Part shown: positions 1 to 64,000 of the stretch, one piece after another
Numbering within the stretch: position 1 is the first letter of the stretch
How the letters are laid out: each line of letters opens with the position of its first letter
Source of the DNA: Cheilinus undulatus
Taxonomy: Eukaryota > Chordata > Actinopteri > Labriformes > Labridae
Assembly: GCF_018320785.1 (NCBI RefSeq)
Contig: NC_054872.1
Location: 41,590,551-41,654,550, forward strand
Reading direction: 5' to 3'
Length of the DNA stretch: 64,000 nucleotides
Program-made: the position numbers and the translations under genes
The notes under the pieces: model-generated
Databases searched by the model: none
Told to the model about the DNA's origin: nothing
Seen by the model: the letters and a program-made list of their open reading frames with translations, nothing else

Positions 1-14
1 CAGGAGCAGGCAGG

Positions 15-3000
15 ATGTCTGTGAGCAGGACCACAGCTGATGGGGTCACTGTGATCACTTTGACCTCAGACCCCAAAAGCCTTTGTCCCCCTTTTTGCCA
101 AGTCATTAAAAATCTTTGCTACAGTCCTCCATGCTTCTCCTTATCTCAGGACCTGCGGAGGGTCCAGGGAGCTTCTCAGTCAATACTGGGGGTGAGTTTT
201 AACCTTGTATGTTTTATGTTGCTCTGCAAATTCTGCCTTTAAGTTCACAACTGTTTAACACAACAGTTTTTGATTTATTTATTGTTTAGCAAATACATTT
301 CATGGGATAATTTTCTGTATGTAAATACGTCCACAATTGTTTTTTTTTCTTCGCAAAAACTGCGTATTATTGCCATTCTTTGCCATTATATGTATTTCCA
401 TGCCATTATGGAGTTTGCCCATTACTTGTAGGGATGCACAATATTATTGGCATGATATTCAGATAATGACTCACAAAGTTAAATATCTGTGTATGAATAT
501 TTGAATACAGCTATAAAATCTTGTTTTTCATTACTTAATGTCCTCATTTGTCAAAGAATTCATTTTTCATTGATGGCAGGATCAGGTGTTGGCTTGTTTT
601 ATGTCTGGTTCAACAACAAATAGACTGTTAGAGTAAGACTACCAGGTAAATTCTAGTACAGGAAAGGAAGTGGATTTGGCTGTAGATTTGTTTGTGTGGA
701 CCTAAAAAATGTTGATGACTTTGGAAATAGCAGCATATTGGATATTGGGAAAAATCTAATCTCATTGATCCCTACGTTTTCATGTCTCTGTACCTACCAT
801 CCATCCCTAGGCATAATTCTAGTGTTAGGGAAATTAAAGTGAGACAACATCATGAAACATTGAGAAATGTGTTTCCTCACCACAGCGTTGTTCTTATATT
901 ATCTCTAACAGTTAAACCTGTTAACAGCAGTTTTCAAAGTACACTTGTTAATTCATAATTTTGCTCAAGTTGTGCATCTTCTTCCACAGGCTCTGCAAAT
1001 TCTGATTGGCTTGCTGAACATTGCTTTGGGTGCAATCGTCATCTGCAATACCCCGTTATGGCCCGGCTATGACTACATATTTCCTTTCTGGATAGGAGGA
1101 ATGGTAAGCTGAAAGTTTGTCAGCAGATTTATTGATGTATTTGTTTCGTTCTTGTATGCCACTACCAAAAATTCTGCAGAATTTTTTCCCCCAAAGTCTA
1201 CACAAACATACCCAATACACAGTTAGAGCAAAGGCAGAACTTTGTTTAGGATGTTTTGTTGACTAAAAGGGGATTCTGTTCCCAGCTTTTACCTTATGGG
1301 ATGATCCAAAAAACATGTAGCCATTACAGAAGGCACTGAAAGTGTGAGCACTACAGGCTAATAAAGACATTCTTCACATTGTGTTGATCTTTAACATATC
1401 AGGGCAGAAATACGAAGCCAGTCACATGTGAGGTTAAAGCAAAAACATGTTACTCTTCCACCTAGAGAGTAGATCCTTAGAGCTCAGAGTCTCAGACTGA
1501 TTTAACTCATGGTTATTGCTTAGTAAAGCAATTTCACAGTAATATTAACTGATCTCATTTACACATCATTTGTTTTAAAGTCATTCAGAGGTGGAATTGT
1601 TTCTTGATCACTGGAAAGTTTGGGTATCATAAAAACTCTTGTGCACTTCTGTCAGCTCTTGCAGAAAGTAGTCTACTCTTTACTCTATTAACTGTGCTAT
1701 TACTGCCCTCATCATTAGATGTTTAATACAGTAAGGGCAATTTGCATGGAAAGGTGTGGATTTTTTTCCCCAAATAACTGCATATGAGCTCAATGTCTCT
1801 GCGCGCCTGTGTGTACCCCAAATAATAACAACATATTAATGTATTATGCCCTAAAGGATCAAAATAGCAGCAATGACCAATGACGTTCCAGGGGTTGAGC
1901 CAATGGTGGCCAGGACCGACTGTAGTCCCCTGAAATCTGATTGGCCACCTGAAATCCATAAAATGACTGATGGCTATTTCCCTTTCAGCCATTGACTAAT
2001 AATGTTGGCATACTCAATCACTAAGTATATGTTAACCTACGTTAGACTAGTTTTACAAACTTAAATATCCTCACTGTGAGGTGTATGAAAGTCGCCCAGC
2101 CATCCTCATATATTTCTGTATGTGGCCCCCAGTGGAAAAAAGTTTCACCTCTGCCTTAAATGAGTAAAATTGTATTTATTACATATAATGTGTTGTGTTT
2201 TTATGTCTTCTTCAGTTCATTTTATTTGGTGGCATGTGCATCTTGTCTGAAAAGCACCCCAGTCCTTGTGTGGTGAGTAGCATAGTGCAGCAGTATCATG
2301 TGCGATTTTACATCACTGTTACTGTAGGATGTTGCTTTTGTTCCACTGTGATTAAAAAGACAACTGCTTTTCTCTTCAGGCCGTCCTTAATGTGATTCTG
2401 AATCTATCAGGAGCTGGTTTTGCCATCGCAGGCATCATTCTCAACAGCATCAATTTAGCCATTGCTGCGTTTTGGCTTTGTGAACAAGACTTCAACGATG
2501 ACTCTGGGTTCTATGGAGACGCAACTCCGTCTCCTCGGGAGAACACCATGACCGACAAATGCCTCATAGCAGAAGAGTTCTTCCTGGTAAGAGTTTAAAA
2601 AAATCTACTTGGAAGGTTAACTTGAGAGTGAAAAAGGAAGGTATTACAGGGAAAGTTGCTGTTTATAGCTATTATTTGTATGGCTAAAAATCAGTGACTT
2701 TAATGATAGTCAGTTGGGGCCAAAAAGGACTCCGGGGGAAGAGTGCTTGCTTTTTTTCTACACAGTGGAAAATTTTGTCAACACAGTGTGGATGCTGACA
2801 ATCCAAAATCATTTAAAAAGTGAACATCTTTGCCAGATATCCTCATCCCAGCATTATAACAGCCAAAATACGACTGAAATGCCCTAAAAGGGTTATGCGA
2901 GGCCCAGAGGTTTAAACATAGACCAAAAAAGCACACAGCACAGCATAATCAAAATTATTCACTGCGGCGAAATAGGTATTTACAATCATTTGAATTCAGT

Positions 3001-6000
3001 GAGCTTCCATTATAGTTTGTTAAAGCTTAACACTTTTAATTGGAAATACAAAATTGAAACAAAAAAAAAACACGTGTAAAATGAAAGTTTACACTAGTAA
3101 TTTATTAAAAATATCTATTAGAAGAATATAAAGGTAACACTGTTTGTTTTGCTTGTGTGAACCAACAGGGGCTCTATAGAGGCATTTTTGCCTTGATGAT
3201 TGCCCTGTCAGTCCTGGAGTTCTTCATCACCATCAGCTCTGCCGTGCTGGGGATCAAGGCTCTGTGCAGCACCAAAATGGGACAAAACAAGGTAGAGTCT
3301 ATAAACATATCCGACTGCTGTAACTGTTATTTTTTCAAACATGGAAGGTGGCTTAGCACAGAGGTCTGTAATCTTTAGGTAAAAAAATAAACATGAATAT
3401 CTTCAGCACAAAAGAAGATATATATTTTTGGAAATTTCCAGAGGATTACTCAAATTTGGACAGGCATGATGTCAACATTTGCGAAAAAAGTTGATATTAC
3501 CTAGGGGTGGGAATCTTTAGGCACCTCGCGATTCGATTCGATTACGATTCAGAGAGCTACGATTCAATTCTAAATCGGTTCTTGATGTATTTTGATGCAT
3601 GTTTTTTTAACAACATATCTGTTGTTCTCACTGTGTCCACTGACTTTTTATTAAGACATTACATTTGTCGTTAGAGAACTACTGTTAGTCTCTGTCTTGC
3701 TGTTACGTGCAAAGAGCAATAAAGCATTCAGAGAAAACAAAATTATTTTGCTATACCAGAACAAAAAATGCCATTTTATAGAAAATGATGCAATATAAAA
3801 TTATATAGCAATATTTAACAATAGTGCTTTCAAACCTATCTTGTAATAACTAACACTAGCTTAACAAAAGGCTGCCATTAGACAAAAATAAATAAGACTT
3901 TGGCCTGCAACAATTCTCTGAAAAAGGAGACAAAAAATTATGTCCTTCCAAAACAGCTTGTGAGCTTCATGGCTACAGAAACTCCAAAAAACAAAGCAAA
4001 TGTTAAGCACGTTTGCTGTGAGTTAGTGAAGGGCAAATTTACAAGTTCTTGTGTAAAAACGAGCTGACCTTATGTTCAGATGCAAGTATGCTACAGTACT
4101 TGTTTACTTCCTCCTTAGCCCTTGCAGACGTGGGCTGTACAGCTCAGCTCTCGGTCATTGCTCTTGTTTGGAGCACGTATGACATTAGCTTCCAGTCATC
4201 AAAGATAAAATGCGCGGTTATTGTTACATTACATTTAGTGGCAATTAATGTCCACGCATCAAATGTTACTGCTATCCTACCCACTTACAGCAGCGATGCC
4301 ATGGCCTGTTTTGGTTTGGTTGTTAAGCGTCAGGATGGCCATGCTCCAGCATATGCAGCAGCGCTAGAAAGCCCTGGTTCTCCACGACCGAGTACGGCGT
4401 AAATCCCAGTCAATAAATGTTGGATGGACTTGTTGATTTGCTTCACCTTTTCCGAGGAGGTTGGGAACTTTGTTTCTCTGGTTAGCAGAGGCACTTTAGC
4501 AACAGCGGCAGGGGCAGGTTTCCCTCCTCCTCTGGGTGGAAGCAAATTATATGTGTCTAATCTTCGTTGTGTCTCCGAAGTATTTTAATTTGGCATGACA
4601 GAGCTACAAACGGCGTGGCTTCTGTCTAATTCAATTACACCGGCGATGTTATAAAAGCAGAAATTCCTCGAAAGTGATTAAATAATCTGTTTAGGTTTAT
4701 TGTATGCCAGGCCACTGTGTTTTGAACCACCAGGCCAAATTTCAGTCATGAAAAACATCTCTAAGTTTGTAAAATTAAACTTTAAAATCATGAAAAATGA
4801 GGCAGTAAAATCTTCACTAGGATGCTGTTGGTGTGTCTGTTGATTGAGCTGAAGCCACGCCCACTCACGAGAAATACAGTTCTACTCAGTTAAAAAGTGA
4901 TACAACCTAAATGGTATTCTATGTTATAACTCCCCTTTAAAGCCATCACAGAAATAATCACATTTATGTCATGACACAAAGACAGTTTAGAGAGCTAAAA
5001 AGTCTCAGTTTCATTTTCTCATTCTGCATTTAACTCTTTGGGAATTTCTTATATCTCATTGTCCGAGTTATGTGAAGTTAAGTCTCTCCTGTTTATGAGA
5101 CGTCTTTGTTATTAAGTCGCTGCTGAAAGCACTCCATTCCCAGGCAAAGCTCTTCAAAGTAAAAGTCTTTGATGATTAACATTGGAGGCAGGAATAAACC
5201 GTGTCTATCATTGGATACTTCACTGAACTTAAGCATCCCAATGCTAACAGACACGAGGGATTGAACTGTGGCTACTTTGACAGTGACAGTCCGTTTCTTT
5301 TAATCATCCAGGGCTAAAGACAAGTTAAATTTGGATTATAACACCTTCAGCAGGTAATATGTTTGTTCCTGCTGCATCTTGTTGTTATGATGCTTTTAAT
5401 GACCCATAGGCCGCACTGGCTGATAGATTTGGTAATTTACCTCACAATGAACAAAAGCACAGCGTGTAGCTGGTTGTTAACTCTTAATGAAGGCAGTGAC
5501 ATCAGCTAATAACAGACTGTACTGAGATGAACTGCTCGGTGATGTGATATCGTGGTGGATCCCTATATTTGCCCTGCCCAAATGAACCAAGCCAGGAAAG
5601 AGGTGAACAATTTTCTTAATTCAGTCACACATAGATCTCAGTGTTTTCACAGGCACAAGCAACCTTATTCCAACATTTTTTTGTGTGTGAAGACACAAAT
5701 CTTGAATTTCACTTTAAAGCAACTCTAAAAGTTGATGTAATTTTGGCTTCTTATTCTCATATCAGTCAAAGCTCTTCTCATCAGAACGGGGTCAAACTAT
5801 TACATCAAGATACCTCTAAATTATGATTTTTAAAATCAAATATCAGCTGAGTAAAAAATAGCAGGATAGAACATAATGAAAACAAAGAATACATTCATGA
5901 AACTTTCCATTAACCTGAGTATCTGCAAAATGACACCGTGGTGTCAATTTTTAAGCTCAGTCAGCCACAAACTCATGTCAGCAACTATCACAGGGGTATT

Positions 6001-6581
6001 TTGGCTTCAAAGCAGTTCATCTACAGGAGACCTGCCCATTTTGATTACTAGCTAATGAGCTCAGTTAGAGTGGGCACCCTGTGCACAAAGGCTATATGGC
6101 TGTCCCAGACTTCACAGTCTTTGTGTGTGTTAGGATGGCCAGATTAGGCAGTAACAGAGCCATGCATTTGTACGTACTAGTCCTTACAACCAACATGATG
6201 ATGTTAGAGGGAAAGGGGGCGGGGCTAGACTAGGCCTGGAAAGATGACTGTAAACAAAAATACTGTTTTTACTGTACTGCATTAATTTGTCCATACAGAC
6301 ATTATGATGATCAAAATTTTCCATGTTTGCCTGGCTGAATTCAGGTTTAAAAAGTTGTTAAATGAAGAGAAACATATTTGAATCAATGTATTGTGTAAAT
6401 ATGTGGACATAAAAGATTTAAGCTCCTCTGCTTAAGAAGTGTTACAAAGTTAAACTAGAAAAGCACTTGGAGAGCACGATTTATGTGATTTACTGATTTA
6501 ATTTTTCTCATTTAGAGCCCTGATGAGCAAGAACACTACCAAAAGCTGCAGAAGGATGTCACCAGTAACCCTGTGGCCTGA
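15..6581 (+). CDS. ms4a-like: MS4A (CD20-like) four-TM protein, gene 1
   Basis: Coding exons are 15-191, 990-1103, 2216-2272, 2380-2586, 3169-3291 and 6516-6581. All have GT-AG borders and phase-0 joins, giving 247 residues. The N-terminus (1-59) starts MSVSRTTADGVTV and ends QGASQSILG. TM1 is about 60-80, TM2 about 88-110 (FILFGGMCILSEK), TM3 about 117-141 (ending IAGIILNSINLA), and TM4 about 187-216. The large extracellular loop (about 142-185) has two cysteines (WLCEQ and DKCLI), as is usual for CD20-like proteins. The tail is SPDEQEHYQKL..DVTSNPVA. The 5' non-coding exon seen in the paralogues must lie left of the window, so the transcript is partial. MS4A proteins are membrane proteins of immune and sensory cells; the ligand or partner here is unknown. 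The last intron (3292-6515) is long and full of transposon relics. Confidence 0.88.
1104..2215 (+). other. Gene 1 intron between TM1 and TM2 exons
   Basis: The donor is GTAAGC at 1104 and the acceptor TTCAG ends at 2215. I see no coding exon, recognisable repeat or RNA gene inside it. It is ordinary AT-rich intron. Confidence 0.6.
3502..4620. mobile_element. Possible relic of a hAT-like non-autonomous DNA element
   Basis: The left edge begins GGGTGGGAATCTTTAGGCAC, followed by repeated GATTCGATT/ACGATTC motifs. This is a start I know from dispersed teleost DNA transposon copies. No matching right terminal inverted repeat was found, so the right limit is a guess and the copy is probably truncated. 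It lies in the last intron of gene 1. Short open frames inside it look like chance. Confidence 0.35.
4665..5735. repeat. Diverged copy of the TTAA-flanked element also found in genes 3 and 4
   Basis: Blocks at 4665-4880 and 5388-5555 align by eye with 22565-22770 and 23487-23670 in gene 3. Shared stretches include GAGCTGAAGCCACGCCCACT and GGCAGTGACATCAGCTAA. The right end (TTGAATTTCACTTTAAAG) resembles the right inverted repeat of the gene 3 copy. The terminal motifs have decayed, so this is an older copy than that in genes 3 and 4. Confidence 0.5.
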
Positions 6582-6829
6582 AGCAAAATCTCCTCCATGT
6601 GCCATCAGTTAAAGGACACTACAGTATAATCCTATGCATTTATATCATTGACCTAACTATACGTAGCAGAAATGAGTTACAAAAATTCAGTATGTTTAGT
6701 CTTTACTGCACTTCTCTTTCCTTTCTGCTTAAAATGTTTGCACTTATATTTTAGAGAATTTTAAATGCTGTGCACTTTATAAGACGTGATGCTCTCCCTT
6801 TAATTCTCTCTTATTTTTTTAATGACATA

Positions 6830-8322
6830 CACATGAGGACAAAATTATTAGCCCCCCTATGAAAATTTGAGTTTTCCTCGAGATTTTCCCAAGTGCTGTT
6901 AAACAGAGAGTTTTTAACACCGCTTCTCCAAACATCCTAGTTTTATTTTGATACATTATTTTACTTTGCACTCAAAAACAAAAGTATTTTACTAAACCCA
7001 AAAACTACCAGGGTCTAAATTGTTAGCCCCCTTCAGAACTGACTTTTTAGTCAAGCCAAAGCAAAAACCACTGTTACTCAATGATGTGCCTTCAGTTTAC
7101 AATGCTCAAAGCTTTTAAATCAAGTTAAAACCAGCAGTTATTTCCCAGTTTACACACATTATAAAAGCCTCTGAAAGGGTTTGAGCTGTAACTTGAGAAG
7201 GCACCGGGCCATAAACAAAAGAAATCGGTTTAGAAGTGAGAAAAAGAATTGTCCATGCTCACAAAGCAGGAGAAGGAGCTACAAAATTATTACAGCGTTT
7301 CCAAGCATAAAGAGCTGGAGTGAGAAGTAAAATCAAGAAATTCAGAGAGCCACACAGTCTAGACCAAGCCTGGCAGAGAGAGGAAGAGAAAGATTTCAAA
7401 GACTCTGGAAAAAAATGGTGAGAGATGTGTCCAAAGACCCCAGAACAACTGCCAAGATACTAGTGAAGGACTTAGCCAAGTCAGGAACTGTAGTCTCTGA
7501 GAAGACCATCACTAGAGCCCTGCACAGGAATGGACTGGGAGGTTGCAGACCAAGAAAAACTCCCCTTTAGCAGAAGACCTTCAAACCAGACTGAAGTCTG
7601 GTAAGGACAACCTGGAGAAGGATTATGAATCCTGGAAGTGTGTCCTTTGGTTAAATTAAACTAAACTAGAGCTCTTTGGCCAGAGAGACATTGGTGATGT
7701 TTAGAGAAAGAAGGGAGAGGCCATGAAGAAAGAAGGATATGTGGAGATTTGAAGGAAAACCTTAGCAAGTCAGCAGCAAGACTGGGTCTATGCTGTCACT
7801 TTTTCTACCATCACGACAACAACCCAACATATACGTCACTCTTGGTGAGGAACTACCTTCAGAAGGCCAAAGTGAGCGTTATTGAGTGGCCTGCACAAAG
7901 CCCTGACTTAACTCCCATTGGAAATCTGTGGGGTGAACTGAAGACGAAGGTCCATGCCAGAAGGTCGTGAAATCTGGAGGAGCTTGAGAGACTGACCAAA
8001 GAAGAACGGGCTGGGATTCTTCAGGAGACGTGTCAGAGACTTGTTGAAAACTACAACAAATGACTGCAGGCTGTTATTCAGCAAAACGGAGACACAGCTG
8101 ACTGTTAGCGAGGGGGGCTAATAATTTAGACCCTGGTAGTTCTTGTTTTTTGTGGAATATTTTCATTTCTATGTGCAAAGTAAAATAATTTCAGCCTCCA
8201 AAATAAAACTAGGATGTTTGAAAAAGCTGTGTTAAAAATTCTTTGCTGTGTTTATCAGCACTTGAAAAATATGTTTAAATCAATGACATTTTCATTGGGG
8301 TGAATAATTTTGTCCTCATGTA
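6830..8322 (+). mobile_element. Tc1/mariner-superfamily transposon in the gene 1 3' UTR
   Basis: Inverted ends match: CACATGAGGACAAAATTATT on the left and its near-perfect complement on the right (AATAATTTTGTCCTCATGTA). They are flanked by TA at 6828-6829 and 8323-8324. The interior encodes a degraded transposase on the plus strand. The clearest part, around 7860-7960, reads EWPAQSPDLTPIGNLWGELK, the Tc1 block holding the second catalytic Asp. In-frame stops interrupt the rest, so it is non-autonomous now. The length, 1493 bp, is normal for the group. The joined empty site would read ACATATGT, close to the palindromic target preferred by Tc1. Confidence 0.9.
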
Positions 8323-8449
8323 TATGTCTAATATTTTATAAGTCATCTATTAAGCAGTGTGCCTTATGGGTAGTAGGTTGTTAGCTGAAAAGATGTGTCA
8401 ATCATGTAGGTTACATTGTTTTTATTTTGTAGAAGTTATCCATTTGGAA

Positions 8450-8455
8450 AATAAA
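8450..8455 (+). other. Likely poly(A) signal of gene 1
   Basis: AATAAA lies 1.9 kb past the gene 1 stop. If used, the 3' UTR contains the whole Tc1-like transposon. I saw no AATAAA between the stop codon and the transposon. Confidence 0.5.
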
Positions 8456-9427
8456 GACCTCCAAAGATAGTTTTAAAGGTGTCATTGTCATTTTTTCAAA
8501 TTCACCCATTTATTATTCTATAATTTCTAAATTTACCTTGCACATAACACTTTGTCGTAGTGTTTAAAATGTCCCATAGCAAAAAGAGCTTTTAAAAATA
8601 AATCATTGTTTATTAATGGCAGGCATTAAGCAGGATTTGATCTGACTTACTTGTGCAGATATCTGTCAGTCTTTTTTTTCCAAAGTGATGGGAGTAGCAT
8701 GGTTTTGTGTTGTATCTTCCATTTTTATCTCTTTTTTTTCTAAAGATAAAAAAGCTGCAGGTAGGCAGGATAAACAAGGAGGAGAAAGTGTTGGTCACAT
8801 GAGCCGAAGACCCGAGGGCATGTGCAGACAGAGTTGTTCTAACAAAGAAATCCAAATCTTTCTGGTTAGCATTTCTGTACCTGCTGTCACATTTCCAACA
8901 TAATAGAACTCAGAATCCTCACTTGTTACCAACAGCTTCTGTTAGACAATGAGCTTGACTGTTGGAAATTTAAAGCTATGCTTTTAAATAAACACTTTGT
9001 GCTAATTGGCCTACAGCTCAATGAGTGGAGCATTAATCTGTGCCTTTTGACTTATTTACAAGTGTTTGTTCTTTAACTTTATTGTGGAGCTTTAACAAAG
9101 CATCATCACATAATCAGGGATGGAGAGATGGGCAAACTGAAGTGAAAGATGCAACAATTTTGGATTTTATAGAAAATGCATGTCTAGGATTTTTGTGGCA
9201 CCTGTTTCGAACCAGCAAACCTAAGAAGTCTTTTTGGAGGTATCAAGGATAATTGGAGCAACAGTGTGGCGTGCAAATCCAGACAGACAGACAGACATGC
9301 TGCCAATTATAGTAGTGAGATTTCCAAAACATTAAAAAATGAATTCCCTACATTTTTTAGACACCACCAAACTTTTTTTTTTTTCCTTGGAAAATGAAAC
9401 CAATTAAAAAAAAACAAACAAATATAT

Positions 9428-9981
9428 TAACTGACACACATCCATCCATCCACACATCTATCTGGAAAACCTTCAATACTAAGCGTTTGGGGAAGGGCAG
9501 AGGCTTTGAAAAAAACTCAGCGTGTGATTGGATGAATGTTCTGTCTGTCACATCTTTACGGGACAATCAGAGCAACAAAACGTGACGTAGCCCCTACCAA
9601 GGTGCGTGTGTGCAGCTACTTAGGAATAACGCGAACCATGGCGACTGTAGACATGTCAGTACGTGCTTTTTGGCAGTTTTGAAACGAAAACAACTCACTG
9701 CTGTTCTTTGTTCTTCTTTTAACGAAGAAATGTCATCAAGTTCTGATAAAACTGGTGTTTTAACAGCATCAACGCTACGCTCTTCCGCCATAATTGCATC
9801 GGTATCTTGTTGCTGCTTGCTTACATCAACAACTCCGCTGGGCCTGAAAGTACTGCCCAGTGTCACTGATTGGTCCTGTCACTTTCTAACCAGGCCCAGA
9901 CTGTTCAGATGGGAGCTTTGCAAGATGGATTCGCCAGTGAAAAACAAGGAAACAGGCGTATCCATCTGCTTTGCAAGGTTA
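9428..9981. mobile_element. Non-autonomous element with 8-bp target duplication (copy 1)
   Basis: It matches the element at 37894-38461 over its whole length. It starts TAACTGACACACATCC and ends CTTTGCAAGGTTA. The flanks are AAATATAT (9420-9427) and AAATATTT (9983-9990), an 8-bp target duplication with one change. On the minus strand, around 9700-9795, it reads MAEERSVDAVKTPVLSELDD followed by ISSLKEEQRTAVSCF. This resembles the start of RecQ-like helicase open frames seen in fish repeats; that link is from memory. Superfamily is uncertain; the 8-bp duplication fits hAT-like elements. Confidence 0.7.
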
Positions 9982-10448
9982 TAAATATTTCCCAAATGCT
10001 TAAAAGAATCTTTCTGTAAATCCTAAAGATTTAAATAAGATCAACCACCCCCCCCCACCCCCCCCCCCCAAAAGAAAAACAATCAATGAAAATTTTCTGA
10101 AATAATTTCAAGTAAATTCTCAAAAAAATCAAAACAATTCCACTCAACATTTCTTCTCTAATGCTGATGTAGATAATGAATCATGATGCACGTCAAGTAT
10201 GGAAGATGCAAAGTATGTGTGTAAACTTTTTAAAAATATTTTTTTAATATACATTTTTTATGGTTTATTTATGTATTTATTTTTGTCTTTATGCGTCTCT
10301 ATAATTGTATGTGCCATACATATTTGTAGCTATGTATGTACATATGTACATGTATAGGTACATATAAGTCACCTTGTTATCTATATATAAGTCATCTGAG
10401 TTTTTGACCGAAATGTGACAATGTTAATGAAAAATTTAATAAAATACA

Positions 10449-10496
<48 letters not shown>

Positions 10497-10960
10497 TCTT
10501 CTAATATTTCCCCAAATTTCCAAACAAATTTTACCAAAATTTCTTGGCACATTATGGAAAATTGACAAATGAACTCCCTAAAATTCAAAGAAAAGTTGGA
10601 AACATTTCACTGGGCTTTTCAGGGGCCCAGGTAGTTCTCTGGACAGGCCTGTCTACAATCTCTTTAGCTTTAAAGAGAAGCCACCTCTGCTGCGTGCGTA
10701 GTCATCTCATCTAGCACATCTTCTAACCCGCAACAAGAGCAGAGTTTTGAAAATCTTTAATACTTCTTTTCTGGTCAGAATATGTCTGACAGTTTCACGA
10801 CCAGCAGGAAATTCCTCACAGGAGCTTTAAAGAAATGCTTTAGGAGTTGGATTTGTGATCTCCAAACTTGAGGACATGTTCTGCATGTCCCTGTCACCCT
10901 GCTCTTTAATTTCAGGTTTTAAGAGCAGCACATTGATGAAAACAAAGCAGTATTCTCAGA
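9982..10960. other. Gene 1-gene 2 spacer: simple repeats only
   Basis: There is a C-rich run at about 10046-10070 and a (TA)n run at about 10452-10493. The rest (10080-10160 and 10495-10600) is AT-rich and holds AAATTTCC/CCAAATTT-type words like those at 53.1-54.0 kb. I see no gene. Confidence 0.6.
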
Positions 10961-10974
10961 TTTTCTCTGTGTTC

Positions 10975-11118
10975 CGGGTCAAGCTTCTCTGCAGATTTCA
11001 GATGGAGGGAGGCACTGCCGGGAACATGGGCTTTTTCTCCGCCTCCTCAGATGCTGTAAGACAGGTTCTATTGGGTGAAGCACAACAGTTTTGGTTCGTC
11101 TTCCTCTTGACAAAAAAG
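10975..11118 (+). other. Non-coding first exon and promoter-proximal region of gene 2
   Basis: The stretch up to AAG|GTATGG (donor at 11119) aligns with blocks ahead of genes 3 (to 18713) and 4 (to 32158). Shared words are TTCTCTGTGTTCCGGGTCAA, GGAGGGAGGCACTGC and CAACAGTTTTG. In the paralogues it is spliced to an exon that begins CTCCAGGATCAGCAGG before the ATG. The transcription start is not defined by the sequence, so the left edge is approximate. No TATA box is evident. Confidence 0.5.
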
Positions 11119-11616
11119 GTATGGTTCTTGTCTTTTGTTTTTCAATAGAAATCATTTAATTATTGCATCTAAAATTTTTGTGCACAAGGTTTTGTACAGC
11201 TACTTATCTGAAGCTTTTTAACAGTGAGGACCTCAGTTAGAGGGGATTTAGAGAGTGGTATGTTATTACTCTTTGCTGATCTTATAATGCCTGTGCTTGA
11301 ATAGCTCCTGTAGGGAAAATATGCTAAAACACAGGTTTACTGTAAATGGCTTTGTCGAGGTCTCCTGTGCTGCAGCTGTGAGAGTCATTAAAAATGCCTA
11401 CACAGAAATGGTTAATCTCCTACCTGGTTTGATGGCACAGTTATAGTTTTAATCATCTTCATATCCAGCTCAAAATACATACCCCCACCCTGATTGTAAA
11501 AAGTAAAAATGCAGTCTTTGTATTTTGACTTTTGATGAATAATATAACAGCAGCGGTGCTCTTACTCAGGGGATAAGTTTCCTCTCTGGTCTCTTTCAGT
11601 CTCCAGGATCAGCAGG

Positions 11617-14600
11617 ATGTCTGTGAGTGTGACCAAAGGTGACAGGGTCACTGTGCTCACTTTTACCACTGACCCCCAGAGCGCTTTACCTCCAATTTGC
11701 CAAATCTTGAAGAGCCTCTGCTACAGCCCTGGGTGCTTTAGGTGCTGCTTTGTGTCCCAACACCTGAAGAGGATCCAGGGAACCTCTCAGTCAATGCTGG
11801 GGGTGAGTTACAACTTCATATGTCATCCAAATCTGTTTTTATATTCAAGATTTTGGAGAAGAGGAATTTCTTGTGTGCTGATATTAACCACTGGTTCCTA
11901 ACCTGGTATCAGGGACCCTCCAGAGGAGATGCCAAACTACTCAGGGGGTGTGGGGTTGGGGTCAGGCCTCTGAGGTTACCAAAAGAAGATTTGAATCTAT
12001 CAGCTACTATCATGATAAAACTTTCAATAAATTGTTTATATAATGGTGTTTTGGTATTGGCCAAGTTTATTATGGTGTTATTCATTAAAAAAATCAAATC
12101 AGTGCTGATTATGAATAGAAATGTCACTTTTTTCATGTGTCTTGGGGAGAGGAGGGCTAAACTTTTGTCCAAGCGGGGAGGGCCAGCTTAACCTGGGGGC
12201 GGTGCTAACTCGCTACATGACATCATGAGGGCAAAATCTGAGAACGGCTTTTTTCAGTACACATTTTCTGAAAGGTGGAGAACGAGAGGGTTGAGGGAAT
12301 TGATTTTTCTGATTCTTGGGGGGATTGTGGACAGGCCAGGGTCACATATTTTTGTTAGAAAAGCCTGAAAAAGTATATTTTGCATATGTGACCTTTTAAG
12401 TATTAACAGAGTAACTCTATAGTTAAGTTTAACAGTGTTGCTGTACTTTTTTACTGTTATTCATGCTTTAATTCATTCTGTGTTTCCTCCTCCACAGGCC
12501 ATACAAATTATGGTTGGGCTGCTCACCATCGGCCTGGGAGCGATCCTCTACAACAGTGACAGTACTCCTTGGTGGTTTCTTGACTACACCATGTATCACT
12601 TTTGGTTAGGCGCATTGGTGAGCAACCTAATGTTACGGTCTTTTTTCAAGAGATTTTTTTTTTGATGAGTTGTATCCTAAGACATCAGACTGACTGTTTC
12701 AGGGGTCATTGTTAAATTAAAGGAAAAATCTATTCATGGATTAGTATTAGCTAAATACAACAGCTGATCATTTTGTACTCCTCTTGACTCTAATAGTGAT
12801 AATGTGTGCTTCTCTCACTTATTGTGCCATGCACTGTTTACTTGTAAAATCAATTAATCAATTATAACCTGCATGTTTTGGAATAAATTTCAGATGACAG
12901 AGCGAGTAAAGTGTAGGGTGGCGAGATTGATGACTTGAATAAATATCAAGTGAATATCAAAACAGTATACAATCTGAGTTTTAGTGATGAAATTAAATTA
13001 GACAAATGGCAAAATAAAGATTTCAAGAGTGCCTGTTAAACATGAGGCCTAATGACCTTTGACCTCTGATCTGGTTCATCCTTGAGTCAGAGTGGACATT
13101 TGCCTAAAGCTTGAATAAAACCAAATATGAACTTTTGAAACCCAGCTGGGCGTAGTGAATGATATTCCAACTGTGTATGATCTTTGATATTTGTGTATAA
13201 GAGTGGTGGAAGTTTAATTAGATTCTTCTTATTTGTTTATTTGTTGTTGTTGTTTGTCATCTTCAGTTCATTTGCTTTGGTGTATTGTGCATCCTGTCTG
13301 AGAAGTTCCCCAGTCCATTCTTGGTGAGTATTAGCTTTATAAAACCCTACTGTTATATATGATTTATTCAACTCTTCTGTTAAGGTTTAGTTTTTATATT
13401 TGATCGTGCTAAAATGGATTACTCTGGTTCTTTGTGTATTTTTTTCTCAGGTCAACCTCAACATGATTGTAAATGGTGTTGGAGCTGCGTTTGCCACCAC
13501 AGGCATCGTACTCTACAGCTTGAACATGAACATGCTGGTGCAGTTTCATGGAGGGTGTGGTTATGACTATTTTGGTTATCCAGAAAATGACACGATGACA
13601 CAGTCTTCAGAGATGACGCTCATGACTGAGAAATGCATGGAAGCTAATGCAGTGACTCAGGTGAGTCTTTTATACCCACACAAATGCCCCAACGTCTTTA
13701 TTACTTCAGTTTGGACAGGTAATAGGCCAAGAGATGGAACTGAGTCTTCAGCCTCATGGCAAACAGCTTTAACACTGGTACTGAGCCATGCTCCTAATCA
13801 TGCATAACTTCTATCCTTAAAACCAAAAGATACATGTTATGAAATAATTCAACCCCTGTACAGTGTGTCCCCAGAAAGATGTGAACTATTCTGACCAAAA
13901 TAGTTTCTTGAATCAGGTCCAGGCTGTAAATATGTATTTTTAATCTGTTATAAAAAAATCAACACACAAGGGGTGCGTTTGATTTCCAGTGCTACTTATG
14001 TACTGGTTTCTTTTTTCAACACTGAAGGTTGCAGCTTGTTAAAAACCAGTGGATGACATGAGGATCAGGTGGTATGGATGTTTTTAATATGGTCAAACCC
14101 TCCTGGGGTATACAGTCTAACTGCTAGGTGTTTAAAAACCAAATCATACAGGTGCTTGCTGGCATGCACACACGAGCACAGCAAGCAGATATGTGCCTCT
14201 ACAGGAACTTCATTCATACCTTTAAAAATAACACTTTTTTTTTTTTCACTTTTTCCCGTCTTAAACAAAGAGGGGCACAGGAACAGAACCTGGCATTTAA
14301 AGGGTTACATTTCTTGAAAATTATGATTATTTAATTTTCATGAGTAGAGGGGGACCTAGTTCACAAAATAAACTGAAAAGTTTTAAATATAACTATATAA
14401 AAATTTTATAACCTAATGTATGAAATGAGCCATTTTGGTCCTCAAGGGCTTATGTGTCACTTTTCCTTTTTTTTACATTTTACAATGCGTGAAAAATCAT
14501 AATGCATAAAAATCAATGTTGCAAATTATTATTGATATATAACAGGCTCTTTTGACCAGGAAGAACTTCAACTTTGCTTGTAATATTTTAAAAATAACAT

Positions 14601-15799
14601 TTATTTTTTTCACTTTTTCCCAACCAAAACCGGGGGGGGGGGGCATGATGACAGGAACTGTCATTTAAAGGGTTAAATTTCTTGAAAGTTATGGTTATTT
14701 AATCTTTGTGAGTAGAGGGAGAGGTGGTTTGCAGAAGTCACAAAAAAATGTTTAAAAAAAATATGAATGTGTAATATTTGTATAGCTTAATATATAAAGT
14801 GAACCATTTTGGTCCTGACAGGCTTTTATGGGTGTAAAATTTTAAGGGCCTCCAACAGTGAAGAATCTTTTTTTTTCTGTGCTTGAAAACCTATGTTTAT
14901 TAGGAAACCTTTGCAGGGCAGCTGGAAGGGATTTCTTATTGAAACTGAGTTACATCAGGAGGTCACGTCCATGAAAAATTTGTCAGACTGGGTTAAACCA
15001 AACAGGACCACTTGGTGGAACCGCAGTATATGGCGCTTTCCTCCAAATTAGACTACTGAGTTGCTTGTAATGTGATATTTTGCAGCAACATCTAAAATTT
15101 GTATTAACTGTGACATATGACAAGTAATGTGAGAAAAAAAGCTCTTTTCTTGTAAATGTGCTTTGGCTATGTTACTTCCTACCCAACATAAACCCAAAAA
15201 GGCACATTTGCGTAAGACTCAGTGGGAACAAACTTTATAATGTTCAACCTGGTAAGAGTGATTACAGACTGCAGATAAAAATAAAACTGAAGTTCTCTCT
15301 GTTTTTCTTTTCCTTTAGCGGATTCTGATAGGCATCAATGCTTTGCTGATCATCTTGTGTGTCCTGGAGTTATGCGCTGGTTTCAGTTCAGCTATTTTGG
15401 GGACAAATGTGGTGGGGACAAGGGAGAAAACAGAGGTAGGATCTGTAAAATCATATTTTCCTATTAAAGGGTGCTGACAGCCTAATAGTTTGGTTGGGCC
15501 CCATGTGTAGAGGCTATATCTCAGCCTGGGTCCAGGCTAACCTGTGGCTCCTTTCCCATAAGTCAGCCCCCATTTGCCTTTAATGATTTCCCGCTCTATT
15601 AACCCATCATGTCCTCTTCAAATAAAATCAATCAAAATTTGGGGTATTTAAGTTGAAAGAGAGAACTTACAATAGTACTTTTTTGAAATCAATTTAAAAT
15701 AATTGCCTTGCTGATGGTATTTTTCTCTTTCAGAGCCCTGATGACCCAGAACAGTACAAACCACTGCTGGAGGACATCACCAGTGACCCTGTGGTCTAA
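11617..15799 (+). CDS. ms4a-like: MS4A (CD20-like) four-TM protein, gene 2
   Basis: Coding exons are 11617-11802 (exon from 11600), 12498-12617, 13267-13323, 13451-13660, 15319-15435 and 15734-15799. All are phase 0 with GT-AG borders, giving 251 residues. The N-terminus (1-62) starts MSVSVTKGDRVTVLTF and ends GTSQSMLG. It holds a CFRCC cluster that gives three more residues than its paralogues. TM1 is about 63-83, TM2 about 96-116, TM3 about 122-146 and TM4 about 193-217. The extracellular loop has the cysteine pair (GGCGYD, EKCMEA) and one N-glycosylation sequon (NDT). The tail is SPDDPEQYKPLLEDITSDPV. The start codon has the shared leader CAGCAGGATG. No frame damage is seen. Confidence 0.9.
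11885..12195. repeat. Possible hAT-type MITE remnant in gene 2 intron
   Basis: It begins ACCACTGGTTCCTAACCTGG, like the CAGTGGTTCCCA end of the hAT copy at 25949. I find no clear partner end. The rest of this intron is unremarkable. Confidence 0.25.
14222..14829 (+). repeat. Two direct repeats about 364 bp apart in gene 2 intron
   Basis: Block 14222-14453 and block 14586-14829 share AAAATAACA, CACTTTTTCCC, CATTTAAAGGGTTA, TTTCTTGAAA, TTATTTAAT, GTAGAGGG and CCATTTTGGTCCT in the same order. They are an old tandem duplication of about 230-240 bp. A G run (about 14632-14643) lies in the second copy. Confidence 0.65.
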
Positions 15800-16120
15800 C
15801 TGAAAATCCTTGCTTTGTGTTTTTTTTCTTACACTGTACTACTATATAGTCCTGTGCCTTTATACTGGTAACTTTACGTCATTTAGCATAAATGAGCTAC
15901 ACAAGTTCAGCATGTTCAGTCTCTGCCACACGTCTCTGTCCTTTAAAATATTAGCTCTTACATTGATTATTGGTTGTTTCATTGTTGATGTTTATTTAAA
16001 AAAGAAGCTTTTATACACCATGTGCTTTTTCTTTAACACTGCATAGCAGCACCTGCGTCAAAATGGACTTGAAGCACTTTGTGGCCCTTACTGATGTTGT
16101 TTCTTCTTGTCTAGATCTTT

Positions 16121-16195
16121 GCTTGTCTTGTACTCACTCTCAAATGTACGTCGCTTTGGACAAAAGCGTCTGCTAAATGACATTGTACATTTAAC
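16121..16195 (+). repeat. Tail shared by teleost SINE/LINE families
   Basis: The core CGCTTTGGACAAAAGCGTCT followed by GCTAAATGACATTGTA is the hairpin-like 3' tail known from many teleost SINEs and their partner LINE. It lies just after gene 2's stop, probably in its 3' UTR. No SINE head is recognisable upstream. Confidence 0.5.
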
Positions 16196-16320
16196 ATTCA
16201 ACTTACATTTTAGATCTTTTAAACTGATGTGAAGTTCACGTATACACCACTTTTCATTTCTTTTTATCTTAAAGCTATCAATTTTATAATGATAATGTAT
16301 GTCTAGTAGTAGTTCAGAGC

Positions 16321-17310
16321 AGGCCTGCCCGCAGAATTGGCTGGGCCCCTAAAAACCCAGAGAATGTTCCCTTTAAGATTGTGGTTTGTTGATGATATCA
16401 ACATATGTGGCGTTGGATCAGTGACATTGGTGCTAGCGTCCTGGCTAACAGTCACATCATATTTTAGCTGAAAAGTGTATCGAGCTGATTTGCAAATTAC
16501 TTATTCTTGCCACTTTTTAACCCCCTTTTTTTTTATCACTGTTTCCATTCATTTCGACACATTTTTCCACTTTGAATCCATTTTTGCTTTTAAACCAATT
16601 TTGCTAACCTTAGCATTTTTTGACCATTTTGCCCCCTTTTTGTCTTTCCAACCCCATTTTTACAGCTTTTATTGTGTATTTGCCAACTAATGCCACTTCT
16701 TTCACAATTATTTAATTCGTTTACATTTGAGTTATTTGAATTCCTTCTACTCTATTCTGTGGCGTCCTGACATTTGTGCAGATCAGAACTCAGCTATAAA
16801 ATCTGACGTTACTTTCCTAATTGTTGTCACTATTTTTGACAGAATAACCAATTTTTGCCTTTTTTTTGCCTATGTTGCCATTAACTGGCCACTTTTAATC
16901 ATTCTGTGCCATTTCTTTTGACACTTTTTGCTGTTGTTGCCACTTTTAACCCATTTTTTTCTTTTTTTTTCATAATTATTCAGTTCCTTTCATTTAAAGC
17001 TGTCTCCGTTTCTTCTTTATTTTCGGCATCCTGATGTTTGTGGCTTAGTTATGAAGTCTGACATTACTTATACTAATCATTTAGTACAGTGTGCCCATCC
17101 ACATTGTTAACATTACTGATAAAAAGGTAATTCTGTGTGAAAAGGGGGCTCACAATTTTTAAAAAGACTATATTGTACCACAGCATAAATAAAAAGTTGT
17201 TTCTTTGATAAAAGTGGTTATTATTCAGGTTAAAAATAAAGTTTGGTCATCACCGATTAACTAAACAATGGACCATGATTTAACTGACCTGCATGGGCCC
17301 TCCATTTGGC
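16321..17310 (-). repeat. Dispersed repeat with internal minisatellite, inverted copy
   Basis: The reverse complement of about 17090-17310 aligns with 19150-19345. Shared words are CTTTATTTTT.ACCTGAATAA, TATCAAAG and TTTTCACACAGAATTACCTT. The pyrimidine-rich interior (16500-16990, with CCACTTTTAACCC and TTTTTGCC words) is the complement of the purine-rich minisatellite at 19430-19690. The two copies face each other across the Tc1 relic and gene 3's first exon. Confidence 0.6.
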
Positions 17311-17559
17311 TCTTCCCACTGTCCTCCCTTATGAGCGGCCTTGGTTCAGAGTATCCAAAGATTTACAGAGCATACTCATTTACTTTTTAGACTCCATATA
17401 CCCATTTCTAAATATCATCTCCTAAGATTTGAAAAAAAAAGCATCAAAAAAGTAATCTGCATACACCAATGGACTGCTTTTTTAACAAATTACCCTAACA
17501 CCACAGAGGAATATGAAACAGTTCTCCGTTATCCAAAGAAATTCAAGAAAAGATGAGAA

Positions 17560-18485
17560 ACAAAGTCACTGACATCTATCTGTCTGTAAAGTGTTAAAAG
17601 GCTATTTCTAAGGCGTTGGGACCTCAGTAAACCACAGTGAGAGCCATTATCCACAAATGGAGAAAAGTTGGAACAATGGTGAACCCTCCTAGGAGTTGCC
17701 AGCCAACCAAAATGACTTCAAGAGCGCTTCAACGACTCATCCGGGAGGTCACAAAAGAACCCAGAAGAGCATCTTAAGACCTGCAGGCCTCATTTGACTC
17801 AGTTAAGTTCAGAGTTCATGATTCAATGATGACAAAGAGACTGGTCAAAAACGGCATCCATGGGAGAGTTCCAAGGCCAAAGCTACTGCTGACCAAAAAG
17901 GACACATAGGCATACCTCACATTTGCTGATAAACATCTTGATAATCCCCAAGACTCTGGGAAAATATTCTATGGACTGACAAGACAAAAGTTGAACTTTT
18001 TGTAAGGTGTGTGGCCCGTTACAACTGGCATAAAATTAACACAGCATTTCATAAAGAAGGGTAGGTCTAGTCTGTACTCTTTGTTAAATGCTTTGCTGTT
18101 CAGAACTTTGATGACCTGAGACAACATGTCATGAAAAGAACATCATACTAACAGTCAAACATGGAGGTGGTAGGGTGATGTTAGGGGTCGTCTTGCTGCA
18201 TCAGGACCATGACTTGGTCCATGAGTTCTGCACTCTAGAAGAGAATCCTGAAGGAGAATGTCCGGTCATCAGTTTGTGACCTCAAGCTCAAGCACACCTG
18301 GGTTATGGAACAGGACAATGATCAAAAACACCAGTAAACTCCAAAACCCTCCAATGTGACTGGATTAAAACAATTCTACAAGGAAGAGTGGGCCAAAATT
18401 CCTTCACAGCGATGTAAAAGGCTCATGGCCAGGTATCGCAAACACTTGTAGTTGTTGCAACCAAGGGTAACAACTACTAAACTTC
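17560..18485 (+). mobile_element. Tc1-like transposase relic upstream of gene 3
   Basis: The plus strand holds degraded transposase words: a helix-turn-helix part near 17600-17760 and a VKHGGG-like block near 18150-18190. Near 18310-18345 is a QDNDQKHQ-like catalytic motif, followed by KQFYKEEWAKIPSQRCKRLM. Stops and frameshifts interrupt it. The same 3' half recurs at 31608-31925 because it lies inside the gene 3/4 duplication. It ends about 60-70 bp before the conserved first-exon block of gene 3. Confidence 0.75.
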
Positions 18486-18554
18486 AGGTCGTTCCCTTAA
18501 TTTCTCTTTCCTTTTTTTTAATATTAAAATCAAAGCGGAAAATTCTCAGATTTC

Positions 18555-18713
18555 TTTCTGTTCGGGGTCAAATTTCTCTCCAGTTCTCAGGAAGAGGGAG
18601 GTACTGCTAGGAACATGATGGGACCTCCTCTTCGCCCCCTCACAAACGTCATCAGACTGGTACTTTCAGGCATAGCGCAACTGTTTTGATTTTGTTCCTG
18701 TTGACACAAACAG
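18555..18713 (+). other. Non-coding first exon of gene 3 and upstream block
   Basis: It ends ACACAAACAG|GTATGTG (donor at 18714), nearly identical to the block ending at 32158 ahead of gene 4. It holds CAGGAAGAGGGAGGTACTGC. The GGAA/GAGGAAG-like core would suit ETS/PU.1 factors; that is inference. The transcription start is not determined. Confidence 0.55.
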
Positions 18714-19129
18714 GTATGTGCTTTGCCTTTTATAATAGAAATCATTTAAAGAAGACTATTATTTTGAGCCAATCATTGTACATGGTTCTACAGCTATTTA
18801 CAGTAGCTTAGCATCCTGTAAAAGTGTTCAGTGCTTTTTGCTGATCTTGTCTTGTCTGTGCTTCCTGTGAATCCTTTAGTAGAAGAAATCACTTCCTGCT
18901 GTGTTAACTCTCTCATGTTCCACTCAGTTGGAAACCTTTTTCTGAGGAGATGCTACCAGAGGCTCTATCAGCCTGCTTGCTGTAGATCGCCTTGTTTAAT
19001 CCCACCTTTTGGTAGCAGACGGAGGTTATAAAAACTAAAAGGTTCGCTTTTGTCAGTCATAAGGAGGAAGTAGTGTTAAATGAAGGCTGCTTCATTCAAG
19101 GCTGTCCACAAGAGGGCGATAAAGGGTAG

Positions 19130-19690
19130 AGCTTTCTGAGGCCCAGCCAGACTGGGGGCCCATGGGAGTCAGCAAATAATGGCCCACTGTTTTAAATTAA
19201 GCTGTGATAACTATACTTTATTTTTCACCTGAATAATTTTCATTCTTATCAAAGTAAAATAGTTGTATCTATTTATGTTTTGTTACAATACAGCCTTCTT
19301 AAAAATGTAAGCTGCCTTTTCACACAGAATTACCTTTTTATTGGTAATATTATCAATACATATGACAGATACAAATATCTATCCAACAAGGGGAACTTGT
19401 CTGATCATGCAGGGTTCCTTTTGATGGGCAACAGCTTGGCAAAAAATGGGTAAAAAAAATGGCAGAACGTTAAGGAACAAGAAAAATGTGGGTGAAAAGT
19501 GACAAAAATGAAGGGGCAAAGATAGCAATATTGGCAAAAAAAGGTGCAAAAATGGGTTTGATGTGGTGTAAAAAAGTTCCAAAAAAGTGACAGAAATGGG
19601 TAAAAAAAGTAACAAAGAGAAGTGGCAAAAATGGGCAAAATGGAAAAAAATGGTTCAAGTTGGAAAAAGAAAAGGCAAAGCATCAAGTAG
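19130..19690 (+). repeat. Dispersed repeat with short purine minisatellite (gene 3 intron 1)
   Basis: The left part (19130-19345) is the inverted mate of 17090-17310. From 19430 it becomes degenerate repeats of about 20 bp built on GGCAAAAATGGGTAAAAA. The gene 4 copy (32452-33480) has the same minisatellite about four times longer. Confidence 0.65.
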
Positions 19691-19850
19691 TAAGGTTGAT
19701 CCCCTTTTTACCCATGCTGTAAAAGTATTTATTTCACTTACAGATAAAAAACATGTTAAGTTTAAAGTTACAGAACAATAGCAGCTACACTCTAACTTAT
19801 GTGATGTTAAGTTTCCTCTGTGATCTCATTCAGGCTCCAGGATCAGCAGG

Positions 19851-22800
19851 ATGTCTGTGACCATGACCAAAACTGACGGGGTCACCTTCCTCACTCTGAC
19901 CACCGACCCTGAAAGCTCATGTCCTCCACTGTGCCAGATCCTTGGAGGCCTCTGTTACAGCCCAACTTGCTGCTCTGTGTCGCAGCGGCTGAAGAGGGTC
20001 CAGGGAGCTTCTCAGTCAGTGCTGGGGGTGAGTTAAAACCTCATATACATTGTTCATGTTTGTTATCAAATGCTTAAAGCTTCTCTGGTCCACTGTCATA
20101 GCTCTGAGACAGCCTGTGAGTAACGCTCCGTGCATGTAGAGGATATTTATATAGAAGTACACCAAGATTTTGTGAGAGTCAAGGATCTATTATAAGGTTG
20201 GGTATTAGCTTCATTATGCCACCTGGTTACTGTAGTTTCACAGTTCAGGTATTTGCTTTTCATGCTGCTATTCATTCTGTGTTTCCTTCTTTATAGGCTA
20301 TACAAATCATGGCTGGGCTGCTCACCCTCGGTTTTGGAGTGATCCTTCATGCGAGTTACACCACTCCTTGGTGGGAAATTGAATACACCATGCATCACTT
20401 TTGGTTAGGTGCTCTGGTAAGCAATCTAATCATATAATTTATGCTCTTTTTGTGAATAAAGGTACAGATCAAAGTTTAGAAAATTATTTGCTTCACAGTA
20501 GACTCTACAGATATCTGGGAAGTGGCTCCACAGTCCACTGTCAGAAAAAAAACTACATTAAAAATAGGTAGAAATATTCCTCTATCTTACATGATGATAT
20601 AGACTGAGGGCCCAGCAACATTTAACGATTAGCAGAAGCCTTTAGATAGCTGGTTGGTTCAGCTGTATGGACAAAAGAGTTCTGATTTTAAACTTTATAT
20701 GGCAGAACTTCACAGTGGCCATGCAAACACTGCAGTAAAGGGGCCTCATGGCACATTCCTGATGGAGTCAGATATCAAGGAACGATAATCGACTGCTTTA
20801 CGGAGTTGCAGCAGGCAGATCTTTTCAGTCATGAGCTCCAAACAGATGCAGTGTGTGCAGACCCACCTGTAAGCTACGATCCACTAACTGTTCGAGGAGA
20901 CTTAACAGGCGGTAAACCAGGAGAAGGCATGGGAAGCGCTGGGCATATTTGGGATCCAGGCTGAGATGCTCAGCGTGGTGAAACCTCCCTCCTGTGGTTG
21001 AATTCTTGCAGCAACCCTCTTATGACTTTTGGAAGGTGTTTGACTTGGTGAGCAGGGTTGCCCTCTGGGGGATTCTGGAGCCGTGTGGGATCTCACGTTC
21101 ACTCACAAAGATGATGTCTACCCTGTATTCTGGTACAGAGAGGGTCATAAAGTGTGGTGGCTCAACTTCTGTCTTCTTCCCAGTTGATTCTTGGGTGGGG
21201 TAGGAGTGCGTCTTAGCCCCTGTGCTCTTTAGTACCTGTGTGGACTAGACAATGGGGTGGGTAACAGGGATAAGAGAACTGTGATGTGTCATATGATGAT
21301 GCCCAGATCACTGGTCAGGACTTTGCTGATGATGCTGAGAGCCTTGCAGAGACTGTAGGTGTCCTTGTGGGGACTCTTTTCTGGCTGAGTGAGGAGGCTG
21401 AAATGTTGGGACTGTGTGTCTCTTGGGCCAAAATAAATATCCAGCCATTCAGGGACACCAAGGACGCTGACGGCATGGCTGAGATCAACCACAGACTCAC
21501 ACACAGGGCGATGGATACATGAAGCAAGGTGGTGTGGCGCTCCTGGTATCTGAGCATGTCGACAAAAATCAGACTCTTTCGGTCCTTCTGGTCTTACTAT
21601 ACTCTTGTGAGGCCTGGTGGCCCTTTGTGATGACATCTCTTCAGTGCATCTCTGGGTGCTGTGTGTCTAATGCCGACACGCTCGGAGCAAAGATGGGAGG
21701 GGTGAGTTGCTGGACACAGGAGCAGCAGCTGGGCTTCTATGGACAAACATTCACTGAGTTATAAAAATGCACAACCGAATATGCTTAACAAATGGTTTTG
21801 AGAAGAAAATGCTATAAAAAATAAAATCTGAATAATAAATAGAATAAAAAACAGATTTTCATACAGACTCCATGCAACAAAAAAGATATTGCTTTACATC
21901 TCCATTAACTCCAGAGTACTACTGTACATCATCTTTGCATTGAAGCTGATGGAAAGGCCAGTTTATTCTGTACCATGTCTCCTTTCTTTTTAGTTCATTT
22001 TCTTCGGTTGCATGTGCATCCTGTCAGAGAAACGCCCCAGTCCCTGTATGGTGAGTAGCTCAGCCTGTCATCCTGCTGTTATCTCTCACTTTCCTTCTCT
22101 TTTTCCTTTACTCTATGGTTTTAGAATTCTATACTTGTGCAAAGTACAGAAGGTTTTCCTTTTTTTCAGGTCATCCTCAATGTGATTCTGAACCTAGTAG
22201 GAGTTGCGTTTGCCATCACAGGCGTCGTCCTCTACACCATCAACATCTTCCTCATCAGGCTGTGGTGGGGAAATTGTGACCCAGATGACTACTGGAACAA
22301 CTACAGGTACAACTATGGGGAACGGCCAACCTCGACTTCGTCTCCAGAGGAACAGCTAATGATGAAGAAGTGCATCGAGAGCAGAGAACTGACTCTGGTG
22401 AGTTTTTAATGCCTTTAGGAAAAAAATCAAACAGTCTGATGAGTGAATACCTCTATGTTCACAAATGAAGGCTGTCTGTGATGTGAAATTTACTTCTTCA
22501 AAATGTTCTTTTTCATGAGCTGTTGATTCTTTTAGAAAGTTTTACACCTTATCACTCTATTAAAGACCCTGTAAAGTGAAAATAGATCTGTATTTAGGTT
22601 TGTTGTATGGCAGGTCACTGTGTTATGAACCTCTAGTTCAATTTTAGTCTGATAAAACATCTCCAAGTTTATAGAATTAAGCTAGAAAATCATGAAAAAT
22701 GGGCTCCAGGATGGCGTGGGCGTGTCTGTTGAATGAGCTGAAGCCACGCCCACTCAGAAGAAATAGAGTGGTACAGTCGTGACGTAATTTTGTAGGCAAA

Positions 22801-25800
22801 CCCAGAAGTTCACATAGCATGGGTTTCCTCGAACCTGTGGGATTTTTCACTGGGTTTTTGGATTGTTGGTGAAAATAAGCTCTTTGTCCAGTAAAAGTTT
22901 TTGAAACTTACATGTTTTGTTCATAAAGATAATCTTCACAAATTGATAATATAAGCATCATATCTGGTTCGTTAATCTCACTGACGAAAGTAAAAAGCTA
23001 ATGTCCTATACTGAACTACAACACAGTCAACTGAGTTTAACGTCATCACCCGCGGATACATGTGAATGACAGGCTCAGTTTCCTTGCTTCTGACGATGAC
23101 GTGTAATCTTCCTGACAAACGCTGCAGTCCTTGTTAGCTATCTTTTAGCAACCGCCTTTATTAAGACGTGAAAAGATACACAATTCAAAGGTGGGGCACG
23201 TTTCAGATGTATTTTATGTTGTAGGATAAAACGTTAAACTCTCTTGAGCTTGTGTTCACCACAGACCTTATTTCAGGCATTTAACCAAAAACTTATTCAA
23301 AAATCCCATAGACTTTCAGACGAGGGAACCAGAAGTGCTAAAATGCTAACTCACTTCCGCGTGTTAGGACTCATTCCTGCAACACTCTATAGGATCCTCT
23401 CAAATTCAAAAAATGTAACAATCTGAATGGAGGAAAGCAGTCATGCCATCATCTAGAGTCCGTTTTCTGGCTCAAATCTCTGTCATGATACTTTAAATGA
23501 TCCATAGACCACTGTGGCGGATAGATTTGGCAAATTTAGCTCACAGTGAATAAATAAACACTAATACTAAGACTAATAAACAGCACTGAACAGACTGTTA
23601 ACTTTCAATAAAGGCAGTGACATCAGCTAACAACAGACTGTACTGAGATGAACTGCTCTGTGATTTTATATCATAGTGTGAGAGGGGCGGGGTCATTCCC
23701 CACTGTGGGCTCGTGACATCACCAGCCAGAATTCACTCCAATGAAGATCTCAGTGTTTTCACATGTTTACAGCAAACACTTTCCAACATATCTAGAGTGT
23801 TAAGACATACATTTTGGATTTCACTTAAGAGGGTCTTTAACTCATCAGTAATAATAATAAAGGATGCACCATCACTTTTTTCCAGTACAAACTCCACTAA
23901 CATTTGGGTTCTCACTGACAAAGAGTACAAATATTAGTCTTTAATAAACAATAACACAACATAAAATCACAAATTAAAAACTTGTTCTTAAATCTTAATC
24001 AAGGATGTAACGGTGGACAGGTCAGTGCAGTCTTAATGCGTTTTGGGGAAAATGCTTGGTAGAGCTGATAATGTAATAATGACATAATTTTACTACATCA
24101 CACGATGTAGCAACGATGCATTATGTAACAACATGTCTGTATGTTTGTAACAACAATTATGTTTTCTATGTTTTGAACAAAGTTAGCTCATCAAGATTTC
24201 TCCCTGATAAGGAAATAACTTGAGAGTGAAAATACTGTAAGCATAACATTTAGTTTGCCAAAATGTCACATCCAGAGCTACCAAAGTGACATCATGGAGG
24301 TTGAATTTACAGCAAAATAAAACACTGGCCTCCTATTCTTTTGATATTTAAATTTTTACTTCTTTAAAGCTGTAGTTTCTTGTCCATTCATAGTCATTTT
24401 AAAACTAAAGCCTTCAAAGTGATGTCTACAACCCTATGACAGACACCACGGTGGCCTTCTTTATTTCTGTTTTGCTTTTTTATAGTCAATAAAGACGTCT
24501 TTGTGTTTCCATAGTCCTCTCACCTAATGAGATCAATGGGCATAATCATGCATAGATTTTTATAAGAGAGGGAAAGATCCAGTTTCTTAAACTCTGACAA
24601 TCCTTAACATCAGTCCAAAATAAAAGAAGTGCAAAAAAAGAAGAGCACATTTGAAAGAACTGGGCAGAGTTTGATGTGTAAATGTGTGTTTTTAAGTTAT
24701 CCCTGTCTTTTTTGTCCACACAGCTGCTTTTGAGAAGCATCAACGGCATGCTGATCGTCATTTCACTCCTGGAGCTCTGTGTTGTCGTATCTTCTGTTAC
24801 CTTAGGGGTCAAGGCTTTGAAGAGAAGTGGCAAGACAGAGAACAAGGTAGACTCTGATAAATCCTAGTCTACTGTGACACTCAGGAAAGGCAGACTCACA
24901 GCAAAAGCTCTTTTCCTCAGTTGCTTCTTACTTCTTTGTGTCTGAATGTACCACAAACCTCTGTTATGACGCCATCTTTGAAGACTTGAAAAATGAGTCA
25001 AGTCATGAAAACTTGAGTCTGAATTGAGCGTCAAGTTTTAGGTTGTTCAAGTCTAAGTCACCGATATGAATTTAGTTGAGTCCTCATCCCTTGAGTAAGA
25101 GTCTAAAAGCCTTTGCACACCAATGACAATCTGGATAAAAAGCATGAAAATGCATTTCCAGAGGCAAGATTGATGCAGTTGATCAAAAAATCCACCATGA
25201 TTTGAAAAATAACAAGCTGCAATTTTGTAAGGCAAAATTACATTGTTGTTTTGAAAGCTTGCCTTAATCCTCCTAATGCCTCATTATCAATAAAAGTGTG
25301 TAGTTAATATAAACTGTAATTAAAATAAGTTATTTTCTTTAAATAAGCCTAAAACCCTCTTCTTTCACTGTAGTCCAAATGCAGTCAACACTTGAGTCCT
25401 CGGTGCTCGTGTAAAAGTCAAATCACCAGGACTCTTCAGACTCCACAAGTTTAATTCCTTGTCCAAAGTGTCACACCACTGCTCATTAATTTGATCAACA
25501 GACAGATACTGTGACAAAAAGTGTTAGTTGGTGCATTTTGATACCCATTAAGTTTTCAACCTCTTCCAAGAGGATCTGGCTACAGGCTTCTATGGTGGGT
25601 GTCTGGATGTAGACCTCTACATTTCAGTGGTTACAACAAGTTTTTGTTTTTTTATGGCTAAAAATCAAAATTTACAGAGGGGGATGCATTTAAATGTAAC
25701 ACACCACAAACTAATGAAAACCCAAAGAGGTTTAAGGTTCGGCATCCCAACCAAAAAGATTAGGGTTAGGGAAAGGGGGATAAAATTGAAAATAACACAC

Positions 25801-26673
25801 GATAAAGGAAAACCCCAATAAGGACTAGTACATCACTTCCTGCCCCACGTACAAGCTTGCCCCATTCTAGAGGTTTGCAGTAGATGAGCCCAAAACACCC
25901 CACTGCAGAGGTCTGCGACTGGATGCTCTCACCTTTTCCCCTCTAAAGCAGTGGTTCCCAGCATTTTTCCTTTTCTTGTATTTAGAAAACCCTAAGCCAC
26001 CCTGAGACCCACTTGGAAAAATAGCAGATCAATTTTCACGGTTTTCATTGACAAAACAAAATAATGGGCCTACATACACTTGTTCTTGACAAGTGGACGA
26101 CAGCGTATGAGGGCCACTCTAGAAAAAAAAAAAGGATTTTGTTTTTATTCAGATAAAAACTTGACATTCTGAAGTTTAAAAAGTTATTCATGTACAAAAA
26201 AAAAATAACGAATTTCTGCTTTGAAAGTCATTAATCAATGTAAACCAAAGCTCAGAATTTTTGAGATTATTAAGTCAAAAACTAAAAAAATCCAACCACT
26301 TTTTTTCAGTTTAGTTTCTTATAAATTTTGACTTTACACTGGTGTTGATTTATCATTTTGAAATCTTGAAATTTTTGAGTCTCTAATATCAAAAATCAAG
26401 ACTTTGTAAACTAATTTTTTTTCCCATAAATTACCAAACTTTTAAACTCTGAAATTATGAGTTTGTTTTCTTGTACATATATGACTTTATAATCTCAAAA
26501 TCCTCTATTATTTTTCCCACCAAAATGTTGCTTTATTTTTTTTTTAAATGAACATATCCTCTTTATTTATTTATTTTTTAAATGACTCCTATAAGCCATC
26601 ATACATTATATTTCTAATAATGGTTTAAAAAAAAAAAAACATATTGCAGGCATCTGCCCAAAATCTTGTATCA

Positions 26674-26709
<36 letters not shown>

Positions 26710-27386
26710 TTTTAATTATTGTTAGATAAACCAGTGCTATTATGCATCCTCTACATATGTCTGTGGTTTTTAACCAATATTAGTGAAATAAAAGTTGTAA
26801 AAAGGTGCTGACTCAGACCATTCAGTGTTAGATCAACTGAGAGCTTTATTTCCATTCCCTGAAAAGTGGTGATTTTGGAGATATGAGGTTTTGGGCCAAC
26901 ACCAGCAACATGCACATCTAAGTTTGACCACTTCAGACTAGACAGTGTCCCGAGCACCCCCTAAGATCTACGGCACTCTCCCTGGGGGTCCACAGACCCC
27001 AGTTTGGGAACCACTGCTCTAGAGGAGTCAGCCTGCTGCCCGCTGGCCGCAGCTTCCAGGTTAATGAGAAGACATGAGCGTAACACGAAAGTCTCTCTCT
27101 CTCTTTCTTTTTTTAAAAAGTAACTTTAAACTTTTATTTTAAAACTGCACGAGGTATTAATCTTCTAAGGAGTTTCTCACAGAAATAATTCATTAGGCTG
27201 TTGGCTTCCTTGTTGTATCTGATTTTATTGCCTTAATATTTAGAAATGGTGCTTTTAGTTCAGATAGAAAAGTGATACCTGCTATTCTTTTTTCACCCTG
27301 CTGATATCATTTTTGTCCTCTAGAGTCCTGATGATCCAGAATACAAACAACTGATGGAGGAGATCACCAGTAACCCTGCAGTCTAA
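19851..27386 (+). CDS. ms4a-like: MS4A (CD20-like) four-TM protein, gene 3
   Basis: Coding exons are 19851-20027 (exon from 19834), 20297-20416, 21994-22050, 22170-22397, 24724-24846 and 27324-27386. All are phase 0 with GT-AG borders, giving 255 residues. The N-terminus is MSVTMTKTDGVTFLTL..SQSVLG. TM1 is about 60-80, TM2 about 92-113 (FIFFGCMCILSEK), TM3 about 119-147 (FAITGVVLYTIN) and TM4 about 196-222. The large loop (about 148-194) is longer than in genes 1-2, rich in Tyr, Asn and Asp, with cysteines in GNCDPDD and KKCIES. The tail is SPDDPEYKQLMEEITSNPAV. It is the intact member of a recent duplicate pair with gene 4. Copy-to-copy changes cluster in both extracellular loops and the N-terminus. 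Confidence 0.9.
20770..21690 (+). mobile_element. LINE reverse-transcriptase fragment in gene 3 intron
   Basis: Plus-strand words typical of non-LTR reverse transcriptase appear in order. They are VALWGILEPCGISRSL then STLYSGTE near 21055-21145, CGGSTSVFFPVDSWVG near 21155-21200, and DFADDAESLAE near 21312-21345 (the [YF]ADD active-site box). AEMLGLCVSWAKINIQPF follows near 21395-21450, and an LLYSCEAWW motif near 21590-21620. Frame changes and stops separate them. The clade is not assigned. The gene 4 intron keeps only the first part (34700-35115). Confidence 0.8.
22560..23840. mobile_element. TTAA-flanked non-autonomous DNA element (full copy)
   Basis: The left end is TTAAAGACCCTGTAAAGTGA and the right end is the near-complement CACTTAAGAGGGTCTTTAA. 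TTAA borders both ends (22560-22563, 23837-23840). This is the target type of piggyBac-like elements. It is 1281 bp with no transposase frame, so it is non-autonomous. The copy in gene 4 (35958-36378) shares the insertion point but is internally shortened. Gene 1 has an older relative. Confidence 0.75.
25949..27015. mobile_element. hAT-type non-autonomous element in last intron of gene 3
   Basis: The ends are CAGTGGTTCCCA and TGGGAACCACTG, perfect 12-bp inverted repeats. The flanks CTCTAAAG and CTCTAGAG are an 8-bp target duplication with one change. The interior is AT-rich with a T run (about 26675-26705) and no transposase. In gene 4 only the right part survives, ending at 38638. Confidence 0.85.
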
Positions 27387-28257
27387 ATAAAAATCTCTGT
27401 TTGGTGATTTTAAAAACCCAGACTATAACACTGGGTGCTTCGTATTGTTTAATGCAGATATGAATCAGACTCATTTAACAAGCAAAGTCTCTGATGAACT
27501 TCCAAATCTTTTTTTAAGGACTTCAAAATTTTTGTTTGTGTATATTTGATTATTTTGCTTATATCTGAGCTTTGAATATTCAATCAAATCAACAAAAGCT
27601 GAACTTTGGTTGTAGGTTTTATATTACCTTTATTGACATTCTGAATGTATTCTGTGAATTAATGCTTCAGACCCAGACCAAAACATTTTTTCATCAGGGG
27701 GGTCTTTTGTATTTAGTGTGATGTTTTTTAAAATGCACTTAATTTTTGTGGCTGAAAATTTCCTTAAAAAGTGAACAGCCACAGCAGGTTTGTTCAAACT
27801 CGGTCATTCCCACATTTCCTAAAAAGCTCCATTTTTAAGTTTCAGCTCCGAGAGCTCTGGCTTTAGTAAGTAATAGAGCCATCCGCCTAAACAGGTAGTG
27901 CTCAAGACCACCACAGTCCTCCACCACTCCACAGCCTGCTTCAGGGGACTCGGGAGGGGGAAAATCCTCCACCTCTAAAGGTCGCTCTGAGGCAGCAGTG
28001 CTGCGGGACGCTGTGCCACTTTCTGGCAAGGGGAGTCACTGTCACTCCCGCCTCATCTGGAAAGCTCCGTCCTTTTCCCCTCCCTCCTCTCAGCACCAAA
28101 CTGCTCACTTTCTGTGCATTTTAAAAATCCTCAAGTGGGCGGAGTTATCTTTGAGCTGGGGCTTCACTTACACTTTAAGTTTGGAGTCATGATTGGTTTT
28201 TATGTATTTTAAGTTATTAAAATGAAGAAATTCATTCACTTATTTTCAATCTTGAGA

Positions 28258-28263
28258 AATAAA
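28258..28263 (+). other. Candidate poly(A) signal of gene 3
   Basis: AATAAA at the same aligned place as 39492-39497 in gene 4. An earlier AATAAA (27386-27391) overlaps the stop codon and is too close to be the likely signal. Confidence 0.4.
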
Positions 28264-28496
28264 ACCAGTGAAGCTCTTTATTTTCATACATCTTGGTATA
28301 GCAGATGGAATTCCTGTCATTGTATTTTTTATAGCTGAATGATGATTACATTTTGAAAGCTTGTTAATTAAAAAACTACATTCAAGATGGAAAACCTGTA
28401 CTGACTCTCTCTTAACACTTTTCTTTCAATGACTGTTTACTCACCGATTGATTTGGGAATTAGCCTACTATGGTATTAACTGTGACTTTTATGATG

Positions 28497-28690
28497 AATG
28501 GTAAAAGGACTTAAGCTTGTACAGCACTTTTCTAGTTGTCTGATAACTCAAAGTGTTTTTACACCACATTTATTCACTGATGGCAGAGGTTGCTATGGAG
28601 AATCAGCCACCAGTGTTAGCTAATCCCATTCAAACACTTCATACATTTATTGTCTGACTTTAGTGGAAGAAGATTTGAACAAAGGAAAGA
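28497..28690 (+). repeat. Common teleost interspersed repeat
   Basis: GGTAAAAGGACTTAAGCTTG, then GCACTTTTCTAGTTGTCTGA and AACTCAAAGTGTTTTTACAC, matches a dispersed fish repeat family I know by its pattern (ATGGTAAATGGACTTGTA..). It carries no gene. Confidence 0.5.
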
Positions 28691-28989
28691 GGTGCTCTCA
28701 GGTCCCAAGAATAAAACCATGAAACCAAACAAGGAGAGGTCAGACTTGTAACTGGCATAACTGGCATGTTTTCACATTTTTTACACTCCATCAAGACATG
28801 CTCAGAGCAAAATACAAATATAACACAATCAGCAGTAACAAACTAAAACCATCATCATAAAGAAAAGGACAAAAAATAAATAAATAAATAAATAATGTCA
28901 AAGAACATGAAGACTTAAAAAGTTGAAACATAAAGGTGCTTTAGCCAATAAATCAAAGGCTTTTTAATTTTTGCAAAACATAGGCCTTA

Positions 28990-29567
28990 GATTTTTCTGA
29001 TAGCAATTTTTTCTCCACACTTAAGCAAGTTACAAGTCTCTACCTCTCCTTCTCAACCTCACCTTTGATTTCAAGATCTATAACAGTGTCTACTGATCTT
29101 AAACCCAATGGAAGAGAGCTCCAAAGAGGTGCAGCAATGACCCTGAAAGCACAGTCTCCTTTGGTAAGGCTGGAGTGTGGAACAACCAACGGACCCTGAT
29201 CGGAGGACTGAAGAGTCCTGCTGGGATTGTAAGGTTTTAAGAGTTCTGAAAGGTAGGCTGGTGCCTGACCATGCAGGGCTTTAAAAGTAAACATAAGAAT
29301 CTTCAAACGTATTCTGAAATGTATGGGAAGCCAGTGGAGAGAACACAGAATTGGTGTGATGTGTGACCTTTTTGAAAACTTGGTAAGTAGTCTGGCTGCA
29401 GCGTTTTGAACTAATTGTAGATGATTTATAGACGTTTTACTGAGACTGTTGAAATGTGAGTAACAGTAGTCTAAACAGGAGGAAATAAATGTATGAATAA
29501 CCATCTCCATCTGAGCTGTAGAAACAACATGTCTTAGTTGAGCGATATTTTGAGTTGGAAAAAGCAA
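28990..29567 (-). mobile_element. LINE fragment: C-terminal reverse-transcriptase region
   Basis: The minus strand carries an uninterrupted frame of about 175 codons (29040-29567). It includes SCLDYCYSHFNSLSK, LQLVQNAAARLLTKFSKRSH, HWLPIHFRIRLKILMFTFKA and LHGQAPAYLSELLKPYNPSR. These motifs belong to L2/Rex1-like LINE open reading frame 2, past the catalytic core. The 5' part is missing. It lies in the spacer between the two duplicates and is not a host gene. Confidence 0.85.
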
Positions 29568-29689
29568 GAACGGACCAGATTATGGACATGCTGGTCTACG
29601 TAGAGACAAGGAGTGGCTAAATGAAACACAGAGATTACAAAAAACAGGTTTTACACAAGTGGACAGGGTATGAAGAAATATGCTGAGAG

Positions 29690-31607
29690 CAGAACATGGT
29701 AAACTGAAGCCCAGCAAGTCACAACAGATGGGAATACTGACGTCAATGTAACATTACTGATTAAAACAACAATGTAGTGTCCAGCTTCAGACTTATGTTA
29801 ACTCCTCTGTTTTTCTCAATTTCTGCATTTATGATGATGAACAAACTGGTGTGATATTTCACAAAAAAGTTTCTAAGTTAACTCTTAGAGGTCCACTGGC
29901 TATTTTGCCATTTTTAAAAATTTTCTTCTGACTAAATAAATCATTCAGAATATGTTTACTATGCTCATGGTTGATGTAATCTTTTTCGGCACTACCTCAA
30001 CTTTATAAAATCAAAACTATTTTACCTTTTTAAGTTTAATTTACTGTATTAGATATAGGGCCTCCAAAAACAAATCATCCCACAAACATGATTTTTAAAT
30101 TAATTTTTTTTAAACAATATATTGTCATTTTTAAAAAGGAATTACAAAATGCTGAAATTTTGAAAAAATACCAGTGCCAGTCCTGTACAGCATGGTCCAC
30201 TGTCCCCTGTGTGTGACATTACTTTTTATATAGAATTAAAATGATCATATTTCCTGTTTTATTTGGTCTATTGACATCAAACAAAAACTGAAAAAAGCTT
30301 AAAGATCATGCTTTCCACACAAAGTGATTGCAAAATGTGTTTTTTTTTTAATGCTGTCATGTGACAAAAGTAGCGCATGATGATATCATGCCGGCGTGAT
30401 CATAGACCCCTAAGAGCTATGCCCCCTAAAATCTCTCTGATTAGTTTATCATAGTAACATATTAGCCACAAAATCAAAAAAAGAATCAACTTTAAGTATT
30501 TACAGTGCTTAACGAATTTATTAGACCACCCTAACCCTAACCAAAGTGAGGTTTATGCCATAGCTGCCCTAAATTAACTGCATTGGTAATTACCAAAATC
30601 ATTTTTTATGTTTCTGCAATGGTTAATACAACATTATGTAGAAGCTCTTTAACACAAATGATATTTTTAATGCTAAAATAGAATTATATATAATTAGTAT
30701 TGTTTTACTGATTTACTAAAAAACTGAAAAAATAGTAAAGCACATTAATATTTCTTGATGACAAATTGTAGTTATTTGCGTACATTCCTGAACAGAAAAA
30801 TGAGTTTTAGAGGTTAAATTATACTTGATTCATTTCTGACTTCTCAGAGAAGCCCAGTGAGCCGGCTCAAATTTGATTGAATTCAGTTTGAAATCCCTCA
30901 TTCCTGTTCAAAATGGTAAAACGTGGAGAGCTCACTGAAAATGAAAGAGTTCGCATTAAAGCACTTCATGATGCTGACAGATATTAGACAGATATTTACT
31001 GTGGATTTAGACTAACGTTTGAAGCCAATTACACTATTTACAGCTCATGAAGAAGGATATTTGAAGCCAATATAGGCAGATATTCTCAGCTGATATAGGG
31101 CAAATTTTACAGCTGAAACAGGCGGATATTTTCAGCCAGTTTTGGGAGATATTTACAGCTTTTTTAGGCCCAAATTTACAGCCAATATAAGTAGATATTT
31201 ACAGTGACTATAGGTGTATTTTCACTGGTGATACAGACTGATATTTAAGCCAATAAAGTTTGATGGTTACTGCCAATATAGGCCAATATTTAAAGATGAT
31301 ACAGGCTGATATTTACAGCTGACATAGGTCAGTATTTTACAACTGATACAGACTATTATTTGCTGCTATTTTGGCCCAAATTTACAGCCATTACAAACTG
31401 ATATTCAAGCCAATGTAGTTTGATAGTTGAAGCCGATACTTACAGCTGATGCAGACTGAAATTTACAGCCAGTATAGGCAGATTATCACAGTGGGTATAG
31501 GCTGATACAGATATTTAATCCAGTATAATAAGATATTTCCAGCCAATTCAGGCACAGTGTCATCTCCAAGGTAAAAATGCAAGCACACCCATGCCGTTTT
31601 AATACTA
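29690..31607 (+). repeat. Composite repeat block 1 (shared with gene 6 introns)
   Basis: The part at 29690-29770 matches 46945-47040, and 29825-30385 matches 49511-50057 (TGCATTTATGATGATGAACA.., CATGGTCCACTGTCC..). The part at 30962-31607 matches 50522-51110. Order and orientation are the same at both loci. The middle (30390-30960) is not shared. The block stops at TTTTAATACTA, where duplication copy B begins. Confidence 0.7.
30962..31560 (+). repeat. Degenerate 23-bp minisatellite
   Basis: About 25 units follow the pattern GGCAGATATTTACAGC plus YRATATA (23 bp). Most units are 22-24 bp with scattered changes. A second diverged array lies at 50522-51070. Confidence 0.75.
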
Positions 31608-31994
31608 ACATGTTATAAAAAGAGCATCATGGAGGTGGTAGGGTGATGTTAGGGGTCGCCTTACTGCATCAGGACCATGACTTGGTCCATGAGTTCTGCT
31701 CTCTAACGGGGAATGCTGAAGGAGAATGTCCCGTCATCAGTTTGTGACCTCAAGCTCGGGCACACCTGGGTTACTGAACAGGACAATGATCAAAAACACC
31801 AGTAAGCTCTAAAACCCTCCAATGCCGCTGGATTAAAACAATTCTACAAGGAAGAGTGGGCCAAAATTCCTTCACAGCGATGTAAAAGGCTCATGGCCGG
31901 GTATAGCTTGCAGTGTTTGCCGCAGCTGCTAAACTTCAGGTCATTCCCTTAATTTATCTTTCCTTTATTTCAAAATCAAAGCAGAAAGTTCTCA

Positions 31995-32158
31995 GATTTC
32001 TTTCTGTTCAGGGTCAAATTATTCTCCGTACTCAGGAAGAGGGAGGTACTGCTGGGAACATGTAAGGACTTCCTCTTCACCGTCTCACAGATGTTGTCAG
32101 ACTGGTTCTTTCAGGCATAGCGCAACTGTTTTGATTTTGTTCCTGTTGACACAAACAG
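31995..32158 (+). other. Non-coding first exon of gene 4 and upstream block
   Basis: It ends ACACAAACAG|GTATGTG (donor at 32159). It is almost identical to gene 3's first-exon block, including CTCAGGAAGAGGGAGGTACT with its GGAA core. The left edge is not defined. Confidence 0.55.
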
Positions 32159-32451
32159 GTATGTGCTTTGCCTTTTATGATAGAAATCATTTAAAGAAGA
32201 GTATTTATCATTTTAAGCCAATCATTGTACATGGTTCTACAGCCATTTACAGTAGCTTAGCATCCTGTAAAAGTGTTCAGTGCTCTTTGCTGATCTTGTC
32301 TTGTCCGTTCATCCTGTGAATCCTGTGAAGAAATCTCCTCCTGCTGCGTGTTCTCTCTCACGTACCACTCATTGGTTAACTATTTCAGAGGAAATGCTAC
32401 CAGAGGCTCACTCAGCCTGCTTGCTGTAGATCGCCTTGTTTAATATGGCCT

Positions 32452-33480
32452 AAAAGTCTAATAAAAATATTGATGGAAAAAAGTGGAGAGGCAAAAATGG
32501 GCCACAATTAGCAACAAAGTGGCAAAAAAATGTGGAAAAAAGCAAAATGGTAAACAAGAAAAACAGGTGAAAAGTGAAAAAAGTGGCAAAAATGCCAATG
32601 TTGGCAGAAAAAAGATGAAAAAATGGTTTAAATGTGTCAGATAGAAGTTTTAAAACAGTGGCAAAAATGGGTAAAAAAAGTAAAAAAAAAAACAAATGGC
32701 AAAAATTGGAAAAACGCAAAAAAAGGATAGATTAGGTAGGAAAAAGAAGAGGCAAAAAAAAAAAATGGGTTAAAAGTGGGAAAAAGTGGAAACAAAGGCA
32801 AGAAGCAACAACTGTGGTCTAAGTGGTAAATATGGGTAAAAGTGGCAAAAATTGACAAAGAGGTAGAGAAATCAAAATAAGGTAGCAAAATTGGTTTAAA
32901 ATGGCAAAATAGGGTAAAAAAAAAACAAAACAAGAAAAGGGGGGAAAAATCCAAAAATAATTGGCAAAAAATAATGGCATAAAAGGGCAAAAAGATGCAA
33001 AAATTAGGGAAAAGTGGGAGAATAAAGTTCTGAAACTGTAACAAAGGGTTCAAGTAACAAAAGAAGTGACAAAAGTGGCAAAAAGTAGCAGAAATTGGTT
33101 AAATGTGGCAAAAAAGGAACACAAGAAGTGGAAAACTGGTTGAAAACAGTCAATATGGATAAAAAGTGGAAAACAAGGGCTAAGGCAACAGAGAACTGGT
33201 GAGAGTAGCAAAAGCAAGTGGCAAAAATGGGTTAAAAGTAGCAAAAAAGGGGCAAAAATTGGTTGTGGCAACAGTGTGGCAAAAAATGGGCATAAAAAAG
33301 CAAAATTGTGTGCCGCCAAAATACGGTGGGAAAAAAAAACAAGAAAAGTAGGTGAAAAGTGACAAAAATGAAGCTGCAAAAATGGGCCACAATTGGCAAA
33401 AAAGTGCAAAAAGAGATTAACAATGACAAACATGTAAAAAATGTGTTAAAAGTGGGATGAAGAAGTGGCTAAAAAGCGCA
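32452..33480 (+). repeat. Expanded purine-rich minisatellite in gene 4 intron 1
   Basis: About 1 kb of degenerate units near 20 bp with core AGTGGCAAAAATGGGTTAAA. The plus strand is nearly free of C. Long minus-strand open frames here are Phe/Leu-rich artefacts of composition. The matching intron of gene 3 has only about 260 bp. Confidence 0.8.
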
Positions 33481-33940
33481 TAAGGCACAACAAAGGGTTA
33501 ATACAGCCCTAGTTTAGCAGAAACCCTAAGGCTGCTCTGTTTTAGTTGATGATCAATCATGAACTACAACCTTTTAATATCATTTAAATTAATTTGTAAA
33601 GGTACCTTGAACAATATTAAACAACAATGTTGCTATTTGATGCATTGTACCAGAGTTATCTGACAGTGAATTTACATACGGAGTCCATCTGCTGGTCACA
33701 AATAAAGAATTTAAAGACAACACGATGAGTGATGTTTTCCCCACAGGGACATTTTTGTACTGTATATCAGCTTTGACTGCCTTCAGCCCTTTTGACCTAT
33801 ACTGTATACCTTACCACTTTCACTCACAGAACAAATAAAAACATATTAAGTTTAAAGTTACAGAACAATAGCAGCTACACTCTAACTTATGTGATGTTAA
33901 GTTTCCTCTGTGATCTTGTTCAGGCTCCAGGATCAGCAGG

Positions 33941-36900
33941 ATGTCTGTGACCATGACCAAAACTGATGGGGTCACTATGCTCACTTCAGCCGCCGACCCT
34001 GAAAGCTCATGTCCTCCACTGTGCCAGATCCTCAAAGGCCTCTGTTGCAGCCCAGCTTGCTACTCTGTGTCGGAGCGGCTGAAGAGGGTCCAGGGAGCCT
34101 CTCAGTCAGTGCTGGGGGTGAGTACACCAAGACTTTGTGAGAGTGAAGGATCCATCATAAGGCCAAGTATTAGCTTTATTATGCTACCTGGTGACTGTAG
34201 TTTCACAGTTCAGGTATTTGTTTATCATGCTGTTGTTCATTCTGTGTTTCCTTCTTTATAGGCTATACAAATCATGGCTGGGCTGCTCACCCTCGGTCTT
34301 GGAACGATCCTTTATGAGAGTGGCATCACCCCCTGGTCGTCTCTTGACTATACCTTGTATCACTTTTGGTTAGGTGCTCTGGTAAGCAAGCTAATCATGC
34401 AATTTATGCTCTTTTTGTGAATAAAGGTACAAATCAAAGTTTAGAAAATTATTTGCTTCACAGTAGACTCTACAGATATCTGGGAAGTGGCTCCACAGTC
34501 CACTGTCAGAAAAAACTACATTAAAAATAGGTAGAAATATTCCTCTATCTTACATGACGGTATAGACTGAGGGCCCAGCAACATTTAACAATTAGCAGAA
34601 GCCTTTAGATAGCTGGTTAGTTCAGCTTTATGGACAAAAGAGTTCTGATTTTAAACTTTATATAGCAGAACATCACAGTGGCCATGCAAACACTGCAGTA
34701 AAGGGGCCTCATGACACAATCCTGATGGAGTCAGATATCAAGGAATGATAATCGACTGCTTTAAGGAGTTGTAGCAGGCAGATCTTTTCAGTCATGAGCT
34801 CCAAACAGATGCCTCAGATGCAGTGTGTGTGGACCCACCTGTAAGCTACGTTCCACTAACTGCTCGAGGAGACTTGACAGGCAGGAAACAAGGTGAAGGC
34901 AGGGAAAGCTCCTGGTATATTTGGGATCCAGGCTCAAAGTGGTGAAACCTCCCTCCTGTGGTTGAACCCTCTTCTGACTTTTGGAAGGCATTTGACTTGC
35001 TGATGGATGCCACCTAGAGGATTCTGGAGCTCTGTGGGATCTCACGTAGACATCAAGCTGATGTCTACCCTATATTCTGGCACAGAGAGTGCTGTAAAAT
35101 GAGGTGGCTTCACCTCAAAACCACCAAAATAAAGATCCAGATCCTAAATATGCTTAACAAATGGTTTTGAGAAGAAAATACTCTAAAAAAAAACAATTTA
35201 AACTGAATAAATGAAATAAAAATAAAATCATACAGAGTTTCGTAAAGACTCCAAGCAACAAAAAAGCTGATTAATTGTTATTGTTTTGCACCTCCATTAA
35301 CTCCAGAGTACTAGTGCACATCATCTTTGCATTGAAGCTGATGGAAAGGCCAGTTTATTCTGTACCATGTCTCCTTTCTTTTTAGTTCATTTTCTTCGGT
35401 TGCATGTGCATCCTGTCAGAGAAACGCCCCAGTCCCTGTATGGTGAGTAGCTCAGCCTGTCATCCTGCTGTTATCTCTCACTTTCTTTCTCTCTTTCCTC
35501 TACTTTGTGGTTTCAGAATTCTATACTTGTTAATGCGAAACTTAAAAGCTTTTTCTGTTTTTCTCAGGTCGTCCTCAATGTGCTTCTGAACCTAGTAGGA
35601 GTTGGGTTTGCCATCACAGGCGTAGTCCTCTACATCCTGAACACCTTCCTCATGTGGCTATATTGGGGAAGTTGTGACCCAAATGACTACAGGGACAACT
35701 ACAGGTACAACTATAGGGAACGGCCAACCTCGACTCGGTCTCCAGAGGATCAGCTGATGATGAAGAAGTGCATGGAGGGCAGAGAACTGACTCTGGTGAG
35801 TTTTTAATGCCTTTAGGAAAAATGTCAAACAGTCTGATGAGTGAATACCTCTATGTTCACAAATGAAGGCTGTCTGTGATGTGAAATTTACTTCTTCAAA
35901 ATGTTCTTTTTAATGAGTTATTGATTCTTTTAGAAAGTTTTACACCTTATCACTCTATTAAAGACCCTGTAAAGTGAAAATAGATCAGTATTTAGGTTTA
36001 TGGTATGACAGGTCACTGTAATGAACCTCTAGTTCAGTTTTAGTCTGATTAAACATCTCCAAGTTTATAAAATTAAGCTAGAGAATCATGAAAAATGAGG
36101 CAGTAAAATATGCTCCAGCATGGTGTGGGCGTGTCTGTTGAACGAGCTGAAGCCACGCCCACACAGGAGAAAAAGGGTCCTCTCAAATTCAAAAAAATGT
36201 TACAATCAGAATGGAGGAAAGCAGTAACGCCATTATCCTGCCCCTTGACCTTGTGATCAGAGTGCAGCGGCCTGACTCTGTGCCAGAGAAGAGACAAAGT
36301 CTGTTTTTCTGTCTCAAATCTGTCATGATACTTAGTGTTAAGACATAAATTTTGGATTTCACTTACGAGGGTCTTTAACTCATCAGTAATAATAATAAAG
36401 GATGCACCATCACTTTTTTCCAGTCCAACTATTACAAACATTTGGGTTAGTCTAGTTTTAGTCATCTTGATGAAAACTAAACTTAATTTTTGTCAGTTTT
36501 TGTCATCACGGATCTATTTTTGTTAGTGTTAGTCTAGTTTTTGTCACGGAAAAAAATGCTGTCGATGAATAGTTTCAGTCATAGTTTTAGTCCACAAAAT
36601 TAACACTGGGAAGAACAATTGAAAGATCCAGTTTCTTAATAAATGTTCTCTGATTATCCATAATATCAGTCCAAAATAAAAAGTGCAACAAAAGAAGAGC
36701 ACATATGAAAGAACTGGGCAGAGTTTGATGTGTAAATGTGTGTTTTTAAGTTATCCCTGTCTTTTTTGTCCACACAGCTGCTTTTTAAAAGCATCAACGG
36801 CATGCTGATCGTCATTTCACTCCTGGAGCTCTGTGTTGCCATGTCTTCTGTTACCTTAGGGGTCAAGGCTTTGAAGAGAAGTGGCAAGACAGAGAACAAG

Positions 36901-38920
36901 GTATAGTCTGATAAATCCTAGTCTACTGTGACACTCAGGAAAGGCAGACTCACAGCAAAAGCTCTTTTCCTCAGTTGCTTCTTACTTCTTTATGTCTGAA
37001 TGTACCACAAACCTCTGTTATGACGCCATCTTTGTAGGCTTGAAAAATGAGTCAAGTCACAAAAACCTGAGTCTGAATTGAGCGTCAAGTTTTAGGTCGT
37101 TCAAGTCTAAGTCACCGATATGAATTTAGTTGAGTCCTCATCACTTGAGTAAGAGTCTAAAAGCCTTTGCACACCAATGACAATCTGGATAAAAAGCATG
37201 AAAATGCATTTTCAGAGGCAAGATTGATGCAGTTGTCCAAAAAATGATGCACATAAAAGACATTCTGCATTCATTCATCTTTTGATACGTTAGAGTGAAA
37301 GATACAGTGAGGTGTCCTCCTAACTGTGTGTAACCTTTCTGTTATGCACAGAAAGAAAAAACAATTTTCTACTTTAAAAGTCGTAAATGAATGTGAACCA
37401 AAGCTCAGAATTTTTGAGATTATTAAGTCGAAATCTCAAAAATTCAACCCCTTTTTCAGTTTGGTTTCTTGTAAATTTTGACTTTACACTGTTGTTGATA
37501 GTTCGTTTTGAAATCTTGAAATTTTTGAGTCCCTAATATCAAAAATTAAGACTTTTTAAACCAAGAAATTTTATTTTTCTCTTCTCATCAATTACCAAAC
37601 TTTTAAACTCTGCAATTATGAGTTTGTTTTCTTGTACATATACGACTTTATAATCTCAAAATCCTCTATTCTTTTTCCCACCAAAATTTTGATTTATCTT
37701 TCAAAAATTAACATATCCTCTTTATTTTTTAAAATTATAATTGACTCTTATACACCATCATGAATTATATTTCTAATCATTTCTGAAAATAAAACATACT
37801 GCTGGCATCTGCCCAAAACCTCATGTCACCATTTTTCATAATTTTAATTATTTTTACATAAACCAGTATTATGCATCCTTTACATATGTCTGTTAACCTC
37901 ACACACCAACTGGATTTGTTTCACACATCCATCTGGAAAACCTTCAATACTAAGTGTTTTGGAAAGGGCAGAGGCTTTGAAAAAAAAAAAGTCGGAGTGT
38001 GATTTGGATGAACGTTGTGTCTGTCACATCTTTACGGGCCAATCAGAGCAACAAAACACGTGACATAGCTGCGACTGAGGTGTGTGTGTGCAGCTACCGA
38101 GGAATAACGCGAACTATGACGACTGTAGACATTTCAGTACACGACTTTTGCCTTTTTTTGTCTTTTTTGAGAAGAAAACAACTCCCTGCTGTTCTTTGTT
38201 CTTCTTTTAATGAAGAAATGTTGTCAAGTTCTGATAAAACTGGTGCTTTAGCAGCATCCACGCTAAGCTCTTCCACCATAATTGCACCGGCCTCTTTTTG
38301 CTGCTTGCATTCGTCATGACTCCACTGCGTCTGAAAGCACTGCCCCTCGTTGCTGATTGGTCCTGTCACTTTCTAACCGGGCCCAAACGGTTCAGACGGG
38401 AGCTTTGCAAAATGGATTCACAAACAAGGAAACGGGCGCATCCATCTGCTTTACAAGGTTATATTTCTGTGGGTTTTAACCAGTATTAGTTAAAGTTGTA
38501 AAAAGGTGCTGACTCAGACCATTCAGTGTTAGATTAACTGAGAGCTTTATTTCCATTCCCTGAAAAGTGGTGATTTTTGAGATTTGAGGTTTTGGCCCGA
38601 TGCCAGCAGTTCCCCAGACCCCAGGTAGGGAACCACTGCTCTAGAAGAGTCAGCCTGCTGGTTTCAGCTTCCAGTTTAACATGAAGACATGAGCGTAACA
38701 CCAAAGTCTCTTTCTCTCTTCCTTTTTAAAAAGTAACTTGAAAGTTTTATTTTAAAACTGTGCGAGGTATTAATCTTCGAAGGAGTTTCTTACAGAAATA
38801 ACTCATTAGGCTGTTGGCTTTCTTGATGTATCTGATTTTATTGCCATAATATTTAGAAATGTGCTTACAAAGAAATACAGACAACTGATGGAGGGGATCA
38901 CCAGTAACCCTGCAGTCTAG
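33941..38920 (+). CDS. ms4a-like: MS4A (CD20-like) four-TM protein, gene 4, altered last exon
   Basis: Coding exons are 33941-34117 (exon from 33924), 34262-34381, 35386-35442, 35568-35795 and 36778-36900, all phase 0, giving 235 residues through TM4. They align residue for residue with gene 3. The large loop is WGSCDPNDYRDNYRYNYRER.. with the paired cysteine in KKCMEG. The last exon is uncertain. Relative to gene 3, the pyrimidine tract, acceptor AG and the codons for SPDDP are gone. An AG at 38871-38872 (CTTACAAAG) would keep the frame and give KYRQLMEGITSNPAV then TAG at 38918-38920, 250 residues in all. A better-placed AG at 38855-38856 would give KCAYKEIQTTDGGDHQ and an earlier stop. Reading into the intron stops after one codon (GTA TAG). 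The body is intact, so I call a gene, not a pseudogene. Confidence 0.8.
34700..35115 (+). mobile_element. Shortened LINE fragment in gene 4 intron
   Basis: It aligns with 20755-21160 of copy A and then stops. The [YF]ADD part present in copy A is missing here. The deletion came after the duplication. Confidence 0.7.
35958..36378. mobile_element. Internally deleted TTAA-flanked element in gene 4
   Basis: Same ends (TTAAAGACCCTGTAAAGTGA, GAGGGTCTTTAA) and same insertion point as 22560-23840, but 421 bp long. Confidence 0.7.
36443..36608. repeat. Small interspersed repeat, copy B only
   Basis: Words TAGTCTAGTTTTAGTC and CATAGTTTTAGTCCACAAAA, absent from the matching place in gene 3. A related sequence in opposite orientation lies near 61105-61240 (GATTAAAACTAC, AAATGTGACTAAA). 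Confidence 0.45.
37894..38461. mobile_element. Non-autonomous element with 8-bp target duplication (copy 2)
   Basis: It begins TAACCTCACACACC and ends TTTACAAGGTTA. The flanks are ATGTCTGT (37886-37893) and ATTTCTGT (38463-38470). Copy A has the empty site (CATATGTCTGTGGTTTTTAA, from about 26753), so insertion came after the duplication. It sits inside the hAT-type element inherited from copy A. The minus strand (about 38190-38290) reads MVEELSVDAAKAPVLSELDN then ISSLKEEQRTA. The full-length relative is the copy at 9428-9981. Confidence 0.85.
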
Positions 38921-39491
38921 ATGAAAATCTCTGTTTGGTGATTTAAAAAACCAGACTATAAAACTGGGCACTTACTGATTTAGACTACTTCAACAAGCAC
39001 AGTCTCTGCTGAACCCCTGAATCTTTTTTTTTCCAAAGACTAGTCTTTTTTTGTAAATGTTTTATTTGTTTCTATATATTTGACCATATTTTGCTTGTAT
39101 TTGAGCTTTGAATATTCAGTCAAATCAACAAAAGCTGAACTTTGCTTGTGGGTTTTGTGGTCCCTTTATTCACATTCTGAATGTATTTTATGAATTAATG
39201 TTTCAGACCCAGACCAAAACATTTTTTCATCAGAAGAGTCGTTTGGGATGTTTTTTATTTATTCTTATTTATGTGGCTGAAGATTTGCTAAAAAAAAAAA
39301 AAAAAGAGAGAGAGAGAGAAAAAAAAAACTGCACAGTCACAGCAGTTATTTTCAAACTTGATCATTCCCACATTTCCCACAAAGCTGCTGTTTGGGGTTT
39401 CTCCATTTTTAAGTTTGGAGTCATGACTGGTTTTTAAACATTTTAATTTATTTAAATGAATAAACTTATTCACATTTTTTCAATCTTCAAA

Positions 39492-39497
39492 AATAAA
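39492..39497 (+). other. Candidate poly(A) signal of gene 4
   Basis: AATAAA aligned with the gene 3 signal at 28258. Confidence 0.4.
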
Positions 39498-39699
39498 TTC
39501 TGTGAAGCTCACTGTTCATCCATCTTGGTATAGCAGATGGAAATCCCTTCATTGTATTTTCTTGATGCCTAAATGATGATTACATTTTGAAAGTTTGTTA
39601 ATAAAAAAATCAAGATGGAAAACCTTTACTGGCTGTCTAGTAACACTTCCTTTTCGAACTGTTTACTCACTGATTGATTTCCAGAATTAAGGAAAATAG

Positions 39700-39985
39700 C
39701 TCAGCCTTGCTCTCTGTCCCTGCTTTCCTCTCCATCACTCCCATTTTCTCTCTGTCCCTGCAGTCTTCTACTTCATCATCCTGATCTCTGTCCCTGCTTT
39801 CTTTACCACAATTATCCTCATCTTGCTCTCTGTCCCAGTTTTCTTCCTCCATCATCCTCATCTGTATCTCTGTCCCTGCTTTCTTCCTCCATGACTCCCA
39901 CTTTCTCCCTGTTCCTGCTTTCTTCTCCTTCATCATCCTCATCTTCCTCTCTGTCCCCGCTTTCTTCTCCCTCATCGCTCCATCT
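39700..39985 (+). repeat. Polypyrimidine minisatellite just upstream of gene 5
   Basis: Repeats with core CTCTGTCCCTGCTTTCTTC, alternating with CATCATCCTCATC and CATCACTCCC. The plus strand is almost purely C/T for about 280 bp. The minus strand has an open frame of Lys/Glu/Arg repeats (RKAGTER, REKMG), which I take as a by-product. It ends within about 30 bp of the presumed first exon of gene 5. Confidence 0.75.
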
Positions 39986-40014
39986 AGGCTTGTATAAGGC
40001 TTTTATTTTGAAGG

Positions 40015-40106
40015 GCAGAGTAGGTGGTAGAACGGGAAGTGAGACTTGTGGATGCAGATAAACTGAGGCTGCAGGTGGAGGATCAAGACGATCAGCACAT
40101 CAACAG
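40015..40106 (+). other. Presumed non-coding first exon of gene 5
   Basis: It ends CATCAACAG|GTGAGTT (donor at 40107). It is placed like the first exon of gene 6 (to 45466), and the next exon begins GTGTGAG in both genes. GGGAAGTGAGACTT lies inside. The left edge is unknown. Confidence 0.45.
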
Positions 40107-40823
40107 GTGAGTTCACTGCATGAACACATGCATGAGGTTTTACAGAGACAGTTCTTTGGGTGAGAAAAGGGCATTAAGTGATAACATTCCCAATGGTAAA
40201 GTCTGTCAAAATATAACTTTGTTGTAATGTTTCTGTTTAAGATAGAGGTGAATTTTGTGTAATTTTGGGAGTAGTCTGAAGACAAGCAAAGACAAAAGTT
40301 GAGCATTATTCGTTTCAGAAAACAAAAACAGCCTGGCTTTGTTTCACAGAAAGGCAATAAAGTCCAAATAAAACAGCTTGTCAAATTCTTGTTAATTGAG
40401 CTGAATGCTTTAAATCTGGAAGTCTAAGCCTCTGCAGCATAGCTTAACATTTCTGAATAAAAACCTTCAGAAAGGGAACAATAGGTGTAACCTTGCTGCC
40501 TGAAAGCTAAACCACGCTGTGATATATCTGCATATTTGATATTGATATGATTGTTGAACTAAACCAGTGACTTTCTGTTTGCTCTGCCAGGTGCAAAGAC
40601 TTGAACACACTTACACACTGACTCAGTCAGCTCTAAAAATACACACTGAGACAAATACACCTGCAAACCAAAACATCTGACTCTTGAGCTTCAACTGTGG
40701 ATAAGAAAACAAATTCCCAAGAACACAGTCTTGGTTGAGGGTTCAGTCCTTGAGCTGATCACCTGAATAATGTGTGTGATCTTTTGTTTCCTGTTTCAGG
40801 TGTGAGTGGATCACAGTCAGAGC

Positions 40824-43414
40824 ATGTTTCCCACTCACCGCCAGACCCTAAAGTCCTTCAGTTCTTCAGATCTGCAGTCATGTTTCACCACAGCTTGTGG
40901 GGTAAGAATAATGAACTTTATTAACACTGTTAAAACTAGAACAACTGCCTGGTGGTTACAATGCCTATATAAAATATTCATCCACTTGGATGTTTTACCT
41001 GTTTATTAATCTTATTAATCAACAGTGGTTTTGACAAAAAAATTACAAAATTTTCTATAACGTAATGTCAAATAAAGAAAAATATGTAGTGTAAGATAAG
41101 TGAGTGCATAAATATTCACCCCCTTTAAGGTGGCTGACCTAATTCAACAGTGGTCCAGCCATTTGGTGCTAGTAGTCTCACAATTAGTGATTTAATGATC
41201 ACCTGAGTGCAGTGAATGTATCTCAAGTGATTGTAGTATGAAGCAGTGGTTCTCAACTGGTGGGTCAGGACCCAAAAGTGGGTTGCGGAGCAGTTTGGGT
41301 CGTGACTAGGTGTCTGAAAACAAAAATGGTGACAAAAGTCCTGAAGTCCTGATTGCACATGCATCAATACCTTTTATCTTACCTGGTTTTACTGTGAAAT
41401 CAGGTAAATTTAAATGTTTGATCAATATTTCAACTAATTTTTCTCCCCTTCTTGCAATAAATGACTACTTTCCCATGGTAATGAAGTGATTTCACAAGTT
41501 CTCTAAAAAATGGGCAAAAATTGTATACTGATGGGGAGAGAGGGTATAAAATTTTTCATTCTCTTCCCATTTTTTATATCATGCTCCATAGTGCAGCATT
41601 AAAATGAACTAAACATGTGTTTTTGAACATTTTTGGAAACTTGGGTCATGATCTGTCATAAGACAGACTGGTGGGTCCTGAGGCCGAACCAGTTGAGAAC
41701 CACTGGTATAGAGACACCTGTGTCTGGAAGGTCTAGTTACTGGTTAATCAGTATACCTGGCTACCATTACACCATGAACACAAAAAGAACACTCCAAGAA
41801 ACACAGAAAAAAAAGGTTATTGTAAGGTATAAGTCAGGGGATGGATACAAAAAATCCAAGGCACTTAACAGTTCATTTAAATCCATCATCAAGACATGGA
41901 AGGAATAAGGCACATGCAAAACTACGGCTTAAGGGACAAACAGTTCAAAATAAAATACCTCTGCCTGGCTATCACTGCTGTGGTGTTATAACCTACTGTT
42001 TCCTATCATGCAGCATAACTTAGTTGTTTAAATCTTTTACAGACTTTGCAGATTATGGTGGGTCTGTTCCACATCGGACTCGGTCCAGGCCGAACAAGTT
42101 TAGTTCCTGGAGACTTGGCCAGTCTTGGAGCTGCCTACTGGCTGGGTGGTGTGGTAAAATGATATTTTGGCATTTATGTTTTCTTCCAGGTCTGAAATTT
42201 CTCTTTTAAAAGCTGCTGCATTTTTATCTGCTGCAAAATGTTTTAACCCTGCTAGGAGAGACTTTTTGAATTACTATGATTGCACTATTCTGTACACTGT
42301 TCATCGATTCTGCTTGACTGTCACTAAAACGAGCTCTGTGGTCATCTTTCATCAGTTCATTGTTGCTGGAATCCTGTCCATTCTGGCTGGACAGTTCCCT
42401 TCCCGCGTCTTGGTGAGTAATAATTATGATAACCTTTATTTGTAAGCAAACAAGAAACAAGACAACTGGTTTTTTGTCCCGGTTTAAATGCAGCTGGATA
42501 GTGTCTGCTAAGTGACGTTGCTTAATTGTGACTTCTGACTGAAGGTGTCTCTGCTCTCAGGTGGGCTTCACTGTGTTCATGAACATTGCTGCAGCCATCT
42601 TTGCCATCATTGGCATTCTGCTGTATGCCATAGACCTGGGAAACGCCTCCGTCCTCTGGCTGTGTGATCGCAGCAGAATCCCTGCTCGTCATTCTCATGG
42701 AGACAACTGCACAAATGTGGCACTCCATGCACAGGCAAGTATGCTGCAAGAAACAGTGAAGAAGAGGTTAAGGACAAATCAGCTGTCCTCACTCTCACAC
42801 CCCTTTAACAGTGCATGTCCATAGGATCTTGGGTGTGCATGTATTTCAGCCCATGCACACACATGGTCAACAACTGAATTTGGTACATTACAAAAGCATA
42901 TCCTCTTCACTAGACATTCATTCTAACTAACATGTTTTTTTAAATTTGCAACCCCTCAGACTTTGCTGGTGTCCATGGACATCACAATGATGGCCCTGGC
43001 TTTGCTTCAGCTCTTTGTCAGTGTTGGACTTTCTGTTCTGGGCATCAAGTTTTTCATAGTTGGGACAAAAGAAGAAAAGGTCTGAACCTGCAAACAATAC
43101 ACACAAGAAGACATGTAAGATCGGGGTGTGATATTTATGTAAATAGAGTTAAATGTACATTTTGAGAACACAAATGAAACTGAAGAAACATGAGAGAAGA
43201 AGATAAAATTAGGTAGAACTCTGGTACAAATATCTACTAAGAAAGGCTGTTAAAGTTAGATTTCTATTTTATTATTAAACAGTTATTGTAGAGCTTTAAG
43301 TAAAGTCCTGTTCTGAAAATATCTCCATTTTCTCTGTTCAGTCAGGAAGACAGAGATGCTGAAGATCAGCTGCAGTGGTTGAAGAAACTCCCTCTGACCA
43401 GTTGTGGAGCTTAA
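40824..43414 (+). CDS. ms4a-like: MS4A (CD20-like) four-TM protein, gene 5
   Basis: Coding exons are 40824-40901 (exon from 40800), 42043-42153, 42356-42412, 42561-42734, 42960-43079 and 43346-43414, all phase 0, giving 202 residues. The N-terminus is short (MFPTHRQTLKSFSSSDLQSC..). TM1 begins TLQIMVGLFHIGLGPGR, TM2 is around FIVAGILSILAGQFP, TM3 is VGFTVFMNIAAAIFAIIGIL, and TM4 is around ITMMALALLQLFVSVGLSVL. The loop has WLCDRS and DNCTNV cysteines and sequons NAS and NCT. The start lies at the second Met of gene 6 (SMFP in both). The intron after 42734 starts GC (CAG|GCAAGT), a known minor donor form. The last exon has two acceptors 4 nt apart; the second gives EDRDAEDQLQWLKKLPLTSC then GA. 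Confidence 0.82.
40957..41915 (+). mobile_element. 5' part of a Tc1-like element in gene 5 intron, interrupted
   Basis: It starts ATGCCTATATAAAATATTCA with TTGGATGTTTTACC, the left end typical of a fish Tc1 group. It aligns with 56339-56765. The right half of the transposon is missing. A hAT-type element (41244-41705) lies inside. Confidence 0.65.
41244..41705. mobile_element. hAT-type MITE nested in the Tc1-like relic
   Basis: The ends are CAGTGGTTCTCAACTGGTGG and ACCAGTTGAGAACCACTG. The flanks are GTATGAAG and GTATAGAG. The related Tc1 copy at 56.6 kb has the uninterrupted site GTATAAAG (56598-56605). It is 462 bp with no coding frame. Confidence 0.85.
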
Positions 43415-43592
43415 ACTAATTTAAACTCATGGATGCATGATAACGACAGAGCAGCTCATGATTTTAAAACTTAAACACACAAAATGAATAAATAAAAGTT
43501 ACTTAAACTGCTTTGCACCACATTGAAACTATTTCAATGCCAACAAATGTCCATTTTATCTGCTTTGAAATATTTTCCTCTGAAATTGCTTC

Positions 43593-43598
43593 AATAAA
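43593..43598 (+). other. Poly(A) signal of gene 5
   Basis: AATAAA (GCTTCAATAAAGAGAC) 180 bp past the stop. Two earlier AATAAA copies near 43486-43495 are alternatives. Confidence 0.55.
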
Positions 43599-43619
43599 GA
43601 GACACTGCTGTTGAGTTTT

Positions 43620-44160
43620 CAGTTTGATTTGTTACTGATTTATTTCCTCTAACTTCAACTCAGGCTGGATATATTCAAATGTCACCTGATAAAAACAAAC
43701 ATTTTTAGTATTATGTGATATGAACATGGACCTTTCTTACAAGAAAAGTGTCTGTAGATGTATAATACACATTTTAATGTCATGTCTTTAGTAAGATGTA
43801 GTTATCACTCCATCTATGAGCCCCTTTCTATAATGCATTAATGCATTGTTTCTATCAGTATTAAAGCAGACACCTGTCCTGTTGTCTTTGAACCTGATTG
43901 TCCATTTTAAGTATGCTGGTGTATAACTGCAGGGTTTTGCCTGATGAACTGCAGGAATACACTGTTTATTTATAACAGAATACCGTTTGTTCAAATGAAC
44001 CAGGGCTAAGGAGAAAAAGATCTGGACCATTGTGATTTCAGTGGTCAAAAGTCCAGATGAAAATAGATTGTGAATTTAATTTCAAAATTAAGGCCCCAGA
44101 GTCTGGAGGAAGATCAGATAGGCACAGAGTCCAAGGTGCTTGAAGTCCAGTGTTTCCAGT
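43620..44160. other. Gene 5-gene 6 spacer, left part
   Basis: I see no gene, RNA gene or clear repeat here. Confidence 0.5.
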
Positions 44161-44164
44161 TTCC

Positions 44165-44872
44165 ACAGTCAGTGATGGTTTGAGGTGCCATGTCATCCGC
44201 TGCTGTTGGTCCTCTGTGCTTTATCAAGTCCAGAGTCAATGCTGTCAGCTGTCTACCAGGAGATTTTAGAGAACTTCACCGCTTTTATCTGCTGAGAAGC
44301 TTTATAGAGATACTGGTTTCCTTTTCCAGCAGGACTTGGCACCACAGTGAAGCCAGAACCACCAGAAACTGGTTTGCTGACCCCAGTATTACTGTGCTTG
44401 ATTGACCAGCCAACTGACCTGACCCTGTAGAGAATCTCTGCAGTACTATCAAGAGGAAGATGAGAAACACCAGACTCAACACTACAGACGAGCTGAAGGC
44501 TGCTATCAGAGCGACCTGGGCTTCATAACACCCAAGCAGCACCACAGACTAATTGGCTCTGTGCTGCACCGCATAGATGCAGTGATTTGTGGAGAAGGAG
44601 CTCCAACCACTAAAGGATAAATGAGCAGGAAGGTTGACATTTCTGAGTTAATATTATATTTTATTTTATATGATTTTCTAATATTTTGAGATGATAGATT
44701 TTAGACTTGTGTGCACTGTTAGCCATAATCATCAACATTAGAACAAAAAAAAAAGTATTGGAATATTTCACTTTTTGTGTGATGATTTGAGCTAGTAGAA
44801 GTTAAACATGTGAATTACAATTAAAACTACTTTTTATGATATTCTATTTTTTAAATGCACCTGTATATCTAC
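44165..44872 (+). mobile_element. Tc1-like transposon, 3' half, degraded
   Basis: Plus-strand transposase words are EARTTRNWFADPSITVLD near 44350-44405 and KRKMRNTRLNTTDELKAAIR then ATWAS near 44450-44525. They match the C-terminal part of a widespread fish Tc1 group, from memory. Stops interrupt the reading. The non-coding 3' end runs to ATGCACCTGTATA near 44872. The 5' half is absent. Confidence 0.7.
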
Positions 44873-45369
44873 TAATTTCTGTCACATAACTAAACATATA
44901 ACACTACTTCAAGAATATAAGATCTTTTTCCTATTTCATGCATTATGGTGGATTTTGCGACGATTTCCTCTTGTTAATATTTTACTAGTATTTGAAACAA
45001 CCCTCAGAACAAAAAAACAAAGTAAAATTTCTATTGCAGGTCTGCCACATAAAGGATACGGAAGCATCTTTAAATTGATTTTTTTTAATTTAGCATTTAT
45101 TAAAAATAAATTAATTTTCAGTCCAGCCAATTAAAAAAAAAACGAATTAGAGGTGAGAAATGGCAACACTTTAGACTCATCAAGCTATTACTAGGCTAGC
45201 TCATAATTTCGATTTTGAGCTCATAAATTTGACTTACTATCTCATAATTTTGCGGTCCAATTCCCTTAACTTTGAAAAAAAATCGTATTTCATACTTTAA
45301 GTCAAAGAACAGAGCCAGCTTCTCTGTTTTAAAGTAGATTTACCGGGGCTTTTATCTTGAAGTGATGAA

Positions 45370-45466
45370 ACAAGACAGGAAGTAGCTTTCACTTTTACTG
45401 CTGCTGCCCAAAATCATCGACTCTCAGTAAAAGTCTCCGGGATTCATCAGGTTACAGCTGCAGCAG
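45370..45466 (+). promoter_or_regulatory. Gene 6 first exon with ETS- and IRF-like motifs
   Basis: The non-coding exon ends CAGCTGCAGCAG|GTAAGTT (donor at 45467). At 45377-45400 lies CAGGAAGTAGCTTTCACTTT followed by TACT. That is an ETS/PU.1-type AGGAAGT (45378-45384) next to a reversed IRF-like AAAAGTGAAAG. Such pairs drive blood-cell genes such as CD20 relatives in mammals. Function here is inference. The transcription start is not known. Confidence 0.45.
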
Positions 45467-46598
45467 GTAAGTTCTCTGAATCTGAAGAGGAGTGGATAAT
45501 AATAACTCATGTTATTAACTTTTTATGAGACTTGGCAAGGTATGAGCTCCAGCTACTAAAAGTAAGATTTTAACGGTGCTGTAGAGTCGATGGGTTTTGA
45601 AAAAGTTGAAGAAAAAAGGTAAAGATGGAGAAGAAGTGCCATAAATCTTTTAAAATGAACTTGCTTCAAATGAATGATCAAATACGAACCGTCAACAGGT
45701 ATAACCTGTCTTATTGAGCATACATTAACTTAAGTGTTGAGTCAAACATTTACCGAAGGATTAACTGGATGTCAGTGTTGTCTCAGCTTATATGCGTCAT
45801 TTTCGTTATACTTTTATCTCCTGTTTTAGGAGAAGTGTGTTTTCACGATTCTTCTTCATGTCATTTCAGTTGTTTTTCTCCTAGTCGTTATTTTGTGTTT
45901 CTTTAAGAGTGCTTCGTGTTTTTTTTCGTTCATTTTGTGGTTCTTTTTAAGACAGTTTTTTGGTCTCAGTTATGTTGAGTCTTAAATCAGAAGTACCTTT
46001 CAGTATGAAGACAGTTCTGTGTTGAATAGCCCATAGCGTGCTTCATTTGACACGTGATTTTGATGATCAATCTATCAGTCAGTCAGACTTTATTTTTAAA
46101 ATATGCCATGCATGTTAAGACTCCATACTTACCTGACGAATTGAGGGACGATGTTGTAAATGGTTTAATTAATTTGTAATAAGATTTAAAAAAATACGAG
46201 ATCCAGAAGATCGAATAAAAATTAAGTATGCTAAATAATTAAGATAATTAAATACTTAAAGATGATCCAGAAACAAAGACAGATTTTGGTTTAAAGATAA
46301 TTTATACATACAAAACTAGAATAAAATAATTAATGGTAACCTAGCAGAATAAGTTACTAAACATAGCATGATTTTTTTAATGAAAGTAAACAAGAATTAA
46401 AACATTCAGAGATCAGTCTGAAAAATTGAAATATAATATAATAAAAAACCAAAATGAACTGAGATTTATTTTAAAGACATGAGTAAATAAATGAAGTTCC
46501 ATCAAATAAAATTGAAAAAATAAACAAATAGACAACTGCAGTCTTTATACTTTCTCAGTTTATCTAGTCATCTTTAATGTTTGTGTGTGTTTTTCCAG
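45467..46598 (+). other. Gene 6 intron 1
   Basis: AT-rich with no coding exon or clear repeat. The acceptor is TTTTTCCAG at 46598. Confidence 0.55.
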
Positions 46599-46637
46599 GT
46601 GTGAGCCTCGTTCATTAAGGTGAATAAAGACAGAGCG

Positions 46638-49600
46638 ATGACTGTGATCACTGTGGCGATGGACAGAAACAGCATGTTTCCCCTGGTGTTTCATATCCGC
46701 AAAGCTTGTCTCTACAGTACCATGAACCGCTCTGTGTACACAGGGATGATGCAGATCAGTGCAACTTCAGCCCTAGGGGTAAGAAAGGTTGAATTATATA
46801 TGTGCCGTACAGGAATATTTCTCAAGATTTAAATACCCTTATCAACACACGGGTTGCTTTAAATGTTTGTTCATGGCAACAACCACACAGATAATGTCCA
46901 AAAAATCTCTGGATTAAGCTCGAAGATACTGAATGCTCCAAAAATATGCTTAGAGCAGAACATGGTAAACTCAAGCCCAACAAGCCACAACAGATGGGGA
47001 TGCTGACCTCAATGTAACATTACTGAATAAAACCACAATGTGCCTCTGTTGTTCTTAGCACTTAACACATAATGTGTTCTCTTCAGAGCTGCTTTAATGA
47101 TTTGGAGGTTGCTCTGACCAGACAGGTAAGTTCTGAATGCAGAGAAACTAAATTTATGCTCTTTCTAGAGGTAGAAACATTGCTTTTAAAAGTTTCACGA
47201 TTATTACTGACTGTGTAAAAGAGTGACAGCATATAAATATCTTGGAATTTAGATTGATGAGAAGATTACATTTAAAAGTCATGTTTCTAATCTGGTAAGT
47301 AAACTGAGACAAAAATTGGCTTTTTTCTATAGGAATAACTCTTAAGTTCCTCTGCATTGCAGAAAAATCCTGGTTGAGGCAACTTATTTTATTATGGTGA
47401 TATTTTATGCATGCTTCAGCTGCAACTTTAAAACCCCTTGATGCAGTTTTCCACTCTGCACTGAGGTTCATTTCTGGTGATGCCTATAACACTCACCACT
47501 GCATCCTTTACTGTAAGTTTGGTTGGTCATCACTCTCTGCGAGACCTGATTTGCATGTTTATTTACAAAGCTCTTATTGGGAGATGTCCTCCTTATATTC
47601 GTCCTTGAATATCTGATCTTCCAGAACCACAGTACAATGAGATCTCATTTTTGGCTCCTGTGCACCATCTGCTTGGAAATCACTGCAGAGCGCTTTAAAA
47701 ATCGACAGTCAGTGCAAATAACTTAAGTTTTATGCACTATGACATTGCTTCCTGATCTCTCAAACTACAGGATAGGTCATGGGGTCATACAAAATGGGCA
47801 TGCATTAATTGTGCAACCAAAAAATCCCAGTGGTGTTAAAATGAATTGAAATTAATGCATTATTAATGCACCAACTTTGTGTGTGGGTGTGTGTGACATT
47901 AAAGCATTGATCATGATTTATTTGTCTTCAACCTTTACAGATGATGCAGATCATGGTGGGTGTGTTCAACATTGGACTAGGGCCGGGACGAATGAGCAGA
48001 TATCCTGGGGATTTCAGTGATCTGAGGGCTGCTTACTGGCTGGGTGGTGTGGTAAGAACGTAGGATGCTTTCATCAGGTTTAGTGCAGCCAAACACTTAT
48101 CACCTATGAGCAAGTTCACCCTTAAGCTGGGTGTCTACGCTGTGCAAATTTCATTTAATTCAGACAGAAATTTTTAGTGACATGACTAGCTCAGAAGTTG
48201 CAATTTTCAGTTGGATTGTGTGTCATTTGTCGTGCAGTGTACGGGGGATACAACGACCTGCCATGACTGCAGCCTGACCATCTGCTACCAACTGGTCAGA
48301 TGGATTTCAGACATAATCGAGGTTAATGAGAGCAGAACCACAAGCAGAATCCTCAACTTTGAGGCATTTTTCCTTTTTAAACTGTCAGACGAGGTCCTAA
48401 ATCACCATGGAAACAGCAGGAATGCCTTTCTGATACCCCACCCTGCCATAATAAAGGAAATAGGTGGGCAGGAAATGCCTACCCATGGACCTACAGATAA
48501 AAACACACAAGGACACACAAGAGCAGGTTCCCTGAAATCTTTTTACTGAAACAAACATCTGCTTATTGGAATATCACTCACTGTGTGGACGCGCAGTGAA
48601 ACTTCACAGCATCAGCAGAATTTAATAACAGAGGAGAAACAGACTTTTACAATGAAATGTTTAGTGTAAATTTAATGAAATCAAAATCATAGTGTATCAC
48701 TACAGAGATTAACTTTTGAATTTTTTGTAAATCACCATCAAACAAAAAAATCTATAACTCTAGAATGATCAGTTTTAATCAAATACTCAGTTCAGTTATC
48801 TACACATCATATAAACCATTAATTTTATAATCAAGCATTGAGCAGATTAATAGAGTCGTTGATATGAAGTTGCCCTTCATATTCAGGTGTTTGTAATCAC
48901 ACAAATACTGGGACCAAACACTGTTCATGTGAATATTTTATTAAAACAAATACAATGCATATTTACATGGACACAAACAGCTGTTAAAAGTCGCTTGACA
49001 ATGCCTTTACGACATGTGGATGTCCCTTCACTTGACCCTGCAGCGGACCGGGCGTCTCATGTCATTTGAAACATATTTCCTCAGTCCTCTGTCCTTTGGC
49101 TTCATTTCCTGGAGTCTCTTGCTCCGTCACTCCTGTTACACTTGATAATTTACCTATAAAAAGGAGATTTTTCTAGTTGCTAACATATTGTTTGGTTGTT
49201 TCACTCCATTTCCTGTGTATTCACTGACCTGGAATACTGCTTTCAAACATTACCAAAGCAAAATACCAATTCTAAAAACTCCAGCAAAATCCATCATCTA
49301 TTTAACTGGTTTTACGTGATTTTCTACCTTTTTATGTCTCGTAAAAATTAAAATAGAGTGTAAATTGATTGAAATAGAGAGTGTATGATTCAAATGAACT
49401 TTAATTTGGTTTGTTGTCCTCTTTTTAGTTCCTTGTGTCTGGACTTTCAACTTTCGCTGCCGGCCGAATCTCCACATTTTATTGGGTGAGTAAAATCTTG
49501 CTCTTTTATGCTGCATTTATGATGATGAACAAACTGGTGAGATATTTCCCAAAAAAATTCTAAGTTAACCCTTAGAGGTCCACTGGTTATTTTGCCATTT

Positions 49601-52600
49601 TGTTAATTTTCTTTTGACAAAATAAATCATTCAGAAAATCTTTACCATGCTCATGGTTGGTATAACCTTTTTCAGCACTACCTCAACTTTATAAAATCAA
49701 AACTATTTTACCTTTTTAAGTTTAATTTACTGTGCCTCCAAAAACAAAACATCCCATAAAAATGATTTTTAAAAATTGTTTTGTAAAACAATATATTGTC
49801 ATTTTTAAATGAAATTACAATATGCTGAAATTATGAAAAAAATACCAGTGCCAGTTCTGTACAGCATGGTGCACTGTCCTCTATGTGTGACATTACTTTT
49901 TATATAGAATTAAAATGATCATATTTCCTGTTTTATTTGGTCTATTGACATCAAACAAAAACTGAAAAATGCTTAAAGATCATGCTTTCCACACAAAGTG
50001 ATTGCAAAATGTGGCTTTATTTTCATGCTGTCATGTGACAAAAGTAGCGCATGATGTAAGATAAATCACTAAACCCATTTTTCAAAAGTAAGTAATTTAA
50101 ACTGGGAAAGGTTCAGGACCTCAGTACAGATAAAAAAAAAAATTTCATCAAAGTCCACACAAATACTCCAAATAGAAAGTGCAAAAGTCATGAGAATAAC
50201 TGGTAGCATCACAAGGAGATGGACACAATGAACTGACAAAGAAGGAAATTAACACAGAAATAGACAAGGAGTGATTAAACAGAGTTGACATAAGACATAC
50301 AGTAAAGTAGATTAATCAAAGTGAAGAGAAAAATAAATTCACTTCAGCTCAGTCAAAAAAAACTTGAGGCCTTGAAACAAACTTGAAAGTTTAAGGATGG
50401 AAAAAAAACCCTTCCATCCTTAAAACACATTCTCAAATTGAAGAAGCGAGCATGAAGAAAGACTTCAGTTAGATAAGGTGTGGTTCTCCTTCCTTTAACG
50501 CTACAATTTATTAAATATATATGGCTGATATTTACAGCTGGTTTAGGCAGATATTTAATGTGGATTTAGACTAATGTTTGAAGCCAGTTAGGCTATTTAC
50601 AGCTCATGAAGAAGGATATTTGAAGCCAATATAGGCAGATATTTTCAGCTGATATAGACCAAATTTTACAGCTGAAACAGGCGTATATTTTTAGCCAGTT
50701 TTGGCCGATATTTACAGCTTTTCTAGGCCCAAATTCAGAGCCAATATAGGCAGATATTTACAGTTATTCTAGGCTTATTTTTACTGGTGTTGTAGACTGA
50801 TACTTAAGCCAATAAACTTTGATAGTTACTGCCGATATAGGCATATTTTACAACTGACACAGAATATTATTTGCTGCTATTTTTGGCCCAAATTTACAGC
50901 CATTATAGACTGATATTCAAGCAAATATAGTCTGATAGTTGAAGCTGATACTTACAGCTGTTGCAGACTGAAATTTACAGCCAGTATAGGCAGATTATCA
51001 CAGTGAGTATAGGCTGATACTGATATTTAATCCAGTATAATTAGATATTTTCAGCTAATTCAGGCACAGTCTCATCTCCAAGGTAAAAATGCAAGCACAC
51101 CAATGCCATTTTAATACTAGAAAGATAGATAAAAAGTGCTCTAGGAGGTGGGGAATAAATTCCTGACCGCCAGGCTGACAGATTATATGTGTGGTCAACA
51201 AATCATCAACAAAAACAGAAACTGTCACTGCTTTTAAATCACTTCTTAAAACTCATATTTATAGACTTGCATTTATGTGATGTCGTCTTCTTACTCATTC
51301 CTATTTCTTCAATTATCGTTTTACCCTTTATCTTCACTTTTGTTACATTACACCTATTTTTGCTGTTTTACTGTTATTATTGTTACTATTATTCTTCACT
51401 ACTTCTGATTTTTAGCTTATTTAGTACCTTTTACTCTTCTTATTCATGTTTTAATATCTCTTACTCCTTACTGTTCTGATTTTCTATATCAATGATCTTG
51501 AGTCTTTAATTTAGGCAGTTCTTACTGGTTTTAGCTTTTACCTTTGATGCTTGTATCATTTTAGTGTTTTCACACCTCGGACATATTCTTTTACACTTAT
51601 TCTTCCTTTACAATTTTACTTATCTTAATGTTTTAGTTCTTACTGCTTGTCTTTTAAAACTTCAGTCCCCTTGGTCTCAGTTTCTGTAGTTGGGTTCCTG
51701 TGTTGGCCGGGTACCCGTGGGTTCTTATGATGTCTTGTTTTAATGATGTTCCAGGATGTTTCAGCTCAAGTGTAGTCATGTGAAACATATCAAAGCTCTC
51801 ATGACTTCCATGGATTTGTATTTCTAATATCTCAGTAATATTGTTGTTTGGGCTGAACCTATAGTTGGTTTGATCTTGTTTAGGTTCTGTCCCCTTGAGT
51901 GCACTTTTGTCTTTGTTGTTGTGTTTTGTTGTCTTGCTGCTTTGTTTTTCTGAGTGTGAAAGCACTTTGTAAAACCTTGCTTTAAAAGTGCTATATAAAT
52001 AAAGTTATTATTATTATTATTATTATTAAATGTTTGCATCTTATGTAGAATCTAGAAATTAGAAGCATAATCTTGATTAAATTAGATGTCAGTTTTTCTA
52101 TGGGAACACCACTGACATCAGGAAAATGTTCATAAATAAAATTTTAATACATTTTATATCATCAATAAACTAAGAATATAAAACAGTGTTTAAATTGTTA
52201 AAAAGTTAAATGGATATTTACACATTGCTTTGCTTTGTGGTAAAAAGTTGATTATCTGTGATAATTTGTAAAAATCATGTAAGCTGAGTGATGAATCTTC
52301 CCTCCTCAGATGGTGTTTGCTGTGTTCCTGAACATACTGGCATTTGCCTTTTCCATCATTGGTATTGTGATTTACAGCGTTGACCTGAGCAGAACAATTT
52401 CTGCCAATTATTGTGGCGGGGGTCAATCCAACTGTTCATATGTGGAGAACTTCTTTAAGGTTAGCACATTTTTACAGGATAAAACTGCTTTTGTGTCTCG
52501 TCTGTCTTAATGTCGAACAGAATAAATGTGTTAAAATATTAATCTACGACTTTTAGGTTTGGCATCTCACATCCCTCTCTTTGATGTCAGGACATCATTC

Positions 52601-54986
52601 GACTTTAATCCGCAAAAACACTTAAAATTTTGAGTTCAATTTATGCCCAAGTATAACTGAATGCTTCCTCCTTTTTATTCCTGGTGTGCAGCGTTTGGTG
52701 GTAGGTATGGACATCTCCATGATTGTCCAGTCTGTGGTTCAGCTGTCTGCCTCCATTAGTTTTGCTGTTCTGGGAATCAAAGCTCTGATCATCACAGAGA
52801 GGGAGGAGGTGAGAATCAAGACAAACATGCACAGTTACAAAGGTTAAGTTACACATAGGGGTATAATCAACAACCAGTATCACAAGCAATACAAATACTG
52901 ACTGTGGCCAAAGTATGCTTACAAGCAGCTGCAGCACCATTGTAATATGAGAAGTAAAGATTTACTTTCAAAATAGGAAAAAAGTTTAAGTAATTATAGA
53001 TTTGGTGCAGACTGTGATGATTCTCTTTATTGAATACATAATACATTTTATTACTGTCAGCTTATTAATTAAAGCTACAGTATGTACAATTTTTACATTC
53101 CCCTAAACTTTCATTGACATTCTCCAAAACTTACAAACATATCTCCAAGATTTCCCTGTACATACTTGAACATTTCCAAGCAAATCACCCAAAGTAAATA
53201 TATAAAAAATAAATAAATAAAATTTCCATAATAAGTCGTGAAAATTTCACAGCAAATTTAAAATTGCCTTGAATTTTTGGGGCATTTTTGTGGAAATTTG
53301 TGTGGATGTTAGGGGAAATTTTGAGGTGAGTTTTCAGGCTCTTTCGTGGAAATTTTGAAAATTAATTCGGTAGTTTTGGGAAAAGATTCAAATTTTGGGG
53401 AGAGAATTTCTTAGGATGTTTTGAGGGAATTTTCCGTCATTTCCATGGAATTTTGAGGAATGTATTTGTAAATTTTTGGGAAGTAAGGGAAATTTGTTAT
53501 GGCCATTTATGGAACTTTGGATATTTTGGGGGATTTTCTTGGAAATTTTAAAGTTTCTACATGGTCTTTTTTGGGATGTTTGTATATTTGAAGAACTTCA
53601 TTGTAAGTTTTTGGGGAAATTTGCCTCGTATTTTTGGGGAATTTCTGTGGGAATTAAGGAACTTTGTGTGGATGTTAGGGAATTTCCATGCATTTTCATG
53701 GAAATTTCAGAAATTATTTTATAATTTTAGAGAATAAGATAGGATTTTTAAAAGAACTTCTTCACTTATTTTGGGGAATTTTCCATCATTTTTATTGAAT
53801 TTTTGGGAATATATTTGGACATTTTTGGGAAGTAAGGGGAATTTGCTTTAAAAATCGGTGAAATTTGCTTTTGGGGGTATTCTTTAATTGGAATCTTTAG
53901 GCTTTGTGATAAAATTTGACTGAAATAATTGGGGAATATTTGAAGAAATGTTGGGGTACTTTTGATGGGATACTTTATAAATATATTTTAGAAATGTCAC
54001 AGAGAATTATGTAATTCCTTTAAAATTTTGAGGAGTTTGTGAGGATTTTGGTTAGAAAATACTCCTAGAAATGTAGAACTTTTAGGGGAAATTTTGTTGG
54101 TGTGTGACCATTAAAGTCTTTTTGTTCCATAATCAAAATGACCCCCATCCTTCTCTAATGACGGATACCATTTCTTACTGACTAATTTCCACCAGTTGAC
54201 CAACTCGCCGACAAACAGCCAAAACAGATATTCTAAAACCTGTCAAGTGCTGTATTTCTTCAGGAACAGGACAGTTTTTCAGTGGCAGGTCACCCAGGCT
54301 CATACATGTAACACAGAACTCCACCACACGAGTGTTGTAGCCCCATGAGACATTTCCAGGTTAAGTAGAGACAAGGCTCTGGTCTCGACTGATTACTTAA
54401 AGGGTTTAAATCTTAATTTGAATTAAAGAATTTGTTCATTAAAATGCCCCCCCCCCCCCCATGTGTATTTACTAAACAGTGAACCAACACTTGGGTTTGC
54501 AGAGGGAAACAGGAATGCCACTATATACAGCTTTTCTCCCTCATTTTTTGAATGAATAAATTCCTCAAGCCTGGTCTCTGCTCTTCATATTAAATTAATG
54601 TTTAGATCGAGAGCCCCCTGGTGGTGGAATTTACATACTTTTTGTTTAAAGAAATTAACGCCTTTCTTTTTCTGTCCACTGTGTTTAAGATTCCTTGTGG
54701 AATCTAGGTTAACGTTTTTCATTTATATAGATTTTCTTGCCAAATACTTTTTCTTCCCTAATTTTTAATATGCTTGAAGTTAACAAAATAGCGGCATAAT
54801 CAACAATAACTTTGCACTTCCTGAAAGGACATCAGGTCATTAATTGTATTCAAAAGTAAGAAATAATAAAGTGTTTCTTTTTTTCTTCTTTAGGAAATTC
54901 AGGAGGACCCTGGTCAGCAGATCGACCTGTTCCAACCAAAGTTAAAGGTGCACTGTATAAAAGTGGAAAATTTTAGCAACATCTAG
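46638..54986 (+). CDS. ms4a-like: MS4A (CD20-like) four-TM protein, gene 6, MITE-derived end
   Basis: Coding exons are 46638-46778 (exon from 46599), 47941-48051, 49429-49485, 52310-52459, 52692-52808 and 54894-54986, all phase 0, giving 222 residues. The N-terminus is MTVITVAMDRNSMFPLVFHI. TM1 is in MMQIMVGVFNIGLGPGR, TM2 in FLVSGLSTFAAGRISTFYW, TM3 in FLNILAFAFSIIGIVIYSV, and TM4 in MIVQSVVQLSASISFAVLGI. The loop is the shortest of the array, with NYCGGGQSNCSYVE (cysteine pair, sequon NCS). The tail begins EIQEDPGQQIDLFQPK. Then LKVHCIKVENFSNI and the TAG are read from a TTAA-flanked MITE that starts at 54942. An ATG at 46674 (MFPL) is an alternative start matching gene 5. Confidence 0.85.
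47100..47770 (+). mobile_element. LINE reverse-transcriptase fragment in gene 6 intron 2
   Basis: Plus-strand words are YKYLGIQIDEKITFKSHVSN then LVSKLRQKLAFFYRN near 47230-47335. A frame shift later come MHASAATLKPLDAVFHSALR and FISGDAYNTHHC near 47407-47505. These are C-terminal reverse-transcriptase motifs of a fish LINE. Several stops are present. Confidence 0.75.
48052..49428 (+). other. Gene 6 intron 3
   Basis: TTAAGCTGGGTGTCTACGCT near 48123 resembles a MITE end. A 112-codon frame at 48211-48549 has no recognisable motif, and I treat it as chance. The rest is unremarkable. Confidence 0.4.
49511..51110 (+). repeat. Composite repeat block 2 with 23-bp minisatellite
   Basis: 49511-50057 aligns with 29825-30385, and 50522-51110 with 30962-31607. 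The latter is the 23-bp minisatellite array. The unshared middle (50060-50515) differs from that of block 1. It lies in gene 6 intron 4. Confidence 0.7.
51185..52031 (+). mobile_element. LINE 3' end with (ATT)n tail in gene 6 intron 4
   Basis: It holds TTAAATCACTTCTTAAAACT near its start, the final codons typical of L2/Rex1-like LINEs. It ends AAAAGTGCTATATAAATAAA followed by GTTATTATT repeats to about 52028. The middle is T-rich 3' untranslated sequence. Confidence 0.7.
53280..53900 (+). repeat. Two-copy repeat of about 355 bp built from GGAATTTTGGGG-type words
   Basis: GTGTGGATGTTAGGG occurs at about 53301 and 53663. The stretch GGGAATTTTCCRTCATTT.. to TTTTTGGGAAGTAAGGG occurs at about 53420 and 53775. 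It lies in gene 6 intron 6. An (A/T,C)-rich complement-like section precedes it (53095-53200). Confidence 0.6.
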
Positions 54987-55228
54987 CAGATTCTACATTG
55001 ATTCTACAACATCTAAATACATAAATCCAAGGTAGTGGACTCTATGGAGGGAACCCTCTGTATGTATGGAAAAAAAACCCTTTTCTAAGTTGATAATAAA
55101 ACAATTTTAAGTATTCGGGTGATAAAACACCAATTTTGATAGGCCTAATTATCAGTATTATGTTTTATTTTTACAAAGTTTGTTCTGCTAAATACTACTT
55201 GGCTAAATATTACACACTGCACCTTTAA
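54942..55228 (+). mobile_element. TTAA-flanked MITE overlapping the end of gene 6
   Basis: The left end is TTAAAGGTGCACTGTATAA and the right end is the complement TTACACACTGCACCTTTAA (2 mismatches in 19). TTAA sits at 54942-54945 and 55225-55228. At 287 bp it matches a MITE common in teleost genomes (piggyBac-type target), as recalled. Its first 45 bases are the last codons and stop of gene 6. Confidence 0.85.
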
Positions 55229-55450
55229 AGAAAGCCAACTTATCCAATGCTGCAGCCTAAAACCATCCAAATGCAGATGTGTGAGCATAATCATAAACCA
55301 ATCATTTCACTGCTTTTACATACATCAGCTTTACAGTAACCCCTTTTATGGTATTAACACTTTTTATGACTTTTATTTGATATATTCCACTCCAAGGTTT
55401 GAAGTATATTTTTTAAATGTCTCATATCTCCTCGACTTTATGTGCACTTG

Positions 55451-55456
55451 AATAAA
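55451..55456 (+). other. Candidate poly(A) signal of gene 6
   Basis: AATAAA 465 bp past the stop, beyond the MITE. Confidence 0.45.
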
Positions 55457-56338
55457 AAGTGTTAAAAAAGAGGAAGCTGTATAATGGGAATTCTTTAAAA
55501 TTATTTTTGTAATGTTTAGGATGGCATCTCAAAGTCTAGACATTAAAAGTATTGGGATATACTGTATTTCATGAAGAAAGAGCAAAATATTTTAAATGAT
55601 TCGGCTGAGGTTATTTTTAAAACCCAAAACTGGTGCTGTTTTAGCACACTGAAGTGAAGAATACAATTTCTGCTGTGGTATAAAAATGTGTTGGATATTG
55701 TTAATAAGGGCAGATTCTAAAAAGAACTATTTTTTGATTCTTCAACAAAGAATAAACGTGATTAGCTGTGGAAAAGCACGCTGAACTTCTATACTACATG
55801 CATTCACTTTTTTACAGTTTCTAACATTACTCCACAGCTAAACACACTTAAAAAAAGGTGTATTCACATATATACTGTTTATCACTCTTTGATTTCCAGA
55901 CGTCTTGTTCCTTTCTCTAAAATAAACCATCACCAATGTTTTACCCCCTTCTTAATCTCTCCTAATTACAGTTAAGTACTCCTCTGGGCTCCTTCTGATG
56001 ACTTCCCTTATTAGGATACGATAACATCAGTTTACTGCCATACATCTGCTGGACTCACACAACCCAAACTCCCCTGCACTCAACCCTGAGTCACCAAACC
56101 AGAGCTTAGCTCCTTTGTTCTTATTTCAGACATTCAGTTCTACATTAAAGATTTTCCCTGGTAGCTGTGTACATGAGAATTTACAAAATGTTTAGTTTAA
56201 AGCATACTTTCAGGAGGGCTCACACAGTTTCATCGCTACTCTTTTGTCATGCTTCAATTATACCATTATTTTTTCACAGTTCCAGCATAGTTACCAGAAT
56301 TTTTTCCTCTACTGCAACTGACTGGCTAGCTTTGGGTA
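55457..56338. other. Spacer after gene 6
   Basis: I see nothing beyond AT-rich unique-looking sequence. Confidence 0.5.
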
Positions 56339-56765
56339 CAGTGCCTATAAAAATATTCACCCCTATGGATGTTTTACCCTTTAACTGATTTTTCATATCA
56401 GTCATGGTCAATACAATCTGGCATTTTGACTAAAAATATACAGAAAACCTATTTAATGTTAAAAGTGAAAACAATTTCTATAAAATTTAAACTGATTTAC
56501 TTAATTCAACAAAGGTCCAGCCACTTGGTGCTTGTAGTCTCACAATTAGTGAAATGGGGGCCACCCAAGTGCAGTGAATGTGTCTGAAGTTATTATAGTA
56601 TAAAGACATCTGTTTCTGGAAGGCCCAGTCATGGGTTAATCAGTATTCTTGGCTACCATTACATAATGAAGACAAAAGAACACTCAGAGTAACTCAGAGA
56701 AAAGGTTATTAAAAAGTATAGGTCAGGGGATGGATACAAGAAGATTCCAAGGAACTGAATGCATG
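56339..56765 (+). mobile_element. 5' part of a Tc1-like element
   Basis: It starts CAGTGCCTATAAAAATATTC followed by ACCCC and GGATGTTTTACCC. It aligns with the uninterrupted equivalent of 40957-41915 and holds the empty site for the nested hAT element. The transposase part is missing. Confidence 0.65.
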
Positions 56766-57219
56766 CACATTTGGACAGTAGAGTTTAAATAAATTTAGTC
56801 AGATAAACAAGCTGAAATTTACTGAAAGTGATGCATGAACTTTAATCTTTGAGTCAAAACTTTAACTCTCCTACGCTGCCGCTATCATTTTTCAATCAGA
56901 TCAGGGCACACAAAAAGCCATAATGAAGAATTATCACTTGAAAAAACAGAAATGCCGATTTGCACAGGATTAGAATTACTTGCATAGCTCTTTGTGAGCT
57001 GAAATTTGGTAGGTAATTTGCCCTGGAATTTTTATTCCACAAATTAGACATGGTAGATTCACAAGGGATTAAAAACACAGACATCCTGTGTGATTATTAC
57101 AAATTACCAGAGCTCCCTAGGTTATATTAATCCCATGCAAATAGGGCATCACACAGCAGAATTTTTCCTGACATTTGTACATCATCAGTTCAAGTCAAAA
57201 CAAGGCTTGTCATAAACAA

Positions 57220-57225
57220 TTTATT
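57220..57225 (-). other. Candidate poly(A) signal of the minus-strand gene
   Basis: TTTATT on the plus strand (AATAAA on the minus strand), 770 bp beyond the stop codon at 57997-57999. It would define a 3' UTR of about 57.2-58.0 kb. Confidence 0.4.
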
Positions 57226-57996
57226 GGAGATGTTTTTCTTTAACAGTCTTTTACCATGAACAGTATAAGATGGAAGATACGAAGTCAAACAAAACATTAA
57301 TGATCATCTATTACACAGCCTTAAGCAACTCTTAATCAAAAACAATCTTACACCCATAATCATGAGTGGCAACGGCATTATCGACCAGGTCATGCTGACC
57401 ATAGGACATGGGTGAGCATACAGCTGAAACATTTTAGCAAAAGAACACAACCTTTTATATTAAAATGCAGTTTTTCATATCAGCAGTTATTTTACTCCCT
57501 CATATTTTACCCCCGTTGGAGCTTTTAGGGGCTCCACAACAACAATCCATGTAGATCGGGTGAAAAACCAACAGCCTTCTTCCTTCCTTCCCAGATAATG
57601 ACACTCAAGAGGATTTACATCCTATTGTTGGAAAAGACCCGAACGACCCCCACGGCCATATAAGAGATGGGCGATCACGGCAAAGCCGCTACATGAATTA
57701 CTTAGCTGCTGACTTCAGATTTACTAAATTCTAGTTTTTTATATCATAGCTTAATGACAATATGTACAGTTGTGTGTAAAATAAAAGTAGAGTCAAGAGT
57801 CTTGCATAATAACAGTCCATCTTAGTGAAATGCTGCTTCAAGGCAGAGCAAGCATGATGAATCAAAATAAAAGACCATAGAGTATTCTGACCAAAAATGT
57901 CCAGGATACATCAGCGAGTCTGGGTTGATTCTTCTGATTCACACACTTTGCAACAAAAGTCTAGTCCAGTTTTGTAATCCAGTAACATAGTCCACC

Positions 57997-58061
57997 TTAA
58001 ACACCAGCTGTCCTCTCCAGCTCAGAGTAAGCACTGGAGTTGTCATCTTCCTCCTCATAGT
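57997..58061 (-). CDS. Terminal coding exon of an unidentified minus-strand gene
   Basis: Read on the minus strand, the acceptor GTCTGTTCCAG is followed by 65 nt ending in TAA. After a split first codon this gives YEEEDDNSSAYSELERTAGV. The acidic stretch and YSEL look like a cytoplasmic C-terminus. It enters in phase 1, which fits the donor of the block at 59364-59508 (joined codon G+AC, Asp). I do not recognise the protein. Confidence 0.5.
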
Positions 58062-58069
58062 CTGGAACA

Positions 58070-59330
58070 GACAAGAGATCAGGCGGATTAGTCACAAGTT
58101 GGACAAGTTCAGACCAAAGATCTCTTGTATCACAAGACTGTTCTAGAAGCACTAGCGATACTTGGAGCTGTCTGAACCAGGCTGTCGCGGCTCAAATAAA
58201 GCCATCTAATGACACCTGTGATTCAGTCACAGACAGCTGGTTGCAGGACGTGTCAGGTAGGTAAATGTAGAATGGGAAATGAAAATCTCATTGTGAAAGG
58301 CTATAAATCTCAACAAATATTTGTCTTAAGTAGAATAATCAAACTCATGCTATGAATTTTAGGAATGATTATATCTGTCTCTTTCTTTAACTTTTCCAAC
58401 ACAACCATTCCTGTCTCCTCCATCACCTGTGCACACAAGCAGGGTGCTGTATGAGCACTAGAAAGTCAAGGCTGTGGGAGCTAAATTACTCTTAGCTGAT
58501 GTTTGTTGTAATAGACTGAGCTAGCACAGCATTCCTGTGCTTTTATGTGCCGTGAAATTGCGCTTCCATGGGACATTTGAATTAGTGTTGAACCACTTAG
58601 TCTGAACTGGCTTAAAAGTTGTAGTCAGAGACTTTTGTTTGGCCATAGCAAATGTTTCCCAAGATAGGGATGATGCAACAAAAGAGCAGTGAGGCTAATA
58701 ATACAAAGCATTCAAATAATGACAACCAGGCTTTTCAGATTCCCAGTCTCAAAGACCCTAACCAACCCTGCAGATGTGCCTCACTGCCATCATTATCTTT
58801 GAGCTCTTGATGCAAATCTTTTAACCTTTGCAGTTCTTTACCCTCTTGGAATAATCATTTATGAATATGAAATATAATTAAACTTAAAACTAATAACCTA
58901 CAGAAGCAAAATAGGCAAATTCAAATGTGATGATGTCCAAGTATGGTCCTCCCTGAAATCAGCCTTTGATCAGCCCCACAGGGTGGCACATTTATAGTGA
59001 CTACCAACAACTTAGACTACCAATCACCTGGAATTATTCAAATAGGGATTTGACGTAGTGAGAAATAATAATTGTTGACCAGCAATTAATCTGCAGCTGC
59101 CTTTGCAAATGATTGTATCATTGTAAGCACAGAAAAACTGATGCAGTCAAAATGACACAATTTGATTGGACCTGATACATAAAGTGTTTTAAATTGAAAT
59201 AGATGTTTCTTGAGAAAGTCAGCAAAATTGTAACATTTAATTTAGTGAAGTTTTATGTAATATTACATTCCAGTCCAGTCACTAAAGCCACCCCTGTAGC
59301 TAGCAAAGATCAACATGTAGAACCAAGTTT
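58070..59330. other. Presumed intron of the minus-strand gene
   Basis: I see no exon, repeat or RNA gene here. Confidence 0.4.
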
Positions 59331-59363
59331 CTCAGTGCTGTTAAACAAATACTTTATGCCCAC

Positions 59364-59508
59364 CTGCAAGCTCCTTGTTCCTGTTGGAGAACCGGTTTGG
59401 ACAGCTCTGGTCTCTGATGGCTTCAGGCATGTATCCGTTGGCTGGTTGACGACCAAGTCTGCATCCTGGCTCAGCATCCAGAGGGTGATTGGAGGGCATC
59501 GGGGTCTT
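59364..59508 (-). CDS. Possible penultimate exon of the minus-strand gene
   Basis: 145 nt on the minus strand between TTTAATAAG and the donor CTTGCAG|GTGGGC. It is open in the frame KTPMPSNHPLDAEPGCRLGR, continuing QPANGYMPEAIRDQSCPNRF and SNRNKELA, with phase 1 out as the terminal exon needs. A second frame is also open through it, so coding status is not proven. A diverged copy lies at 60190-60390. Confidence 0.35.
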
Positions 59509-60189
59509 CTTATTAAACAAACACCGGATGAGAGGGGAGGAAATTAATTCAGTTATGGGCAAGAGTTTATACCCTAGCAGTCAAAGGATGGAGGGAGGTA
59601 CAGAATGCACACAGATAACGTCCTTCTTCCAGGCATGAATACCCCAATGAGTTTTGTCTCACACTTGTGTAAATGTGTTTAAGATGAGCAGTAATATCAG
59701 AATTAGTCCACACCTGTTGTATCATATCTGCAACTTCAAAGTGTAAATTTTAGCAAGGAACTGGCTAAACAGTAATGTTTGATAAGTTCTGAGTGAAGCA
59801 AATATGGAAGCAAAGTTTTTAACTTGACGTATGGCCTGATGTTATAGTTTCCATTGGCAATCAGGAGGTGAAGTGATTAAATATAACAGATTCTTAAGAT
59901 TCAATTGATTTACATCTTAAAAACATAGCAGAATGACTTGATAACCTTTCAAGTTTCCTCTCCAGAGTGTGACAACACAGTACTGCTACAGTTGGAATAT
60001 GGCCTGTAAGATTAAATGCTGGCAGCTGCAACGGCACGTTTAAGTTTTTCTTGATTTTTAATCCTTTTAGTAGAGTCATATTGAATGCACAAAGGCTGTC
60101 CTCAATGCAAGTGACCCAGGTTCAAACCTGAACTGTGCCTTCTTTACCACATGCAATTCTCCCATCCAAGGCCTAAAAATAAGTCTTAA

Positions 60190-60420
60190 AAACTTCAGGC
60201 TCACTTGCAAGCACTTGTTTCTGTCAAGAACCGGTTTGGACAGCTCTGGCCTCTGATGGCCTCAGATACGTATCCAGTGGCTGGTTGATGACCCAGTCTG
60301 CATCCTTGCTCAGCATCCAAAAGGTGATGGAGGGCAGCAGGATCTTCTTCTCAGAGGAACACTGGATGAGAGGCAAAGAAATTAATTCAGTTATAGGCAA
60401 GAGTTTACTCTACATGCACC
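60190..60420 (-). repeat. Second, diverged copy of the exon-like block
   Basis: It aligns with 59335-59590, including flanks (ATTCAGTTATAGGCAAGAGT). One base is missing relative to the first copy (CCCTCCATCACC against CCCTCCAATCACC). The frame that suits the first copy is therefore broken here, while another frame is open for about 50 codons. It is a direct duplicate about 860 bp away. Confidence 0.55.
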
Positions 60421-61621
60421 CTATGGTCAGAGACCAGTACAGAGTCACAAAAGGCGAACGTTTCTCCTGTGGTTACAGTCTTACTCCCTGGGTGATTTTC
60501 ATTATGTGAGCATAAGATCTCCTTTTCCCCCTTTGTTTAAGCCTGTCAGTAGAGATATACTGGATCAGAACTGACCCAACTGAGCATTTTAAATAATTGT
60601 TAGATGGCCACTTGTATAAAAATGAACTTAAAGGTTAGACCACTGGTTGTCAACTGATCACACCTGAGGATCCACCACCTCGAAAAGGAGGGATCATGAC
60701 TTAAATTTCAAAGAATTTCAACCACACAAATCTATTTACTGCTGCATTTTTCCTCAGATGTTGTAGAACATTACTATGACTAAAAATGTCAGTTGACTAC
60801 TATTTTAAATAGATAAAATAGATCTTTTCTGAGAAACACTGAAAAAAATATGTTTAATTTTCATGAAGTACTAAAGCAAGATAAAGATATTAATGCTGGA
60901 CTGTTGGACATTCACATTGCAAATGATCTACATCGGGACTTTCATCATTAGTTCAAAATCAGTTAAAGCATTATATGGTGCATTATATCATAGGCTGCAC
61001 ACTTGTATTAATTTTACAATTTGTTTGATTAAATTAGTTCAAAGAAATAAAATTCCTTCAGGAAAAATAAAGACTGAATCTCAAGAATTTTTCTTGGACT
61101 AGAACTGGACTAAAATGTTGAGTTTTCATTGACCAAATCTAGATTAAAACTACAAAAATTAAGTGACTAAAATGTGACTAAACCTAAAAAAAACCCTCAA
61201 AGTAATGCAACTAAAATGTGACAAAAAAAGACTACATTCAAAATATCTGCCAAGAGTGACACTGAAAAAGATAAATCTTGTTATATCCCCTTGTAAGTAA
61301 TTTTTTTAAAGAGATCCCAAGAAACTAACAGATTATCATGGGAAACCAGCTTTTTAATTCCAAGATAAGGAGAAAAATAAGTCAAGATCTCAAGGAAACA
61401 TCCAAAGTACACTTGCACAAGCTGCAAAACAGCAACACACAAGAAAGAAATGAAGACAAGTCCACTTAAGGTTTCGGTACATCATGGTCCTAACCCATTG
61501 GTAGAGGCAACAGAAAAAAACAATCAACCAGCTAAAGGTATTCTGAAAAAGTGGGATAAAGTTGTCAATAATTTGGGTGAAACATGACTGTGTTGAAAAG
61601 TACACCTTATTCTGTACCCAC

Positions 61622-61779
61622 CTTTGGCTGTAGCTCCCAGCGTAAGGATGCCTGACTCAGCTTCTCCCGAGGATGGAAGAACCAAAGACCATCTCCTTGT
61701 AGAATGGCAGGATATGGAACAGCAGCACTGCGTCCCTGAAAAGTCTGCCAAAATATCCAACGCTGCAGCATTGGACATT
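61622..61779 (-). CDS. Possible further exon of the minus-strand gene
   Basis: Between ATTGCTAG and CAGCCAAAG|GTGGGT on the minus strand, 158 nt is open in the frame MLQRWIFWQTFQGRSAAVPY then PAILQGDGLWFFHPREK. It leaves in phase 0, which would fit the block at 59508. A second frame is open too. There is no family match. Confidence 0.25.
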
Positions 61780-62039
61780 CTAGCAATCAGTTATGAAAAA
61801 GCAGAGACATACAAATACACAAAGGAATGCAGACATGACTAGAACAGCATAAAAAGTGAAGTTATCAGTACACGCCATGGCCTTGGGGTCTACAGTCTTT
61901 ATCCCCATCATCCAGGTTATTGTTCTCATCTCCATCCAAGTAACCTCATGCAGCTGGGTGGTTTTGCAGGAGTGATGAAACAAGGTTTAATGCCTTGCTG
62001 GTTGTCAGGATTCGCCATCAGTTGAGCAGTTGTTCCTTT

Positions 62040-62580
62040 GAGAGGACCTTATAAATGTTCTGTTGCTGCACTTTAATTTCCTTGAAAGATAGTTGTTCCA
62101 TTATTTCCTTGAAAGAACTTAAATGAACTTTGTTTTCATGCCATTGATCTGAGCGTGATTTGTGAATATTGTTATTTTGCTGTTGTTCCATTGTTGATCC
62201 ATTGTTTCCTTGAAAGCATCATGGACATTGTTGATGTTGTGATGTTTCCCTGGGAGTAGTTTGGATTTTGTTGTTCCAATGTTGGTCCAAATTTCCTTGA
62301 AGCACTTTAAGGAAATCATTGTTTGCTGTTGTTCTCTTGTTGCTCCATTGTTTCCTCAAAAGTATTTTGCCCACATTGTTGACATTGGGATGTTTTCCAG
62401 ATAGCACTTTAAATGTTATTGTTCTGTTGTTGGCCCACGTTTCCTTTACAGTGCCTCCTGAACATTGTAGTTTCTTTCAAAAAGGTTTTGGAGGTGGTTG
62501 GTGTGGTGGTGCTCTTTGTTGTGATTTTCTGAGGTTTCCTTGAAAGTACCTTGTTATGATGACGATTTGTTATATTTTTT
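62040..62580 (+). repeat. Degenerate tandem repeat of TTGTT/CCATTGTTTCCTTGAAAG words
   Basis: The words TGTTGTTCC, CCATTGTTTCCTTGAAAG, ACATTGTTGA and TGATGTTT recur every 80-100 bp with changes. No gene is seen; small open frames are artefacts. Confidence 0.55.
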
Positions 62581-62968
62581 TATTGTGGAACTTTTGGTTT
62601 TTTTTGTGCCCTTTTTGCACATTTTGTGACTTTTGTTTCAGCTCAGCTGTGCTGAAAAGGTGTGTTTTATTAACCTAGTCCTTGTTTTGATTTTTGTTGT
62701 TTCAAGTGTACACTTAAACAAAATATTATTTTAAACAGTTTGCTGTTTTTATTAATTTTGGAAACCCTTTTAAAACTTTTTGTTGTGCAGAGATTATATT
62801 AAAGGCATATTGATAATTTTGTTTTTGTGTTTTTGGTTTTGTTGATTACTGTGTTTTTGTCACTGATCAACCATGCAGCATAATAACATTAAATAAACTT
62901 GACTCACCTGTGAAGACGACCTACCTGTTGTAAAATGGAGGTGTAGCTGAAGGCTGGATAAACCCTCT

Positions 62969-63175
62969 GAAGGGTGGAAGCAGACCCAAAGGTCTAAAGA
63001 ACCCTTTCAAGGGTGGAAGCAGACCCAAAGGTCTAAAGTACCCCACTGAAGGGTGGAAGCAGACCCAAAGGTCTAAAGTACCCCACTGAAGGGTGGAAGC
63101 AGACCCAAAGGTCTAAAGTACCCCACTGAAGGGTGGAAGCAGACCCAAAGGCCCAAGGAACCCTATATAGGGTAG
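62969..63175 (+). repeat. 40-bp minisatellite
   Basis: Five to six units start at about 62972, 63011, 63051, 63091, 63131 and 63170. The unit is GGGTGGAAGCAGACCCAAAG plus GTCTAAAGTACCCCACTGAA. The middle three are nearly identical, so it is recent. Confidence 0.85.
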
Positions 63176-63300
63176 AGGCAGCCCACAGGCCGGAGGAACC
63201 GTCCACCTGAACACCAGCACAAGGCCGGCCAGCGGGGGCCCTCTGATGGTGGGTATGAGTGCCAGTCGATCAGGTTGTGAATTGTCACTCACAGCAAAAC
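63175..63300 (+). repeat. Sequence beside the minisatellite, repeated at 63835-63960
   Basis: CACCAGCACAAGGCCGGCCA then GCGGGGGCCCT, and CAGTCGATCAGG..GTGAATTGTCA, recur at about 63880-63945. There they are again preceded by a single AAGGGTGGAAGCAGAC unit. The whole seems part of a larger repeat of about 660 bp running off the window. Confidence 0.65.
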
Positions 63301-63339
63301 AACAGAAAAACAAAATGCTGACATTACTGATCGTGATTC

Positions 63340-63545
63340 AATTATCATTAGCAAATGGAACAACATGGTAAAAGAGGACAGAAATATTCCCAGCATTACT
63401 GCTGGTGTTTTAATTACCATTAGCAGAAGGAAGCAGCAGGGACATTGTCAGCATGACTAGTAGTATTTTTATTACCATTAGCAGAATGATATAGCAGGCA
63501 CATTGCCAACCTTAATTTTCATTATCATTAATAAAGTGAAAATAA
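63340..63545 (+). repeat. Short diverged tandem repeat
   Basis: AATTATCATTAGCAAATGG, AATTACCATTAGCAGAAGG, TATTACCATTAGCAGAATG and CATTATCATTAATAAAGTG occur at about 63341, 63403, 63470 and 63520. Confidence 0.55.
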
Positions 63546-64000
63546 AAAAAAATAAAGGACAACTTTAACACAAGGTTCACCAACCTCCAATGACCCAGTC
63601 TTTGAACAGTTCAGTCTTGATGGACACATCCAGGTGTAGGCAGGGATGGCTGGCGCTTCCATCCAGATGTGAGCGTTGACAGTTGTTCCTCTGAGACGAT
63701 GGCGGTTGTCAGGGCTTTTGATACATTATTTGTTAAAGACTGTTTAAGAGGGAAAATGTAAGTTCTTTTTCAAAGTAACACTCATTGGTATCGTTTTTTG
63801 TTAACACACTCAAAGGAACCCTCTGAAGGGTGGAAGCAGACTCACAGGCTGGACGAACCATCCAACTGACCACCAGCACAAGGCTGGCCAGCAGGGGCCC
63901 TCCCATGGCAGGTCAGACTCCCAGTCAATCAGATGGTGAATTGTCATTTCGGCTAAAAAGAGGAACGCAATGAATCTTTAATACCATTTACGGTGTAAAA

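Follow-up and report, generated by a model that had tools for sequence, protein, structure and literature searches.

In two separate sets of tandemly duplicated CD20-like (MS4A) genes, amino acid replacements accrue in both extracellular loops at about twice the rate of change in the copies' own introns. This pattern is best explained by diversifying selection on both loops, with the remainder of the protein, or chassis, homogenised and probably constrained, a reading that we consider likely. Genes 3 and 4, which make up the first set, lie within the window (the whole stretch of 64,000 nucleotides that was analyzed), and the second set consists of six copies upstream of it, designated u1–u6. 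The comparisons comprised 235 aligned codons for genes 3 and 4 (66 in loops) and 223 for u1–u6 (56 in loops); an eight-copy set combined the two.

Genes 3 and 4 belong to a tandem array of CD20-like genes, at least 11 in number and all in one orientation, that encode predicted four-pass membrane proteins. A Pfam scan of the spliced gene 3 protein matched PF04103 (CD20) with 95.5 bits, against a cut-off of 27.9. The solved structures that matched the profile were those of CD20 (6y97, 6y90, and 6vja) and the IgE receptor beta chain (8k7t), with the CD20 chains matching at profile positions 57–201 of 230, from TM1 into TM4 (best E = 2.2e-13). These matches and the same-orientation tandem arrangement constitute the likeness of the array to the MS4A/CD20 family, including the fish MS4A17 group. 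Alignment to CD20 predicts four membrane passes with both loops outside the cell. The large-loop cysteines C154 and C186 are invariant in all six array proteins aligned; in CD20, two cysteines of the large extracellular loop form a disulfide. Exons 1–5 have open frames and GT/AG splice sites in the ten copies compared (Table 1). The end of exon 5 in gene 2, the nearest paralogue to genes 3 and 4, was placed by hand at a GT, and a search for exon 6 of gene 1 did not find one.

Table 1 Positions within the window of the gene models and of the identical tracts shared by genes 3 and 4.
Feature	Position	Strand	Remarks
Gene 1 (paralogue)	15..3291	+	Exons 15-191, 990-1103, 2216-2272, 2380-2586, 3169-3291
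Gene 2 (paralogue, polarises changes)	11617..15799	+	Exons 11617-11802, 12498-12617, 13267-13323, 13451-13660, 15319-15435, 15734-15799
Gene 3 exon 1 (cytosolic N-terminus, 59 codons)	19851..20027	+	Open frame, donor GTGAGT; 17/177 bases differ from gene 4
Gene 3 exon 2 (TM1, small extracellular loop ECL1, TM2 start)	20297..20416	+	AG/GT splice sites; 19/120 bases differ from gene 4
125-site identical tract, genes 3/4, intron 2	20468..20594	.	Likely conversion tract
168-site identical tract, genes 3/4, exon 3 and parts of both introns	21926..22093	.	Likely conversion tract
Gene 3 exon 3 (TM2)	21994..22050	+	Identical to gene 4
Gene 3 exon 4 (TM3 and large loop ECL2)	22170..22397	+	24/228 bases differ from gene 4
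Gene 3 exon 5 (TM4)	24724..24846	+	5/123 bases differ from gene 4
Gene 3 exon 6 (C-terminus SPDDPEYKQLMEEITSNPAV-stop)	27324..27386	+	Paralogue similarity, acceptor AG; splicing predicted from sequence
Gene 4 exon 1	33941..34117	+	
Gene 4 exon 2 (TM1, ECL1)	34262..34381	+	
Gene 4 exon 3 (TM2)	35386..35442	+	
Gene 4 exon 4 (TM3, ECL2)	35568..35795	+	
Gene 4 exon 5 (TM4)	36778..36900	+	Followed by donor-like GTATAG
Gene 4 possible shortened exon 6 (KYRQLMEGITSNPAV-stop)	38873..38920	+	First codons differ or missing relative to gene 3

The initial annotation of genes 3 and 4 had counted about 43 codons with amino acid changes against about 10 with synonymous changes only, and our recount over the 235 aligned codons returned exactly these numbers, as it did for exon 4 (18 replacement versus 3 synonymous codons), exon 2 (12 versus 3), the number of differing bases in the large-loop exon, and the identity of the 57-nt TM2 exon. 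The five coding exons described as shared, exons 1–5, are present in both genes, but gene 3 has six, the last of which is damaged in gene 4. The intron divergence of about 3% against which the loops had been judged was correct for the stretch used, the first 200 bases of intron 4 (6 of 200 sites), yet unrepresentative: introns differ on average at 8.05% of sites (149 of 1850 aligned), and we rejected this low spot as a neutral yardstick. Over all aligned non-coding DNA, 495 of 5000 sites differ (9.9%), and no more than six differences are seen in 4.9% of its 200-site windows. Measured against all introns, the excess in exon 2 (15.8%) was significant (p = 0.006) and that in exon 4 (10.5%) was not (p = 0.20). 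The cytosolic N-terminal exon diverged at about the intron rate (p = 0.47), so the change between genes 3 and 4 is not purely extracellular.

When replacement sites were considered, the loops of genes 3 and 4 stood apart, with a divergence (pN) of 0.172 against 0.081 for introns (P = 0.0026) and 0.099 for all non-coding DNA (P = 0.010), and, beyond the introns, the excess was found with all three further non-coding yardsticks (P = 0.0002–0.0104). Changed codons made up 22 of 66 in the loops, 10 of the 17 in ECL1 and 12 of the 49 in ECL2, versus 21 of 169 elsewhere (p = 0.0005). The dN/dS of the pair, a measure proposed in the initial annotation as a check, exceeded 1 but not significantly (NG86 1.34, p = 0.22; maximum likelihood 1.52, p = 0.20). 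Neither exon 2 (ω = 1.88) nor exon 4 (ω = 2.03) was significant, and a separate loop dS gave a loop ω of 1.54 (p = 0.39). Positive selection is not proven by genes 3 and 4 alone; the proposal that it acts on extracellular parts is supported mainly by u1–u6.

Among u1–u6, loop pN was 0.187 versus 0.084 for introns (P = 0.0002), and pN in the rest of the protein was 0.020, about a quarter of the intron level. The loop excess was robust to four loop definitions (P < 0.022 in eight of eight tests) and persisted in all five reduced sets of u copies. A partition codon model in which the loops had their own synonymous rate estimated a loop ω of 2.15–2.42 (p = 0.0036–0.0067) on each of four trees, including a star. 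Comparison of the site models M8 and M8a gave likelihood ratios (LR) of 72 and 92, and 18 of 21 and 13 of 14 sites with posterior >0.9 fell in loops, which hold 56 of the 223 codons; because these posteriors assume one tree though the copies are mosaic, they were used as a map rather than as the principal test. When each loop was given its own tree, p was 0.033 and 0.082, and jointly 0.023. The non-loop ω on its own tree was 0.68, not significantly below 1 (p = 0.28), and since pS of the rest is also low, purifying selection there is not separately shown.

Simple pairwise counts speak against selection: whole-protein dN/dS ranged from 0.70 to 1.65 and was significant in none of the 15 u pairs, and loop pN exceeded pS at p < 0.05 in just one of them. 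Pooled loop pN exceeded pS with only P = 0.07 for u1–u6 and P = 0.20 for genes 3 and 4. Variable loop positions did not coincide significantly between the two sets, with 13 of 53 columns varying in both (p = 0.40).

The strongest competing explanation, which we regard as rather unlikely, is that the duplicates are old and that the loops retain an old divergence that conversion has repeatedly erased from introns and other exons. Exchange between copies probably does occur. Genes 3 and 4 share two identical tracts; the longer was matched in 1 of 10000 permutations within the gene span and, with exon 3 removed, still retains 111 sites (P = 0.0165), and the shorter had P = 0.0065 within the gene span and 0.0016 across all aligned sites. 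We rejected constraint alone as the cause of exon 3 identity because the identical tract extends into both introns; conversion probably acts as a homogeniser between the two genes. In u1–u6, trees conflict between exon blocks, and synonymous divergence in non-loop exons is low (0.038 versus 0.084 for introns). Giving the loops their own rate also improved the fit in u1–u6 (r = 3.4–4.5, p = 0.0002–0.004) and in the eight copies (r = 3.0, p = 6e-6), with r = 2.8 (p = 0.11) for genes 3 and 4. Also against selection on the loops, loop synonymous divergence is somewhat high, chiefly in ECL1 of genes 3 and 4 (pS 0.31, P = 0.027), and in the five pairs that include u3 the introns flanking exon 2 diverge more (0.16–0.21) than exon 2 itself (0.04–0.14). 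When all eight copies shared a single tree and the loops had their own dS, the loop ω was not significantly above 1 (1.16, p = 0.50), a result that counts against selection, though the dS estimate may be hampered by the long branch separating the two sets.

Against an old divergence of the loops, loop pS (0.120 and 0.125) is not significantly above the introns (P = 0.14 and 0.19), whereas loop pN clearly is, and in u1–u6 the loop ω exceeds 1 even with the loops' own dS. It also exceeds expectation under a mosaic-tree null with ω of 1: the main-tree LR of 8.47 was reached by 1 of 200 simulations and the ω of 2.42 by none of 200, the partition test itself being too liberal under this null (LR of 3.84 with ω > 1 in 14 of 200, where about 5 were expected).

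That the copies are decaying, with loops tolerating any change, appears very improbable. The donor of gene 4 exon 5 is changed (unspliced, the frame meets a stop one codon on), exon 6 is damaged, and outside the loops genes 3 and 4 have a pN (0.068) that does not fall significantly short of the introns; relaxation, however, lifts replacement divergence only as far as the neutral level and does not double it, ten copies retain open frames, and non-loop pN in u1–u6 is far below the intron level, though homogenisation may contribute to this. The initial annotation had also suggested conversion from another paralogue, which would have overwritten the loop exons of one copy and so clustered the differences; we find this scarcely credible. 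In protein sequence, exon 2 of gene 4 does resemble that of gene 2 (77.5%) more than that of gene 3 (70%), but in exon 2 DNA genes 3 and 4 differ less from each other than from gene 2 (21.7% and 19.2%), and the gene-2-like states there lie interleaved, 10 of the 19 sites matching gene 4 and 7 matching gene 3. Genome searches using both exon regions as queries turned up no other close copy in the assembly, and a single event cannot account for the same pattern in u1–u6. Over exons 2 and 4 together, gene 2 has the gene 3 state at 13 of the 43 nucleotide differences, the gene 4 state at 17, and neither at 13, the last class including 2 gaps in gene 2; the states are interleaved here too.

Under diversifying selection on the loops, selection would diversify the surface that each copy presents outside the cell, and exchange between copies would homogenise parts of the chassis and reassort exons, thereby making the loop exons stand out. 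From copy to copy, the loops may bind different ligands or partners, hypothetically chemical cues or microbial molecules. Mouse MS4A proteins were reportedly proposed as chemosensors by Greer et al. in 2016, and ligand detection of this kind would explain the loop diversification. The mouse chemosensor work is cited in PMC9290968, and CD20/MS4A1 is described as an olfactory receptor in PMC11026480; these proteins are of the same family, whereas the array copies here are known from sequence alone. Positive selection within the family is described for primate MS4A12, with at least 12 selected residues (PMC5737536), but there it acts among primate orthologues and here among tandem paralogues, mostly in loops. 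The main text of the paper on the fish MS4A17 group does not contain the term "positive selection", nor did we find in it a diversification of two loops on a near-constant chassis, and loop selection in fish MS4A proteins did not appear in the titles or abstract openings of the matches listed from the open-access literature.

As this case illustrates, a pair of neighbouring duplicates may seem inconclusive before the other copies of its array are examined. We tentatively suggest, as one possibility, a modular receptor repertoire in which the small-loop exon 2 and the large-loop exon 4 diversify separately and are reassorted between copies on a homogenised chassis of exons 1, 3, and 5; if so, new loop combinations would arise via exchange as well as mutation. 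The candidate loop residues provide a short list for testing ligand or partner binding by fish MS4A copies.

The spliced protein of gene 3 matched PF04103 at 95.5 bits, and genes 3 and 4, two of the tandem copies in the window, are MS4A/CD20-like by sequence. Among proteins of solved structure, CD20 and IgE receptor beta chains were matched by a profile built from six array proteins; alignment to CD20 suggests a membrane topology in which the small (ECL1) and large (ECL2) extracellular loops are encoded by exons 2 and 4. The initially annotated exon coordinates were borne out, since the reading frames are open and the exons are bounded by GT/AG splice sites, and a sixth coding exon absent from that annotation encodes a C-terminus that paralogues share. 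Genes 2 and 3 have this exon, as do the copies upstream of the window; it is damaged in gene 4, and a simple motif search did not find it in gene 1. Because of this damage, and because the exon 5 donor of gene 4 reads GTATAG, the tail of gene 4 may differ from that of the other copies.

Zebrafish is reported to have 21 MS4A genes, most of them in clusters (PMC2826416). The window occupies positions 41,590,551-41,654,550 of contig 8 in a 1.17 Gb genome, presumably that of a teleost. When this genome was searched with the exon 4 protein, at least 11 matches were found among the best candidates scored, all within the array. Besides genes 1–4, the flanking DNA contains six more copies with exons 1–5 (u1–u6) and a partial copy (u0) upstream, so that 11 copies lie between about -80,200 and +36,900 in the coordinates of the window. 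Downstream, more divergent MS4A-like exons at 42046-43049 and 46614-52811 are probably two further MS4A-like genes, and a probable third lies beyond the window at about 74.9-79.1 kb. The array also contains a repeated 550-base block that may be a mobile-element remnant; both blocks contain an antisense open frame (9594-9866, 38094-38369), and the gene 3 copy lacks the block in the alignment. A separate open frame between genes 3 and 4 presumably resembles part of a LINE reverse transcriptase.

Coordinates of features in the array (negative values lie upstream of the window start)
Feature	Position in window	Remark
u5 exon 1	-20633 to -20457	identical to u6 exon 1
u6 exon 1	-9278 to -9102	identical to u5 exon 1
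Gene 2 exon 6	15734-15799	C-terminal coding exon
Gene 3 exon 6	27324-27386	C-terminus SPDDPE..TSNPAV; splicing to exon predicted
Gene 4 exon 6	38873-38920	only shortened version possible; initial codons lost; splicing putative
Identical 125-site tract, genes 3/4	20468-20594	P = 0.0065
Identical 168-site tract, genes 3/4	21926-22093	around exon 3, into both introns
550-base block	9451-9983 and 37922-38463	84% identical; downstream of genes 1 and 4
175-aa open frame	29040-29567	minus strand; between genes 3 and 4

Genes 3 and 4, compared with each other, have an amino-acid change at 43 of 235 codons and a synonymous change only at 10 (18 versus 3 in exon 4, 12 versus 3 in exon 2), and exon 3 is identical, all as initially counted. 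The annotated contrast between exon 4 (24/228) and the adjoining 200 bases of intron (6/200; p = 0.002) was numerically right, but this intron stretch is a low spot: six or fewer differences occur in 4.9% of 200-site non-coding windows, the introns differ at 149/1850 sites (8.05%), and all aligned non-coding DNA differs at 495/5000 (9.9%). Measured against all introns, exon 2 is in excess (p = 0.006) and exons 4 (p = 0.20) and 1 (p = 0.47) are not. Amino-acid changes are enriched in the loops (22/66 loop codons versus 21/169 others, p = 0.0005), and the replacement divergence (pN) of the loops, 0.172, exceeds that of the introns (0.081, P = 0.0026), of all non-coding DNA (0.099, P = 0.010) and of the non-coding DNA that flanks exons 2 and 4 out to 200 bases (0.062, P = 0.0002). 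The pairwise dN/dS was 1.34 by NG86 (p = 0.22) and 1.52 under a maximum-likelihood codon model (p = 0.20), with 1.88 in exon 2 and 2.03 in exon 4, none significant; omega_loop was 3.13 (p = 0.0012) under a shared synonymous rate and 1.54, not significant, with a separate rate for the loops. Given these mixed results, the pair alone is suggestive of loop selection but not decisive.

The same pattern is seen in u1–u6, in which the amino acid varies in 35/56 loop codons versus 18/167 others. Mean pairwise divergence was 0.187 for loop pN, 0.120 for loop synonymous sites (pS) and 0.084 for introns (1390 sites), and 0.020 (pN) and 0.038 (pS) for the rest of the protein. Loop pN exceeds the introns (P = 0.0002), robustly to four loop definitions and five reduced copy sets; for loop pS the excess is not significant (P = 0.14). 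Non-loop pS is less than half of intron divergence, reflecting either homogenisation or constraint on synonymous sites. In the 10 pairs that do not involve u3, divergence is 0.07-0.17 in exon 2, 0.00-0.07 in the preceding 100 bases and 0.04-0.08 in the following 300 bases, exon 2 lying above both flanks in nine pairs and equal in one. This island is not universal, since in the five pairs with u3 the adjacent introns (0.16-0.21) exceed exon 2, and some more distant introns attain exon-level divergence in other pairs.

Trees of u1–u6 conflict by exon block. In the tree of the exon 1 block, u5 and u6 form a group supported at 100%. The exon 4 tree is incompatible with the exon 2 alignment (AU p = 0.0005). 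For the exon 4 alignment, the exon 2 tree is rejected by AU (p = 0.025) but not by SH (p = 0.089), and the exon 1 tree is not rejected (p = 0.22). The similarity of u5 and u6 is mosaic in sequence, the flank upstream of their exon 1 differing by 1% and exons 2 and 4 by 17% each. The 168-site tract shared by genes 3 and 4 was attained in 1/10000 permutations within the gene span, and with exon 3 removed 111 sites remain (P = 0.0165). Together, the conflicting trees and identical tracts make exchange between copies likely, acting as a homogeniser. Conversion from another paralogue as the source of the loop changes, which the initial annotation had offered beside positive selection, is not supported: gene 2 states are interleaved, siding with gene 3, gene 4 or neither at 7, 10 and 2 differences in exon 2 and at 6, 7 and 11 in exon 4, and DNA searches of the assembly using both loop-exon regions found no further close copy.

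Simple pairwise evidence in u1–u6 is weak, with whole-protein dN/dS of 0.70-1.65, significant in 0/15 pairs, and loops alone reaching p < 0.05 in 1/15. With a separate rate and omega fitted to the loops on each of four trees, one of them a star, omega_loop was 2.42, 2.15, 2.32 and 2.24 (p = 0.0036-0.0067 versus omega 1), and 5.6-6.0 under a shared synonymous rate. With a separate tree per loop, omega was 3.97 for ECL1 (p = 0.033) and 1.96 for ECL2 (p = 0.082; joint p = 0.023). M8 was better than M8a on two trees (LR 72 and 92), with 18/21 and 13/14 high-posterior sites within the loops.

The main rival to selection is an age mosaic. Because the copies are mosaics, we simulated a null in which the exons had different trees, omega was 1 and the loops evolved at a high local rate. 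The partition test proved somewhat liberal, as 14/200 replicates with omega >1 were significant at the nominal 5% level where about 5 were expected; 1/200 attained the observed LR of 8.47, 3/200 the lowest observed LR of 7.35, and none an omega of 2.42. All eight copies on one tree, with a separate dS for the loops, gave an omega_loop of 1.16 (p = 0.50), which counts against selection. Relaxed constraint is unable to raise replacement divergence past the neutral level. The own-tree omega of the membrane parts was 0.68 (p = 0.28) and pS of the rest is itself below the introns, so homogenisation may account for much of the low divergence there.

That replacement divergence in the loops exceeds intron divergence, and where the excess lies, is observed directly, and we infer selection as its cause. 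Related work lists MS4A12 as one of 14 primate genes with at least 12 positively selected residues (PMC5737536), includes MS4A2 in another set of screened genes (PMC5569703), and cites mouse MS4A proteins as chemosensors (Greer et al. 2016, as cited in PMC9290968). The best-supported reading is that, in this duplicated receptor-like family, diversifying selection acts on the outer loops and the chassis that carries them is homogenised and probably constrained; ligand or partner binding would be the reason for loop diversification.
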